Position numbers and translations under genes: made by a program. From Verrucomicrobiota bacterium (GTDB lineage Bacteria; Verrucomicrobiota; Verrucomicrobiia; Chthoniobacterales; Terrimicrobiaceae), in assembly GCA_026398275.1 (NCBI GenBank), contig JAPLTF010000054.1, positions 1 to 57,976 on the forward strand: a DNA stretch of 57,976 bases, read 5' to 3'. Under the pieces are notes generated by a model that was given only the letters and a program-made list of their open reading frames with translations, was not told the origin of the DNA and ran no database searches. Below are positions 1 through 57,976 of the stretch, one piece after another. Position 1 is the first letter of the stretch, and each line of letters opens with the position of its first letter.

Positions 1-863
1 AGGGAGACGACCGCAGGCATTTTTTGGACGCTGTCAATTTTGATCAGCCTCTCGGGGTCGTTCTGGCAGTTTTGGATCTGGGCCAGATCGCTTTCGATTT
101 TCAGCCTTTCGGTTTTGGCTTGCGTGCTGCGCGAGTCGAGTTCCTTGAGCTGGTCAGCGACGATGTTCATCGTGCTGTCAATCGAGACATTTCTCAACGT
201 GCGGGTGTAGGTGTTGAGCTTCTCTTCGGAGGTCTTCAGGTTTTCCTCCATTTTTTTCACTTCCTCCTTGAGGTAGCGGATATTGACGCCGACCGCCGAG
301 ATCCTCTGGTCGCGGTCGTATTCGATCCCCTGCTCGACAATCGTGTTGCAGATGCGCTGGGCCATGGCGGGATCCGGGTTGGAGAAGGAGACCTGGATCA
401 GACGCGTGTCCGGGACGAGCAGGACCTTGCAATCCTTCATCAGGAAGCCCGCGATTGCGTCATCCTGGAGTTTGCCGACCGGCCAGCCACCCAGGGTGAG
501 GCCGTCGAGACTGGCGGACTTGATCTCCTGAACAACCCGTTTGAGAAGCATCGGGTTGACGAAGCTTTTCTCAATCGTCTTAAGATCTTCGGGAGCGGTC
601 GCTCCCTCCACCGTGAGCGGGTTGCCGCTGAGCGAAATCGCGGAGGTCGAGGCGCGGCGCTCGACTTTGATCTCGGAGGTGGCGAGGAATTCGGGCGGGG
701 CATTCCGGACGAGGAAGACCCCAACCCCAAGACCAAAGAAAAGAAATGCGGCGGCGATCCACCAAAGCCGCAGGGAGGTGCGCAGCAAGCCCGCCACGTC
801 GAATGCCGGAGCCGCTCCTCCGCTGGAGAAGAGGTCGCCGGAGTCCGGTTCCTGGGTGGACAT
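1..863 (-). CDS. Wzz/GumC-like polysaccharide chain-length determinant (partial)
   Basis: This gene runs off the left edge; about 287 N-terminal residues are visible. Wzz-family proteins sit in the inner membrane and control export and chain length of surface polysaccharide together with a Wza-type outer-membrane channel. The ATG at 863 is followed by a short cytoplasmic segment, a membrane helix near residues 32-52 (LRLWWIAAAFLFFGLGVGVF), then a periplasmic region whose later part (from about residue 170) is rich in Lys, Glu, Gln and Leu and looks coiled-coil, as in the family. The start codon directly follows the TAA of the upstream Wza-like gene with no gap, so the two are surely one transcript. 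The C-terminal second helix, and any fused tyrosine kinase domain, would lie outside the window. Confidence 0.8.
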   Translation of the reverse strand, partial: MSTQEPDSGDLFSSGGAAPAFDVAGLLRTSLRLWWIAAAFLFFGLGVGVFLVRNAPPEFLATSEIKVERRASTSAISLSGNPLTVEGATAPEDLKTIEKSFVNPMLLKRVVQEIKSASLDGLTLGGWPVGKLQDDAIAGFLMKDCKVLLVPDTRLIQVSFSNPDPAMAQRICNTIVEQGIEYDRDQRISAVGVNIRYLKEEVKKMEENLKTSEEKLNTYTRTLRNVSIDSTMNIVADQLKELDSRSTQAKTERLKIESDLAQIQNCQNDPERLIKIDSVQKMPAVVS

Positions 864-1499
864 TTAAAACAAGGTCTCCTTGACGAAAATCGTATCGCCT
901 TCCTGGATCAGGAAGTCCGACGCCGACGGGCTCATCGCGTTGAGCTTGATTTTCTGTGTGCCATCGCCGTTGCGGCGGGTCACCACGACATTTCTGACAT
1001 CGCCGATATCCGTGTTGCCGCCGGCCATGGCGATGGCCTGCGGGAGGGTGAGCTCCTCCTCGCCCGGGATGACGAGGGCGCCCGGGGAGCGGACCTGTCC
1101 CCAGATGGTGAAGCGCCGGGGCGCGTAGGACTCGACCGAGATACTGACCTGCGGGTTGACGAGTTGCTTCTGGTCAAGCTGCGCCGCGATTTTCTTCGCG
1201 GCATCGTTGATGCTCAGCCCGGCCACCGCGACCCGGCCGATGAGCCCGACCGAGATGGTGCCATCTCCGAGGATTTTCTGCCGGGTGGTCATATAAGGCT
1301 CCTGGAAAACCTCCAGAAGCACGGCGTCGCCGACCCTGAGCCGGTAGACGGTTCCGCTCGTTGTGGAGGGGAGGGGAGGGACGTAGCTGCCGCCCCCTCC
1401 GCCCTCGCAGCCTGCGAGCCAGGCCAGGCAGACGAGAATTCCCGCCCATCCGCAGGCGCGGATCAAACGGTGAATGGAGGCGTGGGATTGATTTCTCAT
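864..1499 (-). CDS. Wza-like polysaccharide export lipoprotein
   Basis: A 211-residue lipoprotein with the polysaccharide biosynthesis/export (SLBB-type) fold. The signal peptide ends in a lipobox LAGC with Cys31, so the mature protein should be lipid-anchored. The body opens with YRLRVGDAVLLEVFQEP, typical of the Poly_export domain, followed by a region resembling an SLBB domain (FTIWGQVRSPGALVIPGEE). The family forms outer-membrane channels for capsule or exopolysaccharide. It is shorter than E. coli Wza (about 380 residues), as is common in families paired with a GumC-like partner. The ATG at 1499 is preferred because it starts the signal peptide; a longer reading frame to 2993 is only antisense to the neighbouring gene. 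The TAA abuts the start of the Wzz-like gene. Confidence 0.85.
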   Translation of the reverse strand: MRNQSHASIHRLIRACGWAGILVCLAWLAGCEGGGGGSYVPPLPSTTSGTVYRLRVGDAVLLEVFQEPYMTTRQKILGDGTISVGLIGRVAVAGLSINDAAKKIAAQLDQKQLVNPQVSISVESYAPRRFTIWGQVRSPGALVIPGEEELTLPQAIAMAGGNTDIGDVRNVVVTRRNGDGTQKIKLNAMSPSASDFLIQEGDTIFVKETLF

Positions 1500-1589
1500 G
1501 GAAGGCGTTTGAAGCGTTGATCCCGCAGCGGCGCAGGCTTCAGATCCATAGCATTGACAGCTTGGAATCTTAGACTCATCAAGAGGGGA

Positions 1590-2966
1590 ATGAAAGGTTT
1601 TTCTCTCTTGATGAGGCGTTGGCTTCCGGTGGCTTTGTGGGCCGGATTCGTGCTTTACGCTTCGACGAGCGTTGGCTCCGGCGACCATTCCGCCCATTAT
1701 CTGAGGCCGTTCCTGGCCTGGCTTTTTCCGTGGCTGGCATCCGCTTCCTACCCGGACATCAATTTCTTCACGCGGAAGACCGCCCACGTCGTGCAGTTCG
1801 TGGTTTATGCCGCTTTGCTCTGGAGAGGATTGCGGCTGCCGCCGGCACTCACGGTGAGGACCCGGAGCGTTGTGGCATGGGTGCTGGGATCCTCGGCCGC
1901 CCTGGGATTCCTGAGCGAGGGCATTCAGCTTTTCTCCGCCCAGCGGACCGCCCAGCTCGCCGATGTGGGCCTCGATTTCGGGGGAGCCGTTCTCGGGGCG
2001 GCGCTCGTCCTTGCTCTCGGAGCTTTGATCGGACGGCGCACCCCGCCGGAAACCCCGCCGCGTCCGCCGGAGGAAGAACCGCCCGGGAAAGTCCTCATCA
2101 CCTCGGACCTCCACCTCGACGATGCTGCAGACGGCGGGCGCGGAATTTTGGAGGAGTTGAGGTCGCGGTTTGTGCAATCCGGGGCCGACGTGCTTTTGGT
2201 GGCGGGAGATTTTGGAGTTGCGGAGCGGGCGGAGGAGTGGATGGCCGGCCTCCGCGCGGCGGCCGGGCCGGGGGCGGAAGTGGTCATCTGTCTCGGCAAT
2301 CACGACCACTGGCTGCAGGGTGAGGCCGATGGCTGCCGGAGCCCGGAGGATGTGCGCGAAAAATTCTGGCGGCCGGCCTGCAAGGCCCACCGGATCCACT
2401 GTCTGGATTTTGAAAATGTCAGCCTGCCCGGAGTCGTGATCTGCGGCGGATACGGCCACTACGATTTTGGCTTCAAGGACCCGGATGCGGTTGCGGATTC
2501 CAAGCGCCCGACCATGGCGGATTATCAGAGCGGCCGGTTCGGCGGAATGACATACCCGGACATGGACAGGATCCCCGGCCTGGCCGGCACAGAGGAGGCG
2601 ATGCGACAGACCAGGGCGATTTCCCACAGGCTTTCCGCAGCCTGCGACGAAGGAAAACCTGTGCTCTTTGCCACCCATACGATTCCATTTTCCTCGCTGA
2701 TTGTCCACAAGTCGGCGATCTACTCTCCGCGCCGGTTCTTCGACGCCTATTCCGGAAACAGCGCCATCGGAATTTTGATCTCCGCCATGGCCACTTCTGT
2801 CGCCCTTGCCGTCTCCGGCCACACCCACGATCAGACACCCGTTCTGCAGATCCATGGAGTTCCCTGCGTGAATACAGGAAGCGGCCCGGATCGCCTTCGC
2901 TTTCTCCTCTTCGACCTGAAAACCCTCTCGGTGACGCCACTCCAGGAAGATCTGAGAACGATGTAA
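1590..2966 (+). CDS. VanZ-like membrane domain fused to a calcineurin-like metallophosphoesterase
   Basis: About 458 residues in two parts. Residues 1-155 form several membrane helices with VanZ-family signatures: an HVVQFVVYAALLW stretch and GFLSEGIQLF followed by AQLADVGLDFGGAVLG. From about residue 166 a metallophosphoesterase begins, with the expected metal motifs: TSDLHLDD (D-x-H), VAGDFG (GD), LGNHDHW (GNHD), a later ATHTIPF and SGHTHDQ (GHxH). All metal ligands appear present, so the phosphoesterase is probably active; its substrate cannot be told. Start choice is open: ATG 1590 has a purine-rich stretch too close upstream, ATG 1611 is an alternative, and TTG 1554 is less likely. It stands alone between divergent neighbours. 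Confidence 0.75.
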   Translation: MKGFSLLMRRWLPVALWAGFVLYASTSVGSGDHSAHYLRPFLAWLFPWLASASYPDINFFTRKTAHVVQFVVYAALLWRGLRLPPALTVRTRSVVAWVLGSSAALGFLSEGIQLFSAQRTAQLADVGLDFGGAVLGAALVLALGALIGRRTPPETPPRPPEEEPPGKVLITSDLHLDDAADGGRGILEELRSRFVQSGADVLLVAGDFGVAERAEEWMAGLRAAAGPGAEVVICLGNHDHWLQGEADGCRSPEDVREKFWRPACKAHRIHCLDFENVSLPGVVICGGYGHYDFGFKDPDAVADSKRPTMADYQSGRFGGMTYPDMDRIPGLAGTEEAMRQTRAISHRLSAACDEGKPVLFATHTIPFSSLIVHKSAIYSPRRFFDAYSGNSAIGILISAMATSVALAVSGHTHDQTPVLQIHGVPCVNTGSGPDRLRFLLFDLKTLSVTPLQEDLRTM

Positions 2967-3046
2967 CGCAACCGTTGCGTAATTTAAATGCATCCGGTTG
3001 TTAAAAAGTTCTTGCGTTGTGCCGAATATGTGTTTACGCTGCAGTC

Positions 3047-3490
3047 ATGGTTGTAGTAGAAGCCCAAGCGCAGATGCCGATCTCCACCACCTCCCTCTAC
3101 CAAGGTCTCAAGGCGATTTGGGATACCGAGTTTCCCAAAACGTGTCCGAAATGCGCCCGGGTTTACGGCTCGTTCGAGGAGTATCTGATGGATACTCAGG
3201 CGCTCCCCAACAGCAGCGGTTTGATGGGATATGACATCGGGGATCCGGGGCAGCAGGTGGGGCTTTTCCGGAACTGTGCCTGCGGGACGACGATCATGGC
3301 GTTCTGTCACGACCGGCGGGATTTGTCCGAGAACGGCAACAAGCGCCGCCAGCTTTTCGGGGAGCTGATGAACCGGCTCGTGGACACCGGGATTTCGGCC
3401 TTGGAGGCCCGTCAAAAATTGCTTTCTGCGCTGCGGACGACTCCCGACGTCGAGGAGTTTCGCAAGGCCGTTCAACTACCCCCCCATTAG
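3047..3490 (+). CDS. Conserved hypothetical protein with paired CxxC/CxC cysteines
   Basis: A protein of about 147 residues that I do not recognise by name. It contains TCPKCARVYGSFEEYL and, some 45 residues later, RNCACGTTIMAFC, so four or five cysteines could bind zinc as a split ribbon. The C-terminal third is predicted helical (LFGELMNRLVDTGISALEAR). No signal peptide or membrane helix is evident, so it is probably cytosolic. ATG 3047 is chosen; an upstream TTG at 3017 in the same frame is possible. The 3' end overlaps the convergent hscB end by 15 bases, so the two genes share their termination zone. Confidence 0.6.
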   Translation: MVVVEAQAQMPISTTSLYQGLKAIWDTEFPKTCPKCARVYGSFEEYLMDTQALPNSSGLMGYDIGDPGQQVGLFRNCACGTTIMAFCHDRRDLSENGNKRRQLFGELMNRLVDTGISALEARQKLLSALRTTPDVEEFRKAVQLPPH

Positions 3491-4027
3491 GCGGGTTTGT
3501 GCGGACCGCAGGGATTGCCGCCATTTATTCTGGAAGGAGAGTTCTTCCGCGAGCAGCGAGATTTCTTGTGGGGTCACGTCCGGCCAGGATGCGTCGAGCG
3601 ACAGAATATTCTTTTCCAGCGCCTCGAGGCGGAGGTTGATCCGGTCAAGCGCCTCGGCGATTTCTTTCTGGAGCGAGGCGCGCTCGGCACGCGCGACAGC
3701 GGCGGCCAATGGCGAGGACGCGCTCTGCGCAGAAATTTGCTCTGCTCTCTTTGCCAGCGAGCCCGCGCGTGCGAACTGCTCGAAGTCCGGCGCGAAACGT
3801 TTTGTCGCCAGGCCCGCGGGGCGGGTCAGGTCGAGGAGATGGCGGAGCCGCAACGGCGGGGAGCTGAGGATCCCGCGGGCCTCATTCAGCCGGGAGAGCG
3901 GGAGGGGATCGCCTCCACACCTGTCGGGATGGCGGATGACTGCGAGCTCGTGGTAGCGGGATTGGATCGCTGCCGGATCCAGCCACGGACGCCGCTCCAT
4001 GCCGAACTCCGCAAAGGCGTCGGTCAC
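3476..4027 (-). CDS. hscB: Fe-S cluster co-chaperone HscB (J-domain protein)
   Basis: 183 residues, close to the usual HscB length. The N-terminal J domain carries the diagnostic HPD tripeptide (VIRHPDRCGGDP), and the C-terminal half is helical and charged like the HscB scaffold-binding domain. HscB delivers the IscU scaffold to the Hsp70 HscA for cluster release. The chosen start is GTG 4027 because it overlaps the iscA stop as GTGA and the protein then begins just before the J domain (TDAFAEFGMERRPWL); a longer in-frame extension to 4246 only reads through iscA. No iscU, iscS or hscA is visible in the window, so the rest of the Isc set must lie elsewhere. Confidence 0.82.
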   Translation of the reverse strand: MTDAFAEFGMERRPWLDPAAIQSRYHELAVIRHPDRCGGDPLPLSRLNEARGILSSPPLRLRHLLDLTRPAGLATKRFAPDFEQFARAGSLAKRAEQISAQSASSPLAAAVARAERASLQKEIAEALDRINLRLEALEKNILSLDASWPDVTPQEISLLAEELSFQNKWRQSLRSAQTRLMGG

Positions 4028-4383
4028 GCGGAAAAGCTTTCCCCGCAGGAGCAATGGGCGACGGCGTTCGGATTCGTGACTTTGAATCCGCCCTTCTGCA
4101 GGTCGTCGCTGAAGTCCAGTTCCGATCCGCTCACAAAGAGCGCGCTCTTCGGATCCACGACGACGCGGACGCTGTTCGAGTCGACAACGATGTCGCGGTT
4201 GGCCGGGCCGTCGACGAGGTCCATCTTGTATTGAAGTCCGGAGCACCCGCCGCCGATGACCGCGACGCGGAGTGCACCGGTGGCGCGGCCCTGTTTTTCC
4301 AGCAGGCTGCGGAGGCGCGCGCTTGCAGCATCCAGCACACGGATCAGCTTCTCATTTCCGACGCGGTATTGAACTCCCTCCAT
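4024..4383 (-). CDS. iscA: IscA/ErpA-type A-type Fe-S carrier
   Basis: 119 residues with the A-type carrier fold. The three cluster-binding cysteines are present: one in GGGCSGLQY and two in the C-terminal CSCGESF. A-type carriers hold and pass Fe-S clusters to apo-proteins in the cytosol. ATG 4383 gives the expected length. The stop overlaps the GTG start of hscB by four bases, so the pair is translationally coupled. ErpA is an equally good name; the sequence alone does not separate the two. Confidence 0.88.
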   Translation of the reverse strand: MEGVQYRVGNEKLIRVLDAASARLRSLLEKQGRATGALRVAVIGGGCSGLQYKMDLVDGPANRDIVVDSNSVRVVVDPKSALFVSGSELDFSDDLQKGGFKVTNPNAVAHCSCGESFSA

Positions 4384-4422
4384 GTTCCATAACTTGCACG
4401 GGGTTGACGCCCGCGCAAGGGA

Positions 4423-4896
4423 TCAGAACCACATGCCCATGATGGCCGGATCATCCCATTCGCCCGGGAAGGCGTAGGGGAACGGCGCCGGACCCCAGTA
4501 ATACGGGTCGTTAAAATACGGGTGCTTGTCCCACTTGCTGCCTCCGGTCTGGGAGCGCTTGGTGGCTTCGTAGTAGCCGACAGACTTCCCGAGGTAGTTG
4601 ACCAGTTCCGACCCCGCGCCCGCATTGTCGAGCTTCCCGAGCTGCGAATCCGTCAGGCGGTAGGGCGCATGCGTGCTCTTGAGGTAGGAGACGATCGCTG
4701 CATCCGGGATTTTATCCTCAACAAGGCCGAGGATGTCGGAGTAGCTCAGGACGCGTCCCGCATCGATCTTGGCATAGGTGCGCGAATCCACGCCGGAGGC
4801 CGCCAAACGTTGCAGGACCAGCGGAGTCGGAGCCGGGCCCGAGGCACACGAGGTCACAAGGAGGCATGCACCCAGGAGAGCAAAAGCGGTTTTCAT
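4423..4896 (-). CDS. Putative lipoprotein, unknown function
   Basis: 157 residues. The N-terminus is a lipoprotein signal ending at VTSC (Cys17). The middle contains SYSDILGLVEDKIPDAAIVSYL, a helical segment that recurs in small Verrucomicrobial lipoproteins, and the C-terminus is rich in Pro, Tyr, Trp and Phe (PYYWGPAPFPYAFPGEWDD). I do not recognise a domain with known function. It lies upstream of iscA on the same strand with a 39-base gap, and its ATG at 4896 lies back-to-back with the start region of the plus-strand nnr gene. Confidence 0.65.
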   Translation of the reverse strand: MKTAFALLGACLLVTSCASGPAPTPLVLQRLAASGVDSRTYAKIDAGRVLSYSDILGLVEDKIPDAAIVSYLKSTHAPYRLTDSQLGKLDNAGAGSELVNYLGKSVGYYEATKRSQTGGSKWDKHPYFNDPYYWGPAPFPYAFPGEWDDPAIMGMWF

Positions 4897-4975
4897 GGCC
4901 GCAATTTATCGCGCGCATCAGGCGGAAGCGATCAAAATTCTTTTCCTCCCGGACTTGCGGCCGCATGCTGCCGAC

Positions 4976-6439
4976 GTGAGCATTCTGACCCGCGCGCAGA
5001 TGGTTGAGGCCGAGCAGGCGGCATTTGCGTCCGGGGTCGAAGCGTCTGAGCTTATGGAATCCGCCGGACGGCAGATGGCGGAGTTCGTGCGCCAGAACTT
5101 TCCGGATCCCGGCACGTGCCGCGCCTTTGCGGGCAAGGGGCACAACGGAGGCGATGTCCTGGTGGCGGCCCGGCACCTGGCTGCTGCGGGGTGGAGGGTG
5201 GAGATCATGCTTTCCGGGCCCCTGCTCGCCCCGCTCACGGAGGCTCAACTGCGGCGCTTGGACGGCATTGGCTCACCGCAAAGATCGTGGCCGCTGGTGG
5301 TTCTCGACGGGTTGCTGGGAATCGGGGCAAAAGGAAATCCGAGGGAGCCAGTCGCGACGGGGATTCGTGAGATCAACCACCTGCGTGAGGATTCTGGGGC
5401 GTGGGTGCTGGCGGCCGATCTGCCAAGCGGGCTGGATGCGGATACCGGCGAGCCGGGGGAACCCTGCGTGCGGGCTGATGCCACGATGGCGATGGGTTTT
5501 GCCAAAATCGGTCTTCTTGTCGATGCCGCGGTCAATTTTGTGGGACGTCTTGCGATTGCGCCACTCGACGGGCTTGCTGCGCCGGATTCCGCAGACAAAG
5601 ACGCGGAGGTGATTCGGCCGTCGGTGCTTCGGTCGCATCTTCCGCCCCGGGTGTTTGATACCCACAAGGGAATGGCCGGACGGGTGGCCATCGTGGCGGG
5701 GTCCGCTGGATTCTCCGGGGCCGCACGACTTTGTTCCGCCGCAGCCGTCGCCGGCGGCGCTGGCCTCGTGACGCTGTTCGTCAAGGAGGATGTTTATCCG
5801 ATTCTTGCAACGGCCGCCATTCCCGAGGTGATGGTCCGGCAGGTGGATTCCTACCAAGCAGTGCTCCAGGACCGGTGGGATGCGATCGCGATCGGGCCCG
5901 GACTTTCCACGCGGTTCGCGGAGGAGATCGTTACCGTGGTGAAAAGTGCGGCGTGCCCGTGCGTCGTTGATGCCGATGCCTTGAATGGGATTTCGAAATC
6001 GCCCGGGGTTCTCAGCGATTGCACGGGCCCGCGGCTGCTGACCCCGCATCCGGGCGAGATGGAAAGGCTCTCGCCGTGCGGGGGGCGGACGCGGATGCAA
6101 TGGATGACGGATTTTGTCCGCGAATTCCCGGTGACACTGCTTTTAAAAGGCGCGCGCACGATCATCGGCCGGGCCGACCGGCCCGCCGCTTACAACACGA
6201 CAGGAAATCCCGGCATGGCCAGCGGCGGGATGGGCGACGTGCTCACGGGGATCTCGGCCGCCCTCCTGGCCCAGGGGCTCGACCCCTACGAGGCCGCGAT
6301 GGCGGGAGCATGGGCCTGCGGCCGGGCGGCGGAAATTGCCATCGCATCGGGCGGCGAATCCCAGGAGTCGCTTCGTGCCAGCCATGTGATCAAGCATGCC
6401 GGCAGGGCCTTTCAGAGTTTGCGCCGCGGAGATTTCTGA
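4976..6439 (+). CDS. nnr: Bifunctional NAD(P)H-hydrate epimerase / ADP-dependent dehydratase
   Basis: 487 residues combining both NAD(P)HX repair activities, as in E. coli Nnr (YjeF). The N-terminal epimerase half has GKGHNGGDVLVAARHL and DLPSGLDADTGEPG. The C-terminal ribokinase-like dehydratase half starts near HKGMAGRVAIVAGSAGFSG and ends with LTPHPGEMERL and NTTGNPGMASGGMGDVLTG, the ADP/phosphate-binding loops. The enzyme restores damaged hydrated NADH and NADPH. GTG 4976 is the best start because the family typically begins with ILTxxQMxxAE just there; an ATG at 4895 would add a 27-residue extension with no homology. No sign of decay. Confidence 0.9.
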   Translation: MSILTRAQMVEAEQAAFASGVEASELMESAGRQMAEFVRQNFPDPGTCRAFAGKGHNGGDVLVAARHLAAAGWRVEIMLSGPLLAPLTEAQLRRLDGIGSPQRSWPLVVLDGLLGIGAKGNPREPVATGIREINHLREDSGAWVLAADLPSGLDADTGEPGEPCVRADATMAMGFAKIGLLVDAAVNFVGRLAIAPLDGLAAPDSADKDAEVIRPSVLRSHLPPRVFDTHKGMAGRVAIVAGSAGFSGAARLCSAAAVAGGAGLVTLFVKEDVYPILATAAIPEVMVRQVDSYQAVLQDRWDAIAIGPGLSTRFAEEIVTVVKSAACPCVVDADALNGISKSPGVLSDCTGPRLLTPHPGEMERLSPCGGRTRMQWMTDFVREFPVTLLLKGARTIIGRADRPAAYNTTGNPGMASGGMGDVLTGISAALLAQGLDPYEAAMAGAWACGRAAEIAIASGGESQESLRASHVIKHAGRAFQSLRRGDF

Positions 6440-6461
6440 CTTCTGACCGTGCGGGACCGGC

Positions 6462-7166
6462 TCAGTTCTGCGCCACCGCCTGCAGCAGGAGGTCCGTTAC
6501 CGTCAACGACTCGAATCCGCGTTTCGACAACTCCTCAAGTATGCCCGGCATCTCGGCGACGGATTTTGGAAAACTGTCGTGCGCGAGGATCATCGCTCCC
6601 GGCGTCACCCCGTCCAGGATCGCCTTGCGCACCATGCCCGCCGGCGGGCACCGCCAGTCTCCGGAATCGAAGGTGGGCATCAGAATGAGATAGCCCGCAG
6701 ACTTGATCAGCTCCGCGTTCTCAGGCGACAACTGTCCATCCGGCGGACGGAAGAATCGCGCGTGCACGCCCGTCGTGGCATGGATGACCTCCTCCGCCTT
6801 CTGCAGCTCGGAAAGAATTTGCTCCGGGCTCAGCTTTGACAGATCCGGATGGGACCAGGTCTGGTTGGCCAATTCGTGACCCTCCGCCACGATCCGGCGC
6901 GCCAGTTCGGGGCTCGCCTGCACGTTTTTTCCGACGACGGAAAACGTCGCCTTCATCCCGGTCTTCTTCAAGGCATCCAGAATCGTGGCCGTGTTTCCGG
7001 GCAGCGGACCGTCATCAAAAAGAAAGGCGATCTTCCTGTCCGCAATCGGGAGCGGCGATGGAAGATCCTCCCCGATCACGAGCGACGCCGTCTGGCCGTG
7101 GCACAGCATCACAAGCTGCAGCAACAGAATACTCCAGAGGGGAATACTTCTTGATGGCTTCTTCAT
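6462..7166 (-). CDS. NodB-fold polysaccharide deacetylase-like protein with altered metal site
   Basis: 234 residues with a signal peptide (residues 1-25, ending near LCHGQTAS) and one NodB homology domain. Motif 1 is intact as FLFDDGPLPGN. Motif 2, normally H-S/T-x-x-H, reads NQTWSHPDL, so the first metal-ligand His is Gln (codon CAG). Motif 3, normally R-x-P-Y, reads RPPDG, with Asp for Tyr. Motif 4 (DSGDWRC) and the His of motif 5 (MILAHDS) are kept. Family members remove N- or O-acetyl groups from extracytoplasmic glycans using a metal held by Asp-His-His; with one ligand changed the activity or metal choice may differ. It is convergent with nnr. Confidence 0.8.
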   Translation of the reverse strand: MKKPSRSIPLWSILLLQLVMLCHGQTASLVIGEDLPSPLPIADRKIAFLFDDGPLPGNTATILDALKKTGMKATFSVVGKNVQASPELARRIVAEGHELANQTWSHPDLSKLSPEQILSELQKAEEVIHATTGVHARFFRPPDGQLSPENAELIKSAGYLILMPTFDSGDWRCPPAGMVRKAILDGVTPGAMILAHDSFPKSVAEMPGILEELSKRGFESLTVTDLLLQAVAQN

Positions 7167-7366
7167 TGTTGGGTTCGGCAGTGGTAAAAATGGACAAGGC
7201 TTGCAACTGGTTGCTTGCCCTCATGATCCGAATGAAAGCCAATTCTTGACATAAGGCAAAGCGAAATTCCTGAAGGTGGAAGATTTTTTGCTGAACAGTT
7301 TCATAAAGATCCGGAGAAAAATCGCTCTTGTTCGGCGGCCGGAAACCGATATTGTCCCATCCCCAC

Positions 7367-7441
7367 GCCAGGGTAGCTCAGCGGTAGAGCAGGGGACTCA
7401 TAAGCCCTTGGTCGGGAGTTCGATTCTCCCCTCTGGCACCA
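7367..7441 (+). tRNA. tRNA-Met (anticodon CAT)
   Basis: The cloverleaf folds cleanly: acceptor stem GCCAGGG with CTCTGGC, D arm GCTC/GAGC, anticodon loop CTCATAA giving CAT, T arm GGGAG/CTCCC with loop TTCGATT, discriminator A and an encoded CCA end. The anticodon stem carries an A-G pair at 31-39. It looks like an elongator Met tRNA, since the acceptor stem begins with a G-C pair, unlike initiators. The gene ends 10 bases before rpsT. Confidence 0.93.
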
Positions 7442-7451
7442 ACACCTATTT

Positions 7452-7718
7452 ATGGCCAATACAAAATCTGCAGCAAAGAGTGCGCGCCAAAGCGTGCGCC
7501 GACGCGAAATCAATGCCGGTGTCATCACCGGACTCAAGACCGAACAGAAAAAGTTCCGTGCAGCCCTTGCGGAGGGGAAGCCGGAAGCCGCGCGCGCGGA
7601 GTTTGTCAAACTGACCTCCGCCCTCGACAAGGCCGCCAAGCGCGGGATCATTCACAGCAATGTGGCCGATCGCCGGAAAGGCCGCTTGAACAAGGCGCTC
7701 GTCAAGGCGAAAGCCTGA
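7452..7718 (+). CDS. rpsT: 30S ribosomal protein S20
   Basis: 88 residues with the standard S20 start (MANTKSAAKSARQSVRRRE) and the conserved C-terminal helix (IIHSNVADRRKGRLNKAL). S20 binds 16S rRNA in the small subunit body. It begins 10 bases after tRNA-Met, so the tRNA and rpsT may be co-transcribed. Its stop is three bases from the convergent end of the NRPS-like gene. Confidence 0.97.
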   Translation: MANTKSAAKSARQSVRRREINAGVITGLKTEQKKFRAALAEGKPEAARAEFVKLTSALDKAAKRGIIHSNVADRRKGRLNKALVKAKA

Positions 7719-7721
7719 CGA

Positions 7722-10700
7722 TCAGGAATCGGCGAGGATCGAAGCCAGGCGCTTGACCGCCGGGTAGGCGAGCATCTCGGCCCATGTGCATTTGACCGGT
7801 TCGATCCGGGCCGAGGGCAGGATTGCGAGCCATGTGGCCGCCGAGTCCGGCGGGAAGTCCGACGGGATGATGATCCGGGCCTGAAGATCGCAGGGAACGA
7901 AGCGGTAGCGTCGCCACGCGGCCTCGTGGGTTCGCGCGGGCTCGCCGATGGATGTGAACGGCTCCATGCGGTCATCCGGGTTCAGTCGTTTGAACACGCT
8001 TTTCATCGAGGACAGCCAGCCGGAAGGTTTTTCCATCTGTGGCGGCGGGGTGCCGATGAGGATGAGGCCGGGAACCCTGCGCTTGGCGGCGGCAAACTGG
8101 CGCGCCATCTCCAGAGCGGCGATTCCGCCATAGCCGAATCCGCAAAGATCGAACGGCAGCGAAGGATCCTCCTCCACGATCGCTTCGATCCATGCGGCGG
8201 CGGCGCTTTCGACGGTGGTGTGGCAGGCTTCCGGATCGCAGGCTCCGCGGGCGGTCAGGCCGAGGATGCGCCGTCCGGTTCCGAGGGCGGAAACCAGATC
8301 GCGGTAAGTCTCGGTGACTCCCGATGCGGTGGGGACAAGCACCAGCGGCGCGGCAGTTCCCTCCTTTTGAAGGATGCTGACCGGAGTCCATGGGACCGCC
8401 GGGCGCGGCTGCTCGCGGGGAAAAGCTTTTGGCGTGGCCTTTGGCGCGGCGGGTGCCTCCGGCCTGGGGAGCGAGGATTCATCGATCCAGCCACCGCGGG
8501 TGAGCGGCCACTCCGGAACGGAGATCGTGCCCGCCACGGATCCCGGCGAGAGCGTCCAGGCCTGGTCGCCAATCAGGCAGTCGATGACGTCGGGCTGCGC
8601 CATCAGGCGGACGGCTGCCGGGGAGAAGTCGGGGAACCGGTTGGCCGGGCCTTCCAGTTGGAGCGAGCCCTTTCCATTGCGCCAGGCGCGGAGTCCGGTA
8701 TCGATGCCTCTCCGGCCGCGGGGGTGGGAACTTTTTTTCCAGCCGGGATATTTCATCCAGAGCGCGCCCGAAAAACCCGGTGGAACGTCCTGCCCATCCG
8801 GATCGCAGACGGAAGCTTCCACATCGGGGGTGGGTTTTCCAATCATGAGCAGTGGGCCCTCGGCGGTGGCGATATCGGCAACCCCCAGCCCGCAGAGTCC
8901 GGCGGGGCTGAAGAAGGAGATGATCTGCACGCTGTCGCCCGTGCACCGGTTCCAGATTTCCAGGGCGGCCTTCGATGCGCAGCCGCATTCGACCGCAACG
9001 ACCCTGGGAGGAGTCGTGGCCTGGGCTTCCCCTCGCGACCAGCGGGCAGCCTGGTTGTTCAACTCAGGTGCCGTGAGGCGCAGGTGGGTGACTTGGCAGG
9101 AGACAGGATCGAGCACATCGTCGTCCGCCACACGAACCGTGCCGCCGGCCAGGATTGGCAGCAGCCACTCATCAAAAAATGCGCCGCCGCCCGCTGCGGA
9201 GTGCGCGAGGAATGTGTCGGCGGGTCCGAAGTCGAGAACCCGGGCGCCCTCGATGGCGGCGGTGACAAGCAGATCGTGGGTCAGCGCCCGGATTTGAGGC
9301 GGTGGGCCATCCGCATGCCCGGGGAGAATAGCGGCCGGGGAGTCGGGGTTGATCTCCGGGCTGGGAAGCTCACCGGTCTCCAGGTTGTCCCACTCCTGGT
9401 CCAGAACGATCCTTCTTCTTGTGGAGGCATCGAGGAGCGGAGCGCTTGCGGCATCGCAGATGACGACGCCCGCATCGTGCGATGTGAGCATGGATTCGAT
9501 CCATTCCGGCGGGGCCGCCGGATCCAGGGCCAGGCAGGAATTTCCGGCCTTCCATGAGCCGATGAGGGCGATCGCGATCCAGGAAGAAGGTGAGAGAAAG
9601 AGGGCCACATGCCATCCTCCGGCCAGCGATGCGTGCGCGAGATGGGCGGCGAGGCGGTCGGACAGTGAGTCGAGCTCGCTGTAGCTGAGTTCGTAGTCGC
9701 CATCGCGGACCGCGACATTTTCCGGAAATTCCGCCGCCGCGTGCCGAAAGGCGGCCAGGGTATTCGGCGGACGCTCCAGGCCATCCGGGCCGCGCGACCA
9801 TTCCTTCAACGTCCGTGATTCCTGCGGGAGGAGAAGCGGGATCTGGGCGACCGGCTTGCCATCCACGGAATCGAGCGAATCCATGAGCGCGGCCAGACGC
9901 GCAAGGAGTTGGCGACCGAGTGGCTCGCTGCCGAGCGGTCCGTGCAGCTGCAACGTGAGCTGCGCCCCGCCGCGAACTTCCAGGAGCAGAAAATCCGGTT
10001 GGGCCGTTTGAATTTTTGCATCGAAATTGATCCAGCGGGGCAGGGCGGTCTGGATGAGATCGCTGACCTCGGGTCCGCGCCATGCGAAGCCTGCGACAAG
10101 GTGGTCGAGTGTCAGGGGAGCGGGGGATGCGGTGAGCGCCGAAGCCGGAGCGATCCACGCGTTGTCCGAGATGGCGTCGTAAGACTGCTGGGCATCCCTG
10201 AGCCAGTCCTTGGACCCCCATGCATGGACGACCGGCAGCCAGTTCTCAAAAAAGCCCGCCTCGCCGGGACTGCGGCGCGCGTCGAAATGCCCGAGGGTCA
10301 CATTCCCGGCGGCTCCCAGACGGCGCAGCAGCAGGGCCCACAGGGAATGAAGGACCGCGCGCGGATCCAGGGATTTCGATTTGCACGAGTTGAGGAACGC
10401 GCGGGATTCCTCCCTTCCGATAGTCAGGGAGGAGGAGATTTCCGCTGGTGCCGGTGGCCGGGGATGCAGGACCAGCGGGGCTTCCGCCAGCTTGAGGATG
10501 TCTGTCCAGGCCGCTGTCGTGGCCAGCGGGGCCGGCGTTTCCGCCGGCGTGGCCGGAGCCCGCTCCAGAGCCACCAGCCAGTCGAGGAGCACGCGGGCCA
10601 TCGAGGACTCATCGAGGAGATAGGGCGGCACGGATAGCAGGTAATGCGATGACCCGCCCGGCAGGAGGATCTCCGTGATCCTGACCTGCGAGTCCGGATC

Positions 10701-11024
10701 GAAGGGGTCGGCGGCATCGGATTTTTGCAGCTCCGCCCATTTGTCAGGGATCTCTTCCGGGCTCAGGGTCTGCCAGGCGAGCTCGCGCCAGGTGGTTTTT
10801 GCCGCAGGAGAATCCTGAAGCGCGACGTCTCCGATGGCGGAGCGGGAGAACCGGGACCGGAGGACGGGATGGGTTGCGCAGACGGTCTCCCATGCGCTCC
10901 GCAGAGCCGCGGAGTCCATGCGCTCGCCGAAGCTGATGGAGACTTGAGTATGGTGGCTCTCCGTGGCGCTCCGCTCGCGGAGGAACGCTGCGGCCTGCAT
11001 GGGATTCGCTGCCCGTTCGTTCAT
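7722..11024 (-). CDS. NRPS-like protein (condensation-adenylation-thioesterase architecture) with degenerate active sites
   Basis: An intact 1100-residue frame. Residues 1-430 resemble a condensation domain, but the HHxxxDG site reads PPYLLDE. Residues 440-870 resemble an adenylation domain: SYSELDSLSDRLAAHL and GSWKAGNSCLALDP match cores A1-A2, but the phosphate loop (TSGTTGxPKG) reads PGHADGPPPQIR, and cores A8-A10 with their catalytic Lys are not recognisable. There is no carrier protein with a phosphopantetheine Ser. Residues 890-1100 are a thioesterase fold whose nucleophile elbow reads GFGYGG (Ser replaced by Gly) and whose C-terminal GdH position has no His. ATG 11024 lies 10 bases after the ilvD stop, suggesting co-transcription. 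A role as a catalytically silent NRPS relative is inferred; the true function is unknown. Confidence 0.75.
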   Translation of the reverse strand: MNERAANPMQAAAFLRERSATESHHTQVSISFGERMDSAALRSAWETVCATHPVLRSRFSRSAIGDVALQDSPAAKTTWRELAWQTLSPEEIPDKWAELQKSDAADPFDPDSQVRITEILLPGGSSHYLLSVPPYLLDESSMARVLLDWLVALERAPATPAETPAPLATTAAWTDILKLAEAPLVLHPRPPAPAEISSSLTIGREESRAFLNSCKSKSLDPRAVLHSLWALLLRRLGAAGNVTLGHFDARRSPGEAGFFENWLPVVHAWGSKDWLRDAQQSYDAISDNAWIAPASALTASPAPLTLDHLVAGFAWRGPEVSDLIQTALPRWINFDAKIQTAQPDFLLLEVRGGAQLTLQLHGPLGSEPLGRQLLARLAALMDSLDSVDGKPVAQIPLLLPQESRTLKEWSRGPDGLERPPNTLAAFRHAAAEFPENVAVRDGDYELSYSELDSLSDRLAAHLAHASLAGGWHVALFLSPSSWIAIALIGSWKAGNSCLALDPAAPPEWIESMLTSHDAGVVICDAASAPLLDASTRRRIVLDQEWDNLETGELPSPEINPDSPAAILPGHADGPPPQIRALTHDLLVTAAIEGARVLDFGPADTFLAHSAAGGGAFFDEWLLPILAGGTVRVADDDVLDPVSCQVTHLRLTAPELNNQAARWSRGEAQATTPPRVVAVECGCASKAALEIWNRCTGDSVQIISFFSPAGLCGLGVADIATAEGPLLMIGKPTPDVEASVCDPDGQDVPPGFSGALWMKYPGWKKSSHPRGRRGIDTGLRAWRNGKGSLQLEGPANRFPDFSPAAVRLMAQPDVIDCLIGDQAWTLSPGSVAGTISVPEWPLTRGGWIDESSLPRPEAPAAPKATPKAFPREQPRPAVPWTPVSILQKEGTAAPLVLVPTASGVTETYRDLVSALGTGRRILGLTARGACDPEACHTTVESAAAAWIEAIVEEDPSLPFDLCGFGYGGIAALEMARQFAAAKRRVPGLILIGTPPPQMEKPSGWLSSMKSVFKRLNPDDRMEPFTSIGEPARTHEAAWRRYRFVPCDLQARIIIPSDFPPDSAATWLAILPSARIEPVKCTWAEMLAYPAVKRLASILADS

Positions 11025-11034
11025 CGGTTCGGAC

Positions 11035-12732
<1,698 letters not shown>

Positions 12733-12824
12733 AAGCCCGCCACTGTAGCAGACCACGCCCCGTATCCATCAACCTAAAAAGAGAATTTGACCTCGAAGAG
12801 CGCGCATCTCCGATGCAAGGCAAA

Positions 12825-12882
12825 GGAGCGCGGGCATCCTGTCCGCTTGGTGGGAGGGGCGGGGAGTCGCATCCCCGCTCCT
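12825..12882. repeat. Dispersed GC-rich repeat with hairpin downstream of ugd
   Basis: Bases 12825-12846 (GGAGCGCGGGCATCCTGTCC and following) match the left arm of the inverted repeat at 36245-36306 almost exactly. Right next to it 12855-12865 and 12872-12882 pair as AGGGGCGGGGA/TCCCCGCTCCT with a six-base loop. It may act as a transcript end for ugd, but there is no U-tract. Confidence 0.6.
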
Positions 12883-12948
12883 ACCCCGATCCTTTGACAA
12901 GCGTCTGGGCACCTTTCGGGCATGCGCCCCTCTCGAGGAGCCGTCCGC

Positions 12949-14253
12949 CTATTCCCGTCCGATGCTTGTGTAGGTGAAGCCGAATTCGCGGACGGTTGCC
13001 GGATCGAGGAGGTTGCGCCCGTCAAAGATGAGGGGTGTGTGCATGATTTTTTTCAATTCCCCGAGATCGACCGCTGCAAAGGCTTTCCATTCGGTGGCGA
13101 TGATCAGGGCTTCTGCGCCTTTGGCGGCTTCAAGCGGGGAGGATGCCAGGATGGCCCCGTCCACGAGTTTGAACTCCTGCGCCTTTTCCATGCCCTTCGG
13201 ATCATAGACCGTGACCTCGGCGCCTTCCGACACCAGGTCATGCACGACCTCGACGGCGACCGACGAGCGGACGTCGTCGGTGTCCGGCTTGAATGTGAGC
13301 CCCCAGACCGCGATCTTCTTGTCCTTGAGCACCCAGAGCGCCTCGCGGATTTTTCCGATGAAGCGGTCGCGCTGGGTCCGGTTGATCCGCTGCACTTCCT
13401 TGAGCAGCGTGAACGGCACGCCCAGGTTTTCGCTGATGGCGATGAACGCCGCGATGTCCTTCGGAAAGCACGAGCCACCATATCCGATGCCGGCGTTGAG
13501 GAAATTGCGACCGATCCGGCGGTCCGAGCCGATTCCGTCGGCGACTTTTTCGACGTTTGCTCCGCTGGCCTCGCAGATCTGGGCGACGGCGTTGATGTAG
13601 GAGATTTTCAGGGCGAGGAAGGAATTTGCGGCGTGCTTGATCAGTTCGGCCGAGTTGATGTCGGTCACCAGCACGGGGGACATGAACGGCTCGTAAATTT
13701 TCTGCATGAGGGCGATCGCGCGCTCGCTGTTCCCGCCGATGACGATCCGGTCCGGCTTCATGAGGTCGGCCACCGCGCAGCCCTCGCGGAGGAACTCGGG
13801 ATTGCTCACCACGTCAAACTCGGCGCCGGTTTTGTTGTAGCGGCGGATCGTATCGGCCACCTTCTCGCCGGTCTTGACGGGCACGGTGCTCTTGTCCACG
13901 ACGACGCGGTATTGTACGGGTTTCAGCACGGCGGCGATTTCGCGCGCCACTTTTTCAATGTAGGACAGATCCACGCTGCCGTCGGCCTGCGGCGGGGTTG
14001 GCACGGCAATGAAGATCACCTCGGAATTGTCCACCCCCTCTTCGGTGCTCGTCGTAAACAGCAGCCGTTTCGCCGAGACGTTTTGATGGACCAGCTCCTC
14101 AAGCCCGGGCTCGTAGATGGGAACTTTTCCCGCGAGCAGCGAGTCCACCTTGCGCTGATCGTTGTCGACGCAGATGACGTGATGTCCGACTTCCGCGAAG
14201 CAGGCGCCTGAGACGAGACCGACATAGCCGGAACCAATAATGCAGATTTTCAT
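12949..14253 (-). CDS. ugd: UDP-glucose 6-dehydrogenase
   Basis: 434 residues. The N-terminal Rossmann motif KICIIGSGYVGLVSGACFAE binds NAD, and the catalytic Cys lies in GYGGSCFPKD. The enzyme oxidises UDP-glucose to UDP-glucuronate, a precursor for capsule and exopolysaccharide, which fits the polysaccharide export genes at the left edge. ATG 14253 starts exactly at the Rossmann strand; an in-frame extension upstream reads into the lptD end. It follows lptD by 40 bases on the same strand. Confidence 0.95.
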   Translation of the reverse strand: MKICIIGSGYVGLVSGACFAEVGHHVICVDNDQRKVDSLLAGKVPIYEPGLEELVHQNVSAKRLLFTTSTEEGVDNSEVIFIAVPTPPQADGSVDLSYIEKVAREIAAVLKPVQYRVVVDKSTVPVKTGEKVADTIRRYNKTGAEFDVVSNPEFLREGCAVADLMKPDRIVIGGNSERAIALMQKIYEPFMSPVLVTDINSAELIKHAANSFLALKISYINAVAQICEASGANVEKVADGIGSDRRIGRNFLNAGIGYGGSCFPKDIAAFIAISENLGVPFTLLKEVQRINRTQRDRFIGKIREALWVLKDKKIAVWGLTFKPDTDDVRSSVAVEVVHDLVSEGAEVTVYDPKGMEKAQEFKLVDGAILASSPLEAAKGAEALIIATEWKAFAAVDLGELKKIMHTPLIFDGRNLLDPATVREFGFTYTSIGRE

Positions 14254-14293
14254 TGAGGATTTTGGGTTGGTGAGAAGCAAGTGGCGGCAGGGC

Positions 14294-16612
14294 TCAATTG
14301 CCAGGGGCAATCGGGCTTGTCGCCTGGCTGAACGCGAGCGGCAGGGTGACGCGCGGAGCGTCCTTCAGTGTCATGACAAGAAGGATGCCCATCTCGCGGT
14401 CGCCGCCCTGATTATCGCGAACTTCAGCCCCGATCGAAGCGATCCAGCTCGAGAGATCCCGGTGGATCATATACCGCTGATACTGGAGCACCTTGGAGTC
14501 GAATTCATACTGTTCATACAGGCTGAATGCCCAGTGGTCGTTCATCCTCCAATACGTGGAGAAACTGAGCTGGCTGTTGTCGGAAAAAAACGGATTTCCG
14601 TCGATATACCGGTGCCCGATTCCGATGTTCCAATCCCTTGTGGGCATGAAGCTCAGCGAGGTGTTGACCTCGGTGAAGCCCTGATTGGTGACGGGCAGTT
14701 GCGAAACGACAGACAGCGAGGCCCAGGGAACAGGCCGGAAACCGAACACGTTGAAAACATTCGAGACGGGCCCGTCCGAATACGGGTTGTCCAGGTTGAC
14801 ATCCATGAACGTATCCAAAGAAAACCACTGGTAGGTTCTGTTGTCGCGGCGGGTTTGGAGGCGCTGGCGCACGCCGAGCCGGACGATGTTCCACGTGTCG
14901 ATCGAATCCACCGCCGTAAACTGCGGGAAATTCAACGGGAGGAGCTGGGTGGATTCGACGACCCGGTCAAACTGGTAGATGTCGCTCGGGCCCGGGCCGA
15001 AGTTGTAGACGCCGGAATAATTGAGGTATGGCTGGACGACATGACGGAGGCCGTCCAAGCCCAGCCAGCGGCTCTGAACTTTTTCAAACGCTCTGGATAT
15101 TTTCCCGGAAATCTCGATGCCGTAGTTGCCGGCTACGCGGAAAACCGCGCCCTTGCTCTGGAGCTTCGCCGAGGGATTGTTCAGCGGTGTGCTGTTGTAG
15201 GAGGGGTTGATGACCGTGGGGAGACCGGTTACCGGATCGATCGCCGTGTCCCCGCCGCTCGGCGTGAGGAATGATCCGCTCTGGCTGTAGTAGGTGCCAC
15301 GAATTCCGACCTTCGGGGTCACGGACAGCCATCCGAAATACGTTTTCGGGAGCGACCACTGGTGAAACGTGTCGAACCGGACAGCCTGGTAGTCGGGATA
15401 CCCGGTCTCTCCCGATGACGGGTTGTTGGAGAAGGTTCTGCGGAGATTTGCCACGCCTGTTTCCCCGTCGTAGTTCACCGGCAGCCCGAAAAATTGCAGC
15501 TGCTTGAAGTCGGCGACAAATTCCGGAAGGCGTTCGGTCACGTCCTGGAAGTCGTTCATCTGCCAGCGGGCGATGAGGTTGATCGTGTAGTTCTCATCCC
15601 ATTTGGTGAGCGAGATCACGTTGTCCGGCTGTGGGTCGATCCGGAATTCCCCCGGGTAAAAATCCTCGAGAAAATCCACGTCGCTGAGGAGGTTGATGTC
15701 CGCCGTGGCGTAGATGTCGTCGGTCAGGAACAGGCGCTGCTGGAAGGAAACGCGGTAGCGGTTCGTCGTCTTCGTTTCTGCGGGCTCGCCCGGGGCGTTG
15801 ACCGTGGTGACGTCCTTCGTCTCAAAGACGTAGTCGGTGCGGAGGTTGCCGTAGCTGCGGTCGTTTTTCCCGTATTTCATGACCGCGTCAAATCCGAGCG
15901 AGGGGCCGAATTTTGATCTCCAATCGGCGCGGACCGTGGCGTCCACGCCGTGCGTGAGCGGGAAGCTGTAGGCGGTGAGAAGGAACGCCCCCCAACGGCT
16001 GTCATAGCCGGGCAGGAACGCAAAGCCGGAGTTGTTGATATTTGCAAAAAGGTAGGGGAACCAGAAGACCGGCGTCTGGCCGATGTAGACGGTGGAGTTG
16101 GAAAACACGGCGCGGCTGTCGGTGTAGATCCGCATCGAGTGGGATTTCACGTGGAAGTCCGGCTTCGAGTTGTCATCGGTCGTGAGGACGCCGTCCCTCA
16201 CGCGGAATTCGCTCTGGGACATCGCGCGGAAATTGAAGGCGCGGAAGAGCATCGGCGAATGGGAGCCGGAAAATTCGAGAGCCCGCATCTGTTTGCTCTC
16301 GAGGTTGAAGAGAGCCCGCTGACCGGTGAGCACTTCCTTCGGGGTATAAAGGCGGATGTTTCCCACGAGGAGGACATCGCGCGTCTCCGGGTTATACTCC
16401 GCATAGTCGCAGTAGATGCTGTAGTCCTTGTAGTGGATCTGGACGTTGTCCTCGGCGACCGCGACCCCCTCTTCAAACCGGGTGTTCCCGTCGGCCGTGA
16501 TCTCGACAGGGACGTCTCCGAAGCTTCCAAAATTGCCGATGCTTCCGACCTGGGCGCGCAGCCCGGCCAGGGAAACAGTGAATACAAGACAGATGGCGGC
16601 AACTTTCCTCAT
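14294..16612 (-). CDS. lptD: LPS-assembly protein LptD
   Basis: 772 residues with a signal peptide (MRKVAAICLVFTVSLAGLRA), an N-terminal OstA/LptA-like beta domain (VPVEITADGNTRFEEGVAVA, IHYKDYSIYCDYAEYNPETR) and a long C-terminal beta-barrel. LptD is the outer-membrane translocon that places LPS on the cell surface with the lipoprotein LptE. Its presence shows an LPS-bearing didermic envelope. Only one Cys is visible in the mature chain (in YCDYAEY), so the two interdomain disulfides known from E. coli LptD cannot form. ATG 16612 is chosen as the signal peptide start. Confidence 0.88.
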   Translation of the reverse strand: MRKVAAICLVFTVSLAGLRAQVGSIGNFGSFGDVPVEITADGNTRFEEGVAVAEDNVQIHYKDYSIYCDYAEYNPETRDVLLVGNIRLYTPKEVLTGQRALFNLESKQMRALEFSGSHSPMLFRAFNFRAMSQSEFRVRDGVLTTDDNSKPDFHVKSHSMRIYTDSRAVFSNSTVYIGQTPVFWFPYLFANINNSGFAFLPGYDSRWGAFLLTAYSFPLTHGVDATVRADWRSKFGPSLGFDAVMKYGKNDRSYGNLRTDYVFETKDVTTVNAPGEPAETKTTNRYRVSFQQRLFLTDDIYATADINLLSDVDFLEDFYPGEFRIDPQPDNVISLTKWDENYTINLIARWQMNDFQDVTERLPEFVADFKQLQFFGLPVNYDGETGVANLRRTFSNNPSSGETGYPDYQAVRFDTFHQWSLPKTYFGWLSVTPKVGIRGTYYSQSGSFLTPSGGDTAIDPVTGLPTVINPSYNSTPLNNPSAKLQSKGAVFRVAGNYGIEISGKISRAFEKVQSRWLGLDGLRHVVQPYLNYSGVYNFGPGPSDIYQFDRVVESTQLLPLNFPQFTAVDSIDTWNIVRLGVRQRLQTRRDNRTYQWFSLDTFMDVNLDNPYSDGPVSNVFNVFGFRPVPWASLSVVSQLPVTNQGFTEVNTSLSFMPTRDWNIGIGHRYIDGNPFFSDNSQLSFSTYWRMNDHWAFSLYEQYEFDSKVLQYQRYMIHRDLSSWIASIGAEVRDNQGGDREMGILLVMTLKDAPRVTLPLAFSQATSPIAPGN

Positions 16613-16769
16613 TAAAAATTCCAAACTAGAGGTCCGTGCCGGTCGTTCAAGGAGAAAAATGCATCACGCTGAATCTCCTTGCGTCAAATCCCGTTCCATG
16701 CGAGAGAACTGGCTGTTCCCGGACGCCGCGTGTTATTCGCGGGACCGCAGGGAGTTTCTTGGGAAATCC

Positions 16770-16842
16770 GGGGTTGTAGCTCAGTTGGTAGAGCACCGCG
16801 TTCGCAATGCGGGGGTCAGGGGTTCGAATCCCCTCAGCTCCA
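16770..16842 (+). tRNA. tRNA-Ala (anticodon CGC)
   Basis: Acceptor GGGGTTG pairs with CAGCTCC (two G-T wobbles), D arm GCTC/GAGC, anticodon stem CCGCG/TGCGG with loop TTCGCAA giving CGC, T loop TTCGAAT, discriminator A. No CCA is encoded, unlike the tRNA-Met, Gln, Glu and Pro genes in this window. Confidence 0.92.
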
Positions 16843-16908
16843 CTTCCTCCGGCAGGTCGCCCCAAACCGCGTCGGGATCCGCGTTGAAACGGGCAAGCTC
16901 TTGGCACC

Positions 16909-17677
16909 TTACTGATGGACGGGCTTGGGCATGGGCTCCGATCCCGGGTTTGCGGGCTGCTCCTTCTTCAGCCAGTCGGTGGTGGCCTTGGCGGGCCATT
17001 TTCCGCTGAGCAGGCGGACTCCGGCGGCTTTGCTCCAGAGCATCCATTCGGGGTGGCCGGAGTTTCCAAGAGCGGCGAAGCTCAGTTCGGAAGAGGATCT
17101 CCAGGCCGGCATGGTCCGGCACTGCCAATCGGGGTGCGGGGGAGAGATGACCTCGACGGCACCGGTGGCGAGATCGACCACCGCGACGGCATCGTTCCCT
17201 CGTCAGGCGCGCCCTTCATGAGTGCGCCCGATTCCAGGATCACGGTTGACTTTTGAATTTTTCCGAGCGGGTCGCCATTTCCGCCCACCGGAGTCGCAAA
17301 GACCAGCGCCCGTCCATCCGCAGACCAATCAAAGGCCGCTTTTGCCGACGTGCAAAGGATTCGGCATCCGCCGGTTTGCCATCCAGCTTCACGGCCCCTT
17401 CGAGCAACGCGGGCATGGCGCCGGCCAGCAGCTCGATTCTCGACGACTCGGCAGTCGGGATCAGGCCGGTCACCTCATCCCATGAGGCGATTTTCTGTTC
17501 GCGGCAAAGGACGAAGCTGCTGCCGTCGGGCAGCCAGCTCAGGGCGGTGGGAGTCACGGACTTGTCCGCAGCCCCGCCCGAGAGCGGTTCGCCCGGGACT
17601 CCATCGGGTTTGACGAGATACAATGCGCCATCGGAAATCACGGCAGCCTGTTGGCCGTCCGGCGTCCACCCAGCAAG
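16909..17677 (-). pseudogene. Decayed TolB/WD40-like beta-propeller gene, truncated at tRNA-Gln
   Basis: Coding remnants lie in three frames. The first part reads GWTPDGQQAAVISDGALYLV and LSWLPDGSSFVLC, blade-like repeats of the W-S-P-D-G type. Near 17350 the sense moves to another frame (AAFDWSADGRALVFATPVGG), and near 17195 it moves again (DAVAVVDLATGAVEVISPPH), ending at the TAA at 16909. The 5' end stops exactly at the 3' end of tRNA-Gln, with no start codon or signal peptide. This suggests a gene cut by recombination at the tRNA and then inactivated by two frameshifts; sequencing error is the alternative for the shifts but not for the truncation. Confidence 0.65.
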
Positions 17678-17751
17678 TGGCTGCCCCGCATGGACTCGAA
17701 CCATGAATAATGCCTCCAAAGGGCACTGTGTTACCATTACACCACAGGGCA
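17678..17751 (-). tRNA. tRNA-Gln (anticodon TTG)
   Basis: On the minus strand acceptor TGCCCTG pairs with CGGGGCA, the anticodon loop is CTTTGGA giving TTG, the T loop is TTCGAGT, the discriminator is G, and CCA is encoded (complement of 17678-17680). The remnant beta-propeller gene begins directly after this CCA end. Confidence 0.92.
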
Positions 17752-17793
17752 AGTTGAGTTGTTTGCATTCAACTACTTGCAGATCATTTCCAC

Positions 17794-18123
17794 ATGAGTT
17801 TCACGATTTTTCAGTTCCGCTCAGGGTTTTTACTTCTATCGGTTGCTTTTCCAGATGCAAGAGGAAAGGCCTCGCTCACCGGGCAGAGCGATCGAATCCC
17901 ACTGCTGTGCGTTCCGCCTCGGATGCGAGTCCTGCGTCGATTTCCGACGCATTGTATTCTCCAACTCGACCATCCGCCGCTGGCCGGCATCCGCGAGGGG
18001 ATCGCCTCAGCCGCGACAGCTTTTGCCATCGACCGTTCGCTCGACGAGGGACTGATCGTGGCGCTCGATCCCGGGGTGTCCGTCCTTTCGGCGGCGCGCT
18101 GTCGGCTGCGTGTCATCTTTTGA
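17794..18123 (+). CDS. Uncertain small ORF, unknown function
   Basis: A 109-codon frame in an otherwise gene-poor stretch (17752-18210). From about 17922 onward codon third positions are mostly G or C as in real genes here, and the residues read sensibly (LAGIREGIASAATAFAIDRS), but the N-terminal part does not look like a protein and I recognise no domain. It could be a remnant of the same island as the neighbouring beta-propeller pseudogene. An overlapping minus-strand frame looks less like coding sequence. Confidence 0.25.
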   Translation: MSFTIFQFRSGFLLLSVAFPDARGKASLTGQSDRIPLLCVPPRMRVLRRFPTHCILQLDHPPLAGIREGIASAATAFAIDRSLDEGLIVALDPGVSVLSAARCRLRVIF

Positions 18124-18210
18124 CCACACCCCGCCCCCCGGGGAATGCGGAAATCCAAGTATTGCCGATAAAAAATCATCCAGCTAGCCTTTGGCGGAAC
18201 ATTGAATCCC

Positions 18211-18615
18211 ATGAACGACACCATCAAACTCCTCGCCGAAAAACTCTCCCTGCCTGAAGCCACCGTCCGCTCGGGGGTCGGTGTCCTATTGAATCTCCTG
18301 AAGGAAAAGACGCCGGGGACGGAATTTGAAAAGTTCGTCAACCTGGTTCCGGGAAGCGCGGAGCTGATTTCGCAGGTGCCTCAGGCCGCCGCCGAAACGA
18401 CCGGCGGGTTGGGCGGATTGCTCGGCATGCTGGGCGGGCAGGCTGCTGATCTGGCCAAAGCCTCCTCGGCGCTGCAGCAGGCCGGGGTTCCGGCGGACAA
18501 GATCATGCCGCTGGCAAAGGAATTTTTTGAGAAGGCCCGGGAGGCGGCCGGCCCGGAGGTCATCGAGGAAATTTCAAAGGGCTTTCCGATTTTGAAAACG
18601 CTTCTCAAGACCTGA
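18211..18615 (+). CDS. DUF2780-like small helical protein
   Basis: 134 residues from ATG 18211. The protein is helical, with a central Gly-rich turn (GGLGGLLGMLGGQAADLAKA) between two amphipathic halves, resembling the DUF2780 family. The C-terminal part (GPEVIEEISKGFPILKTLLK) is also typical. Function is unknown. No signal peptide is seen. Its stop lies two bases from the convergent tatC stop. Confidence 0.55.
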   Translation: MNDTIKLLAEKLSLPEATVRSGVGVLLNLLKEKTPGTEFEKFVNLVPGSAELISQVPQAAAETTGGLGGLLGMLGGQAADLAKASSALQQAGVPADKIMPLAKEFFEKAREAAGPEVIEEISKGFPILKTLLKT

Positions 18616-18617
18616 CC

Positions 18618-19385
18618 CTACTCCCCGCCGCGTCCCCCCATGAACCACGAGATCAAAATGCAGATCTCGTAGAGGACATACATCGGACCGCCCATCAGCA
18701 CGAGGGTCACCATGTCGGTCGTGGGGGTGATGATCGCCGCAACGAAAAAGATCACGACCACCGCATAGGCGCGCGTCCGCTTGAGCAGCGCGTAGTCCAC
18801 GATGCCGAGCTTGACGAGGACCAGGACGACGAGCGGGAGCTCGAAGGCCAGGCCGAAGCCGATCACGAACTGGGTGGTGAACGAATAGTATTCGCGAACC
18901 GTCCACGTCGGCTGCCAGTGCATCGACTGGGCGTCCTTGAAGAAAAAATCGAGCGTCTGCGGCAGGACCACGAAGTAGCAGAAGGCGACGCCGGTGAGGA
19001 AGAGGCCGAACCCCACAAGCGCGACAGGATAGAGAATCCGCTTTTCTGCGGCGTTCAGCGCCGGAAGGACAAACTCGGCCAGGAAGAGGAGGATGAGCGG
19101 GAAGGCCAGGATGATCCCGCCATAGAGCGAGAGCTCGAGGGAGATCGTGAACGAGTCCGCCACCCCGAGGGACTGGAGATTGGAGGCCCGAGCGGGGTCG
19201 ACCTCGATCAAGGGGCGCTGGATCAGCCCGGCCAGCTCGCTCCGGAACATGAAGCAGAGCGTCATGGTGACGGCGAGGGCCAGGGCGATCTTGATGAGCA
19301 TCTTGCGGAAGTCCTCCAGATGCTCCAGGAACGGCTTGGCGTCGTCCCGGGTTTCGCGGAAATCGAAAAAGCGTTTCAGGCTCAT
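18618..19385 (-). CDS. tatC: Twin-arginine translocase subunit TatC
   Basis: 255 residues with six membrane helices. Family marks include PFLEHLEDFRKMLIK at the N-terminus (the conserved HLEELRxR region), FxLPQTLDFF, and the C-terminal helices around AIITPTTDMVTLVLMGGPMY. TatC recognises twin-Arg signal peptides and forms the core of the Tat export pore. The start ATG at 19385 overlaps the argH stop by one base (TGATG), so it is translated with argH. No tatA or tatB is seen in the window. Confidence 0.93.
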   Translation of the reverse strand: MSLKRFFDFRETRDDAKPFLEHLEDFRKMLIKIALALAVTMTLCFMFRSELAGLIQRPLIEVDPARASNLQSLGVADSFTISLELSLYGGIILAFPLILLFLAEFVLPALNAAEKRILYPVALVGFGLFLTGVAFCYFVVLPQTLDFFFKDAQSMHWQPTWTVREYYSFTTQFVIGFGLAFELPLVVLVLVKLGIVDYALLKRTRAYAVVVIFFVAAIITPTTDMVTLVLMGGPMYVLYEICILISWFMGGRGGE

Positions 19386-20752
19386 CAACCGAGTTGGGAG
19401 GTCCACCGGGCCAGTTCGCTGGCAACATTGTCCGGCGAGGGGGCGCCGATCGCCCGCCGCGCTTTCAGCGCGGACTCCAGATCAAATGTCGCCGCCACCA
19501 CCTCCGGCGTCAGCACGTCGGATGCGGCGAGAAATTCCGCGGGAGCCAGCCGGTTGAGAGGGACGCCGGACTCCTGCGCCCGGGCGACCAGCTTGCCGAC
19601 AATCTCATGGGCCTGCCGGAATGGGACCCCGCCCTCGACGAGACGATCCGCGAGGTCGGTGGCGAGAAGGAGCGGGTCGGAGGCGGCCGAGCGGGCGCGC
19701 TCCTCGCGGAGCGATGCCGCGTCGATCATTTCCGAGAAGATGGCCAGCGTGGCGAGGACGGTGTCGATCGAATCAAAGACCCCTTCCTTGTCCTCCTGCA
19801 TGTCGCGGTTGTAGGTGAGGGGCAGCCCCTTCATCGTCGTGAGCAGGGCGATGAGGTTGCCGAAAAGGCGGCCGGTTTTGCCGCGGGCGAGCTCCGCGAT
19901 GTCGGGGTTCTTTTTTTGCGGCATCAGGCTCGAACCTGTCGTGTGCCGGTCGCTCAGCTCCAGATACCCGAACTCCGCAGACGCCCACAGAATGATGTCC
20001 TCGCTCAGCCGGGAGATGTGCATGCCAAGGATCGCGAGCGCGGAGAGCAGTTCGCAGGCAAAATCCCTGTCCGCCACCGCATCCATGCTGTTGGTGGTGA
20101 CCCGCGAAAACCCCAGCTCTGCGGCGATCGCCTCGCGGTCGAGGATCAGCGTCGAGCCCGCGATCGCCCCCGAGCCAAGCGGCATAGAGTCCGTGCGCAC
20201 GGCGCAATCATGGATCCTGCCAAAATCCCGATCCAGCATCTCGACATAGGCGAGAAGATGGTGCGCAAACAGCACCGGCTGGGCGCGCTGGAGGTGGGTG
20301 TAGCCGGGGATCACCGCCTGCGCATGGCGGCTGCCCAGGCCGGCCAGCGAGCGCTGGAGGCTGCGGATCTCGCCGCCGATCTCCCCGCAGGCCTCGATCA
20401 GATAGATGCGGAAATCCAGGGCGACCTGATCATTCCGGCTGCGGGCGGCGTGCAATTTCGCCCCTGCGGCACCGATCCGCCGGGTCAGCTCGGCCTCGAT
20501 GTTCATGTGGACATCCTCCAAGTCATCGCTGAACGGGAACGTCCCGGACGCGATCTCGGATTCGATGGCTTTCAGGCCGGATTCGATCCGGCCGAACTCC
20601 TCCTCCGTGAGGATTCCGGCCTTTGCGAGCGCGCGGGCATGGGCGATGCTGCCGCGGATATCCTGCCGGAACATCCGCCAGTCCACGGTGACCGATTGCG
20701 TGTAGGTTTTCAGAAGCTCCGAGGCTTCGTGCTTGAAGCGTCCCTTCCACAT
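19385..20752 (-). CDS. argH: Argininosuccinate lyase
   Basis: 455 residues, full length. The fumarase-superfamily signature GSSLMPQKKNPD is present, as are HMNIEAEL and the catalytic GYTHLQRAQP region. The enzyme splits argininosuccinate into arginine and fumarate. It sits between fur (5 bases upstream) and tatC (1-base overlap), forming a fur-argH-tatC transcription unit. Confidence 0.96.
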   Translation of the reverse strand: MWKGRFKHEASELLKTYTQSVTVDWRMFRQDIRGSIAHARALAKAGILTEEEFGRIESGLKAIESEIASGTFPFSDDLEDVHMNIEAELTRRIGAAGAKLHAARSRNDQVALDFRIYLIEACGEIGGEIRSLQRSLAGLGSRHAQAVIPGYTHLQRAQPVLFAHHLLAYVEMLDRDFGRIHDCAVRTDSMPLGSGAIAGSTLILDREAIAAELGFSRVTTNSMDAVADRDFACELLSALAILGMHISRLSEDIILWASAEFGYLELSDRHTTGSSLMPQKKNPDIAELARGKTGRLFGNLIALLTTMKGLPLTYNRDMQEDKEGVFDSIDTVLATLAIFSEMIDAASLREERARSAASDPLLLATDLADRLVEGGVPFRQAHEIVGKLVARAQESGVPLNRLAPAEFLAASDVLTPEVVAATFDLESALKARRAIGAPSPDNVASELARWTSQLG

Positions 20753-20757
20753 GGCCG

Positions 20758-21243
20758 TCAGGTCTCCCCCCCCGGGCTGCGTTTGGCGCAGCTGCCGCGC
20801 TGCTTCAATTCATCGCAATGCGCCTCGATTTTCACCATCTTGTTCGCCGGGGAAAACCCGAGCCGGCGGGTGATGCAGTTTTCCAGCAGTTCCATGTTGA
20901 TGTCCTCAAATTCGATGATCTTTTTGCAGTCCACGCAGACCAGGTGGTTGTGCGTCGGGTGTTCGAGAAAATTCGGGTCGTAGATTTTTGTCTCGCCCCC
21001 GAGATCCAACTCGCGCAGCAGTCCGCTCTCGACGAGCAGCGGCAGCGTCCGGTAAACCGTCGCGCGGGAGACCGAATGATCGATCTTCTTGGCCATCACC
21101 AGCAACTCCTCGGCATTAAAGTGTTCCTTGGTGCTGAACGCCGCCTCGATGATGGCGTCGCGTTGCGTGGTTTTGCGCAGCCCCTTGCCGGCAAGGTAGC
21201 CATACAAAACCTCCCGCACGCTATCTCTCGAAGACGTTTCCAT
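20758..21243 (-). CDS. Fur-family metal-dependent repressor
   Basis: 161 residues. The N-terminal winged helix reads LRKTTQRDAIIEAAFSTKEH and SRATVYRTLPLLVESGLL; the dimerisation domain has HNHLVCVDCKKIIEF with the structural-zinc CxxC and later HCDELKQRGSC. Fur-type proteins repress iron-uptake or peroxide-stress genes with Fe(II), Zn(II) or Mn(II). Which metal is sensed here cannot be told. It heads the unit with argH and tatC. Confidence 0.88.
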   Translation of the reverse strand: METSSRDSVREVLYGYLAGKGLRKTTQRDAIIEAAFSTKEHFNAEELLVMAKKIDHSVSRATVYRTLPLLVESGLLRELDLGGETKIYDPNFLEHPTHNHLVCVDCKKIIEFEDINMELLENCITRRLGFSPANKMVKIEAHCDELKQRGSCAKRSPGGET

Positions 21244-21513
21244 CTGCGCGCCAGAGTAATGCGGGAGCGGCGTGAGTCAAGGAGGGGAAAAAGGCCAGAG
21301 AGCTACGGCAAAGGGGAGCGGAGTGCCGTTGCTGCATTCCTGCCCTGGCGGGGTTCGTCCTTCCCCAGTCCATAGTCCCTGGCGAAGCCAACATAGAGGC
21401 GCATTTCTGCTTGGCAATCGGAATTCTGGAGATTTTGTTGCATTTGGCACTTGCAACGAATTCCCAGTTCACTTATTCCCATTCTTGCTTCCTAACCAAT
21501 TTAATCATCAGTC

Positions 21514-22296
21514 ATGGGTAAAGTTCTCCTCTACGCTTCGATCGCCGTCACGCTCGCTACCACGGCTCTCGGATTTATTAACAAAGGCAAATTGTCCTCG
21601 GCTAAGGAAGAGCTCGCGTCCTCGCAACAGGCGGCGCAACAAAAAGCCGCCGGAGTGGAGCAGGCCCAGAAGGAGCTGAAAACAGCGAATGCATCACTGG
21701 AAACCGCCACGGCTGAGAAAGCCCAAGCCCTCTCCCAGGCGGAAACCTTGAAGACCGATTTGGAGAAGAATAAAACCCAGGTTGCCGATCTCACGACCCA
21801 GATCACCGCCAAGACGACCGAGGTGACCGAACTCGATGCCAAACTCAAAGAGGCTGAGGCCAAGCTCGCCAATGCAACTCCCGGAACCGCCACAACGACG
21901 ACGGGACCATCCGCGGAAGATCAGGCGAGGATGCAGGAGCAGGAAACGCTCATCACCAAGCTCCAAAGCGACTTGGAATCCTCCCGCGCCCAGCTCGAAG
22001 ACCTTCGGAAGAAAGATGCTCTCCGCATGTCCCAGCAGATGCGCAAAGGGCTGGAAGGCCGGATCCTTGCCGTCAATCAGGCTTGGAATTTTGTTGTCCT
22101 CAATCTTGGCGACCGCAACGGCGTCGTTGGCAATGCCGAGATGCTTGTCAAACGCGGTAACCAGCTCGTCGGCAAGGTTCGGATCACCTCGGTGGAGCCC
22201 TCCACCTCAATCGCCGACATTGTGGCGAACAGCGTTCCCCGCGGAACGAGCATCCAGCCCGGCGATAATGTCATTTACCAAGCGTCTGCTGAATAG
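21514..22296 (+). CDS. Membrane-anchored coiled-coil protein, unknown function
   Basis: 260 residues. One N-terminal hydrophobic segment (VLLYASIAVTLATTALGF) is followed by a coiled coil from about residue 25 to 175 rich in Ala, Glu, Lys and Gln. A C-terminal beta-like domain follows (GRILAVNQAWNFVVLNLGDR, SIQPGDNVIYQAS) that resembles the MreC-type or flagellar-assembly beta barrels in rhythm. It probably acts in the periplasm. A small lipoprotein gene overlaps its 3' end by 29 bases, so the two are co-expressed. Confidence 0.65.
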   Translation: MGKVLLYASIAVTLATTALGFINKGKLSSAKEELASSQQAAQQKAAGVEQAQKELKTANASLETATAEKAQALSQAETLKTDLEKNKTQVADLTTQITAKTTEVTELDAKLKEAEAKLANATPGTATTTTGPSAEDQARMQEQETLITKLQSDLESSRAQLEDLRKKDALRMSQQMRKGLEGRILAVNQAWNFVVLNLGDRNGVVGNAEMLVKRGNQLVGKVRITSVEPSTSIADIVANSVPRGTSIQPGDNVIYQASAE

Positions 22297-22450
22297 CCTC
22301 CTGCTGGCAGCCGCACTCCTCCTCCTTGGAGGCTGCGCGTCCAACGACCAGTCGGAATCCCAACAAGCGGGATCCAACCTGCCTTGGAACCGGCCGGAAA
22401 AGTGGGAAGGGCCGGGCGTCATGGGCTCCATGATGCAGGGCAACCACTAG
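22268..22450 (+). CDS. Small lipoprotein overlapping the coiled-coil gene
   Basis: A 60-residue lipoprotein with a clear signal peptide (KRLLNSLLLAAALLLLGGC) and lipobox Cys. The mature part is about 38 residues, polar, with a short motif NRPEKWEGPG near the end. Similar tiny lipoproteins with a WE-GPG tail are seen next to coiled-coil proteins in Verrucomicrobia, to my recollection. It starts inside the preceding gene, in another frame. Confidence 0.6.
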   Translation: MSFTKRLLNSLLLAAALLLLGGCASNDQSESQQAGSNLPWNRPEKWEGPGVMGSMMQGNH

Positions 22451-22498
22451 ATCCGAAAATTTCCAAGAGATGATATGAGGCGGCGAATCCGCGTGGGA

Positions 22499-22556
22499 TT
22501 TCCTCCACTGCGTTCCGGTTGCCCTCCCTGGGCCAAACCATTCGACTCCGCCCTCA
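22499..22556. repeat. Diverged copy of the 'ACCAAACATTCG' repeat family
   Basis: This stretch (TCCACTGCGTTCCGGTTGCC through GGGCCAAACCATTCGACTCC) matches the better preserved copies at 30543 and 42583 in order and spacing, with several substitutions. It lies between two convergent genes (22450 and 22573). Confidence 0.45.
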
Positions 22557-22572
22557 TCACCAGCAGTGGCAC

Positions 22573-24426
22573 CTACCTGGCCGCGCCCCGGAAGCTTTTC
22601 CAGCGATCCAGCGGCATCGAGGCGAAGGCCATGAGGACGAGCTGGCTGATCATGAATCCAACCAGCCAGGGCAGGGCCTTGTTCATGAAGCCGTAGGAGT
22701 GGAGCCCGACGCCGAGCATGTTGACGCCGAACCAGGAGAAGCTGGTGATGACGTTGCCGAACAGGGCCATGATCATGAGCCCGCGCTGGCGGATGTAGCC
22801 GCCGAGGCGGGCGTGCAGGATGATCGCGCACCACAGGACGATGAGGAGCGCGCCGTTTTCCTTCGGGTCCCAGCCCCAGAACCGGCCCCAGGATTGATCC
22901 GCCCAGATGCCGCCGAGCACGGTGCCGACAAAGCTGAACAGAGTCGCAAAGCAGACCACGCCGTAGGTCATGCGCGTGAGCGACTGCGCGGCTTCCTTCG
23001 TCAGCGAGGAGGTGAAGACTCCGCGCACGACATAGATCAGCGCGAGCGTGCCAGCGAGGAACATCGCGGAGTAGCCGATCGTGATCGAGACGACGTGGGT
23101 CGCGAGCCAGATGTTCGTGTCGAGCACGGCCTGCAGCATCTCGAGCGTGTCGCCGCTGCCGGCAAGGTGGTGGGCGATGATGAGCGTGATGAACCCGATC
23201 GCCGCGGCGCAGGCAGAGCCCACGCCGTCCTTGAAGATCCGTTCGATGATGAGCCCGATGATCACGGTCCCCCAGCCGATGAAGATCGCCGACGAATAGA
23301 GGTTCGTGACCGGCGGGCGGCCCTGCAGATACATCCGCGAACCGAGTCCGAATGTATGAACCGCGAGTGCGAGCAGGAGCACGTAGAAGGCGGCGGTGCC
23401 CAGGCTCCGGTTTCCTGCCAGCCAGGAGGCGCACACCAGCAGAAACGCCAGCACGTAGAGGCCCATCGCCTGGTAGAACGGTTCGAGCTGGTTGAAGAGG
23501 AATTCAAAAGCGGCCCGGCCGGCCGGCTTCGGCTCGTTTTTCGCCATCCAGCCCGAGAGGTCGTCCAGGTGCCGGTTGAACTTCGCGGCATCCCCGCTGT
23601 GGTAGGCGTCGCCCACAAGCGCATAGGTTTTGGTGACGGGGTTGAGCTCGCCGGTGGAGATCGTCTGCAGGAGGCTGGCGCCGAGCGAGAGCCACTCCTC
23701 GCGCGGCCCCTTGCCCGCCGGATCCGGCGGCACGGGAAGCAGGTAGGCCCATTCCGCCATGTTCTGGAACCGCGAGGCGAGCTGCGCAAACGCTTCGAAC
23801 TTCTCCTCGTCGATCTTTTCGCCTTTTGCGCGCTTGGCTGTGGCCTCAAGGCCTGCGGGAATCGCCTTCACGAAGGCGTCGATCTCGCCCGCGAAATCCG
23901 GAGAATCCTCCGGTCGCAAGCTGTTCTTGAGCCGCTGGTAAAGCATCAGCGAGTTGCGCAGGTTGAAGACCGCGGTCTGGTAGGGGGTGCGGCTGGCGGA
24001 CTCGACATTTTCCACCTGCGCACCCTGCTTGTCGATCTTCTCCAGAAACGGCACGAGCTCGGCGTAGCTGAAATATTTCCGGTCGGTCTGCTCCCACCCG
24101 AACAGGCCGAGAACCTCGGGGTTGTGGATGACGAATGACGGGTGGGTGTCGGCAAGGCGGGGGTTGAACAGGACATCCGCCAGCCAGCGCCGCGCGTCGA
24201 TCGAGCGGCCGTCCTCAAGCCGCACCGTCTGCTTGCCGCGCAGGATGAGCAGCGAGGTGCGGGCCACCGTGTCGAGCGGCTTGTTTCGGCCGTCCGAGAG
24301 CACCGGGATCTTTGCGAACTTGACGAGATCGAACCCGTCGGGCGCGGATTTCGGCATCCGGGAATTCGAGGCGACCCAAAGCACTGCGACCGCCAGGGCG
24401 ATCCATGGGGAAATTTTTTTCATCAT
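22573..24426 (-). CDS. ccsA: Cytochrome c biogenesis protein CcsA (system II), with large N-terminal domain
   Basis: 617 residues. The first helix (MMKKISPWIALAVAVLW) is followed by about 290 residues that seem extracytoplasmic, then a C-terminal set of membrane helices. The haem-handling WWD-type motif is present as SWGRFWGWDPKENGALL, and histidines flank it (HVVSITIGYSAM, IILHARLGG). CcsA and ResB form the system II haem lyase that attaches haem to CxxCH motifs outside the cytoplasmic membrane. This fits the many multihaem cytochromes encoded divergently from this operon. The double start ATG-ATG at 24426/24423 leaves the first residue open. The order is lipoprotein-resB-ccsA. Confidence 0.88.
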   Translation of the reverse strand: MMKKISPWIALAVAVLWVASNSRMPKSAPDGFDLVKFAKIPVLSDGRNKPLDTVARTSLLILRGKQTVRLEDGRSIDARRWLADVLFNPRLADTHPSFVIHNPEVLGLFGWEQTDRKYFSYAELVPFLEKIDKQGAQVENVESASRTPYQTAVFNLRNSLMLYQRLKNSLRPEDSPDFAGEIDAFVKAIPAGLEATAKRAKGEKIDEEKFEAFAQLASRFQNMAEWAYLLPVPPDPAGKGPREEWLSLGASLLQTISTGELNPVTKTYALVGDAYHSGDAAKFNRHLDDLSGWMAKNEPKPAGRAAFEFLFNQLEPFYQAMGLYVLAFLLVCASWLAGNRSLGTAAFYVLLLALAVHTFGLGSRMYLQGRPPVTNLYSSAIFIGWGTVIIGLIIERIFKDGVGSACAAAIGFITLIIAHHLAGSGDTLEMLQAVLDTNIWLATHVVSITIGYSAMFLAGTLALIYVVRGVFTSSLTKEAAQSLTRMTYGVVCFATLFSFVGTVLGGIWADQSWGRFWGWDPKENGALLIVLWCAIILHARLGGYIRQRGLMIMALFGNVITSFSWFGVNMLGVGLHSYGFMNKALPWLVGFMISQLVLMAFASMPLDRWKSFRGAAR

Positions 24427-24437
24427 AAATCCGGCAG

Positions 24438-24562
24438 TTGCCCGCGAATCACGCAAATGAACGCGAATACAATCAGCAAGGTGGAAATGAGCGGGAACTC
24501 ACCCGCAGAGTGAATTCGCCTATTTTCACAAGTCTCTTTCATTCGCGTTTTTTCGTGACGGG
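24438..24562. repeat. Inverted repeat between ccsA and resB
   Basis: The 157-base gap between the two haem-lyase genes contains a repeat pair: TCACGCAAATGAACGCGAAT near 24449 and, inverted, ATTCGCGTTTTTTCGTGA near 24541. These resemble the AT-richer arms seen at 40196-40298. The pair could form a large imperfect hairpin in the resB-ccsA transcript. Confidence 0.5.
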
Positions 24563-24583
24563 CCTCTTCTGCTTTTTGGGACT

Positions 24584-25756
24584 TCATCGGGCGGGGGTGG
24601 ATTTCCGCCGGCGTAAAAATCCGACAAAATGGTAGGCGAACTGGTAGAGCAACCCGACCCCGACGATGACGCACGCCACATACGGCGCGACGAAGCTGGG
24701 GTTGTAGACATCCTGCAGGATCGTGGCCGTGTCGTTCTTTTCAAAGCCCGACTGGAAAAACGTCTCGCCGCGGTAGCGGAGCGGATGGTTCATGTAGATG
24801 AGCACGTCGCGGCTCTCGTTCCGCTCCGGATCTTTGAGGGCCGCTGCGGTCGCGAAGTTTTTCGGGATCTGCGTGCCGGGATAGCGCTCGTGCGTGAACT
24901 TCTGCAGCGTCAGGCTGTAGGGCTTGTAGTAGCGCTCCGGGCGCATCACGAGCCGCCACGGCTTGCCCGCGTGGGAAAATGTCTGCGGCTCGAGAATCTG
25001 GTCGGATACCAGCCAGGTGCCCAGGGACGTGGCGTCGGCCCCATTGCCGGTCGGCACCAACTCGATCACCACGCTCTGCAGGTCGCGCTCGTTCTGGGCG
25101 GTTGCACGCGGAACTTCCGTAACCGAAATCCGCGAGCCCTCGCCCTCGGTCGAGGCGGCTACGGCGTTCTGCTCCGCCTTGTCGAGCGGCTGGAACCGCG
25201 AGTTCTGGTAGAATCGCCGGACGTTGATCCGGAACGGCAGGCTCTCATCCTCGATGGTGCCGCCCTGCCTGAGCCGCGCCTCGGGGATCGCCGTCACCTG
25301 CTCGAGCTCCTTGTCCGACCCGTCGATCACCGCCAGCTCCATGGTCCGGGCATTTTCGGAATAGTTCTTCGTCTCACCCGGCCCCAGCCGCATGAAGCTC
25401 TCGACCGAGAACAGATCGGTGAACAGCCCGCCCGCAAGAATGATGATCAGCCCGAGGTGGGTGAGGTGGATGCCGAGCGTCTTCCACGACCACCGGAACC
25501 GGCGCAGGTGGGCGGCGATCAGGTTGAGCAGCAGGACCCCGCCGATGAGGTGTCCGCCCGGGAACACCGGGATCTTCAGCCCCTGCGAGGCCGACGGCCA
25601 CCACACAAAAATGCTCTGGAAATACCGCTGCTGCACCTCGTGGATCCCGAAGTTCACCTGCGCCATCGTGCCGGCGAAGACGAGCACGATCGCCAGGCAC
25701 AGGCAGATGAGGGTGAGCTGCAGGGACGAAATGAAGGCGAGAAACCGTTTCAGCAT
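24584..25756 (-). CDS. resB: Cytochrome c biogenesis protein ResB (Ccs1, system II)
   Basis: 390 residues. Helices occur at the N-terminus (SLQLTLICLCLAIVLVFAGT), around residues 65-85, at HLTHLGLIIILAGGLFTD and near the C-terminus (APYVACVIVGVGLLYQFAYH), with a large periplasmic loop between the third and last. This is the ResB/Ccs1 pattern; the protein is somewhat short for the family. ResB works with CcsA to deliver and attach haem. ATG 25756 is used because it begins just before the first helix; the in-frame extension upstream lies inside the lipoprotein gene. The gap to the upstream gene is five bases. Confidence 0.85.
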   Translation of the reverse strand: MLKRFLAFISSLQLTLICLCLAIVLVFAGTMAQVNFGIHEVQQRYFQSIFVWWPSASQGLKIPVFPGGHLIGGVLLLNLIAAHLRRFRWSWKTLGIHLTHLGLIIILAGGLFTDLFSVESFMRLGPGETKNYSENARTMELAVIDGSDKELEQVTAIPEARLRQGGTIEDESLPFRINVRRFYQNSRFQPLDKAEQNAVAASTEGEGSRISVTEVPRATAQNERDLQSVVIELVPTGNGADATSLGTWLVSDQILEPQTFSHAGKPWRLVMRPERYYKPYSLTLQKFTHERYPGTQIPKNFATAAALKDPERNESRDVLIYMNHPLRYRGETFFQSGFEKNDTATILQDVYNPSFVAPYVACVIVGVGLLYQFAYHFVGFLRRRKSTPAR

Positions 25757-25761
25757 CGCGG

Positions 25762-26928
25762 TCAGGGATGGAGTTGAACCGATCCGAGGAACTTGAGGAA
25801 TCCGGCCTTCTCCGCCGCCGCGAGGTTCTCGGGGGCGATGAGTTTGAAGAACCACGTGTTGCCTTCGAGCTTCGCCCAGCCCGCCAGGATGCGGCCCTTC
25901 GGACCGGCCATGTCCACCGTGAGGATCTCGCTGTCTTTGCCGGCGACCGGAACGATCTGCGCCTTCAGCTCGTCGGCTCCGATTTCGCCGAGCCCGATCT
26001 GCGAGCGCCAGCGGTTCACATTGCCGAGATCTCCGCCGCCGTCGCCGCCGAAAACGCTCACCGAGATATCCGCCGCCTCGCCGTTCTGCCCGGCAACCGC
26101 AAAGCTCGCGTAGCGCATGGAGCTGGGCGCGACCGAGTTCCACCCTGCGGGGACTTCCCATTTGATCTGCGGCTTCTCAGCGCCGGCTTCCGGTGCGGGT
26201 GCCGCTGCGCCGGGAGGAGTTGCCGCCGCGGGCGCGGCGTGTGCTGCGGGCTGCGCCGGCCCCGCTGCGGCCGGCTTCACTGTGCCGATCCATTCGATGA
26301 ACCCCGCCTTCTGAGCTGCGGCGAGTGCGGAGTTTCCGCGCATCTTGAAAAAGAATGTCCTGCCGTCGACGGATGCGATGCCGGCGACGATCCGTCCGTC
26401 TTTCGTCGCATCAGCGCCCTTCGGCAGCCCTTCGAGATCGACCACCGTCACATCGCCGAGCGGCGAGTTCACGTGCTGGGCGGTTTTTGCCAACTGCTCC
26501 GCCGAGATCGCAGGCTGCCCGAGCTGCGACAGCCAGCGGTTCACATTGTCGAGAGCCCCGCCGGCGGGCCCCGAAAGTGCCACAACGGAAATGTCCGCCA
26601 CCGCACCGTTGTCGCCCTTCACGAGGTAGCTCGCCAGCCGCATTGAAGAGGGGGGCTGAACCTCCCAGTTCGACGGCGGGGTTCCTGTGACTTCCGAAGG
26701 TTGTCCAGCCGGGGCCATCATGTCGCCGGGCGAGCCCATGGGGGGGTGGTTCGGCGGCATCGCTCCCATGCCGGAACTCCCGTCTCCAGACGCTTGAGGC
26801 ATGGGGGATTCCTGCTCCGCCTTGGCCACGCGATAAACCTTGACCTCGCTCTTGTCCTTGCAGCCGGAGAACGGCCATGCACACAAAACAAGGAATCCAT
26901 ACCACAAATGCGTTCGGGAAAAGTTCAT
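25762..26928 (-). CDS. Lipoprotein with two tandem copies of one unknown domain
   Basis: 388 residues, first gene of the resB-ccsA unit. The signal peptide ends in FSGC. After a Met/Pro-rich linker comes a domain of about 130 residues, then an Ala/Pro linker, then a second copy. Shared landmarks are PSSMRLAS and PSSMRYAS, VADISVVALSG and AADISVSVFGG, NVNRWLSQLGQ and NVNRWRSQIGL, and closing AAQKAGFIEWIGTV and AAEKAGFLKFLGSV. I do not know the domain's function. Location with system II maturation genes suggests an envelope role linked to cytochrome assembly, but this is inference. ATG 26928 is the signal peptide start. Confidence 0.72.
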   Translation of the reverse strand: MNFSRTHLWYGFLVLCAWPFSGCKDKSEVKVYRVAKAEQESPMPQASGDGSSGMGAMPPNHPPMGSPGDMMAPAGQPSEVTGTPPSNWEVQPPSSMRLASYLVKGDNGAVADISVVALSGPAGGALDNVNRWLSQLGQPAISAEQLAKTAQHVNSPLGDVTVVDLEGLPKGADATKDGRIVAGIASVDGRTFFFKMRGNSALAAAQKAGFIEWIGTVKPAAAGPAQPAAHAAPAAATPPGAAAPAPEAGAEKPQIKWEVPAGWNSVAPSSMRYASFAVAGQNGEAADISVSVFGGDGGGDLGNVNRWRSQIGLGEIGADELKAQIVPVAGKDSEILTVDMAGPKGRILAGWAKLEGNTWFFKLIAPENLAAAEKAGFLKFLGSVQLHP

Positions 26929-27169
26929 AGAGTCGGGGATTAATACAGGGCGGGTTGTGACGATGTCCAGATATTCCATTTTCCGCACGATTGTTTCCGC
27001 AGCACCACGTTCCAGAAATAACCGTCGGTCAGGAATAGACCGTTTTGGATCGCGTCCGTTCATATTATGATATGATCGGGCTGCAAAAATTTCCCACAGG
27101 AGAAGTTGCGCGTAATGGAGGCGCGATCATTCCCATTGGGTCAGATACCCGGAAGCTCGCTTCGGCATT

Positions 27170-27240
27170 GCTGCTGGAGGGACGACCTCCGTGTCGTCCG
27201 TGGATATCAACGGACCGGACAGAGCCGGTCCCTCCAAATG
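27170..27240. repeat. Dispersed GC-rich repeat ('GACCTCCGTGTCGTCC' family)
   Basis: The sequence GGAGGGACGACCTCCGTGTC followed by ACGGACCGGACAGAGCCGGT and CCCTCC contains short nested inverted repeats. A related stretch (GGGGCGGCCGCCGTGTCGCT) occurs at 30301-30320. It seems one of several repeat families scattered between genes here. Confidence 0.5.
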
Positions 27241-27300
27241 CCCCGGAGCTTGCCCCGGGGGTCTTGACTTTCGCCTCTCAAAAACGGGGGCGAGGACGTG

Positions 27301-27340
27301 GCAATAGACAAGCAGCAATTGCCAACCAGCAAGTAGCGGG
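27301..27340. repeat. Element shared upstream of both large cytochrome genes (copy 1)
   Basis: CAATAGACAAGCAGCAATTG followed by CCAACCAGCAAGTAGC matches 31008-31043 (CAATAGACAAGAAGACAATG, then CCAACCAGCAAGTAGC) with only a few differences. Both copies lie about 75 to 110 bases before the start codon of a multihaem cytochrome gene, in the same orientation. Confidence 0.65.
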
Positions 27341-27412
27341 CTCGTAGTAGCCGTGCTAATTTCAGCACAGTAACCAACACGTCGGAACTCCAATTCAACA
27401 CCATCCTCCTTT

Positions 27413-30169
27413 ATGAAAAACCTACTTAAATGCAGTCTTTTGCTGCTCAGCGCAGCGGTCATTGGATCACCCGCGAATGTCTTTGCGCGCGCTAGCTACG
27501 GCCCCGAGTGGGATTGCGCCTCATGTCACGATGACGGGAGAACGTGGGCAAGCGTCCACAGTGGAACTGGAGGTGGAGGCGGGACACCTCCCGGGACATA
27601 TACCGGGATTCCGACCCCTCCGCTGGCTCAGCTCGCCGGCACGATCTATCCGGGGGATTCGGTCTACCCGGGCGGCAGCCTGTATTATAAATACGCCCTG
27701 CAAACGAGAAAGGCCGGGACGGCTGTCGTCAGTTACACCGTCGCTGTAGCATCGCAAACTGCGGGTGCGAAGTGGATCCCCGCCGCCCCAGCGAAGCTTA
27801 CCACGAAGTTGATCAAGGGAACCACTCCGATCTCCAGTTTGATCGGTGCAATTCCTGCGGATTTTGTCGGTAGCGTGAAGCTCTCGCTGTCGGTCTACTT
27901 CACTGATGCCATCGGCGTAAACAAAGTGAGCATCTCACTCAAGCCGATCACGGTGGTGATCGCTCCGCCGGCCAACTTCTATGATGTCGGTTTTGGCAAC
28001 AGCGTCACGCTGGATGCCTCGGGCATTTCCACCGTAGGTCTGGGAGCCAACCCGGTCTACACATGGACTCAAAAACCAAATTCCCTCGGCAAGTTGACTC
28101 CTGGAGGTGTTCTGAGTTCCACAACGGGCAAGGTCGTCACATTGACGACGGGGTTAAAGGAACTCGTGGACACGACCGGACAGCCCGGCCTCATTGGTTT
28201 TGATAACGAAATGGTTGCGGACTCCACGTATGTCTATGAAGTCAAGGCGACGGGAAATAGAAGAACGTCCACCGGGACATTCACCGTTTCGTGTGCCGTT
28301 CAGTCTCCGGGGACATCCAGAATCCCGATCGGTGTCAATTCCTGCTATTTGGGCGGCAACTGGACATTGACTTCGAAACCGTCCGGCTCCACGGCAAATC
28401 TGACACATACGGCAGATGGCCTCGCGCAGTTGAGGCCCGATGTCGCGGGCAACTATACCCTCACCGACAACAAAACCAGCAACAGCACCATTACCATTAC
28501 AAACGCGGCCGCAAAGTATTCGTCTGCTGGCGCGGATTCCTGCTACAGCTGTCATGGGCCTGATAATCAATACGGTAAGAAGGACATGTGGACTCCGTGG
28601 TCAGAAACCGCCCATGCGACGATGACGCAGTGGGCTATCGACGGGGGGTCGAGTGCCTACAACGAGACCTGCCTAAAATGTCACGCCGTCGGCTTCAACC
28701 AGTCGGTCGCGGCTGTCGGCAACCGGAACTTCAAGGCCGTGTCGAACGAACTCGGTTGGAAGTTTCCGACCAAGATGCAAGTGGGTAATTTCGATGGGAT
28801 GCCTGTGCGGTTGCAGCAGCTCTCCGGCATTCAGTGCGAAAGTTGCCATGGCCCAGGTATCCACCAGACTTCGACTGGCAATGGAACTGTATCAACTGGC
28901 GGCGCACCATCGAAGAGCATGGACGTTCAGGTCTGTGCGAGTTGCCACCAGGACGGGACCAGTTACAACCGTGTCGCGCAGTGGGAGAATAGCCCGCACT
29001 CCGAAGGCTATAATGAGGTCAGCAAAGCCGAGGGGACAAATGCTGGCTGCGCACGCTGCCACGCGGCCAATGGGTTCACCTACGTTGCGAAGCAGGTTAA
29101 TGGCTTGATCGAGGCGGGCACCGATGCGGCCACCGCGCAAATCAATGTCGGCAAGGTCAATGTTCCCACCGCAAATCTGGGAGTCGGCCCGCTGACCTGC
29201 CAAACCTGCCATGATCCGCACGACAATTTCGGGGATGATGGACGCCACCAGCTGCGTATCGTCGATACCGTCGTGATTGGTGACCTGGCCAACCCCGGCA
29301 CGGTTACGCTGACCAACCTCGGCAACTCGGGGACCTGCATATATTGCCATAGCTCACGGCGCCTGGCCGAGCAGTCGGCATCTGGCACCAAGCAATACAC
29401 GAAGACCCGCAGCGGTTCCATCTCCGGCCCGCACGAAAGCCCCGTGGCCGAGGTGTTCAGTGGAAATGGCGCGACGGATTACACCGGGTCGAATGGCACC
29501 ATCACGATGGGGAACTCGGCTCATAGCTCTGTATCCGATTGCCAAGCCTGCCACATGTATCAGCTGCGCGATGCGGACAGCAGAGGCAAAGCGCTGGATT
29601 ATGTGTCAATGAATGGAACCTACACCCCGGTTACCCATGCGCTCTACACAGATCTGCGCAATCTGCTCGGAGATCACACGTTCAGCGTGGCCAGCGAGTA
29701 TACCACAGGCAATGTGACCAGAGAAGTTCAGAACGTCGCAACCTGCAACCAGTGCCACAAGGACAAGAAAGGCGCGGGCCTGGTGACCACGTTTGACTTC
29801 AAGGGTTCCACTGCGAAGGATTACGACGGCAATGGCGTCGTCGAGGGCGTCCAGACGGAAACCCAGAACCTGCTCGAGAAGGTCCGGCTCCTGATCAACC
29901 AAACAGGCATCGCGTCCACCAAGAATGCGGCGGGTGCCTTCGCAGGGTTCTCTTCGACCGGAATCTCTTCGACCGATCCGCTCAAAACCGCGCAGCAGAA
30001 GGCGGCTTGGAACTGGATGCTGATCAATCGCGATGGCAGCCGCGGTGTCCACAACACCCAGTTCACCATCCGCCTGCTCCAGACCACTTGGACGGACCTG
30101 AACACGAAGTGGAAAGCTGATCCGGCGGCTACGTTCAAGGCAGCCTATCCAGCGGCGGTCCTCAGGTAG
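27413..30169 (+). CDS. Exported decahaem c-type cytochrome
   Basis: 918 residues with a signal peptide (KCSLLLLSAAVIGSPANVFA). Ten CxxCH haem sites are visible: CASCH at residue 35, then after a beta-rich stretch of about 330 residues without haem (Ig/Fn3-like in look) nine more between residues 377 and 778 (CYSCH, CLKCH, CESCH, CASCH, CARCH, CQTCH, CIYCH, CQACH, CNQCH). A calcium-loop-like DYDGNGVVEG follows, and the end has the GVHNTQFTIRLL pattern common in multihaem cytochromes. The size, export signal and lack of membrane helix fit a periplasmic or cell-surface electron carrier. It has no Shine-Dalgarno; the leader before ATG reads CCATCCTCCTTT. A strong terminator follows at 30195. Confidence 0.88.
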   Translation: MKNLLKCSLLLLSAAVIGSPANVFARASYGPEWDCASCHDDGRTWASVHSGTGGGGGTPPGTYTGIPTPPLAQLAGTIYPGDSVYPGGSLYYKYALQTRKAGTAVVSYTVAVASQTAGAKWIPAAPAKLTTKLIKGTTPISSLIGAIPADFVGSVKLSLSVYFTDAIGVNKVSISLKPITVVIAPPANFYDVGFGNSVTLDASGISTVGLGANPVYTWTQKPNSLGKLTPGGVLSSTTGKVVTLTTGLKELVDTTGQPGLIGFDNEMVADSTYVYEVKATGNRRTSTGTFTVSCAVQSPGTSRIPIGVNSCYLGGNWTLTSKPSGSTANLTHTADGLAQLRPDVAGNYTLTDNKTSNSTITITNAAAKYSSAGADSCYSCHGPDNQYGKKDMWTPWSETAHATMTQWAIDGGSSAYNETCLKCHAVGFNQSVAAVGNRNFKAVSNELGWKFPTKMQVGNFDGMPVRLQQLSGIQCESCHGPGIHQTSTGNGTVSTGGAPSKSMDVQVCASCHQDGTSYNRVAQWENSPHSEGYNEVSKAEGTNAGCARCHAANGFTYVAKQVNGLIEAGTDAATAQINVGKVNVPTANLGVGPLTCQTCHDPHDNFGDDGRHQLRIVDTVVIGDLANPGTVTLTNLGNSGTCIYCHSSRRLAEQSASGTKQYTKTRSGSISGPHESPVAEVFSGNGATDYTGSNGTITMGNSAHSSVSDCQACHMYQLRDADSRGKALDYVSMNGTYTPVTHALYTDLRNLLGDHTFSVASEYTTGNVTREVQNVATCNQCHKDKKGAGLVTTFDFKGSTAKDYDGNGVVEGVQTETQNLLEKVRLLINQTGIASTKNAAGAFAGFSSTGISSTDPLKTAQQKAAWNWMLINRDGSRGVHNTQFTIRLLQTTWTDLNTKWKADPAATFKAAYPAAVLR

Positions 30170-30194
30170 AAAACCGCAGTCAGAATCAACAAGC

Positions 30195-30236
30195 AACCCG
30201 GTCGGCCAACCATGCCGACCGGGTTTTGCTTTTTTT
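30195..30236 (+). terminator. Rho-independent terminator after the decahaem cytochrome
   Basis: A perfect 12-base-pair stem AACCCGGTCGGC/GCCGACCGGGTT with a seven-base loop, followed by TTGCTTTTTTT. It lies 26 bases after the stop, so the decahaem gene is probably a separate transcript from the next cytochrome. Confidence 0.9.
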
Positions 30237-30542
30237 GGCGCCCCGGTAGAGCCGAATGCCGCGATGAGAATCTCTCCCGAAAGCAATTTTTCGAGTTGAA
30301 GGGGCGGCCGCCGTGTCGCTCCATGGTGGGCACGGAGGAAAACCGGAAATTATGCCGAATCATTCTGTCCCGATGTCATTCCCCTGATCAACTGCTGATA
30401 CCACCTCTCGGAGAAAATTGGACTTCGCAGGAGCAAGGGGGGAACGGGCGTCTCGCCCGTTTGGGCACTGGCTTTGCAGCGCGGACGAGTGTCTTTCACA
30501 GGCGGAAGACCTGCGCGATAGCGCCTCGCCAGGAGGGAAGGA

Positions 30543-30619
30543 CGAATGTTTGGTGCAGGGAGCACAACCAGGCGGCGAGGGCAGCCGCCCGACCGACTGC
30601 CGCAGGCAGCCCGCAGGGC
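30543..30619. repeat. Composite repeat also present at 42503-42828
   Basis: Bases 30543-30560 are the exact reverse complement of CCCTGCACCAAACATTCG at 42583-42600, and the match continues into AGCACAACC. Bases 30595-30619 (GACTGCCGCAGGCAGCCCGC and on) match 42804-42828 with one change. Both parts therefore occur together at the two sites. Confidence 0.7.
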
Positions 30620-31007
30620 ATAATGAGCGGGAGCGAACGGGTCAACTGATACCAAATTCACTGCGTAACAGGTAAAATTCTGCGGCGCGCCGGGACGTCA
30701 CGCCCTACCTATTGCGCTGGTAGGGTTGGGCCTCCTGACCGACCGCTGCCGGTCATTTCATCAACCTATTTCAAAGTGAAACTGGTATGATACCGCCGCG
30801 AAGCGGAGCAACAAGTTTCTCAAAATGCGGCCTCCGGAATTCATTCTCCCACGCATGAAAAATATTCATCCCCAAAAAAATATTTTGGGATCCGAAAGAT
30901 GTGCCCCTTCCGCAACGTGCCAGAGAGATATTTCTATCGCTCTCAACCAGAGCAAGTAGCGCAGATGATCGGCGCGGCTCATTCCGAAAAAAAATTCTCG
31001 ACGCACA

Positions 31008-31043
31008 CAATAGACAAGAAGACAATGCCAACCAGCAAGTAGC
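31008..31043. repeat. Element shared upstream of both large cytochrome genes (copy 2)
   Basis: This is the partner of the copy at 27301-27340, sharing GCCAACCAGCAAGTAGC exactly and CAATAGACAAG before it. It lies about 78 bases upstream of the octahaem cytochrome start. Confidence 0.65.
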
Positions 31044-31120
31044 CGAGACATTCCCTCCTCTGATAGTAACATCGTCCGTCCGGCCACTTATTAGAAATTC
31101 TTAACGACCACGACAATTCC

Positions 31121-31963
31121 ATGAGCCAACGCGTTTTTTCACAGTTCACCGCCTCCCTCCGCCGGGGATTCCAAAGCAAGCGCACAAAACTTTTCTGGAT
31201 TTCCGGATGTGGTGCAGCTGTCGCGCTGGCGCTGGTTTCCTGCGGCACATTGACCCATCCGATCATGGCTCCCCCGAGTATCCCGGGTGCCACTTTTGTG
31301 GGGTCCTCCGCCTGTGCCGACTGCCACGAGGACATCACGCGGGATTTCAAGACTGCCGGGCACTCCCGTCTGCAGGCCAAGGGCAAGAATGCGGAAGGGG
31401 CCGGCTGCGAATCCTGCCACGGCCCGGGCAGTCTGCACGTCAGCTCCGGCGGCGGAGCCCGCACGATCGTCAACCCGCGCAAGGATCCGGAAACCTGTTT
31501 CCAGTGCCACCTGGAAATCCGCGCGAAGTTCAGCCTCCCATACCGCCATGCGGTCATGGAGGGCCGGCTGGGCTGCGCAGACTGCCACAACCCACACAAG
31601 GGTTCGATGACCAAGGGAGGGGGAGCCACAAACGTCATGGACGTGAACGACGTCTGCTACCAGTGCCACACCGCGCAGAGGGGCCCGTTTGTTTTTGCCC
31701 ACGAGGCGACGAGGGAAGGCTGCGTGACCTGCCATGACCCACACGGATCCGTCAACCAGAAGATGCTGGTCGCCCGGAACCAGATGCTCTGCCTGAAGTG
31801 CCACTTCCAGCAGCAGAACGTCTCGGGTCAGGTTACCGCGCCTGGGCAGCTCATGATCGGCAGCGTGAACCACCAGCGACTGGTCACCCAGGGCACCTGC
31901 TGGTCGGCCGGATGCCACGAGGCGGTTCACGGCTCACAAGTCAATTCCCACCTGAGATATTAA
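31121..31963 (+). CDS. Octahaem MtrA/DmsE-like cytochrome, lipoprotein signal
   Basis: 280 residues. The N-terminus is basic, then hydrophobic, ending in a lipobox-like LVSC, so it is probably an outer-membrane lipoprotein. Seven CxxCH motifs follow (CADCH, CESCH, CFQCH, CADCH, CYQCH, CVTCH, CLKCH), and an eighth site near the C-terminus reads CWSAGCH, a CX4CH spacing, inside a tail (CWSAGCHEAVHGSQVNSH) that matches the end of MtrA/DmsE-type cytochromes. MtrA-type proteins plug an outer-membrane barrel and carry electrons across the membrane. The next gene, 14 bases on, encodes a large barrel, which supports this role. Fewer haems than MtrA (ten). Confidence 0.85.
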   Translation: MSQRVFSQFTASLRRGFQSKRTKLFWISGCGAAVALALVSCGTLTHPIMAPPSIPGATFVGSSACADCHEDITRDFKTAGHSRLQAKGKNAEGAGCESCHGPGSLHVSSGGGARTIVNPRKDPETCFQCHLEIRAKFSLPYRHAVMEGRLGCADCHNPHKGSMTKGGGATNVMDVNDVCYQCHTAQRGPFVFAHEATREGCVTCHDPHGSVNQKMLVARNQMLCLKCHFQQQNVSGQVTAPGQLMIGSVNHQRLVTQGTCWSAGCHEAVHGSQVNSHLRY

Positions 31964-31977
31964 CCCTCCTTTTATCT

Positions 31978-34269
31978 ATGAAAAACATGCACTGGTTTCC
32001 TCTCCATCGCGGCATTTGCTACGGGGCCATTCTTTTCTGCTCAGGATTACTGGGCGGGCAGGCCTTGCTGGCCGCCGATGCCAAAGCCACCAAGGTTCCG
32101 ATTGAAACGCCTGAGGAGGATCCTCTCTTCACGAACTGGGTGGATCTGACGCTGGGCGGTCTCATTCCCCATGGCAATATGGCGCAATTCCGCCAGAACA
32201 ACCCCACCCTGGGGCCGGTCTTTGGCGGGATCAGCGACATGCACATCCAGGAGAGCGCTGGCAAGGCCATCGTCACTCTCGATGCCCGTGCGATTTTTGC
32301 GAACAGCGACTACAATGTGAAGCTGGATATCACTCTGCCTGATGTGGGCTACATCCGCGGCGGGTTCACCGAATTCTGCACCTACTCGAACGGCAACGGC
32401 GGCTACCTGCCCCCCAACAGCGCCCTGCCGAACTCGATGCTCGCCGATGGGCTCTTTTTCCCCGGCCAGGCTTTCGCGCTCTATCGCGGCAGCCTCTGGG
32501 TCGAGATGGGCCTTCGCGTGCCGCACTTTCCGGAAATCACGCTTCGCTACGAACATGCGTTCCGGAACGGGCAGGAGGATTCCACGATCTGGGGTGGGGC
32601 CCAAACCGGCGCTCCCGCCCCTCCGGGAGTTAACACGGGCGTCTCCAACGTCCGGAAAATCGTCCCCGCATACCGCAATATCAGCGAGACCCGCGACATC
32701 TTCACCTTCAACGCCAAACACACATTCGGAAAACCCGAGTCGTTCGGCAACACCGAGGTCAATCTGGGGATGCGCTACGAATTTGACCGGAACAACAATT
32801 CGCTCAATTTTCAAAACCTGCCCGGCGCCCAGCCGACCGGGACGTCTGCGAACAACTACTACATCACGCAGACCGACAGTTTGTCTCTTGCGCTTTACGA
32901 CGGGCATATCTCCACCGTGACGCGCTTCGGGGACAAGCTCTGGCTCACAATGGGCTTCTCCTACTCCGCCGCATCCTCGGATATCGGAGGGAACCGCATT
33001 GCCGGGCCAGCCAACGGCGTCGCCTATTCGCCGATGTATAACGGCCTCTGGTATGCCGGCAAATCCGGTGCCTATCTGGACCTCGACGGGGGGTCGAACT
33101 TCGGGCAGGGCGTCGCGACTCTCAACCTCATGTGGAAACCGATCGAGTCGCTGCAGATCACCCCGTCGGTCCGGGTCGAATGCGCGAACACCAGAAGCAC
33201 CAGCTCCTACTATACACAGTATGGGCAGGGAGGCGGAAATGGAAGCCAGAGCGGCGTCCAGCTCACGCCCACCCTGGTGGACAGCCATGTCTTTTTAACC
33301 GCCATTTCCCAGTGCCTTCAAATCCGATACACGGGCGTCGAAAACTGGGTGTTTTACGCGCAGGGGGACTGGTCGGAGGAATATCAAAGCCGTGGCGACT
33401 CGACCCCTGGAAACAGCTTCAGCACACCCAATTCTGTGCTGAACTTCAGTGCCAACAACTCCTCCCTCTCACAAAAATACATGTTCGGCGCAAACTGGTA
33501 TCCCCTGCCGAACCTGAACATGGCCGTGCAATACTACCTCCAGCTTCAGGATTTCTCGCAGGACATCCACTCCGACGATCCGGTCCAGAGCAACCAGCGG
33601 CTGGTCGGCCAGAGCTGGAACACCAGCGATGTCAATTTTCGCGTGACCTGGCAGCCTCTGCCGTCTGTCTCGCTCGTGAGCCGCTACGACTTCCAGCGGA
33701 CCACGATCAATTCCCAGTGGGCGGCGGATCCGGGCCTGCTGACGGATTCCCCGCAGGGGGCGCTCTTTACGGCACCGGATGGACAGAGCGCCGTCATCAC
33801 CAACAACATGTTCACCGAGACGCTCACCTGGACCCCGACCGACCGCCTGTATCTGCAGGGCAGCCTTTCCTATGTGCTGAACAAGATCGCCTCGCCCGCC
33901 GCGCAACAAACCCCCGGCAACGGCATCAGCTCTGCGGACGTGCCGGGAAGTTCGGCCATCCTGAACTTCAACAACAATTACTGGACCGCAAGCGCCGGAG
34001 TCGGATTTGCCATCGATCCCAAAACCGAGATCCGCGGGGATTTTACCTTTTACAGTGCGAACAATTATGTGAACAATGAACAGTATGGCGTTCCTTATGG
34101 GTCATCTGCTTCGGAATACACATTCTCTGCCAGCCTCTCCCGCCAGATCACAAAAAATGTGCGCTTGTCCGTGAAGTATTATTTTGACACCTATGTGGAC
34201 CAGCTCTCCGGCGGAAACAGCAACTACACCGCACAGATGATCAGTTCCTCGCTCCAGGTCCGGTTCTAA
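31978..34269 (+). CDS. Large outer-membrane beta-barrel, putative MtrB-like conduit porin
   Basis: 763 residues: a signal peptide (ICYGAILFCSGLLGGQALLA), a short N-terminal stretch, then alternating polar/aromatic strands through to a C-terminal strand ending in Phe (MISSSLQVRF), the usual outer-membrane insertion signal. Length and strand number fit a barrel of the MtrB/PioB class (about 26 strands), though I cannot confirm the family by reading. It lacks the N-terminal CxxC of MtrB. The octahaem cytochrome ends 14 bases upstream and a monohaem cytochrome starts 56 bases downstream, so a porin-cytochrome unit is likely. The leader before ATG reads CCCTCCTTTTATCT, with no Shine-Dalgarno. Confidence 0.75.
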   Translation: MKNMHWFPLHRGICYGAILFCSGLLGGQALLAADAKATKVPIETPEEDPLFTNWVDLTLGGLIPHGNMAQFRQNNPTLGPVFGGISDMHIQESAGKAIVTLDARAIFANSDYNVKLDITLPDVGYIRGGFTEFCTYSNGNGGYLPPNSALPNSMLADGLFFPGQAFALYRGSLWVEMGLRVPHFPEITLRYEHAFRNGQEDSTIWGGAQTGAPAPPGVNTGVSNVRKIVPAYRNISETRDIFTFNAKHTFGKPESFGNTEVNLGMRYEFDRNNNSLNFQNLPGAQPTGTSANNYYITQTDSLSLALYDGHISTVTRFGDKLWLTMGFSYSAASSDIGGNRIAGPANGVAYSPMYNGLWYAGKSGAYLDLDGGSNFGQGVATLNLMWKPIESLQITPSVRVECANTRSTSSYYTQYGQGGGNGSQSGVQLTPTLVDSHVFLTAISQCLQIRYTGVENWVFYAQGDWSEEYQSRGDSTPGNSFSTPNSVLNFSANNSSLSQKYMFGANWYPLPNLNMAVQYYLQLQDFSQDIHSDDPVQSNQRLVGQSWNTSDVNFRVTWQPLPSVSLVSRYDFQRTTINSQWAADPGLLTDSPQGALFTAPDGQSAVITNNMFTETLTWTPTDRLYLQGSLSYVLNKIASPAAQQTPGNGISSADVPGSSAILNFNNNYWTASAGVGFAIDPKTEIRGDFTFYSANNYVNNEQYGVPYGSSASEYTFSASLSRQITKNVRLSVKYYFDTYVDQLSGGNSNYTAQMISSSLQVRF

Positions 34270-34325
34270 GAATCCCGTCCGCCAACCCACTCTCTGCAGC
34301 AACAATAAATCCAAGCAATACCAAC

Positions 34326-34646
34326 ATGAAAATCAAAACCACACTCCTCCTCACCATCGGATCCCTGATCTGCGCGGCCAGCCTCGCTTCGGCGGCGGAC
34401 GCCGCGGAAAATTGGGGCAAACTCTGCGCTTCCTGCCACGGCAAGGACGGCAGCGGCGCCACGGTCATGGGCAAGAAAAGCGGCGTCCTCGACTATCGCG
34501 ATGCCGCCGTGCAGGCGAAGTTCACCGACGCGCAGGCCACCCAGATCATCGCTGACGGCAAGGACAAGATGAAGGCCTTCAAAGACAAGCTGACTCCCGA
34601 CGAAATCAAGGCGCTGGTCGCCTACGTTCGCGCATTCAAGAAGTAG
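34326..34646 (+). CDS. Small periplasmic monohaem cytochrome c
   Basis: 106 residues with a signal peptide (MKIKTTLLLTIGSLICAASL, cut after ASAA). One CASCH site lies at residues 34-38, and the class I cytochrome fold ends in LTPDEIKALVAYVRAF. A Met in GKDKMKAFKDKL or ATVMGKKSG is the likely second haem ligand. Such soluble cytochromes shuttle electrons in the periplasm, here plausibly between the NapC-type membrane cytochrome and the MtrA-like conduit. It is followed by a hairpin that ends seven bases before the next start codon. Confidence 0.9.
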   Translation: MKIKTTLLLTIGSLICAASLASAADAAENWGKLCASCHGKDGSGATVMGKKSGVLDYRDAAVQAKFTDAQATQIIADGKDKMKAFKDKLTPDEIKALVAYVRAFKK

Positions 34647-34680
34647 TCGGCGATTTGTTCAGCAAAGCAGGAAAATGAGA

Positions 34681-34704
34681 AGAGCACGGCGCGAGCCGTG
34701 CTCT
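34681..34704 (+). promoter_or_regulatory. Hairpin abutting the start of the NapC-type gene
   Basis: AGAGCACGGC and GCCGTGCTCT pair perfectly over ten bases around a GCGA (GNRA) tetraloop, followed by CTCTTATAT and the ATG at 34712. It may end the upstream transcript or hold the ribosome site closed; the U-tract is weak (CTCTTAT). Confidence 0.7.
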
Positions 34705-34711
34705 CTCTTAT

Positions 34712-36199
34712 ATGAGTGCCGCACCCGAAAGCCGGTTTGTTTTGCGCAAGTTGATCCGTAACTGGATCAGCCTTGCGGGTGCGGTCATCGCGGTCGGCAG
34801 TTTCTTCGCGTTTCTGCTGCTGTTTGCTCTGGACATGCTTTCGGAGCACGGGAACCCCTACATGGGGATCCTGGCCTATGTGGTCGCCCCGGGGTTTCTG
34901 TTCTCCGGCATCGCCCTGATCGCACTGGGGTTCTGGCTGCATCTCCGCCAGGAGCGCCGCGCCGTGCCGGATGCTCCCCCGGTCGCGCTGACCATCGACC
35001 TGTCGAGGCCCCGCGACCGGAAAATCCTCGGGGTGTTCATCGCGGGCAGCGTGGTCTTTTTGTTCATGACCGCGCTCGGCAGCTACCAGACCTACCATTA
35101 CACCGAGTCGGTTCAGTTCTGCGGCCGGGCCTGCCACGTCCCGATGGATCCCCAGTTTGTCACCTCCCAGCATTCCACCCACGCCCGCGTGGACTGCGTG
35201 GCCTGCCATGTGGGGAATGGCGCAACCGCCTACCTGAAAACCAAGATCAGCGGCATGCGGCAATTGTATCACGTCACACGTGGAGACTTCCAACGGCCGA
35301 TCCGCGCGGATTCCACAAAGCTTCGCCCGGCTCGGGACACGTGCGAGCAGTGCCACTGGCCGGAGAAATTCACGGGCGGTCTCGACCGCACCAACCGGCA
35401 TTACCTTTCGGATGAAGCAAACACGCCGTTTTCGGTCCGCCTCCTGCTCAAAGTGGGCGGCAGCAACCCGCTCCACGGCCCGCCGGATGGCATCCACTGG
35501 CATGTCAGCCCCGCCAACAAGGTGGAATACATCTCGACCGATGACCAGCAGCTGAACATCCCGTGGGTCCGCCAGACGACTGCCGACGGCAAGGTCACAG
35601 AATACCGCAACCCCGACTTCAAGGGCGACATCTCGAAGTTCCCCATCCACACGATGGACTGCATTGACTGCCACAACCGCCCCTCGCACAAATTCCTGCC
35701 GCCGAACGATGCGGTCGACCTCTCGATCACGAGCGGGCGCATCGACCGCTCGATCCCGTGGGTGAAACAAAAAATGGTGGCGGCGCTGGTCGGCGAGTAT
35801 GCGACCCGCGACGAGGCCCTGAAAAAAATCGACGAGTCGCTGCGGGCGGCCTATCCGGACAATCCCAAGGTGGATGCCGTGATCGCCGAGACCAAATCGA
35901 TCTACAATGCCAACTTCTTCCCGGAGATGAAGGCCGACTGGCGGGCCTACCCCGACCACGTGGGCCACAAAAACTGGGAGGGTTGCTTCCGCTGCCACGA
36001 CGGCAAGCACAAGACCGCCGACGGCGCGGGCTCGATCCAGGGGAACGATTGCAACTCTTGCCACATCATCATGGCCCAGGGCAGCGACGAGGACATGACC
36101 AAGCTCAGCGCCAAGGGATACGATTTTGTCCACATCGACGCCGAGTATTCGGACTTCTCCTGCGCCGAATGCCACACCGGTGCCGCTCCCAAAGAGTAG
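34712..36199 (+). CDS. NapC/NirT-type multihaem inner-membrane cytochrome (quinol oxidation, ImcH/CbcL-like role)
   Basis: 495 residues. Three membrane helices lie in the first 125 residues (WISLAGAVIAVGSFFAFLLL, a second near residues 50-72, and VFIAGSVVFLFMTALGSYQT). Haem sites follow: FCGRACHVPM (CX3CH), then CVACH, CEQCH, CIDCH, CFRCH, CNSCH and CAECH, seven in all. NapC/NirT proteins take electrons from the quinol pool to periplasmic carriers; the heptahaem Geobacter protein ImcH, needed for extracellular electron transfer, is the closest comparison I can offer from memory. The first site has three residues between the cysteines; codons TGC GGC CGG GCC TGC CAC were read directly. It closes the cytochrome series. 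Confidence 0.82.
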   Translation: MSAAPESRFVLRKLIRNWISLAGAVIAVGSFFAFLLLFALDMLSEHGNPYMGILAYVVAPGFLFSGIALIALGFWLHLRQERRAVPDAPPVALTIDLSRPRDRKILGVFIAGSVVFLFMTALGSYQTYHYTESVQFCGRACHVPMDPQFVTSQHSTHARVDCVACHVGNGATAYLKTKISGMRQLYHVTRGDFQRPIRADSTKLRPARDTCEQCHWPEKFTGGLDRTNRHYLSDEANTPFSVRLLLKVGGSNPLHGPPDGIHWHVSPANKVEYISTDDQQLNIPWVRQTTADGKVTEYRNPDFKGDISKFPIHTMDCIDCHNRPSHKFLPPNDAVDLSITSGRIDRSIPWVKQKMVAALVGEYATRDEALKKIDESLRAAYPDNPKVDAVIAETKSIYNANFFPEMKADWRAYPDHVGHKNWEGCFRCHDGKHKTADGAGSIQGNDCNSCHIIMAQGSDEDMTKLSAKGYDFVHIDAEYSDFSCAECHTGAAPKE

Positions 36200-36244
36200 T
36201 GGGAGGGGGCGATGCAACAGTCGAAAGCAGGGCGAACAGGCTTC

Positions 36245-36306
36245 AAAGGAGCGCGGGCATCCTGCCCGCTTCGTCGGACATGCGGGCGGGACGCCCACGC
36301 TCCTTT
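36245..36306. repeat. Dispersed inverted repeat, GC-rich
   Basis: AAAGGAGCGCGGGCATCCTG through CCCGC pairs with GCGGGCGGGACGCCCACGCT through CCTTT over a 12-base loop with a few mismatches. It belongs to the same family as 12825, 39246 and 39947. It lies between the NapC-type gene and korA and could end transcription. Confidence 0.7.
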
Positions 36307-36440
36307 CAGCCCGAAAACCGCGATTCCTGTAGCGGAACGGGGAACCCGTTTCGCAATCGACGTTTCCGGGTTCAAGAAGCGTCTTTGCAACATTGTTGCA
36401 GATTGCGCCAACCACTGATAGAACGACCGATATTTTCATC

Positions 36441-36476
36441 ATGAAATCCAGCAGCCCAACCCTTCCCCGCCAGTGA
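36441..36476 (+). CDS. Putative 11-residue leader peptide coupled to korA
   Basis: An ATG at 36441 opens an 11-codon frame (MKSSSPTLPRQ) whose TGA overlaps the korA GTG as GTGA. No strong Shine-Dalgarno is seen before either start. It could set korA translation by coupling, or be chance. Confidence 0.3.
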   Translation: MKSSSPTLPRQ

Positions 36477-38260
36477 GTAATCCCAGTTCCATCAGCAACA
36501 GCGTCATCCGCATCGCGGGCAATTCCCAGGATGGCATCCAGTCGGTCGGCACCATGCTGGCCCGGATGGCCGGCCGGATCGACATGGACGTGATGACCTA
36601 CATGACGATCCCCTCGACGATCTCGGGCGGGCCTTCGATTTTCCAGGTCCACATGGGCACGGCCACGGTGCTCACCCCGGGCGACCTCGCGGACGTTCTG
36701 GTCGCATTTTACCAGCACTCGTATGAGAACCACATCGAGAGCCTGCGCGATGGCGGGGTCCTGATCTACGACGACACCCATGTGGATCCCGACCTCGATG
36801 CCCTGCGGCAGCGGCGGATCACGCCGGTGGCGGTTCCGATGACCGCGCTCACCGTGGAGACGGTGGGCGGAACGGGCACGCAGAAGGGGAAAAATATCTT
36901 CCTGCTCGGGCTTCTCACACGGGTTTACCGGCTGGACTACGACAAGGTCGCGGCGCTCGTCAAAGAGCAGTTCCGCGGCAAGGACGAGTCGGTCGTTCGC
37001 AACAACCTCCTCGCTCTCGAGGCCGGCTACGCCTACCAGATCGGCGACGTCGGATCGTTTTTTACTTTTGACATCAAACCCGAATCCGGGGAGACGAATG
37101 TCACGATGACCGGCAACCAGGCGCTCGCTTACGGTGCCATCGCGGGCGGCATCCGGTTTGGTGCGGGCTATCCGATCACCCCATGGACGGAGGTCATGGA
37201 AATCCTCCGCCGCGAGCTGCCCCGCTACGGCGGCACATTCATCCAGACCGAGGATGAGCTGGCGGCCATCGCAGCGGCGATCGGCGGGGCCTACGGCGGG
37301 ACTCCCTCGCTCACCGGATCTTCCGGGCCGGGCATCTCGCTCAAGACCGAGGCGCTCGGGTTCGCGGTGATGTCGGAGCTGCCGCTGGTCATCATCGACG
37401 TGCAGCGCGGGGGACCATCGACCGGCCTCCCCACGAATGTCGAGCAGTCGGATCTCTCGATCGCGCTCAATGGCAGCCACGGCGACGCGCCGCGCGTCGT
37501 CCTCGCCGCCGCGAACGTGGAGGATTGCTTTTATATCATGATCGAGGCCGCGCAGATCGCCCGTCGGTTCAGCGTCCCGGTCATCGTCCTCTCCGATCAG
37601 GCGCTCGCAACCCGGCTCGAGGCCTTTCCCTATCCGAACCTCGATTCGCTGGTCGAGGAGCCGTCGCTCAATCTCGCGACCCGCGAGTCGCACAAGCCGT
37701 ATCCGCTGGACGCCCCGACCCACCACGCGCCTCCGGGAACAAAGGTCGTCGACGGGCGGTATCCGACGATCACCGGTCTCGAGCACGACGAATACGGGAA
37801 CCCGTCCGGAAGCGCGCAGATGCACACCCGCATGACCCATCGCCGGAGCGACAAGCTCCGCCGCCTGGCCGCCGAGCTGCCGCCGCCGGAGGTCTATGGG
37901 GCGAAGGATGCCAGGACATTGCTGGTGGGGTGGGGGTCCACCTGCGGCGTGATCCGCTCGGTGGTCGACCAGTCGATCACGTCCGGGGAACCGCTGGCCG
38001 CGCTTCACCTGCGGAACCTGAACCCGCTGCCTCCCTCGCTCGCGGAGATCTTTGCAAAATATGACAACGTCCTCGTCGTCGAGCTCAACGAGGGCGGCGT
38101 CAACGGCTGCGGACAGCTCGGCAGGCTGCTGCGCGCGGAAACATGCCAGCCTCAAATTCGTGGAATCACAAAATCCGATGGCGGATCGTTCCGCGTGAGC
38201 GAGGTTCTCGAGCGCGTCCGCGGAATCCTCGAGTCCACGCGCCGCCCCGCCACACTTTAA
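36473..38260 (+). CDS. korA: 2-oxoacid:ferredoxin oxidoreductase, gamma-alpha fusion subunit
   Basis: 595 residues. Residues 1-185 are the gamma domain (VIRIAGNSQDGIQSVGTML, ISGGPSIFQVHMG) and residues 205-595 the alpha domain, with GAGYPITPWTEVMEIL, TGSSGPGISLKTEALG and IDVQRGGPSTGLPT. With the beta subunit it makes acyl-CoA and reduced ferredoxin from a 2-oxoacid and CoA, or the reverse; 2-oxoglutarate is the usual substrate for this architecture, but pyruvate or branched acids are possible. The GTG start at 36473 is chosen from the family start and the overlap with a small upstream frame. The beta subunit starts four bases on. Confidence 0.88.
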   Translation: MSNPSSISNSVIRIAGNSQDGIQSVGTMLARMAGRIDMDVMTYMTIPSTISGGPSIFQVHMGTATVLTPGDLADVLVAFYQHSYENHIESLRDGGVLIYDDTHVDPDLDALRQRRITPVAVPMTALTVETVGGTGTQKGKNIFLLGLLTRVYRLDYDKVAALVKEQFRGKDESVVRNNLLALEAGYAYQIGDVGSFFTFDIKPESGETNVTMTGNQALAYGAIAGGIRFGAGYPITPWTEVMEILRRELPRYGGTFIQTEDELAAIAAAIGGAYGGTPSLTGSSGPGISLKTEALGFAVMSELPLVIIDVQRGGPSTGLPTNVEQSDLSIALNGSHGDAPRVVLAAANVEDCFYIMIEAAQIARRFSVPVIVLSDQALATRLEAFPYPNLDSLVEEPSLNLATRESHKPYPLDAPTHHAPPGTKVVDGRYPTITGLEHDEYGNPSGSAQMHTRMTHRRSDKLRRLAAELPPPEVYGAKDARTLLVGWGSTCGVIRSVVDQSITSGEPLAALHLRNLNPLPPSLAEIFAKYDNVLVVELNEGGVNGCGQLGRLLRAETCQPQIRGITKSDGGSFRVSEVLERVRGILESTRRPATL

Positions 38261-38264
38261 AATC

Positions 38265-39164
38265 ATGGAAACTGACACTCTCACAATCGAACCCGCCGAA
38301 CCCATGACCCGCGATGATCTGAAGGCCGACCGCCCGACATGGTGTCCGGGCTGCGGAGACTTCAGCGTCCTCGCGATGTATCAAAAGTTCCTCGTGGACC
38401 GGCAGTATCCGCAGGAAAAGATCGCGACCCTCTCTGGCATCGGCTGCTCGTCGAGGTTCCCGTATTTCATCAACACCCACAGCGTCCACTTCATCCACGG
38501 CCGGATCATCCCGTTTGCGACCGCCCTCAGCCTGACCCGCCCGGAGCTCTTTCCGTTTGTCATCATCGGCGACGGCGACGCGTTCTCGATCGGCGGCAAC
38601 CACCTCACCCACGCCGCCCGCAAGAATGTGAACCTGAATGTCATCATTCTCAACAACCAGGTCTACGGACTCACCAAAAAACAGACGTCCCCGACGTCCC
38701 CGCTCGGCTTCCGCTCGAAGACGGACCCCTGGGGGTCGCGCATGACCCCGGTCAACCCGGCGCGCCAGATCATCGGCGCAGGCGCCACGTTCTTTGCCCG
38801 CGCCTCGGCGGCCAATCCCAAACACCTCATCCAAATGTATGAGCGCATGTCCGCGCACGAAGGCTTCAGCGTTCTCGAGGTGCTCTCCGAGTGCGTCCAG
38901 TTCTTCAAGGGCTCGTTCGACGGAGCGTCGAGCGGCAAGGGAGGCGACTTTGTCGAGATCGGCCCGGATCACGATGTGACGGACGAGGGCGCGGCATTCG
39001 CGCTGGCCGAGAAACCGTTCCCGGGAGTCTTCGGCGTATTCCATGAGGTCCGCCGCACCACGCTCAACGAGATGGAGCAGGAGAACATCCGCGCCGTCGC
39101 CCCCGCCGAACTCCAGCGCCCGACGGTCGACAAACTCAAGGACTCGTTCAACCGCCTCACCTGA
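38265..39164 (+). CDS. korB: 2-oxoacid:ferredoxin oxidoreductase, beta subunit
   Basis: 299 residues with the thiamine-diphosphate motif GDGDAFSIGGNHLTHAARKN through NN (IILNNQVYGLTKKQ). Cysteines that hold the single 4Fe-4S cluster are in WCPGCGDF and GIGCSSRFP, with a further one in ECVQFF. It matches two-subunit KorAB-type enzymes that lack extra ferredoxin domains. It follows the gamma-alpha subunit by four bases. A perfect inverted repeat lies 81 bases beyond its stop. Confidence 0.92.
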   Translation: METDTLTIEPAEPMTRDDLKADRPTWCPGCGDFSVLAMYQKFLVDRQYPQEKIATLSGIGCSSRFPYFINTHSVHFIHGRIIPFATALSLTRPELFPFVIIGDGDAFSIGGNHLTHAARKNVNLNVIILNNQVYGLTKKQTSPTSPLGFRSKTDPWGSRMTPVNPARQIIGAGATFFARASAANPKHLIQMYERMSAHEGFSVLEVLSECVQFFKGSFDGASSGKGGDFVEIGPDHDVTDEGAAFALAEKPFPGVFGVFHEVRRTTLNEMEQENIRAVAPAELQRPTVDKLKDSFNRLT

Positions 39165-39245
39165 GGTTGTTGTTGTAGCCGGGGTCTGTGACCCCGGGTC
39201 GCCCGGCTGGCAGCGGGGATCGGCGCTCAGCCCGTCTGCTCTACC

Positions 39246-39304
39246 GTGGCGCAGGCGTCCCGCCTGCGTTCTGGTTCGCTTCGCAGGCGGGACGCCTGCG
39301 CCAC
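39246..39304. repeat. Perfect 23-bp inverted repeat
   Basis: Arms 39246-39268 (GTGGCGCAGGCGTCCCGCCT then GCG) and 39282-39304 are exact reverse complements around a 13-base spacer. It is the best preserved member of the dispersed GC-rich family. No T-run follows on either side, so a simple terminator is unlikely. Confidence 0.9.
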
Positions 39305-39354
39305 TTCACCACTTCCTTCCCTTGCGGCATTGTGAAGATGGGGTAATTTCCGGC

Positions 39355-39888
39355 ATGCACACGCTCTTTGTCCACTGGATCCGGTTGGGATTTTGTCTTT
39401 TGATTTGTGCGGTGATGGCCGGGTGCGCGGTCGATCTGGGGACTTACCCGCCGGCGCAATCGATGGAGGCGGCGGTGCAGACGGTGCTCGCGAAGCAGGG
39501 GTATTATCAGGGGCCGATCGACGGGTCGGTCGGGCCTGCGACGAGCCGGGCGATCCGAAACTACCAGCGCGACCACCAGCTCACGCCGACGGGAACGATC
39601 AATCCGGCGCTCACGGCAAGCATGGGGCTGGGCGGTCAGGCCAATGCGGGGATCGCGCCCGGCTACTATGCCGGGTATGCGGGCTGCTCGCCGTGGTATG
39701 CCGCGCCCACGTATTGGGCGCCGCCGGCAGTCATCGGCCTCGGCTGGGGTGGCGGATGGGGTGGCTGGGGAGGCGGCTGCTGGAACCGGGGATGGGGTGG
39801 CGGCTATGGCGGGTGGAACCGGGGATGGGGTGGCGGCTATGGCGGGTGGAACCGGGGATGGGGCTACGGCCGGGGCTGGTGCCGCTGA
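39355..39888 (+). CDS. Lipoprotein with peptidoglycan-binding domain and Gly/Trp-rich repeat tail
   Basis: 177 residues. The signal peptide ends in VMAGC, a lipobox. Residues 38-80 form a PG_binding_1 domain (GYYQGPIDGSVGPATSRAIR, QLTPTGTINPAL). The C-terminal 55 residues are Gly, Trp, Asn, Arg and Tyr, encoded by three near-identical 33-base units (39780-39865) giving NRGWGGGYGGW repeats. The lipid anchor plus wall-binding domain suggests it ties envelope and peptidoglycan. ATG 39355 is the signal start. Confidence 0.75.
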   Translation: MHTLFVHWIRLGFCLLICAVMAGCAVDLGTYPPAQSMEAAVQTVLAKQGYYQGPIDGSVGPATSRAIRNYQRDHQLTPTGTINPALTASMGLGGQANAGIAPGYYAGYAGCSPWYAAPTYWAPPAVIGLGWGGGWGGWGGGCWNRGWGGGYGGWNRGWGGGYGGWNRGWGYGRGWCR

Positions 39889-40550
39889 GGTTGGTGCCGT
39901 AAAAACAGCGGAAGGGTTGGCCCCAATTCTGTTCACTTTGCGCGACGTGGCGCAGGCGGGACGCCCGCGCCACACCAATCTCCCCGGCTCAGAGCGGCGT
40001 CCAGCGGGAGAGAACCCGCGGAGTCGGTTTGGGATCCGGCCTCCGGAACAGCTTTCGAAAAAAAGTAATGACGAACTTCATTCGCCCGATTCTGCACGCC
40101 AGCACCATCCTCCGCAAGATATCCCGCGCAAAAATCATCCTGACACACACGAATGACAATGGACCGCGGACATCCTGCCCGCTCCGCCATGCGCATGGCC
40201 ACAAAAAGGCGCGAGAAGACACAAAAAAGGATGGGGCAACCAAGCCCGATTCCCATGGCTTTCCTGTTTTTGTGAATCTTTGTGCCTCTTTGTGGCAAAA
40301 GAATCGGGAACTCAATCCCGGCCATTGTCCGGGTGGAATATCCAGAAGGGATGGCCACAAACCGGACTCCCCCGGCGCTGCAGTGACTTTTCCGGCTTCC
40401 CCACCTCCGCGTTCCGATTTTTCCCCGCTCCCCAGCCTCCGGCACGGCATTCAACGGTTCAAGCGATTGTCCGTGCAATTCGCAAAAAAATAGTTGCGCA
40501 ACGCAACGCTTTCGCGGATGCTGCCGCAACCCAAATTTTATACCACGCGT
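39889..40550. other. Repeat-rich intergenic region
   Basis: 662 bases without a convincing gene. It contains a short member of the GC-rich family (39947-39973), a fragment near 40158 (GGACCGCGGACATCCTGCCC), and an AT-richer inverted repeat: TGGCCACAAAAAGGCGCGAG near 40196 pairs with CTTTGTGCCTCTTTGTGGCA near 40279-40298. The last 50 bases precede the next gene. Confidence 0.6.
39947..39973. repeat. Short palindromic member of the GC-rich family
   Basis: GTGGCGCAGGCGGGACGCCC followed by GCGCCAC is a nearly perfect palindrome sharing the GTGGCGCAGGCG arm with the 39246 element. Confidence 0.75.
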
Positions 40551-41612
40551 ATGAAAAAACTTCTCCCTATCCTCCTCGGCGCAACCGCGGTTTTCTCCGG
40601 CAACGCGATTGCTCAGAACGCCACCACGACCCCGGTCGGGGCCATGACTTATACGTTCAATGCAACGGTTGGCCTTGTAAACACTTACATGTCCGTGCCC
40701 CTCACCGACACCCCGGTTTTTTCCGGCCCAGTTCAGTCCGTCGGTAATGCGACGCTGACATTCTCTGGTACCCCGTTCGTTGCCAATGCTCTCGCCCAGG
40801 CCGGGTCTCCATACTTCTTGCGACTCCAGTCTGGTGCACAGATTGGGAGAACAATGCTGGTTACTGCTAATACTGGAAACTCAACTACTGTTGACATTAC
40901 CAATAACACCAGTCAATCCACCAGCCTCACTTCTGGCAACTTTACCGTGGCCGCAGGTGACATGGTTCAGATTTTTGCCGGCGACACCCTTGGCAGCTTT
41001 TTCGGGACCACGGCGAATGCAACCACCGGATACCTGAACGGCATTGCCCTCATGGGTAACGCTACTCTTGCTAGAGCCGATACGGTGAGCATCTACAATA
41101 GGGTGACCGCCAGGCAGGACGCATATTTTTTCAGCACCACGCTTGGATATTGGAGGACGGGTTCCAGCACAGTAAATGCAAACGGTGTGATACTTTATCC
41201 TGATGCGTCGCTCGGCATTACCCGCCGCGCTGGTCGCCCGACTATTTCATTCACGGTGTTGGGTGATGTTCCTGCGGTTGCGCCTAAAATTAAAACTGCC
41301 GGAAATAACCAACCGGTTTATGGAGCCAATCCTTTTCCAGTGGACATGACGCTGGGAACTCTCAATTTGGTAAACTGGACAAGAAATGATCTCTTGGCGA
41401 GGGCCGACACGATTAATATTTTCAATCCTCTACTTGCAAAAATGGATACTTATTACCAGAAAGCGGATGGTTCATGGCGCAAATCTGGAGATACTATCAC
41501 TGACCAATCCTCGTTTTCATTACCGGCAGGTTCGGCGGTAGGTTTTCTTAAACGAGGGGCAGTATCAGGATCTGGCTCGTTCCTAGGTGCAGCGCTGCCC
41601 TATACTCCGTAA
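40551..41612 (+). CDS. Exported TIGR02597-like protein
   Basis: 353 residues with a signal peptide (KKLLPILLGATAVFSGNAIA). The body is beta-rich with Asn, Thr and Ser, and shows LVTANTGNSTTVDITN, GDMVQIFAGDTLGSFFG and two ARADTVSIYN/ARADTINIFN repeats. This resembles the uncharacterised TIGR02597 family of Verrucomicrobia. There is no PEP-CTERM tail. Function is unknown; an extracellular or outer-membrane place is likely. ATG 40551 starts the signal peptide; an in-frame extension to 40494 is ignored. Confidence 0.65.
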   Translation: MKKLLPILLGATAVFSGNAIAQNATTTPVGAMTYTFNATVGLVNTYMSVPLTDTPVFSGPVQSVGNATLTFSGTPFVANALAQAGSPYFLRLQSGAQIGRTMLVTANTGNSTTVDITNNTSQSTSLTSGNFTVAAGDMVQIFAGDTLGSFFGTTANATTGYLNGIALMGNATLARADTVSIYNRVTARQDAYFFSTTLGYWRTGSSTVNANGVILYPDASLGITRRAGRPTISFTVLGDVPAVAPKIKTAGNNQPVYGANPFPVDMTLGTLNLVNWTRNDLLARADTINIFNPLLAKMDTYYQKADGSWRKSGDTITDQSSFSLPAGSAVGFLKRGAVSGSGSFLGAALPYTP

Positions 41613-41664
41613 ATTGTCCAAAATTTTACCCAAACTGGCATCATAATCAAAAGCTGACTCCAAC

Positions 41665-42477
41665 ATGAAAAACATCGCAATGCTCGGCCTCCTAGGGGCT
41701 TTCACAGCCCTTACATCCTCGTTTGCCCAAACGATCTGGACAGACGGCGCCTTCGACACGAACTGGACCTCAACAGCCAACTGGAATACTGGGATTGTTC
41801 CCATCTCCTCAACGAACGTTCAAATTGGCACCCAGCCTACTGCAGACTTGGTAACGATTGACACCGGATTGCCCGTGACTGTGGCTTCTTTCGCGTTTAA
41901 TAACACGCTCAATGGAACTGTTGAGGTTGCTCCTGCCGGTTTCGAGACTCTGCAAGTCAACGGTGCGATCACAAACAACTCCGCATTCACGGACACGTTT
42001 TCTCTAGCGGTGACGGCTGGTGCCAGTGCGGTTTGGTCGGGCCCTTTGAACTTTTCGTCACAGTTAGTTCTTGGGACCAATACAATCACAGCAAGCAATT
42101 TGCTCGCTGTTTCCGGGTTAACTCTTGACGTCAATAGCGCGGCCACATACGGGAAATTTGCTGGGGCAGGCTCCCTCCAGTTGGATAGTTCATTAAATTT
42201 TAACTTTACTGCAGCTACGGGTGCCGGGAGTTGGGACATCGCCAGTATGACGCCGACCGGCACTCTTACAGGCGTCTCGATCGCAGGCACTTATTCAGGC
42301 GCTCTCACCGAAGTGACTCCTGGAAACTGGGCAGCCACATTCAACAGTTTGGACTGGACCTACAAAGCCTCCACAGGCGTTCTGACAGCAGCCGTTCCCG
42401 AGCCCGCCACATGGGCGCTCCTGGCCGGCAGCCTGACGACCGTGATGATCTTCCGCCGTCGTCGTCCGAAGTTCTGA
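41665..42477 (+). CDS. PEP-CTERM sorted surface protein
   Basis: 270 residues. A signal peptide (MLGLLGAFTALTSSFA) leads a beta-rich body that starts with a WTDGAFDTNWTSTANW motif like autotransporter-adhesin repeats. The end is a textbook PEP-CTERM: VPEPATWALLAGSLTTVMIF followed by RRRRPKF. Such tails are cut by an exosortase, with the product sent to the cell surface or exopolysaccharide. No exosortase gene is in the window. Confidence 0.88.
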   Translation: MKNIAMLGLLGAFTALTSSFAQTIWTDGAFDTNWTSTANWNTGIVPISSTNVQIGTQPTADLVTIDTGLPVTVASFAFNNTLNGTVEVAPAGFETLQVNGAITNNSAFTDTFSLAVTAGASAVWSGPLNFSSQLVLGTNTITASNLLAVSGLTLDVNSAATYGKFAGAGSLQLDSSLNFNFTAATGAGSWDIASMTPTGTLTGVSIAGTYSGALTEVTPGNWAATFNSLDWTYKASTGVLTAAVPEPATWALLAGSLTTVMIFRRRRPKF

Positions 42478-42502
42478 TTTTACTGAAACGCGGTATTGCC
42501 CA

Positions 42503-42610
42503 CCCTGCGCCAAACATTCGACTTTATCCCAATTTAAAACTACTTTAACGCCGGGTTTCCTCCGCTTCGCTCCGGTTGTGCGCCCTGCACCAAACATTCG
42601 ACTTTATCCC
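42503..42610. repeat. Two direct repeats of 28 bases
   Basis: CCCTGCGCCAAACATTCGAC and CCCTGCACCAAACATTCGAC, each followed by TTTATCCC, lie 80 bases apart (42503-42530, 42583-42610) and differ at one base. The second copy's core is found inverted at 30543. Confidence 0.85.
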
Positions 42611-42657
42611 TTATTACAAAAGCACCAAATGGTGCTTGGTTTTCCCCACCCGAAAGC

Positions 42658-42694
42658 AAAGAGGACGCGGAGCAATCTGCGTCCTTTTTCTTTA
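42658..42694 (+). terminator. Rho-independent terminator
   Basis: AGGACGC (42662-42668) pairs with GCGTCCT (42679-42685) around a ten-base loop, extended by A-T pairs, and followed by TTTTTCTTT. It lies 180 bases after the PEP-CTERM gene, with repeats in between. Confidence 0.75.
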
Positions 42695-42803
42695 TCTCAG
42701 CCGAAGAGACCAGCCATTCGGTGAGCGTTCCGTAAGCGGGCTTTATCCCGGATCCGGAGATGGAAGAAGTTTTGACAGAATGAACGGAATCGAAGCGGAG
42801 CAA

Positions 42804-42828
42804 GACTGCCGAAGGCAGCCCGCAGGGC
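42804..42828. repeat. Second copy of the GACTGCCG-AGGCAGCCCGCA element
   Basis: GACTGCCGAAGGCAGCCCGC and the next five bases match 30595-30619 with a single difference. The core TGCCG-AGGCAG is itself a small inverted repeat. Confidence 0.65.
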
Positions 42829-43115
42829 GAGCTTTGCGAGTCAAGTAACGGAATGAGCTACACCGAATATTCAGACGATTCGGGTGTAAAGGCCCTTGTG
42901 CCAGGGGTCTGCAGGGCTCAACAGGCGGTTGCTGCGTAACCGTCAGAACGCGGAGGTCTGACCCCTCCAACGTTTACGCCGCTGCGGCATATTGTTTCTG
43001 GAAAGCGGTGCGAGCTTGGCCCAACCACGGGGATTTTTATCGCCCGCCGCGATTTTCTGCGCAGGATTTGCCTTGCACCCGGCGCCGTTTTGCCCCATGT
43101 TCCTACCCCCGCTAC

Positions 43116-43190
43116 GACCCTATCGTCCAGCGGTTAGGACACCGCCCTTTCACGGCGGTAACACGGGTTCGAATCCCGTTAGGGTCGCCA
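43116..43190 (+). tRNA. tRNA-Glu (anticodon TTC)
   Basis: Acceptor GACCCTA/TAGGGTC, anticodon stem CCGCC/GGCGG with loop CTTTCAC giving TTC, T loop TTCGAAT, discriminator G and encoded CCA. A truncated tyrosine recombinase begins 48 bases downstream, so this is the probable attachment site of the island that follows. Confidence 0.94.
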
Positions 43191-43238
43191 TCATTATCAG
43201 CGACTTACGCAAGTCGGGTTGACGGGGATGACAAAAGG

Positions 43239-43826
43239 ATGACAAATCCTGCGTCTCCCCGGCCTCCGAAAAGACCCAAATCGAGCGGCGACCCGACCCT
43301 CATCCGATGCGGCTCGGTCGCCGTCAAAATCTACAAGCTCCGCCGCGAGAAGGGCGCGTATTTCACTGTCTCCTGGCACACGGGACCCAAGCGCAACCGG
43401 CAAAACTTCAAGGCATTCGAGGCTGCGAAAAAGTTCGCCCGCGACCGGGCCGAAGAACTGGCCGCCGGGCAGGTGAACTCCCCCACCGTCATCTGCACGC
43501 GGGATATTGAGGACTGGCTCTGCAAGAGGAGCACGAGTCTCGTCACGCGGAATGATTTCCGGCGGCTGATCATCACGTTGTTCAACTTCGCCCGGCGGCG
43601 AGGCTACCTCCCCCGCGACCGGGAGACCGAAGCCCGCTGGCTGGAAAAACCCAAGATCAAATCCAAGCCGATCCAAATCTTTTCACCGCAGGAAATCGAC
43701 GAGCTGCTCGCCGCCTCGGAGGGACAGCCCCGGCTCGCCATCGCCCTCGGCGCGTTCACCGGGATTCGCTCCGCCGCAATTTTTCAAAGCACGCCCGCGC
43801 GATCAAATTCCACGCCCTCAGGATAA
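43239..43826 (+). pseudogene. Truncated tyrosine recombinase (integrase) beside tRNA-Glu
   Basis: 195 codons remain. The arm-type N-terminal domain (SVAVKIYKLRREKGAYFTVS) and the helical core-binding domain (WLCKRSTSLVTRNDFRRLII) are complete, and the catalytic domain starts (FSPQEIDELLAA, AIALGAFTGIRSA). It keeps only the first catalytic Arg (in GIRSA) and then runs into unrelated sequence shared with the opposite-strand Fic gene. The HxxR and Tyr regions are absent, so it cannot recombine. Placement 48 bases after tRNA-Glu is typical for an integrase at its own attachment site. Confidence 0.8.
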
Positions 43827-45001
43827 AGCCGGGGGAAGTAGTAGCCGACCACGGCCGCAGGAAATCCGATGCGCACAGGCTCGCCGGAACCGTTCGAGAC
43901 GAGGAGCCCGTCATCGAGCAATGTGCCGAGAATGCGCCGCGCCGTTCTTTCGGGTTTCTGGAGGATGCGGGCAGCCTCGCCGCGCTGGACTTCCCCCCGC
44001 AGGAACACATCGCACAACAGTCGGGGGATTTCTTTTGCGGCCCGCTTTTCGGAAATCCGGCGTTCGGCGGCAAAAAGAATCCGCTCCTGCATCGCATCAA
44101 GGTCAAGCAGGGAGCTCATGAACTCGACTTGGTCGATGGCCGTATCGAGAAAAAACCGGCAGAACTTTGCCAGCCCTTCATTGGAAAGATTCCCGCGCCC
44201 GTCGAGATCGTTCCGCCGGCCGGCATCGGCCAGCGAGAGCGCGCTCATGTAGTCATCCCGCCGCCGGGCAAGCCCCCGCGTGACCATCCAGAGCCGATGC
44301 CCGTCGATCTTGATCCGGTTGAGATAGGCGTGCGTAAACAGCCGCGTCACCCGGCCATTGCCGTCGAGGTAGGGATGAACCCACGCAAGCCGGTGGTGCG
44401 AGGCCGCCGCCGCGATGATCCGATCAAGCGGGTCGAGGCGATCCGGCTGGTAGGCTTCAGCAAAGCGGGCCAGAAAGCGCGGCAGGCTGGAATGCGTCGG
44501 CGGGATATGCCGCCCCACCTCGACCTCGCACCGGCGAAGCTCGCCCGGGATGACGCGATCCTCTCCGCCGCTCCGGGTTTTCACGACGCGAAATTCCTCG
44601 GGCAGCCGCCCGTAAAACTCCTTGTGTATCCAGTCGAGAAATTCTTGCGAACACACATCGGCCTGCTGCCGTTCCTCGATCAGCAACTGAACTTCGATAT
44701 GCGCTTTGCTTTCCAACTGCAGCGCCCGCAATGTCGGATCGGACGAGTAGTCGTTCTTCAACGCTTTTTCTATCGCCAACGGGTGGGTGTTGTGCCCCTC
44801 GATGAGATTCGAGTAGTAGCTGTTCATCGACCGCAGCAATTCGACCACGCTGCGCCGCGTGACTTCGTGAAGCGCTCCCCCCAGCCCTGCGGACTTCCGC
44901 AAAAGCTCGGCAGCAAGCTCCCGCAGTTCCTCGGAGTGGTCCGTCGGAAAGAGCGGCTCAAAGGCTCGGGGATTGTCGAAAAGCTCGCGGGTTTCTGGCA
45001 T
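43784..45001 (-). CDS. Fic-domain protein with inhibitory helix and C-terminal winged helix
   Basis: 405 residues. The Fic motif reads HPYLDGNGRVTR (Tyr for the usual Phe, catalytic His kept). An N-terminal inhibitory motif S-x-x-x-E-G is seen in SNLIEGHNT, making it a class II Fic protein whose AMP-transfer is held back by its own helix. The last 100 residues (RGEAARILQKPERTARRILG, LLDDGLLVS) look like a DNA-binding winged helix. Its 3' end overlaps the truncated integrase, marking a deletion junction. The promoter region holds four spaced copies of a 9-base repeat, which suggests self-regulation through the winged helix. The target of modification is unknown. Confidence 0.87.
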   Translation of the reverse strand: MPETRELFDNPRAFEPLFPTDHSEELRELAAELLRKSAGLGGALHEVTRRSVVELLRSMNSYYSNLIEGHNTHPLAIEKALKNDYSSDPTLRALQLESKAHIEVQLLIEERQQADVCSQEFLDWIHKEFYGRLPEEFRVVKTRSGGEDRVIPGELRRCEVEVGRHIPPTHSSLPRFLARFAEAYQPDRLDPLDRIIAAAASHHRLAWVHPYLDGNGRVTRLFTHAYLNRIKIDGHRLWMVTRGLARRRDDYMSALSLADAGRRNDLDGRGNLSNEGLAKFCRFFLDTAIDQVEFMSSLLDLDAMQERILFAAERRISEKRAAKEIPRLLCDVFLRGEVQRGEAARILQKPERTARRILGTLLDDGLLVSNGSGEPVRIGFPAAVVGYYFPRLYPEGVEFDRAGVL

Positions 45002-45013
45002 GGATTTGCCGCT

Positions 45014-45104
45014 AATATGGCCGGTTAAATGGCCGGTGTCAAATAGTTATCATTCAGATAAAAAGAGCATTTTTTCATAACAAGATGGCCGGTCGGATGG
45101 CCGC
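45014..45104 (-). promoter_or_regulatory. fic promoter with direct-repeat operator
   Basis: On the minus strand TTGACA (complement of 45037-45042) and CATATT (45014-45019) are separated by 17 bases. The 9-mer ACCGGCCAT occurs twice here (complements of 45029-45037 and 45017-45025), 12 bases apart and filling the spacer, and a second pair lies at 45085-45093 and 45097-45104 (last base of the latter altered), again 12 bases apart. Confidence 0.65.
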
Positions 45105-45363
45105 ATAAATATACATTCAGCGGATCGGCGTTTTCGGCGGACAAATGTCCCCCGAGTTTCTCCGCACAAGTGCCTCGGTTGCCTCCCCGGCTACACGCTC
45201 AACTTTCCCTGATCCCCTACGAAGCGCGATCGCGCAGGTGTTGCCGCTGACCAGGCACAGGCGGCGATTCAGGCGGACTGGACGGCCTGCGAAAAATAAT
45301 TTTCCGCTTTTTTCAGGGTAGGACACTCGTTGACCGGGTTGAGGTGCGATGATTGCCCGCGTT

Positions 45364-46278
45364 ATGAAAACTCTCACTCCACCCACCACCGCCCAGAACC
45401 TCACCGCTTGGTTTGTCTCCGTTCCTCCGGGGAAGGAAATCCCGGACTACACCGTCCTTGAAGAGGCCATGGAAAAACAAGCAGGGCTCCTCCACGAGAC
45501 CGGGGATGTGAATGAACTCCTGATCGAGAATCCCGGCGATTACGACCTCTTTATCCAGGCCGGGGACATTGTCAAAGGCGGCCGGCAGGACCGCACGCTC
45601 GGCGCCGACTTCATCGTGCCCGCAAAATCCGGAAAAGTTCCCATTCCCGTTTTCTGCGTGGAGGCGGCCCGCTGGCACAAGCGTCGGAGCGAGTCGGACG
45701 CGCATTTCTCGAAATCCAGCGATTACGCGTCTTCAAAGAAGCTCCGCGCTGCGCTCCGCACGAGCAAAAGCCAGAGTGAGGTCTGGGCCTCGGTGGAGGA
45801 GGAGCAGGCGAAGCTGAGCGAGAGCATCGGGCTGTGCGCACAGTCCGCTATGTCGCCATCCAGCCTCCAGCTTTCTTACGAGATGAAGGAAACCGCAGCC
45901 GCCGTGGAGGGGTATCTCACCGGACTCGAGTCCGCGCCATCCGAGAAATCAGTCGGCGTTGTCTGGGCGATCAACGGAAAACTCAGCCACGCCGACATTT
46001 ACGGCTCCCCTGCGCTGTTCCGGAAGGTTTGGAAGAAACTCCTCCGCGCCGCCGCATTCGAGGCAATCGGTGAGCGCTCCGAGCAACCTGCTGAGGCGCT
46101 CCGCGATGTTGCCGGGGTTTCGGCTTGGCTCGAAGAAGCCGCTGCGGCCGCCGCGGAGGAGGAAAGCCTTCCGCCGAGGACTCAGCTCTCGACCCGCCGG
46201 GCCAAAGCCCAACTTCGCTTCGAGACACGCGACACGTCGGTCGCTGAGCCGATCCACCTCAGCATCCTCGCACAGTAA
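45364..46278 (+). CDS. ARPP-1-like domain protein
   Basis: 304 residues, no signal peptide. The N-terminal two thirds show the ARPP-1 (DUF6569-like) pattern: TVLEEAMEKQAGLLHETGDV, FIQAGDIVKGGRQDRTLGAD and IPVFCVEAARWHKR. Such proteins have been described near phosphatase and ADP-ribosylation related genes, but the function is unknown. The C-terminal part ends in a Glu/Ala-rich helix and a short beta tail. It lies divergent from the Fic gene, and the two may share a regulatory zone; a link between them is inference. Confidence 0.65.
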   Translation: MKTLTPPTTAQNLTAWFVSVPPGKEIPDYTVLEEAMEKQAGLLHETGDVNELLIENPGDYDLFIQAGDIVKGGRQDRTLGADFIVPAKSGKVPIPVFCVEAARWHKRRSESDAHFSKSSDYASSKKLRAALRTSKSQSEVWASVEEEQAKLSESIGLCAQSAMSPSSLQLSYEMKETAAAVEGYLTGLESAPSEKSVGVVWAINGKLSHADIYGSPALFRKVWKKLLRAAAFEAIGERSEQPAEALRDVAGVSAWLEEAAAAAAEEESLPPRTQLSTRRAKAQLRFETRDTSVAEPIHLSILAQ

Positions 46279-46295
46279 ACACACCATCAGAACCC

Positions 46296-46601
46296 ATGAA
46301 AATCATCCTGTTCATTCTGCTCATCTTTTTGGTTGGGGGAGCCCCCTCCTTTGCACAATCGTGCAAGGAGGGGGTATTCCTCGGTCGCCTGAGCGCGAAC
46401 CAGTATTCAACCGATTCCACAGCAAACTCGTTCGGTCGTTTCGGGAGCGCCTACAGTTCGGCAAGCATCAACAACCCATACAGCCAGTGGGGAAGCGCCT
46501 ACTCGTCGACCAGCGTGGCAAACCCATACGCCACCGCCGCCCCGAAGATCATCGCCGCTGACGGCACCTATCTCGGCAAGCTAAGCGCGAACCCCCGATG
46601 A
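46296..46601 (+). CDS. Small exported protein with internal GSAYSS-NPY repeats
   Basis: 101 residues with a signal peptide (ILFILLIFLVGGAPSFA). The mature part is symmetrical: FLGRLSANQY, then GRFGSAYSSASINNPY and SQWGSAYSSTSVANPY, then YLGKLSANP. Proteins with this repeat occur widely in bacteria, as far as I recall, with no known role. It starts 17 bases after the ARPP-1-like gene and is probably co-transcribed. Confidence 0.6.
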   Translation: MKIILFILLIFLVGGAPSFAQSCKEGVFLGRLSANQYSTDSTANSFGRFGSAYSSASINNPYSQWGSAYSSTSVANPYATAAPKIIAADGTYLGKLSANPR

Positions 46602-46650
46602 AAAACCGCATCAACAAGGCTAAAGAAACCGGTCCATTTCTGCGGCAGGA

Positions 46651-46872
46651 GTTCAGAAGCGCATCCAGCGCTTCGCTGTGGAGGAACTGACCCGCTACTC
46701 CCTGCTGCCAGGGTCTCCAGGACCGGTTGACATCGAGAAATTCTGCGACCGCAAATGGGGATTCCCCGAGGACTACCAAGCACTGGATGCGGATGTGATG
46801 CAAAACGAATGTTCGTCTGACCGAGCGGCAGTTGAGCGCCGATTGGATCGAGCGGATTATCCGAGCGCTTGA
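46651..46872 (+). pseudogene. Fragment of an ImmA/IrrE-like protein N-terminus
   Basis: About 70 residues in frame: VQKRIQRFAVEELTRYSLLP and VDIEKFCDRKWGFPEDYQAL resemble the N-terminal region of ImmA/IrrE-type metallopeptidases that pair with XRE antitoxins. The expected HExxH site is missing, and the frame continues for 15 unrelated residues before stopping against the convergent GNAT gene. No proper start codon with a ribosome site is seen. Family assignment is tentative. Confidence 0.4.
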
Positions 46873-47357
46873 ATCGCCCTTATCGGCAGGAACAAACGCT
46901 CTGAGTTCCGCCGAAAGGCCAGAAAGCCGTGCTTGAGATAGAATTTCCGCGCGGCCACGTTCTTCACATCCACCACAACCGCTGCGGATGCGACCTGGCC
47001 GGCGTGCAGAAGCACCCGCTTCAGCGCGTCCACCAACAGATGTTCACCGATGCCGGGAAAGCGCAAATCCCGCGCCAGCCTCCCGACAAGAGTCGCGGGC
47101 GTGAGCGGATACCGCGGAAGCTTCTTTTGCGCTTCCTCTGGCAGGTCGGAAGTTTCCACGGCGAACGAGGACAGTGTGTAATAGCCGACGATTGCAGCCG
47201 GCGCAGAGCGATCCACCAGAACGTAAACGGCGGCAACTTTCCGCCGAACGTCCTGATTTGCCTGCGTCTGGAGATAGGAATCGATTTCTGGCACCCCGCA
47301 CTGGAACAATGCACGGTCGTGGTGGGGTGCGAGCGGCTCCGAGAACAGATCGCTCAC
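46857..47357 (-). CDS. GNAT-family acetyltransferase toxin (TacT-like)
   Basis: 166 residues. The GNAT fold is clear: YTLSSFAVETSDLPEEAQKK, the acetyl-CoA loop VGRLARDLRFPGIGEHLL, and VKNVAARKFYLKHGFLAF at the end. In TacT-type systems the toxin acetylates charged tRNAs and stalls translation. The start overlaps the antitoxin stop by four bases (ATGA), antitoxin first, as usual for these pairs. The frame is intact, so the pair may be active. Confidence 0.87.
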   Translation of the reverse strand: MSDLFSEPLAPHHDRALFQCGVPEIDSYLQTQANQDVRRKVAAVYVLVDRSAPAAIVGYYTLSSFAVETSDLPEEAQKKLPRYPLTPATLVGRLARDLRFPGIGEHLLVDALKRVLLHAGQVASAAVVVDVKNVAARKFYLKHGFLAFRRNSERLFLPIRAIQALG

Positions 47358-47635
47358 TTCATCGTGACCCGTTTTGAGTGAGTGGCAAATGCGCTCCTCA
47401 AAGCCGCGTTTGGTTTCGGCGGATCAATCAAAGCTTTCGCAAAAATCATGCTGTCCTCGGCGTTGAGCCTCATCACTTCGTGATCTCGCACGGTCTCGCG
47501 GGCTGACTTGTCGAGGGTCGCAATGACGAAGTCCGTAATGGAACGCCCCTGCAGGTCGGCGGCTCGTTGGATGATCCGTTTCAGGAAGACCGGGACGCGG
47601 GCCTCCAGGCGTTCGGTTTTGGCGGTGGCTGGCAT
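47354..47635 (-). CDS. DUF1778-type antitoxin (TacA-like)
   Basis: 93 residues with a ribbon-helix-helix start (RLEARVPVFLKRIIQRAADL, QGRSITDFVIATL) and a C-terminal toxin-binding tail (NAEDSMIFAKALIDPPKPN). It neutralises the GNAT toxin encoded next to it and represses the shared promoter. A perfect palindrome lies directly upstream in the promoter, see 47642-47670. Confidence 0.88.
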   Translation of the reverse strand: MPATAKTERLEARVPVFLKRIIQRAADLQGRSITDFVIATLDKSARETVRDHEVMRLNAEDSMIFAKALIDPPKPNAALRSAFATHSKRVTMK

Positions 47636-47641
47636 GGATGC

Positions 47642-47670
47642 AATCTTCCGGCAATCTGCCGGAAAGTCAA
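47642..47670 (-). promoter_or_regulatory. Promoter and palindromic operator of the GNAT/DUF1778 pair
   Basis: TTCCGGCA (47646-47653) and TGCCGGAA (47657-47664) form a perfect inverted repeat with a three-base centre. On the minus strand TTGACT (complement of 47665-47670) lies 17 bases before AAGATT (47642-47647), so the palindrome fills the spacer. Repression by the ribbon-helix-helix antitoxin is the likely mode. Confidence 0.65.
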
Positions 47671-47686
47671 TGCTCTTCCGGGAGCA

Positions 47687-47905
47687 GCACCGTGGTCGCT
47701 GACCGGTCCCTTTCGGTGCTCACTCTCCAGTTCACTCCCATCGAATACAGGCTCAAAATCGTCCGGGAGGCGTTCAATGCGCTGATCCCTGGCGGCTCTT
47801 TGATTCTCGTCGAGAAGGTTCTGGGTGCGAGTGCCGACCTCGACGCCATGTTGGTCGATCTCTACTACGGCATGAAACGCGGGAACGGCTATTCACAGGA
47901 GGAGA
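47687..47905 (+). pseudogene. Fragment of a CmoA-like tRNA methyltransferase
   Basis: About 70 residues in one frame: LTLQFTPIEYRLKIVREAFN, ALIPGGSLILVEKVLGASAD and [16 protein letters not shown] match the middle of CmoA-type SAM enzymes that modify wobble uridine in tRNA. The N-terminal SAM-binding part and the C-terminus are missing. The fragment joins IS66 sequence at about 47897-47905, so a transposition and deletion probably broke the gene. Confidence 0.6.
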
Positions 47906-48251
47906 TGGTGCGCGTTGCAGAGTCCGTGATCGCAGGGGTAGCCGAAGTAGGGCGTCCAAAAGTCGTGGATCGCCCGTCCAAGGAATGCGGGCAGGATGCC
48001 GATGGCATCAAGGGCTTCGGAGCCGCGCTTGGGATGGATGTCATAAAGTTCTTGAGATAGGCGGCCTTGGCCTTGACTTCCGCTCCATATTGCACCGGGG
48101 CGTTGACTCCCTCGGGAAAATCCGCCTTGGTCGCGTGACCACAGGCGCAGAGCTTCCTCTCGGCCTGATGCTCGGTGACGATCAGGGAGATGGGCGGCAG
48201 ATCATGAACCTGCCTCTTCTCGATGCCATCGGGTGTCAGAGGCTTCCTCAT
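47897..48251 (-). pseudogene. Frameshifted fragment of an IS66-family transposase (TnpC)
   Basis: The first frame reads [40 protein letters not shown] and [15 protein letters not shown], the zinc-finger region of IS66 TnpC. Near 48055 the sense moves to another frame: [20 protein letters not shown] then [16 protein letters not shown], part of the DDE domain. The middle of the transposase (including the leucine-rich region between these parts) and the C-terminus are deleted. It is a dead remnant. Confidence 0.8.
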
Positions 48252-48424
48252 TTCACCACCCTCTTCTGCTTTCGCTTCGTGCGGCGCAGCGTGAGCCGCC
48301 TGCGGGTTTCAATCGTCCACTCCACGATCTCTCCCTTTTTGAAATCCATCCCGCGGGCAATCGCCGCCGGAAAGTTCACATACCACTGCTCGGTTTTTTT
48401 CCGCGCGATCAACTGGATCGTTAC
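48248..48424 (-). pseudogene. AbrB-like small protein remnant next to IS66 fragment
   Basis: About 58 codons read VTIQLIARKKTEQWYVNFPA, AIARGMDFKKGEIVEWTIET and RRRLTLRRTKRKQKR, like AbrB/MazE-type swapped-hairpin DNA-binding proteins. No start codon with a plausible ribosome site is seen in frame, because a TGA lies just upstream. Its TGA overlaps the IS66 fragment's ATG (ATGA), which suggests the two belonged to one element. Confidence 0.5.
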
Positions 48425-48663
48425 AAATCATTAGGAAAAAGCCGCGTTGCTGAGGATTTTTGGCTTGGCCAAGGCACGAAGACACGCAACCCTCTGGGCG
48501 AGAGCAGAAAGGCCGTCTGGCGGCGTTGCTCGCTTAGTTACAGCCCGCTGAGGGGATGCGCCTTCGCGAGCGTCATTAGCGATATTTGCAACCGCCCCGG
48601 TTGCCAGATCCCCCCGACCCGGCAGACGATGCCCCCGCCCTTGTGTCATGATTCGTTTCATTC

Positions 48664-49443
48664 TCATTTGGTTTTGGAATACGCCGGGTCCTTCGGCGAG
48701 AGCGAGTCGAGGAAGGCCTGCACTGCTGCCCGGAAGCTTTCGGGCACGTCGATGGTGCCGATGGCGTCGGCGGGCTTGAAGGCATAGGTGGCGGTGACGG
48801 ATCCGTCCCTGGTCTGTCGCGGAAAGCCGTCCTCGGTGATCCATGCTTCGCGACCGCCGGCGCCGGGGAGACTGGAGAAATCGGGCGCGGAAAAAACGCT
48901 GGTGGTGGAGGGTGGAGCTGAAGGTGCGGGGCCTTCGGCGAAGTAATGGTAGCGCACCTCGCCAATTTCGACCACGCCCTTGTAATTCTCCGGCCGCACC
49001 CATTCGAGCCCTGGGAAGTGCGTGCGAAAGTCAGCTCCGGCGAGATAGGGCGAGGAAAGATGGTCGAGGACAAGATCCTTGGGGTCATCCGTGCGTTCCC
49101 TGACCCCAATCATGTCAATAATATAGCCGGTGATTGTCTTTCCGTCCGAGTAGAGAGTCACGCTCTTGGCCAGTTTGCCGTCAACGGTATATTGGCGGCT
49201 CTTGACCTCGGCGGCGGGCGCAAAGGCCGCGGGGTTGACCATCATGCCGTCCCCGGACCGTGCGGGAGGTGCGGGGGATTGTTTCGGCTTGTCGTTCTTG
49301 TAGGTGATCACCCATGCGCCGCGCTTAGGGGGCGATTGCAGTTTGGGCGGCTTGGGCGGGACCTGGCTGGTTTGCGCGACCGCTCCGGCCGGGAGCAGGC
49401 ACGCCGGGATCAGCAGCAGGGTAATCAACAGGTTTTTATTCAT
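48664..49443 (-). CDS. Exported hypothetical protein, last gene of the Verru_Chthon operon
   Basis: 259 residues with a signal peptide (LLITLLLIPACLLPAGAVAQ), a Pro-rich stretch, and a beta-rich body (RGAWVITYKNDKPKQ, GKLAKSVTLYSDGKTITGYI). The ATG overlaps the end of the cassette A gene by eight bases, so it is co-translated with the cassette. A link to the pilin-like proteins is inferred from this. I recognise no domain. Confidence 0.6.
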   Translation of the reverse strand: MNKNLLITLLLIPACLLPAGAVAQTSQVPPKPPKLQSPPKRGAWVITYKNDKPKQSPAPPARSGDGMMVNPAAFAPAAEVKSRQYTVDGKLAKSVTLYSDGKTITGYIIDMIGVRERTDDPKDLVLDHLSSPYLAGADFRTHFPGLEWVRPENYKGVVEIGEVRYHYFAEGPAPSAPPSTTSVFSAPDFSSLPGAGGREAWITEDGFPRQTRDGSVTATYAFKPADAIGTIDVPESFRAAVQAFLDSLSPKDPAYSKTK

Positions 49444-52400
49444 TTACCGACTCCAGGTTGCGGGCGATCACCTTTCCCGTATAACGATCGATGGCCAGGT
49501 GCAACCAGTAGCGGCGTTCGCCTTCGACGACAAACTTGTCCAGGCTCGAAGCCGCGACGCCATACCGCCCGCTCTGCGCCACCAGGTCGATCATCAGGTT
49601 CCAGGTCCGCGTGTTGCCCACATCGGCCAGCGCGCGCACGATCGACTCCCGCCGGGTTTTGATGTCCGCATCGTTGGGGTCGGTGAAGCCTGCGGTGCCT
49701 GTGGTGACGATCCGCGTGGCCAGTTCGGCGCGGTTGAGCAGCGGGGTGGTGCCCGTGGTGGCGATCATCGCGGTGGCGATGGCGTCGGCCTCGGTTGCCG
49801 GGAGGGTCGAGGAGGCGTTCAGTTCGTTCTTGAGCGCGCCGGCGAGCACCGCCTTGAGGACGGGTTGCTGGCGGGTGTTGAGATTGAGCACCCCGGCGGT
49901 GACGTTGCCGACGGGACTCTCCGCCACGCTGAAGAGGTCAAGCAGGGCAGCGTCGGCGGAGTAGGCCGAGGAAAAGTCGAGGGTCTTCCACGGGTCGTCG
50001 CGGAAGGCGTAGCCCATCTCCCCAACCGAGCGGAAGGGACGATTGAGCATCACCGGGCGAGCCGGGCTACCAACCCCCGGGATGTTCGTCCTGGGAGTTC
50101 CGTCTGCCGGGCGCACCACGCCGTCGGGGTCGGCAATCAAGGTCGGGGTGTCCATCCGGTTGTCCGAGAGATCGTCCAAGGTCGCGTCCGCGGGCTCATT
50201 TCTCCAATCAGAAAAAAGTGTCGGCAAAGGACGAATCGCCTTCCAGAGAAAATTCCAAGTGTTGCAGTCCCAACTCATCCCGTCAACAGTGTGCCATGCC
50301 GGATATCCCGAGCGATATTTGAACGGAACGGTCGAACGTCGCATTGTATTATTATCGATCGGTAATCCGCCGGCGCCAAAGACTCCGAGACGCTGGACCC
50401 GGGGATCGGTCTTGCATGCAACGAGCACCATGGTCGTACCGTATGGTGTATTGGCCAGGCCAGGACCTGCCGTTGCGGGATACTTGCCTCCGTTGTAAAT
50501 AATCTCTGTAAAATCCCATATCTCGCCTTTCCCGCCGCCCCACCACGGTCCACCCCACATTCCGTTTCCATAGGTGCCTTTGACCGGGTAGGTGCGCTGG
50601 ACGGGAATCCATCTCGCGCCATCCGAGTATTCGAGTTGGTAAATAATCGAGCTTTGGGGACTTATGACAAGCCACGCAGAGGCGTTGGGAGGCCCGTAGT
50701 CGTCGTACGGTATATCGGGGGTCAGGCCATCGAGATTATTGTTCGCTTTGATATTTCCGATGAGAAATCCGGCCAGAATTGCATTGGAAGCGTTCCCTGT
50801 AGTCCAGAACATGTTTCCCGGGCTGGTGCGGCTAGCATCAATGTTGGTCCTATTCAGAAGGGTCGGTTCCGAAAAGTTTTGGTTACCGTTGAACCCGATA
50901 AACAGATCCTGCTGAGTCACGAGGGGGCCGCTCCCGATTCCAACGAGGCTGATGCGGGAGGATCCCTGCAAAGCCCGGATGCGGTAGGAGCGCCCGGTCG
51001 CGGTCGCGTTCGTGTGCGGGTTCCAGACCTCCATCTGCTGGTAGCAGGTGGCGTAAGGCATCGGGTTGCCCGTGACAGGATCCCCGGCACTCGGATCGGG
51101 AGGGATATCCTTCCGGCGGAAATGGGTCTGCGACATCAAATAGATGTAGGGATGGTTCTCGATGCCGAGGACGACTTCGTTCAAGTCCGGGCGAACGATC
51201 TGGGTGGGCACGTCGTCGGGATCGGCCTGATCGATGATATTGGCCCCGATCTTCAGGATCTGGAGATCTTTGTTCCGGTCGAGCGAGAAGTTCGCGACGA
51301 AGGCGGTGTCAGCGGGCGTGCTCTTCCCGAGCGAGCCATTGAGAATTCCGGCTTTGAGCAACTCGAAGAAGTCGGGTTCGCGCGCGTTGGTGCCACTAAG
51401 TTGGGCCACCTCATCGAGCCGGAGGATTGTGTCCGCCCGGTATTGCCAGACCCCCGAGCTGGAATTCCACGTCAGTCCGAACGCTTGCTGCACCAGCGTG
51501 GGCACCGTCAGATTCGGTTGGCCGTTGGCCGCGCGGCGCGCATTTAAATTGTTCAGGATCGTTGTGGCTTCCGGGGTGACTTCCCAGTTGGTGGTGGTCG
51601 GGTCTGCGTCCCTCAGGAGAGCCAGCCACGAGAGCGGGAATCGGGTCTTGATGAGCGGTTCGCCCACCTGCGCCGTCGTGCCGTCGGCTCGGGTGAAGGT
51701 GCCGCTCACCCGCACATTGGGCAGGAAGCGGTTGGCCGCAGAGACGTTATTGGCGTCGTTCGCGTAATTGCGTGGGGCGGCTGGATCCTTGAGCGCATCC
51801 AGATAATTGGGTGTCATCTGGCTGGCGTTGAGGGGCGGGGACCAACTTGGCGCATTCAGCGCGCGGGTAAAGGTGGTGAGGTAGGGCAGGGCGTTGGTGG
51901 TGATGCCGTAGTATACTCCATCCCCCTCCCTCGCGAGCTTGATGAGGTCCTGGCGGCTGAGGAGGTTGCGGTCGCCGGGTCGGGGGGTGAGGAAGCCATT
52001 GGTCGCGGCGGCGCTCACGTTGGTGACATAGCTGGTGGCGGAGGAGGCGCTGTTCGTATTCCTCCATTGAACAAAGGTGTCCATCGTGGCGGAAGTGATG
52101 CCGGGGATCTGGGAAAGGTCTGCGCCGGCGAGTGTGCTTTTGATGGTGGCCAGGTTGGTGCCCGTGTAAGTGGGGGGGATAGCAACACTGGAGGGGTAGC
52201 CCGAGACATTCACATCGAGCAGGCCACTCACGTCATAGACGGTGTAGGCAAAGCGGCCGATGGCATTAGTGGAGGCGGCATTTGTAGGATTGCCATCGCG
52301 ATTCAGGTAGATCCAGTTGGGGAGCTGGTTGGTCGCGGTGAACCCTCCCCCCGCGAGCAGGATCGGGGCGTTCCAGCGGTTCGTGCCGACGCGGCGGCCG

Positions 52401-52924
52401 TTTTGGGAGGGTGTGTCGGTGTTGTCCGGGGAGGCGTTGGGATCGGCTCCGGCATAACTTCCCCGCAGGAGATTGGAAAAGTTCGCATCTGTGCTGGTCA
52501 CCCCCGAGGGCAGCGAACGTTGGGGGAGGATGTTGGTAGCGGCCGTCGGGTTGTAAATGGTGACGACGCCGACTGTGTTGGTCGTCGAATTCGCCACAAT
52601 TTCCTGCAGGAATCTTGATGTGGCATAATCCGCCCCGGTCCTGCCGAGTTGCTCCGCCAACACCGCATTCGAGCGCGAGGCCTCGATCACGCGGTTGGAA
52701 GTGGCCCGCGCAAAGAAAGCCATCGTCGCGATCGTGACCAGGACAATCAGGGCCAGGGTAATGACCAGCGCCATGCCGGAGGTGGAATTTTGGATTGGCG
52801 ATTTCCGATTGGCGATTTCCGATTGGCGATAGGTGGTTGGCAATCTTCGGATCTGCGCGAGACGATTCATTACGGCCCAAAAGGGACGACTCTTTAATCG
52901 GAAATCGGAAATCCTCAATCTCAT
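49436..52924 (-). CDS. Verru_Chthon cassette protein A (TIGR02600-like)
   Basis: 1162 residues. Near residue 50 lies a prepilin-type or PilX-like hydrophobic segment (GMALVITLALIVLVTIATMA) followed by FFARATSNRVIEASRSNAVL, then a very long polar, Asn/Thr-rich body with a C-terminus ending in an unremarkable VNE. This matches the large 'A' protein of the cassette first described in Verrucomicrobium and Chthoniobacter. The ATG at 52924 overlaps the cassette C stop as ATGA. The leader of about 49 residues before the hydrophobic segment is long and partly encoded by a short DNA repeat (see 52793-52920). Probable role: large minor-pilin-like or pseudopilin-associated envelope protein. Confidence 0.8.
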   Translation of the reverse strand: MRLRISDFRLKSRPFWAVMNRLAQIRRLPTTYRQSEIANRKSPIQNSTSGMALVITLALIVLVTIATMAFFARATSNRVIEASRSNAVLAEQLGRTGADYATSRFLQEIVANSTTNTVGVVTIYNPTAATNILPQRSLPSGVTSTDANFSNLLRGSYAGADPNASPDNTDTPSQNGRRVGTNRWNAPILLAGGGFTATNQLPNWIYLNRDGNPTNAASTNAIGRFAYTVYDVSGLLDVNVSGYPSSVAIPPTYTGTNLATIKSTLAGADLSQIPGITSATMDTFVQWRNTNSASSATSYVTNVSAAATNGFLTPRPGDRNLLSRQDLIKLAREGDGVYYGITTNALPYLTTFTRALNAPSWSPPLNASQMTPNYLDALKDPAAPRNYANDANNVSAANRFLPNVRVSGTFTRADGTTAQVGEPLIKTRFPLSWLALLRDADPTTTNWEVTPEATTILNNLNARRAANGQPNLTVPTLVQQAFGLTWNSSSGVWQYRADTILRLDEVAQLSGTNAREPDFFELLKAGILNGSLGKSTPADTAFVANFSLDRNKDLQILKIGANIIDQADPDDVPTQIVRPDLNEVVLGIENHPYIYLMSQTHFRRKDIPPDPSAGDPVTGNPMPYATCYQQMEVWNPHTNATATGRSYRIRALQGSSRISLVGIGSGPLVTQQDLFIGFNGNQNFSEPTLLNRTNIDASRTSPGNMFWTTGNASNAILAGFLIGNIKANNNLDGLTPDIPYDDYGPPNASAWLVISPQSSIIYQLEYSDGARWIPVQRTYPVKGTYGNGMWGGPWWGGGKGEIWDFTEIIYNGGKYPATAGPGLANTPYGTTMVLVACKTDPRVQRLGVFGAGGLPIDNNTMRRSTVPFKYRSGYPAWHTVDGMSWDCNTWNFLWKAIRPLPTLFSDWRNEPADATLDDLSDNRMDTPTLIADPDGVVRPADGTPRTNIPGVGSPARPVMLNRPFRSVGEMGYAFRDDPWKTLDFSSAYSADAALLDLFSVAESPVGNVTAGVLNLNTRQQPVLKAVLAGALKNELNASSTLPATEADAIATAMIATTGTTPLLNRAELATRIVTTGTAGFTDPNDADIKTRRESIVRALADVGNTRTWNLMIDLVAQSGRYGVAASSLDKFVVEGERRYWLHLAIDRYTGKVIARNLESVNE
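52793..52920. repeat. GATTGGCGATTTCC-type repeats within the cassette A leader
   Basis: Three copies with a 14-base period lie at 52793-52830 (GATTGGCGATTTCC), and related AATCGGAAATCGGAAATCC sequence at 52896-52914. They encode the leader stretches YRQSEIANRKSPIQN and RISDFRLKS. Confidence 0.75.
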
Positions 52925-53811
52925 GGCAAGGCGAAGGTTTTCGTGAGGATGCGGATGCAGGACTTGACCGGAGCGGGAAGGTTGGTGGAGGTATCGACGC
53001 TCGACTGCCATGCGGTCGGGTCTGTGCCGAATACCGCCTGCGCGCTTGTTGCGCTCACCAACTGCAGGCTCTGCTTATCCACGGCGGCGACCCAGATTTG
53101 GAGGGCTCGCGCGCGGTTGGGGAGACCTGCCGCGAAGGAGGGGGAGCCGGTGAGGAGGGCATTCCATCCGCCCGGCCCCGGAACGTTGTTGTAATTGTTT
53201 GTGGCCCAGTTTGCAGATGGGGTGCCGGTGGATGCGTAGTTGCTGGAACTGGTGAGGACGCGGATTTGGAAGCCCAGGATTCCGTCGGCCAGAACCGAGT
53301 TGGTCGGGGTATTGACTGTATCGAGGAGGAGGTTCGTATTCGCGAAACTGGACGACCCATAGGATCGGGTAAGCTGGGTGTTGTTGGTCCCGCCGAGGCC
53401 GTATTGGACGGCAAGAAACCGGTGGCCGACCGATCCGGTGGGACCGCGGCGGGCGGTCAGAAAAGCCAGTCCCGGGGAACTGGAATTCACAAAGATGGCG
53501 GCATTTTCGCCCACGATGGCCTTCGAGAGATCGGCCTGCATCACATCCAGCATCCGTCGCGCCGCTCCGGCGGAGTCCATCTGCTGGCTCTGGGTTTTTG
53601 TTGATTGCAGGATCCCGTTCACCACCTGCAGAAGCATCACGAGAATCATCGCCAGCACGGCCATGGAGACGAGGAGTTCCAGGATGGTGAAAGCTTTGAA
53701 AGGACGAAGGATGAAGGATGAAGGATGAAAGACTCCCCGACGCGCCCACATGCGCCGGTCGAAAATCTTCCCAATCGCCAATCGAAAATCGTAAATCGAA
53801 AATGTCTTCAT
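52921..53811 (-). CDS. Verru_Chthon cassette protein C (TIGR02599-like)
   Basis: 296 residues with a type IV prepilin-type segment FTILELLVSMAVLAMILVML preceded by a leader of about 39 residues (Ala before the Phe at the cleavage site). The body starts with QQMDSAGAARRMLDVMQADL, a pseudopilin stalk-like helix, then beta structure. In other bacteria PilW- or GspJ-like minor pilins look similar. ATG 53811 overlaps the cassette B stop (ATGA). Leader codons include repeat-derived stretches (DFRLAIGKI and HPSSFILRP). Confidence 0.8.
   Translation of the reverse strand: MKTFSIYDFRLAIGKIFDRRMWARRGVFHPSSFILRPFKAFTILELLVSMAVLAMILVMLLQVVNGILQSTKTQSQQMDSAGAARRMLDVMQADLSKAIVGENAAIFVNSSSPGLAFLTARRGPTGSVGHRFLAVQYGLGGTNNTQLTRSYGSSSFANTNLLLDTVNTPTNSVLADGILGFQIRVLTSSSNYASTGTPSANWATNNYNNVPGPGGWNALLTGSPSFAAGLPNRARALQIWVAAVDKQSLQLVSATSAQAVFGTDPTAWQSSVDTSTNLPAPVKSCIRILTKTFALP
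53705..53802. repeat. Short-repeat DNA within the cassette C leader
   Basis: GAAGGATGAAGGATGAAGGA (53705 on) and CAATCGCCAATCGAAAATCG/TAAATCGAAAAT (53772-53802) are short tandem motifs that lie wholly inside the coding region for the cleavable leader. Confidence 0.7.
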
Positions 53812-54413
53812 GGTTTTGGAAGAAACTGGATTCCAGTTGTGATCGAGCCTTCCGCTTTCGACCAAGTTTGAGTGGTTGCGTTCCAGACGGGATTGGCCTG
53901 GGAGGGCCACGCGACGCTGATGACGGCGCGGCCGTTGGTGGTGAGATTGGCCGGGGGGAAGATGTTGACCACGGCGGAAATTCTTTTTTGGTCAGAGGCC
54001 GTCTCCTGCGACCCATCGAGTTTTAGATCGGACCAGCCATTCGTGGCAGACGGTCCCCCCACGCTGTATTGGATCGTCTGACCCGAAAATACGTTTGTGA
54101 AAAGGGTCGAATTGGTGGATGTGGCCGATCTGACGCTCTCGGCAATCGCATTCAAAACGTTCGCCGCCCCGGCTTGCTCGTTCGCGTTTTTCACCGACTT
54201 CAATCCAACGGGAAGGAGCCCGAGCACGGCGATCAGCGCGAAGGATACGATCCCGATCGCGAGGGTGACCTCCACGAGGGAAAAGGCGGGGGAATTGGGG
54301 ATTGCCGATTGAGGATTGGCGATTGATACGACGCCTGCGCGGCGCAGTGAGGCCGAGGGGGAGCGGACTCTGGGAATCGGCAATCGAAAATCGGCAATCG
54401 GCAATCTCTTCAT
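53808..54413 (-). CDS. Verru_Chthon cassette protein B (TIGR02598-like)
   Basis: 201 residues with prepilin segment FSLVEVTLAIGIVSFALIAV after a leader of about 43 residues. The stalk continues (GLKSVKNANEQAGAANVLNA) and a short beta domain follows. It resembles PilV/GspI-type minor pseudopilins. ATG 54413 overlaps the cassette D stop (ATGA). The leader contains KRLPIADFRLPIP and SIANPQSAIPN, encoded by the AATCGGCAATCG-type repeats at 54297-54406. Confidence 0.8.
   Translation of the reverse strand: MKRLPIADFRLPIPRVRSPSASLRRAGVVSIANPQSAIPNSPAFSLVEVTLAIGIVSFALIAVLGLLPVGLKSVKNANEQAGAANVLNAIAESVRSATSTNSTLFTNVFSGQTIQYSVGGPSATNGWSDLKLDGSQETASDQKRISAVVNIFPPANLTTNGRAVISVAWPSQANPVWNATTQTWSKAEGSITTGIQFLPKP
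54297..54406. repeat. AATCGGCAATCG-type repeats within the cassette B leader
   Basis: GGGATTGCCGATTGAGGATT followed by GGCGATTG at 54297-54324, and AATCGGCAATCGAAAATCGG then CAATCGGCAATC at 54376-54406, share the core of the cassette A and C leader repeats. Confidence 0.75.
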
Positions 54414-55042
54414 TTTCTATAAATGGTGGGGATGCCGACGCTGCCATCAATCACCACGGCAATGTCGTTGTTGGTCATGAGAGTTGTGCCACGCGTCTGG
54501 CGGAGGCCAACGGCTATGCGGGGATCGAAGCCGTCCGTCGCGGTGGGCGCAGCTTTGGTGGTCACCTCGCCAAGCGGAGTGAATGTGACTGTGCGACCTT
54601 GGAAGGTGGTATTGCCGATGCTGAAGGTCAATCCACCGGAAGCGGGAAAGTTGGAGAACGTGCCGAGATTGGTCCCCACCTCGGTCACTCCCCAGCCCGT
54701 GGGATCGACCAATGCCGTGCGCTGGATCAGAGCCGACTTGCCGATCGGCTGAAGGTTGGTGGCCGAGCCGGTTGCCGAGCCATCCTTGGAATAAACCAAA
54801 CCGATCCGCAGGTCGCCGGAGTTTGTCTGGAGGCCGAGCCACACATAGGTCTGCCGCGTGATGGCTTCGCTGCGCGCCAACTCCACAGCGGCCGCCACCT
54901 GATAGGCGGCCTCCGTGACTCCCCGCGCCTGCCCGATGGAGTTGAAGGCCGGAATCGCAAACGCGGCCAGAAGTGCGATGATCGCAATAACGACAAGCAA
55001 CTCGATTAAAGAAAATCCGCCATTTGGTCTTTTGGTGAACAT
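54410..55042 (-). CDS. Verru_Chthon cassette protein D (TIGR02596-like)
   Basis: 210 residues. A normal short prepilin leader (MFTKRPNGG) precedes the cleavage site G-F and the hydrophobic helix FSLIELLVVIAIIALLAAFA. The stalk (GVTEAAYQVAAAVELARSEA) and beta domain resemble GspH/FimT-type minor pseudopilins. It heads the D-B-C-A operon, in which all three junctions are ATGA overlaps. ATG 55042 gives the short leader; the in-frame extension to 55207 is not supported. A promoter lies about 25 bases upstream. Confidence 0.85.
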   Translation of the reverse strand: MFTKRPNGGFSLIELLVVIAIIALLAAFAIPAFNSIGQARGVTEAAYQVAAAVELARSEAITRQTYVWLGLQTNSGDLRIGLVYSKDGSATGSATNLQPIGKSALIQRTALVDPTGWGVTEVGTNLGTFSNFPASGGLTFSIGNTTFQGRTVTFTPLGEVTTKAAPTATDGFDPRIAVGLRQTRGTTLMTNNDIAVVIDGSVGIPTIYRK

Positions 55043-55064
55043 GCCGATGTTGTATCTACAAAGT

Positions 55065-55092
55065 ATTTTACTTACACCGTTGCAAGATGCAA
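55065..55092 (-). promoter_or_regulatory. Likely sigma-70 promoter of the Verru_Chthon cassette
   Basis: On the minus strand TTGCAT (complement of 55087-55092) and TAAAAT (55065-55070) are separated by 16 bases and lie about 22 bases before the cassette D start. Confidence 0.55.
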
Positions 55093-55234
55093 TCGGATTA
55101 TCAGAAAATGTGTGAAGTTCGCCTCCATCGAAAGTGTCAGTCCCGCGTATTGTCGCCTTTTTGAAAAATCCCTGTGCGGCGGTGAAACTTCTGGAAAATC
55201 TTTTCACCTTCAGCTTGTTTGCTGTCTCTGCGTT

Positions 55235-55570
55235 TCAGGCAAAGGCGAGGGGCGCGCAGGATTTTTTTACCGGAACAAAACGGATTTCGACCCGGCGGTC
55301 CAGCGCGGCGGCAATCCGGTTGAGCATTGCCATCGAGTGCCCTTCGTAGTCGGCATCCTCCAGCCGGCAAATCACAGATGCGGTGGTTCCGACCATTTTT
55401 GCGAGTGCTCGTTGGGAAAGTCCGGCTTGCGTGCGAAGCCGGTGGATTTTCCTGGCAACAAGACTGTCGCTGCGAGCTTGCTCAAGCTCGGCAAGTCTCG
55501 CAGGTTGACCGTCAAAAAATTCCCTGTGGATGATTTCCAGCGCATCAGTTGTTGGTTTTTTAAATTTCAT
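55235..55570 (-). CDS. XRE-family antitoxin-like regulator
   Basis: 111 residues. After an N-terminal helical part (DALEIIHREFFDGQPARLAE) comes a helix-turn-helix (LRTQAGLSQRALAKMVGTTA, SVICRLEDADYEGHS). This resembles HigA-type antitoxins and solitary XRE regulators. No HigB-type toxin of normal size lies next to it; only a 33-codon frame precedes it, overlapping by 11 bases. A perfect palindrome lies upstream, consistent with self-repression. Confidence 0.75.
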   Translation of the reverse strand: MKFKKPTTDALEIIHREFFDGQPARLAELEQARSDSLVARKIHRLRTQAGLSQRALAKMVGTTASVICRLEDADYEGHSMAMLNRIAAALDRRVEIRFVPVKKSCAPLAFA

Positions 55571-55661
55571 ATGTGTGTTTGGCGGGATTCGCCTCGAATT
55601 TCCTTTTTCGCTCTATCGCTTTTTCTATCTCCTTCGTCGGAACGACTTTTGTTTTCGACAT
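55560..55661 (-). CDS. Small ORF (33 codons) upstream of and overlapping the XRE gene
   Basis: The frame reads MSKTKVVPTKEIEKAIERKR then KFEANPAKHTYEI. It is basic and helical and has a weak AAGG directly before the ATG. It overlaps the XRE start by 11 bases, the layout of a coupled two-gene operon. It might be a toxin remnant, a leader peptide, or a real small protein; I cannot decide. Confidence 0.4.
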   Translation of the reverse strand: MSKTKVVPTKEIEKAIERKRKFEANPAKHTYEI

Positions 55662-55673
55662 CCTTCAAGAGAT

Positions 55674-55699
55674 GTTCGCAGCATTGCGAACAACGTCAA
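55674..55699 (-). promoter_or_regulatory. Palindromic operator upstream of the small ORF and XRE gene
   Basis: GTTCGCA (55674-55680) and TGCGAAC (55685-55691) form a perfect inverted repeat with a four-base centre. TTGACG on the minus strand (complement of 55694-55699) could be the -35 box; the -10 (AACATC) is weak. Confidence 0.5.
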
Positions 55700-55818
55700 G
55701 CCCCGGGTTTTCCGGCTGCAACGAAATCGAACAGATCCTACACATGAGCATGGCAAAAATCCTTGAAGAACTTCCCCGGTGGCGACTGCACGGCATCAAT
55801 GTGAAAATAAGAAGCGAA

Positions 55819-55876
55819 GACATGTCACTGATCGATGACATTATGTCATTGTCAACGGTCGCTGACATGCTATGTT
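55819..55876 (+). promoter_or_regulatory. hipBA promoter and operators; probable leaderless start
   Basis: ATGACAT-T-ATGTCAT (55835-55849) is a perfect palindrome; GACATGTC (55819-55826) and TGACATGCTATGT (55863-55875) carry further GACAT half sites. TTGTCA (55849-55854) and TATGTT (55871-55876) are 16 bases apart. The start point predicted seven bases on falls at the hipB ATG (55883), so the mRNA may lack a leader. Confidence 0.6.
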
Positions 55877-55882
55877 GACGGC

Positions 55883-56164
55883 ATGATTCTCCACGCCCCG
55901 AAGGAAATTGGTGCCCTGATCCGTGAGCGGCGCTCCCAAATGAACTTGAGCCAGCACGAACTCGCCGGGAAAGTCGGGGTCAGCCGCGCCTGGATCATTG
56001 CCTTGGAAAAGGGGAAGCCATCCGTCCAACTGGGGTTGGTTTTGCAAACGCTCCGGGAGCTTGGCATTCCGCTTCGCGCCGGTGCAGAGGCGAACGAGAG
56101 GAAGACCGGAGGTATTGATATTGATGCTCTGGTTGACTCGCACTCCAAAGGCAACAAGCCATGA
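55883..56164 (+). CDS. hipB: HipB-type antitoxin
   Basis: 93 residues with an XRE helix-turn-helix (ERRSQMNLSQHELAGKVGVS, RAWIIALEKGKPSVQLGLVL) typical of HipB. HipB binds and silences the HipA kinase and represses the operon. ATG 55883 is chosen; the longer in-frame start at 55835 lies in the operator. The stop overlaps the hipA start by four bases (ATGA). Confidence 0.85.
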   Translation: MILHAPKEIGALIRERRSQMNLSQHELAGKVGVSRAWIIALEKGKPSVQLGLVLQTLRELGIPLRAGAEANERKTGGIDIDALVDSHSKGNKP

Positions 56165-57087
56165 CCGAGGAACTTTCCGTATTCGTTGAAGGGCGGATGA
56201 TGGGTTGCCTGCTGTGGGACAGGAGGCGGGACAGGTTGAGTTTCCGCTACGATACCTCCTGGGCGGATTTCCCGCTTTCGCTCTCGATGCCATTGACGGC
56301 TTCGGAGCACGGGCACTCTGTGGTGGAGGCGTTTCTCTGGGGGCTGCTTCCAGACAATGACGGGGTTTTGCAGCGCTGGGGCGAGAGATTTCAGGTTTCA
56401 CCACGGAATGCGTTCAAGTTGCTCTGGCATGTGGGAGAGGAATGCGCCGGCGCATTCCAGTTCATCCGCCCCGATCGACTCGCAACCTGGTCGAAGACTC
56501 CTCCGCCGGGCGGAGTCACCTGGCTGACTCCAGAGGAAGTCGCCGGGAGAATACAGCTTCTTCTCAAGGACCACAGTGCTTCCCGCACGAGTTCGGATGC
56601 AGGGAGTTTCAGCCTCGCCGGAGCGCAACCAAAGACAGCATTCATTTTCGATCCCAAGAAAAAGCGTTGGGGAATCCCCTTTGGTTCGGTTCCGACCACC
56701 CACATTTTGAAACCTGCGACGGGGGCGTTTGACGGGTTCGCCGAGAATGAGCATTTTTGTCTGCGTCTGGCTGGGGTGTTGGGTTTTCCAACCGCCTCGT
56801 CGTCCGTCCAATACTTCGGCGACTGCCCGGTGATCTCCAAAACCCAGCCTGTCCGGGGCAGCACCGGGACTCCGCGCCATTTTCCCCACGTAGCCCAACA
56901 GGAGAGGCATCCGGCTCAGAACCGGACCAGTGCGCGTGCAAATTGTCGCCCTCGCCCCTCGACCTCTCCGCTCCGAGTGTGCCGCGGGGACCAATTTTCG
57001 TGCCGGCAACTTCCCGGGCCAGACTGCAATCATGGCCCGTGGGGGATCGGATGCAGCCGATGGCCTGGCACGAATCTCGGGCTGTAG
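56161..57087 (+). pseudogene. hipA: Truncated HipA-type kinase
   Basis: The first 225 or so residues match HipA: VFVEGRMMGCLLWDRRRDRL, PLTASEHG, the glycine-rich FSLAGAQPKTAFIF, and THILKPATGAFDGFAENEHF. After YFGDCPVI (about 56836) the expected VVERYDR and the kinase core (HGKN, DxD-type metal site) are missing, and the frame runs through unrelated sequence into tRNA-Pro. The protein would lack the catalytic lobe and so should not be a toxin. The loss of the 3' part next to a tRNA points to site-specific recombination or deletion. Confidence 0.78.
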
Positions 57088-57153
57088 CGTAGTAGCTAAC
57101 GCACCTGCCTTGGGAGCAGGGGATCGCGGGTGCAAGTCCCGCCAGCCCGACCA
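57078..57153 (+). tRNA. tRNA-Pro (anticodon TGG) with unusual D and T loops
   Basis: Acceptor CGGGCTG/CAGCCCG with the C1-G72 pair of bacterial Pro tRNAs, anticodon stem CCTGC/GCAGG with loop CTTGGGA giving TGG, and encoded CCA. The T loop is TGCAAGT, so position 55 is G where U is almost invariant, and the D loop AGTAGCTA lacks the usual GG pair. The tertiary elbow contacts 18-55 and 19-56 seem altered. Confidence 0.82.
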
Positions 57154-57169
57154 TTTGAGATGAGGGGAG

Positions 57170-57451
57170 TTATGCCTGCACCATCCGGTTGCGCTCAGCA
57201 ACGCCAGTCAAACACCATTCTCTCAACACGTCCGGGCAGATATCGAAGCCGTTGGGCCATTGAATTGTGGGATACCCATCGGGCACCGCAACCTTTTGAA
57301 AATAGGAATCGTCGCGCAGGGGCTCTGACATGGGACCGAAATCAAAATCCCAATCCGCGAAATCCACCGTGCCTTCATAACCGTCGAAGAATCTGAGTCC
57401 CAGTTTTTTACCTCCCAGCAGATAGACGTGAGTGACTTTTTGCGTTTCCAT
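57170..57451 (-). CDS. DUF2442-family protein
   Basis: 93 residues (YLLGGKKLGLRFFDGYEGTV, PMSEPLRDDSYFQKVAVPDG, PNGFDICPDVLREW), a small beta-rich domain I assign to DUF2442. Such proteins are often encoded directly beside DUF4160 proteins, as here (gap four bases). The pair behaves like a two-gene cassette spread by transfer; a toxin-antitoxin role has been suggested for such pairs but is not shown. ATG 57451 is used rather than the in-frame codon at 57553. Confidence 0.8.
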   Translation of the reverse strand: METQKVTHVYLLGGKKLGLRFFDGYEGTVDFADWDFDFGPMSEPLRDDSYFQKVAVPDGYPTIQWPNGFDICPDVLREWCLTGVAERNRMVQA

Positions 57452-57455
57452 ATTT

Positions 57456-57716
57456 TTATACAAGGGGTTCCACGGACCCTGGCGCCTCCCGCCTTGCGGC
57501 GCGAGCGAAAGCCGCAAGGAGATCCTCCTCATGAAGCGTCGCCCATTCTGCAAGCAATGCCAGGACCTTTGGGGGAAGTTTTCCTGCCACTACTCCAAAT
57601 GGTGAGATTTGAATTTTGGCGGTTTGCCCTCCGTAGGTGGCATGAAAATGAGGAGCCGGGTGGTCTCCGTAATACATTTGGACCGTTATTCCGAGAAAGC
57701 GCGAAATTTCTGGCAT
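57456..57716 (-). CDS. DUF4160-family protein
   Basis: 86 residues with the hallmark start MPEISRFLGITVQMYYGDHP followed by PHFHATYGGQTAKIQIS, then a helical C-terminus (VLALLAEWATLHEEDLLAAF). Residues G-D-H-x-x-P-H-F-H are the conserved core. Function is unknown. It is the first gene of the pair with DUF2442. Confidence 0.88.
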   Translation of the reverse strand: MPEISRFLGITVQMYYGDHPAPHFHATYGGQTAKIQISPFGVVAGKLPPKVLALLAEWATLHEEDLLAAFARAARREAPGSVEPLV

Positions 57717-57928
57717 GAAAAGAATCTACACCTTTGAGGCGGACATCTCAAGAACCGATAATCTTGACACTTTATGCCGATAAACCTCGGTGAACCGCCT
57801 CAAAAGCGACCGCCTTTTGCGAATTCACTTTGGCGCTGCGGGCGCCGGAGCGAACGTCGGATGATTTGGCCGGTTTGAAAACCGGATAGCAAAAAGCGGT
57901 TTTTGACGCATGAGCGGAAGAGGGGTTT
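57717..57928. other. Intergenic region, possible IS end
   Basis: 212 bases with no gene. A run near 57795-57840 (CCGCCTCAAAAGCGACCGCC, TTTTGCGAATTCACTTTGGC) resembles the multiple-repeat ends of IS21-type elements as I remember them, which would fit the partial coding end to its right. A hairpin-like CGGTTTGAAAACCG lies at about 57872-57885. Confidence 0.4.
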
Positions 57929-57976
57929 TTAGGTTTCGATGCGGTCTTTCATGCGGAAGCTTGAGCCTTCGATGAT
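57929..57976 (-). CDS. C-terminal end of a partial gene, possibly IstB-like
   Basis: Only 15 residues are seen before the TAA: IIEGSSFRMKDRIET. The IEGxSxRxK pattern is like the end of IS21 helper ATPases (IstB). Too short for certainty; the rest lies outside the window. Confidence 0.4.
   Translation of the reverse strand: MIEGSSFRMKDRIET

Follow-up and report, generated by a model that had tools for sequence, protein, structure and literature searches.

Gene clusters in which a large porin gene adjoins that of an eight-haem periplasmic cytochrome were described in Verrucomicrobia by He et al. 2017 (PMC5615132), some of them also encoding an extracellular multihaem cytochrome. In the passages of that paper dealing with these clusters, Opitutus terrae PB90-1 is listed among the carriers, and homologues of the Shewanella and Geobacter systems are stated to be absent; a 2019 paper (PMC6344600) repeats the report of the Verrucomicrobial clusters. 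The Geobacter Pcc system (OmbB-OmaB-OmcB) is reported not to be homologous to MtrABC (PMC6344600). ImcH proteins are 495-519 residues long, with three N-terminal TM segments, an adjacent atypical CX3CH motif and six CX2CH motifs (Zhong and Shi 2018, PMC6295460). The same authors found ImcH homologues only in Fe(III) reducers, and no mtrAB or mtoAB genes beside imcH.

We analysed a locus at positions 22573-39164 of contig JAPLTF010000054.1 (GCA_026398275.1), from a Verrucomicrobiota bacterium of the Terrimicrobiaceae; the window hereafter designates the whole stretch of DNA analysed, 57,976 nt long. An earlier note on this DNA had read the locus as a porin-cytochrome conduit. Every gene that it named was found, haem counts included, as well as one that it had missed, a lipoprotein gene on the minus strand between the ResB and decahaem cytochrome genes. 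The features are as follows:

22573..24456, minus strand: CcsA, System II haem export and attachment (PF01578, E 6e-25; TIGR03144, E 1e-39, under its cut-off)
24584..25756, minus strand: ResB, System II cytochrome c maturation (PF05140, E 7e-17)
25762..27063, minus strand: lipoprotein containing two repeats, encoded upstream of ResB (actual start probably near 26928; lipobox Cys68)
27302..27337, plus strand: 36-nt upstream element, copy 1, ahead of the decahaem gene
27413..30169, plus strand: exported cytochrome with ten haems, probably the terminal one at the outer face, in an MtrC-like position (10 CXXCH; PF22113, E 4e-14)
30195..30225, plus strand: intrinsic-terminator-like hairpin ending the decahaem gene (12-pair stem and T run)
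31008..31043, plus strand: 36-nt upstream element, copy 2, ahead of the octahaem gene
31121..31963, plus strand: octahaem lipoprotein of the MtrA/DmsE family, putative periplasmic wire (7 CXXCH and one CX4CH)
31978..34269, plus strand: outer-membrane beta-barrel of 763 aa, MtrB-like sheath by predicted fold
34326..34646, plus strand: small exported c-type cytochrome with one haem, probably a shuttle in the periplasm (PF13442, E 2e-13)
34712..36199, plus strand: heptahaem cytochrome of the inner membrane, ImcH-type and probably a menaquinol oxidase (6 CXXCH and one CX3CH; PF03264, E 6e-11)
36473..38260 and 38265..39164, plus strand: KorA and KorB, 2-oxoacid:ferredoxin oxidoreductase (TIGR03710 over its cut-off; PF02775)

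The octahaem lipoprotein, the 26-strand barrel, the monohaem cytochrome and the heptahaem cytochrome make up the core of the conduit (31121-36199), in which the barrel gene starts 14 bp past the octahaem gene. Only three reading frames of the window harbour at least two CXXCH motifs, and all three are multihaem genes of this locus, indicating that their clustering is not due to chance.

Judging from its sequence, the octahaem lipoprotein is a shortened protein of the MtrA/DmsE family. Its profile retrieved MtrA of the solved Mtr complex (PDB 6r2q_A, E 4.4e-39; the entry is entitled 'Structure of the Mtr complex', and the molecule name printed for chain A is wrong). The protein also matched NF041028 (GSU2203; E 9e-55) and TIGR03508 (DmsE; E 4e-47), both below the curated cut-offs (for DmsE, a score of 160.8 against 192.2), and all 21 relatives in the alignment matched both models. 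Its eight haem sites comprise seven CXXCH motifs and, as the last one, the CX4CH motif CWSAGCH, without which the count of eight does not hold. This CX4CH and the lipobox Cys41 are invariant in the 21 relatives, all of which have eight haem sites and not the ten of the MtrA wire. In the alignment to MtrA, haems 1-2 correspond to haems 1-2 of the latter and haems 3-8 to its haems 5-10, and the protein reads as a probable MtrA minus one two-haem unit. The AlphaFold model of the octahaem protein, made without haem, was poor (pLDDT 45).

The barrel has no Pfam or NCBIfam family match of its own, and the MtrB/PioB profile PF11854 did not match it at E 0.1; one of its 21 relatives touched MtrB_PioB, at E 0.06. 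Searches of PDB sequences with the profile of the barrel alignment and with a related Acidobacteriota barrel returned no relative, nor did a profile search of genome contigs with the barrel alone, whereas the search with the ImcH alignment did return relatives. The AlphaFold2 model built from 21 sequences (pLDDT 76.4) has 26 strands, and MtrB has 26 strands too. Foldseek ranked MtrB (6r2q_B) first, at E 8e-14, and structural realignment gave it a Z score of 22.7 over 554 residues with an rmsd of 3.7, the next chain scoring 16.2. As MtrB leads both structure rankings by far, the predicted barrel is MtrB-like in fold, a likeness that sequence alone would miss. The modelled fold matches MtrB better than any transporter. 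Phosphate-porin, VDAC-like and TonB-transporter assignments were considered and set aside: five relatives touch Porin_O_P and many receptors have Z scores of 14-16, but MtrB is 6.5 Z units higher. With an MtrB-fold barrel, an MtrA-family octahaem protein and export signals present on the cytochromes, the porin-cytochrome reading of the locus stands.

Like MtrCAB/MtoAB/PioAB of Shewanella and others, the locus combines an MtrA-family wire, an MtrB-fold barrel and a multihaem cytochrome that is probably an outer one. It differs from them in having eight haems rather than ten in the wire, which is a lipoprotein with one CX4CH site, a barrel that sequence profiles do not recognize, and an ImcH-type partner instead of CymA. 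By description, the locus also shares with Geobacter Pcc an eight-haem periplasmic cytochrome, a barrel and a probable outer cytochrome; it is set apart from that system, again by description, by the homology of its wire to MtrA. The closest likeness is to the clusters of He et al. 2017 (PMC5615132), which have the same large porin gene beside that of an eight-haem periplasmic cytochrome, and the novelty implied by the earlier note is not supported, since clusters of this kind had already appeared in that paper. What differs from the passages describing those clusters is the recognition of an MtrA-family octahaem protein and an MtrB-fold barrel; ImcH, ResB-CcsA and the 36-nt element are not mentioned in them. 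Contrary to the statement made there, the sequence matches place the wire in the MtrA family, and the predicted model gives the barrel an MtrB fold.

The decahaem protein has 918 residues, exactly 10 CXXCH motifs and an N-terminal hydrophobic export signal. It harbours the MtrC/MtrF domain PF22113 (E 4e-14), and no OmcA/MtrC whole-protein model matched it. In the window its gene constitutes a separate unit, shut by a strong terminator. The 36-nt element lies 76 bp ahead of its start codon and 78 bp ahead of that of the octahaem gene; it matches no other site within this stretch, and the genome as a whole contains its 18-nt core exactly twice. A duplicated promoter region would be the simplest reading of this pair, and consensus sigma-70 promoters showed no excess over chance. 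A diverged copy is found upstream of the octahaem gene in PowLak16_MAG3 (L048). Decahaem matches at E 1e-20 were found in 12 other genomes, all 12 of which carry the conduit. As orthologues directly precede the octahaem and barrel genes in four genomes and the two window genes have the 36-nt upstream element in common, sequence evidence indicates that the decahaem cytochrome belongs to the conduit system. Other lineages have a different, nine-haem protein in its place. These partners bear on the idea that the octahaem-barrel pair serves a specific surface reductase, in the manner of DmsE-DmsF, rather than metal or humic reduction. The match to the DmsE family profile speaks for it, and there is a precedent in Shewanella, where a barrel and an MtrA-like cytochrome serve the extracellular DMSO reductase. 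We nevertheless give it hardly any chance, as no molybdopterin reductase gene was recognized in the locus and the partner that recurs is a further multihaem cytochrome.

On the quinol side, the heptahaem cytochrome has 495 residues, hydrophobic segments at 17-45, 50-78 and 103-126, a CX3CH motif at 137 and six CX2CH motifs, which is the full published ImcH signature. The earlier note had called it a NapC/NirT-type membrane cytochrome on a route from quinol, and its placement on the quinol side is supported. Full-length relatives at 40-45% were collected from Melioribacter, Acidobacteria, KSB1, Omnitrophota and Calditrichota in the collection search with the ImcH alignment; these phyla overlap those listed for ImcH, and Geobacter does not appear among the 80 loci listed. 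By its sequence features, the protein is a probable ImcH-type menaquinol oxidase. It shares with ImcH of Geobacter sulfurreducens the length of 495 aa, the three TM segments, the CX3CH beside them and the six CX2CH, but its gene adjoins a conduit, whereas no mtrAB or mtoAB was found adjacent to imcH by Zhong and Shi (PMC6295460). The monohaem cytochrome recurs between the barrel and heptahaem genes in relatives.

We surveyed 188 genomes of the class, with thresholds of E 1e-40 for the octahaem protein, E 1e-3 for the barrel and E 1e-20 for ImcH. The octahaem protein and the barrel occur in an identical set of 47 genomes, and ImcH in 40, of which 38 are inside that set and 2 outside; as the surveyed genomes are related to each other, P values computed for this co-occurrence overstate independence. 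In 20 neighbourhoods that we fetched, the octahaem gene invariably lies next to the barrel gene, the monohaem gene is usual and the ImcH gene is often near. The order octahaem-barrel-monohaem-ImcH is contiguous in many loci, including those of named Verrucomicrobial MAGs, and the gene order thus recurs in other Verrucomicrobiota, as the earlier note had proposed to verify. Among the matches listed, the closest relative is PowLak16_MAG3 (ImcH 78%). Between the first monohaem gene and the ImcH gene, the latter locus encodes a four-haem cytochrome, a 4Fe-4S protein and an NrfD-type membrane protein (L048:6194-9047), possibly a second quinol-linked module; no such set is present in the window locus. 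The distribution of the module within the family is patchy, since the window's genus has another genome that lacks it, as do four more of the family. More distant pairs of an MtrA-like cytochrome and a related barrel, with ImcH, were found in Omnitrophota (L121) and Acidobacteriota (L102) contigs. A genome consisting of one 5,957,605-bp contig and matching Opitutus terrae in size (G093) has a single hit each for the barrel (E 2e-62), the octahaem protein (E 2e-104) and ImcH (E 6e-149), and this isolated strain thus appears to carry the module.

The lipoprotein-ResB-CcsA set lies beside the module in 8-9 of the 20 neighbourhoods, the lipoprotein itself being present in 8. The proposal that the conduit has its own haem-attachment genes holds as far as linkage is concerned, but not for dedication: the window pair could be a general system, as a single further ResB, beside nrfHA, is encoded in this genome, with three CcsA-type proteins in all. 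The nrfHA nitrite reductase genes, on contig 39 of the same genome (L147), come with their own ResB and CcsA. The lipoprotein encoded at 25762-27063 belongs to no Pfam family, and its lipobox Cys68 is invariant in nine relatives. It has two internal repeats, is conserved beside ResB-CcsA and may be a maturation factor.

Taken together, the sequences and models make it quite likely that the genes of this locus provide a complete route by which electrons leave the quinol pool and cross the outer membrane, with net outward flow as anaerobic respiration and without KorAB as a component. In the proposed mechanism, the ImcH-type heptahaem cytochrome would oxidize menaquinol at the inner membrane, and the monohaem cytochrome would ferry the electrons over the periplasm to the octahaem lipoprotein, two haems shorter than MtrA and presumably seated in the MtrB-like barrel of 26 strands; computation supports the family and the fold, and the complex is a putative one. 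The exported decahaem cytochrome would then receive the electrons at the outer face and pass them to an outside acceptor, e.g., humics or Fe(III). CcsA-ResB may attach the haems, including those of the unusual CX4CH and CX3CH sites. On balance, electrons would flow outward in the anaerobic respiration of a facultative aerobe; the organism is probably one, since its genome encodes four haem-copper oxidases and one bd oxidase.

These same oxidases would suit an inward flow through the same conduit, in which external Fe(II), reduced humics or partner cells supply electrons to quinone or, via the monohaem cytochrome, to a terminal oxidase, and MtoAB and PioAB conduits, which lack an extracellular cytochrome, have been suggested to work inward (PMC6344600). 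We regard this direction as unlikely, however, as the quinol-side protein bears the signature of ImcH, with homologues found only in Fe(III) reducers (PMC6295460), and the same gene set is present in the 5,957,605-bp genome matching Opitutus terrae, a strictly anaerobic, saccharolytic species (PMC2613244). On both grounds, outward flow appears more likely than inward.

The earlier note had counted KorAB among the parts of the conduit, which the relatives do not support: adjacency is not conserved. None of the other 187 class genomes has a close KorA homologue within 20 kb of the module, and KorAB directly adjoins module genes in one of the 80 other loci listed, an Opitutaceae contig with the order KorA-KorB-monohaem-ImcH (L076). 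A functional KorAB, passing electrons from 2-oxoacid oxidation via ferredoxin towards the conduit, would be in line with that contig and with the co-occurrence of KorA and conduit, a close KorA being present in 73 of the 188 genomes, i.e., 39 of the 47 carriers against 34 of the 141 others. The excess among carriers also fits anaerobic metabolism. Against a functional link are the lack of a close KorA near the module in the other class genomes sampled and the 273-bp gap, including a GC-rich repeat, that parts the ImcH gene from that of KorA. Moreover, ferredoxin is not known to donate electrons to quinones unless another complex intervenes. We therefore deem this link very unlikely, and KorAB is probably, from gene neighbourhoods, a neighbour rather than a component of the conduit. 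The GC-rich, REP-like repeat between the ImcH and KorA genes (36244-36286) is 86% identical to another copy at 12821-12863.

Relative to the openly licensed literature, beyond which later work may already report the same, our analyses add the MtrA/MtrB relationship, the coupling to ImcH, a cognate decahaem cytochrome and the wide distribution. We tentatively propose, with chances that we put at slightly less than even, that these loci represent a distinct type of conduit, widely inherited in Verrucomicrobia and carried by about a quarter of the genomes sampled from the class. It would be characterized by a lipid-anchored, MtrA-derived wire one two-haem unit shorter and by an MtrB barrel that has diverged; an ImcH-type quinol oxidase of its own would accompany it almost without exception, and haem-attachment genes of its own in many cases. 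If so, extracellular respiration would be a common trait in a phylum not known for it. Should the conduit work in the proposed way, roughly one in four of the class genomes sampled could respire to outside acceptors, with a bearing on carbon oxidation in anoxic soils and humic waters. The presence of an MtrA-type wire and an ImcH-type quinol oxidase in one cluster offers a testable whole pathway, of which the isolate Opitutus terrae appears to be a carrier.

Elsewhere in the window, we noted a 1191-aa open reading frame without Pfam match (49436-53011) and, at 7722-11330, an NRPS-like protein with condensation, AMP-binding and thioesterase domains. A 33-bp tandem repeat at 39742-39894 encodes the Gly/Trp/Asn/Arg-rich tail of a small exported protein.
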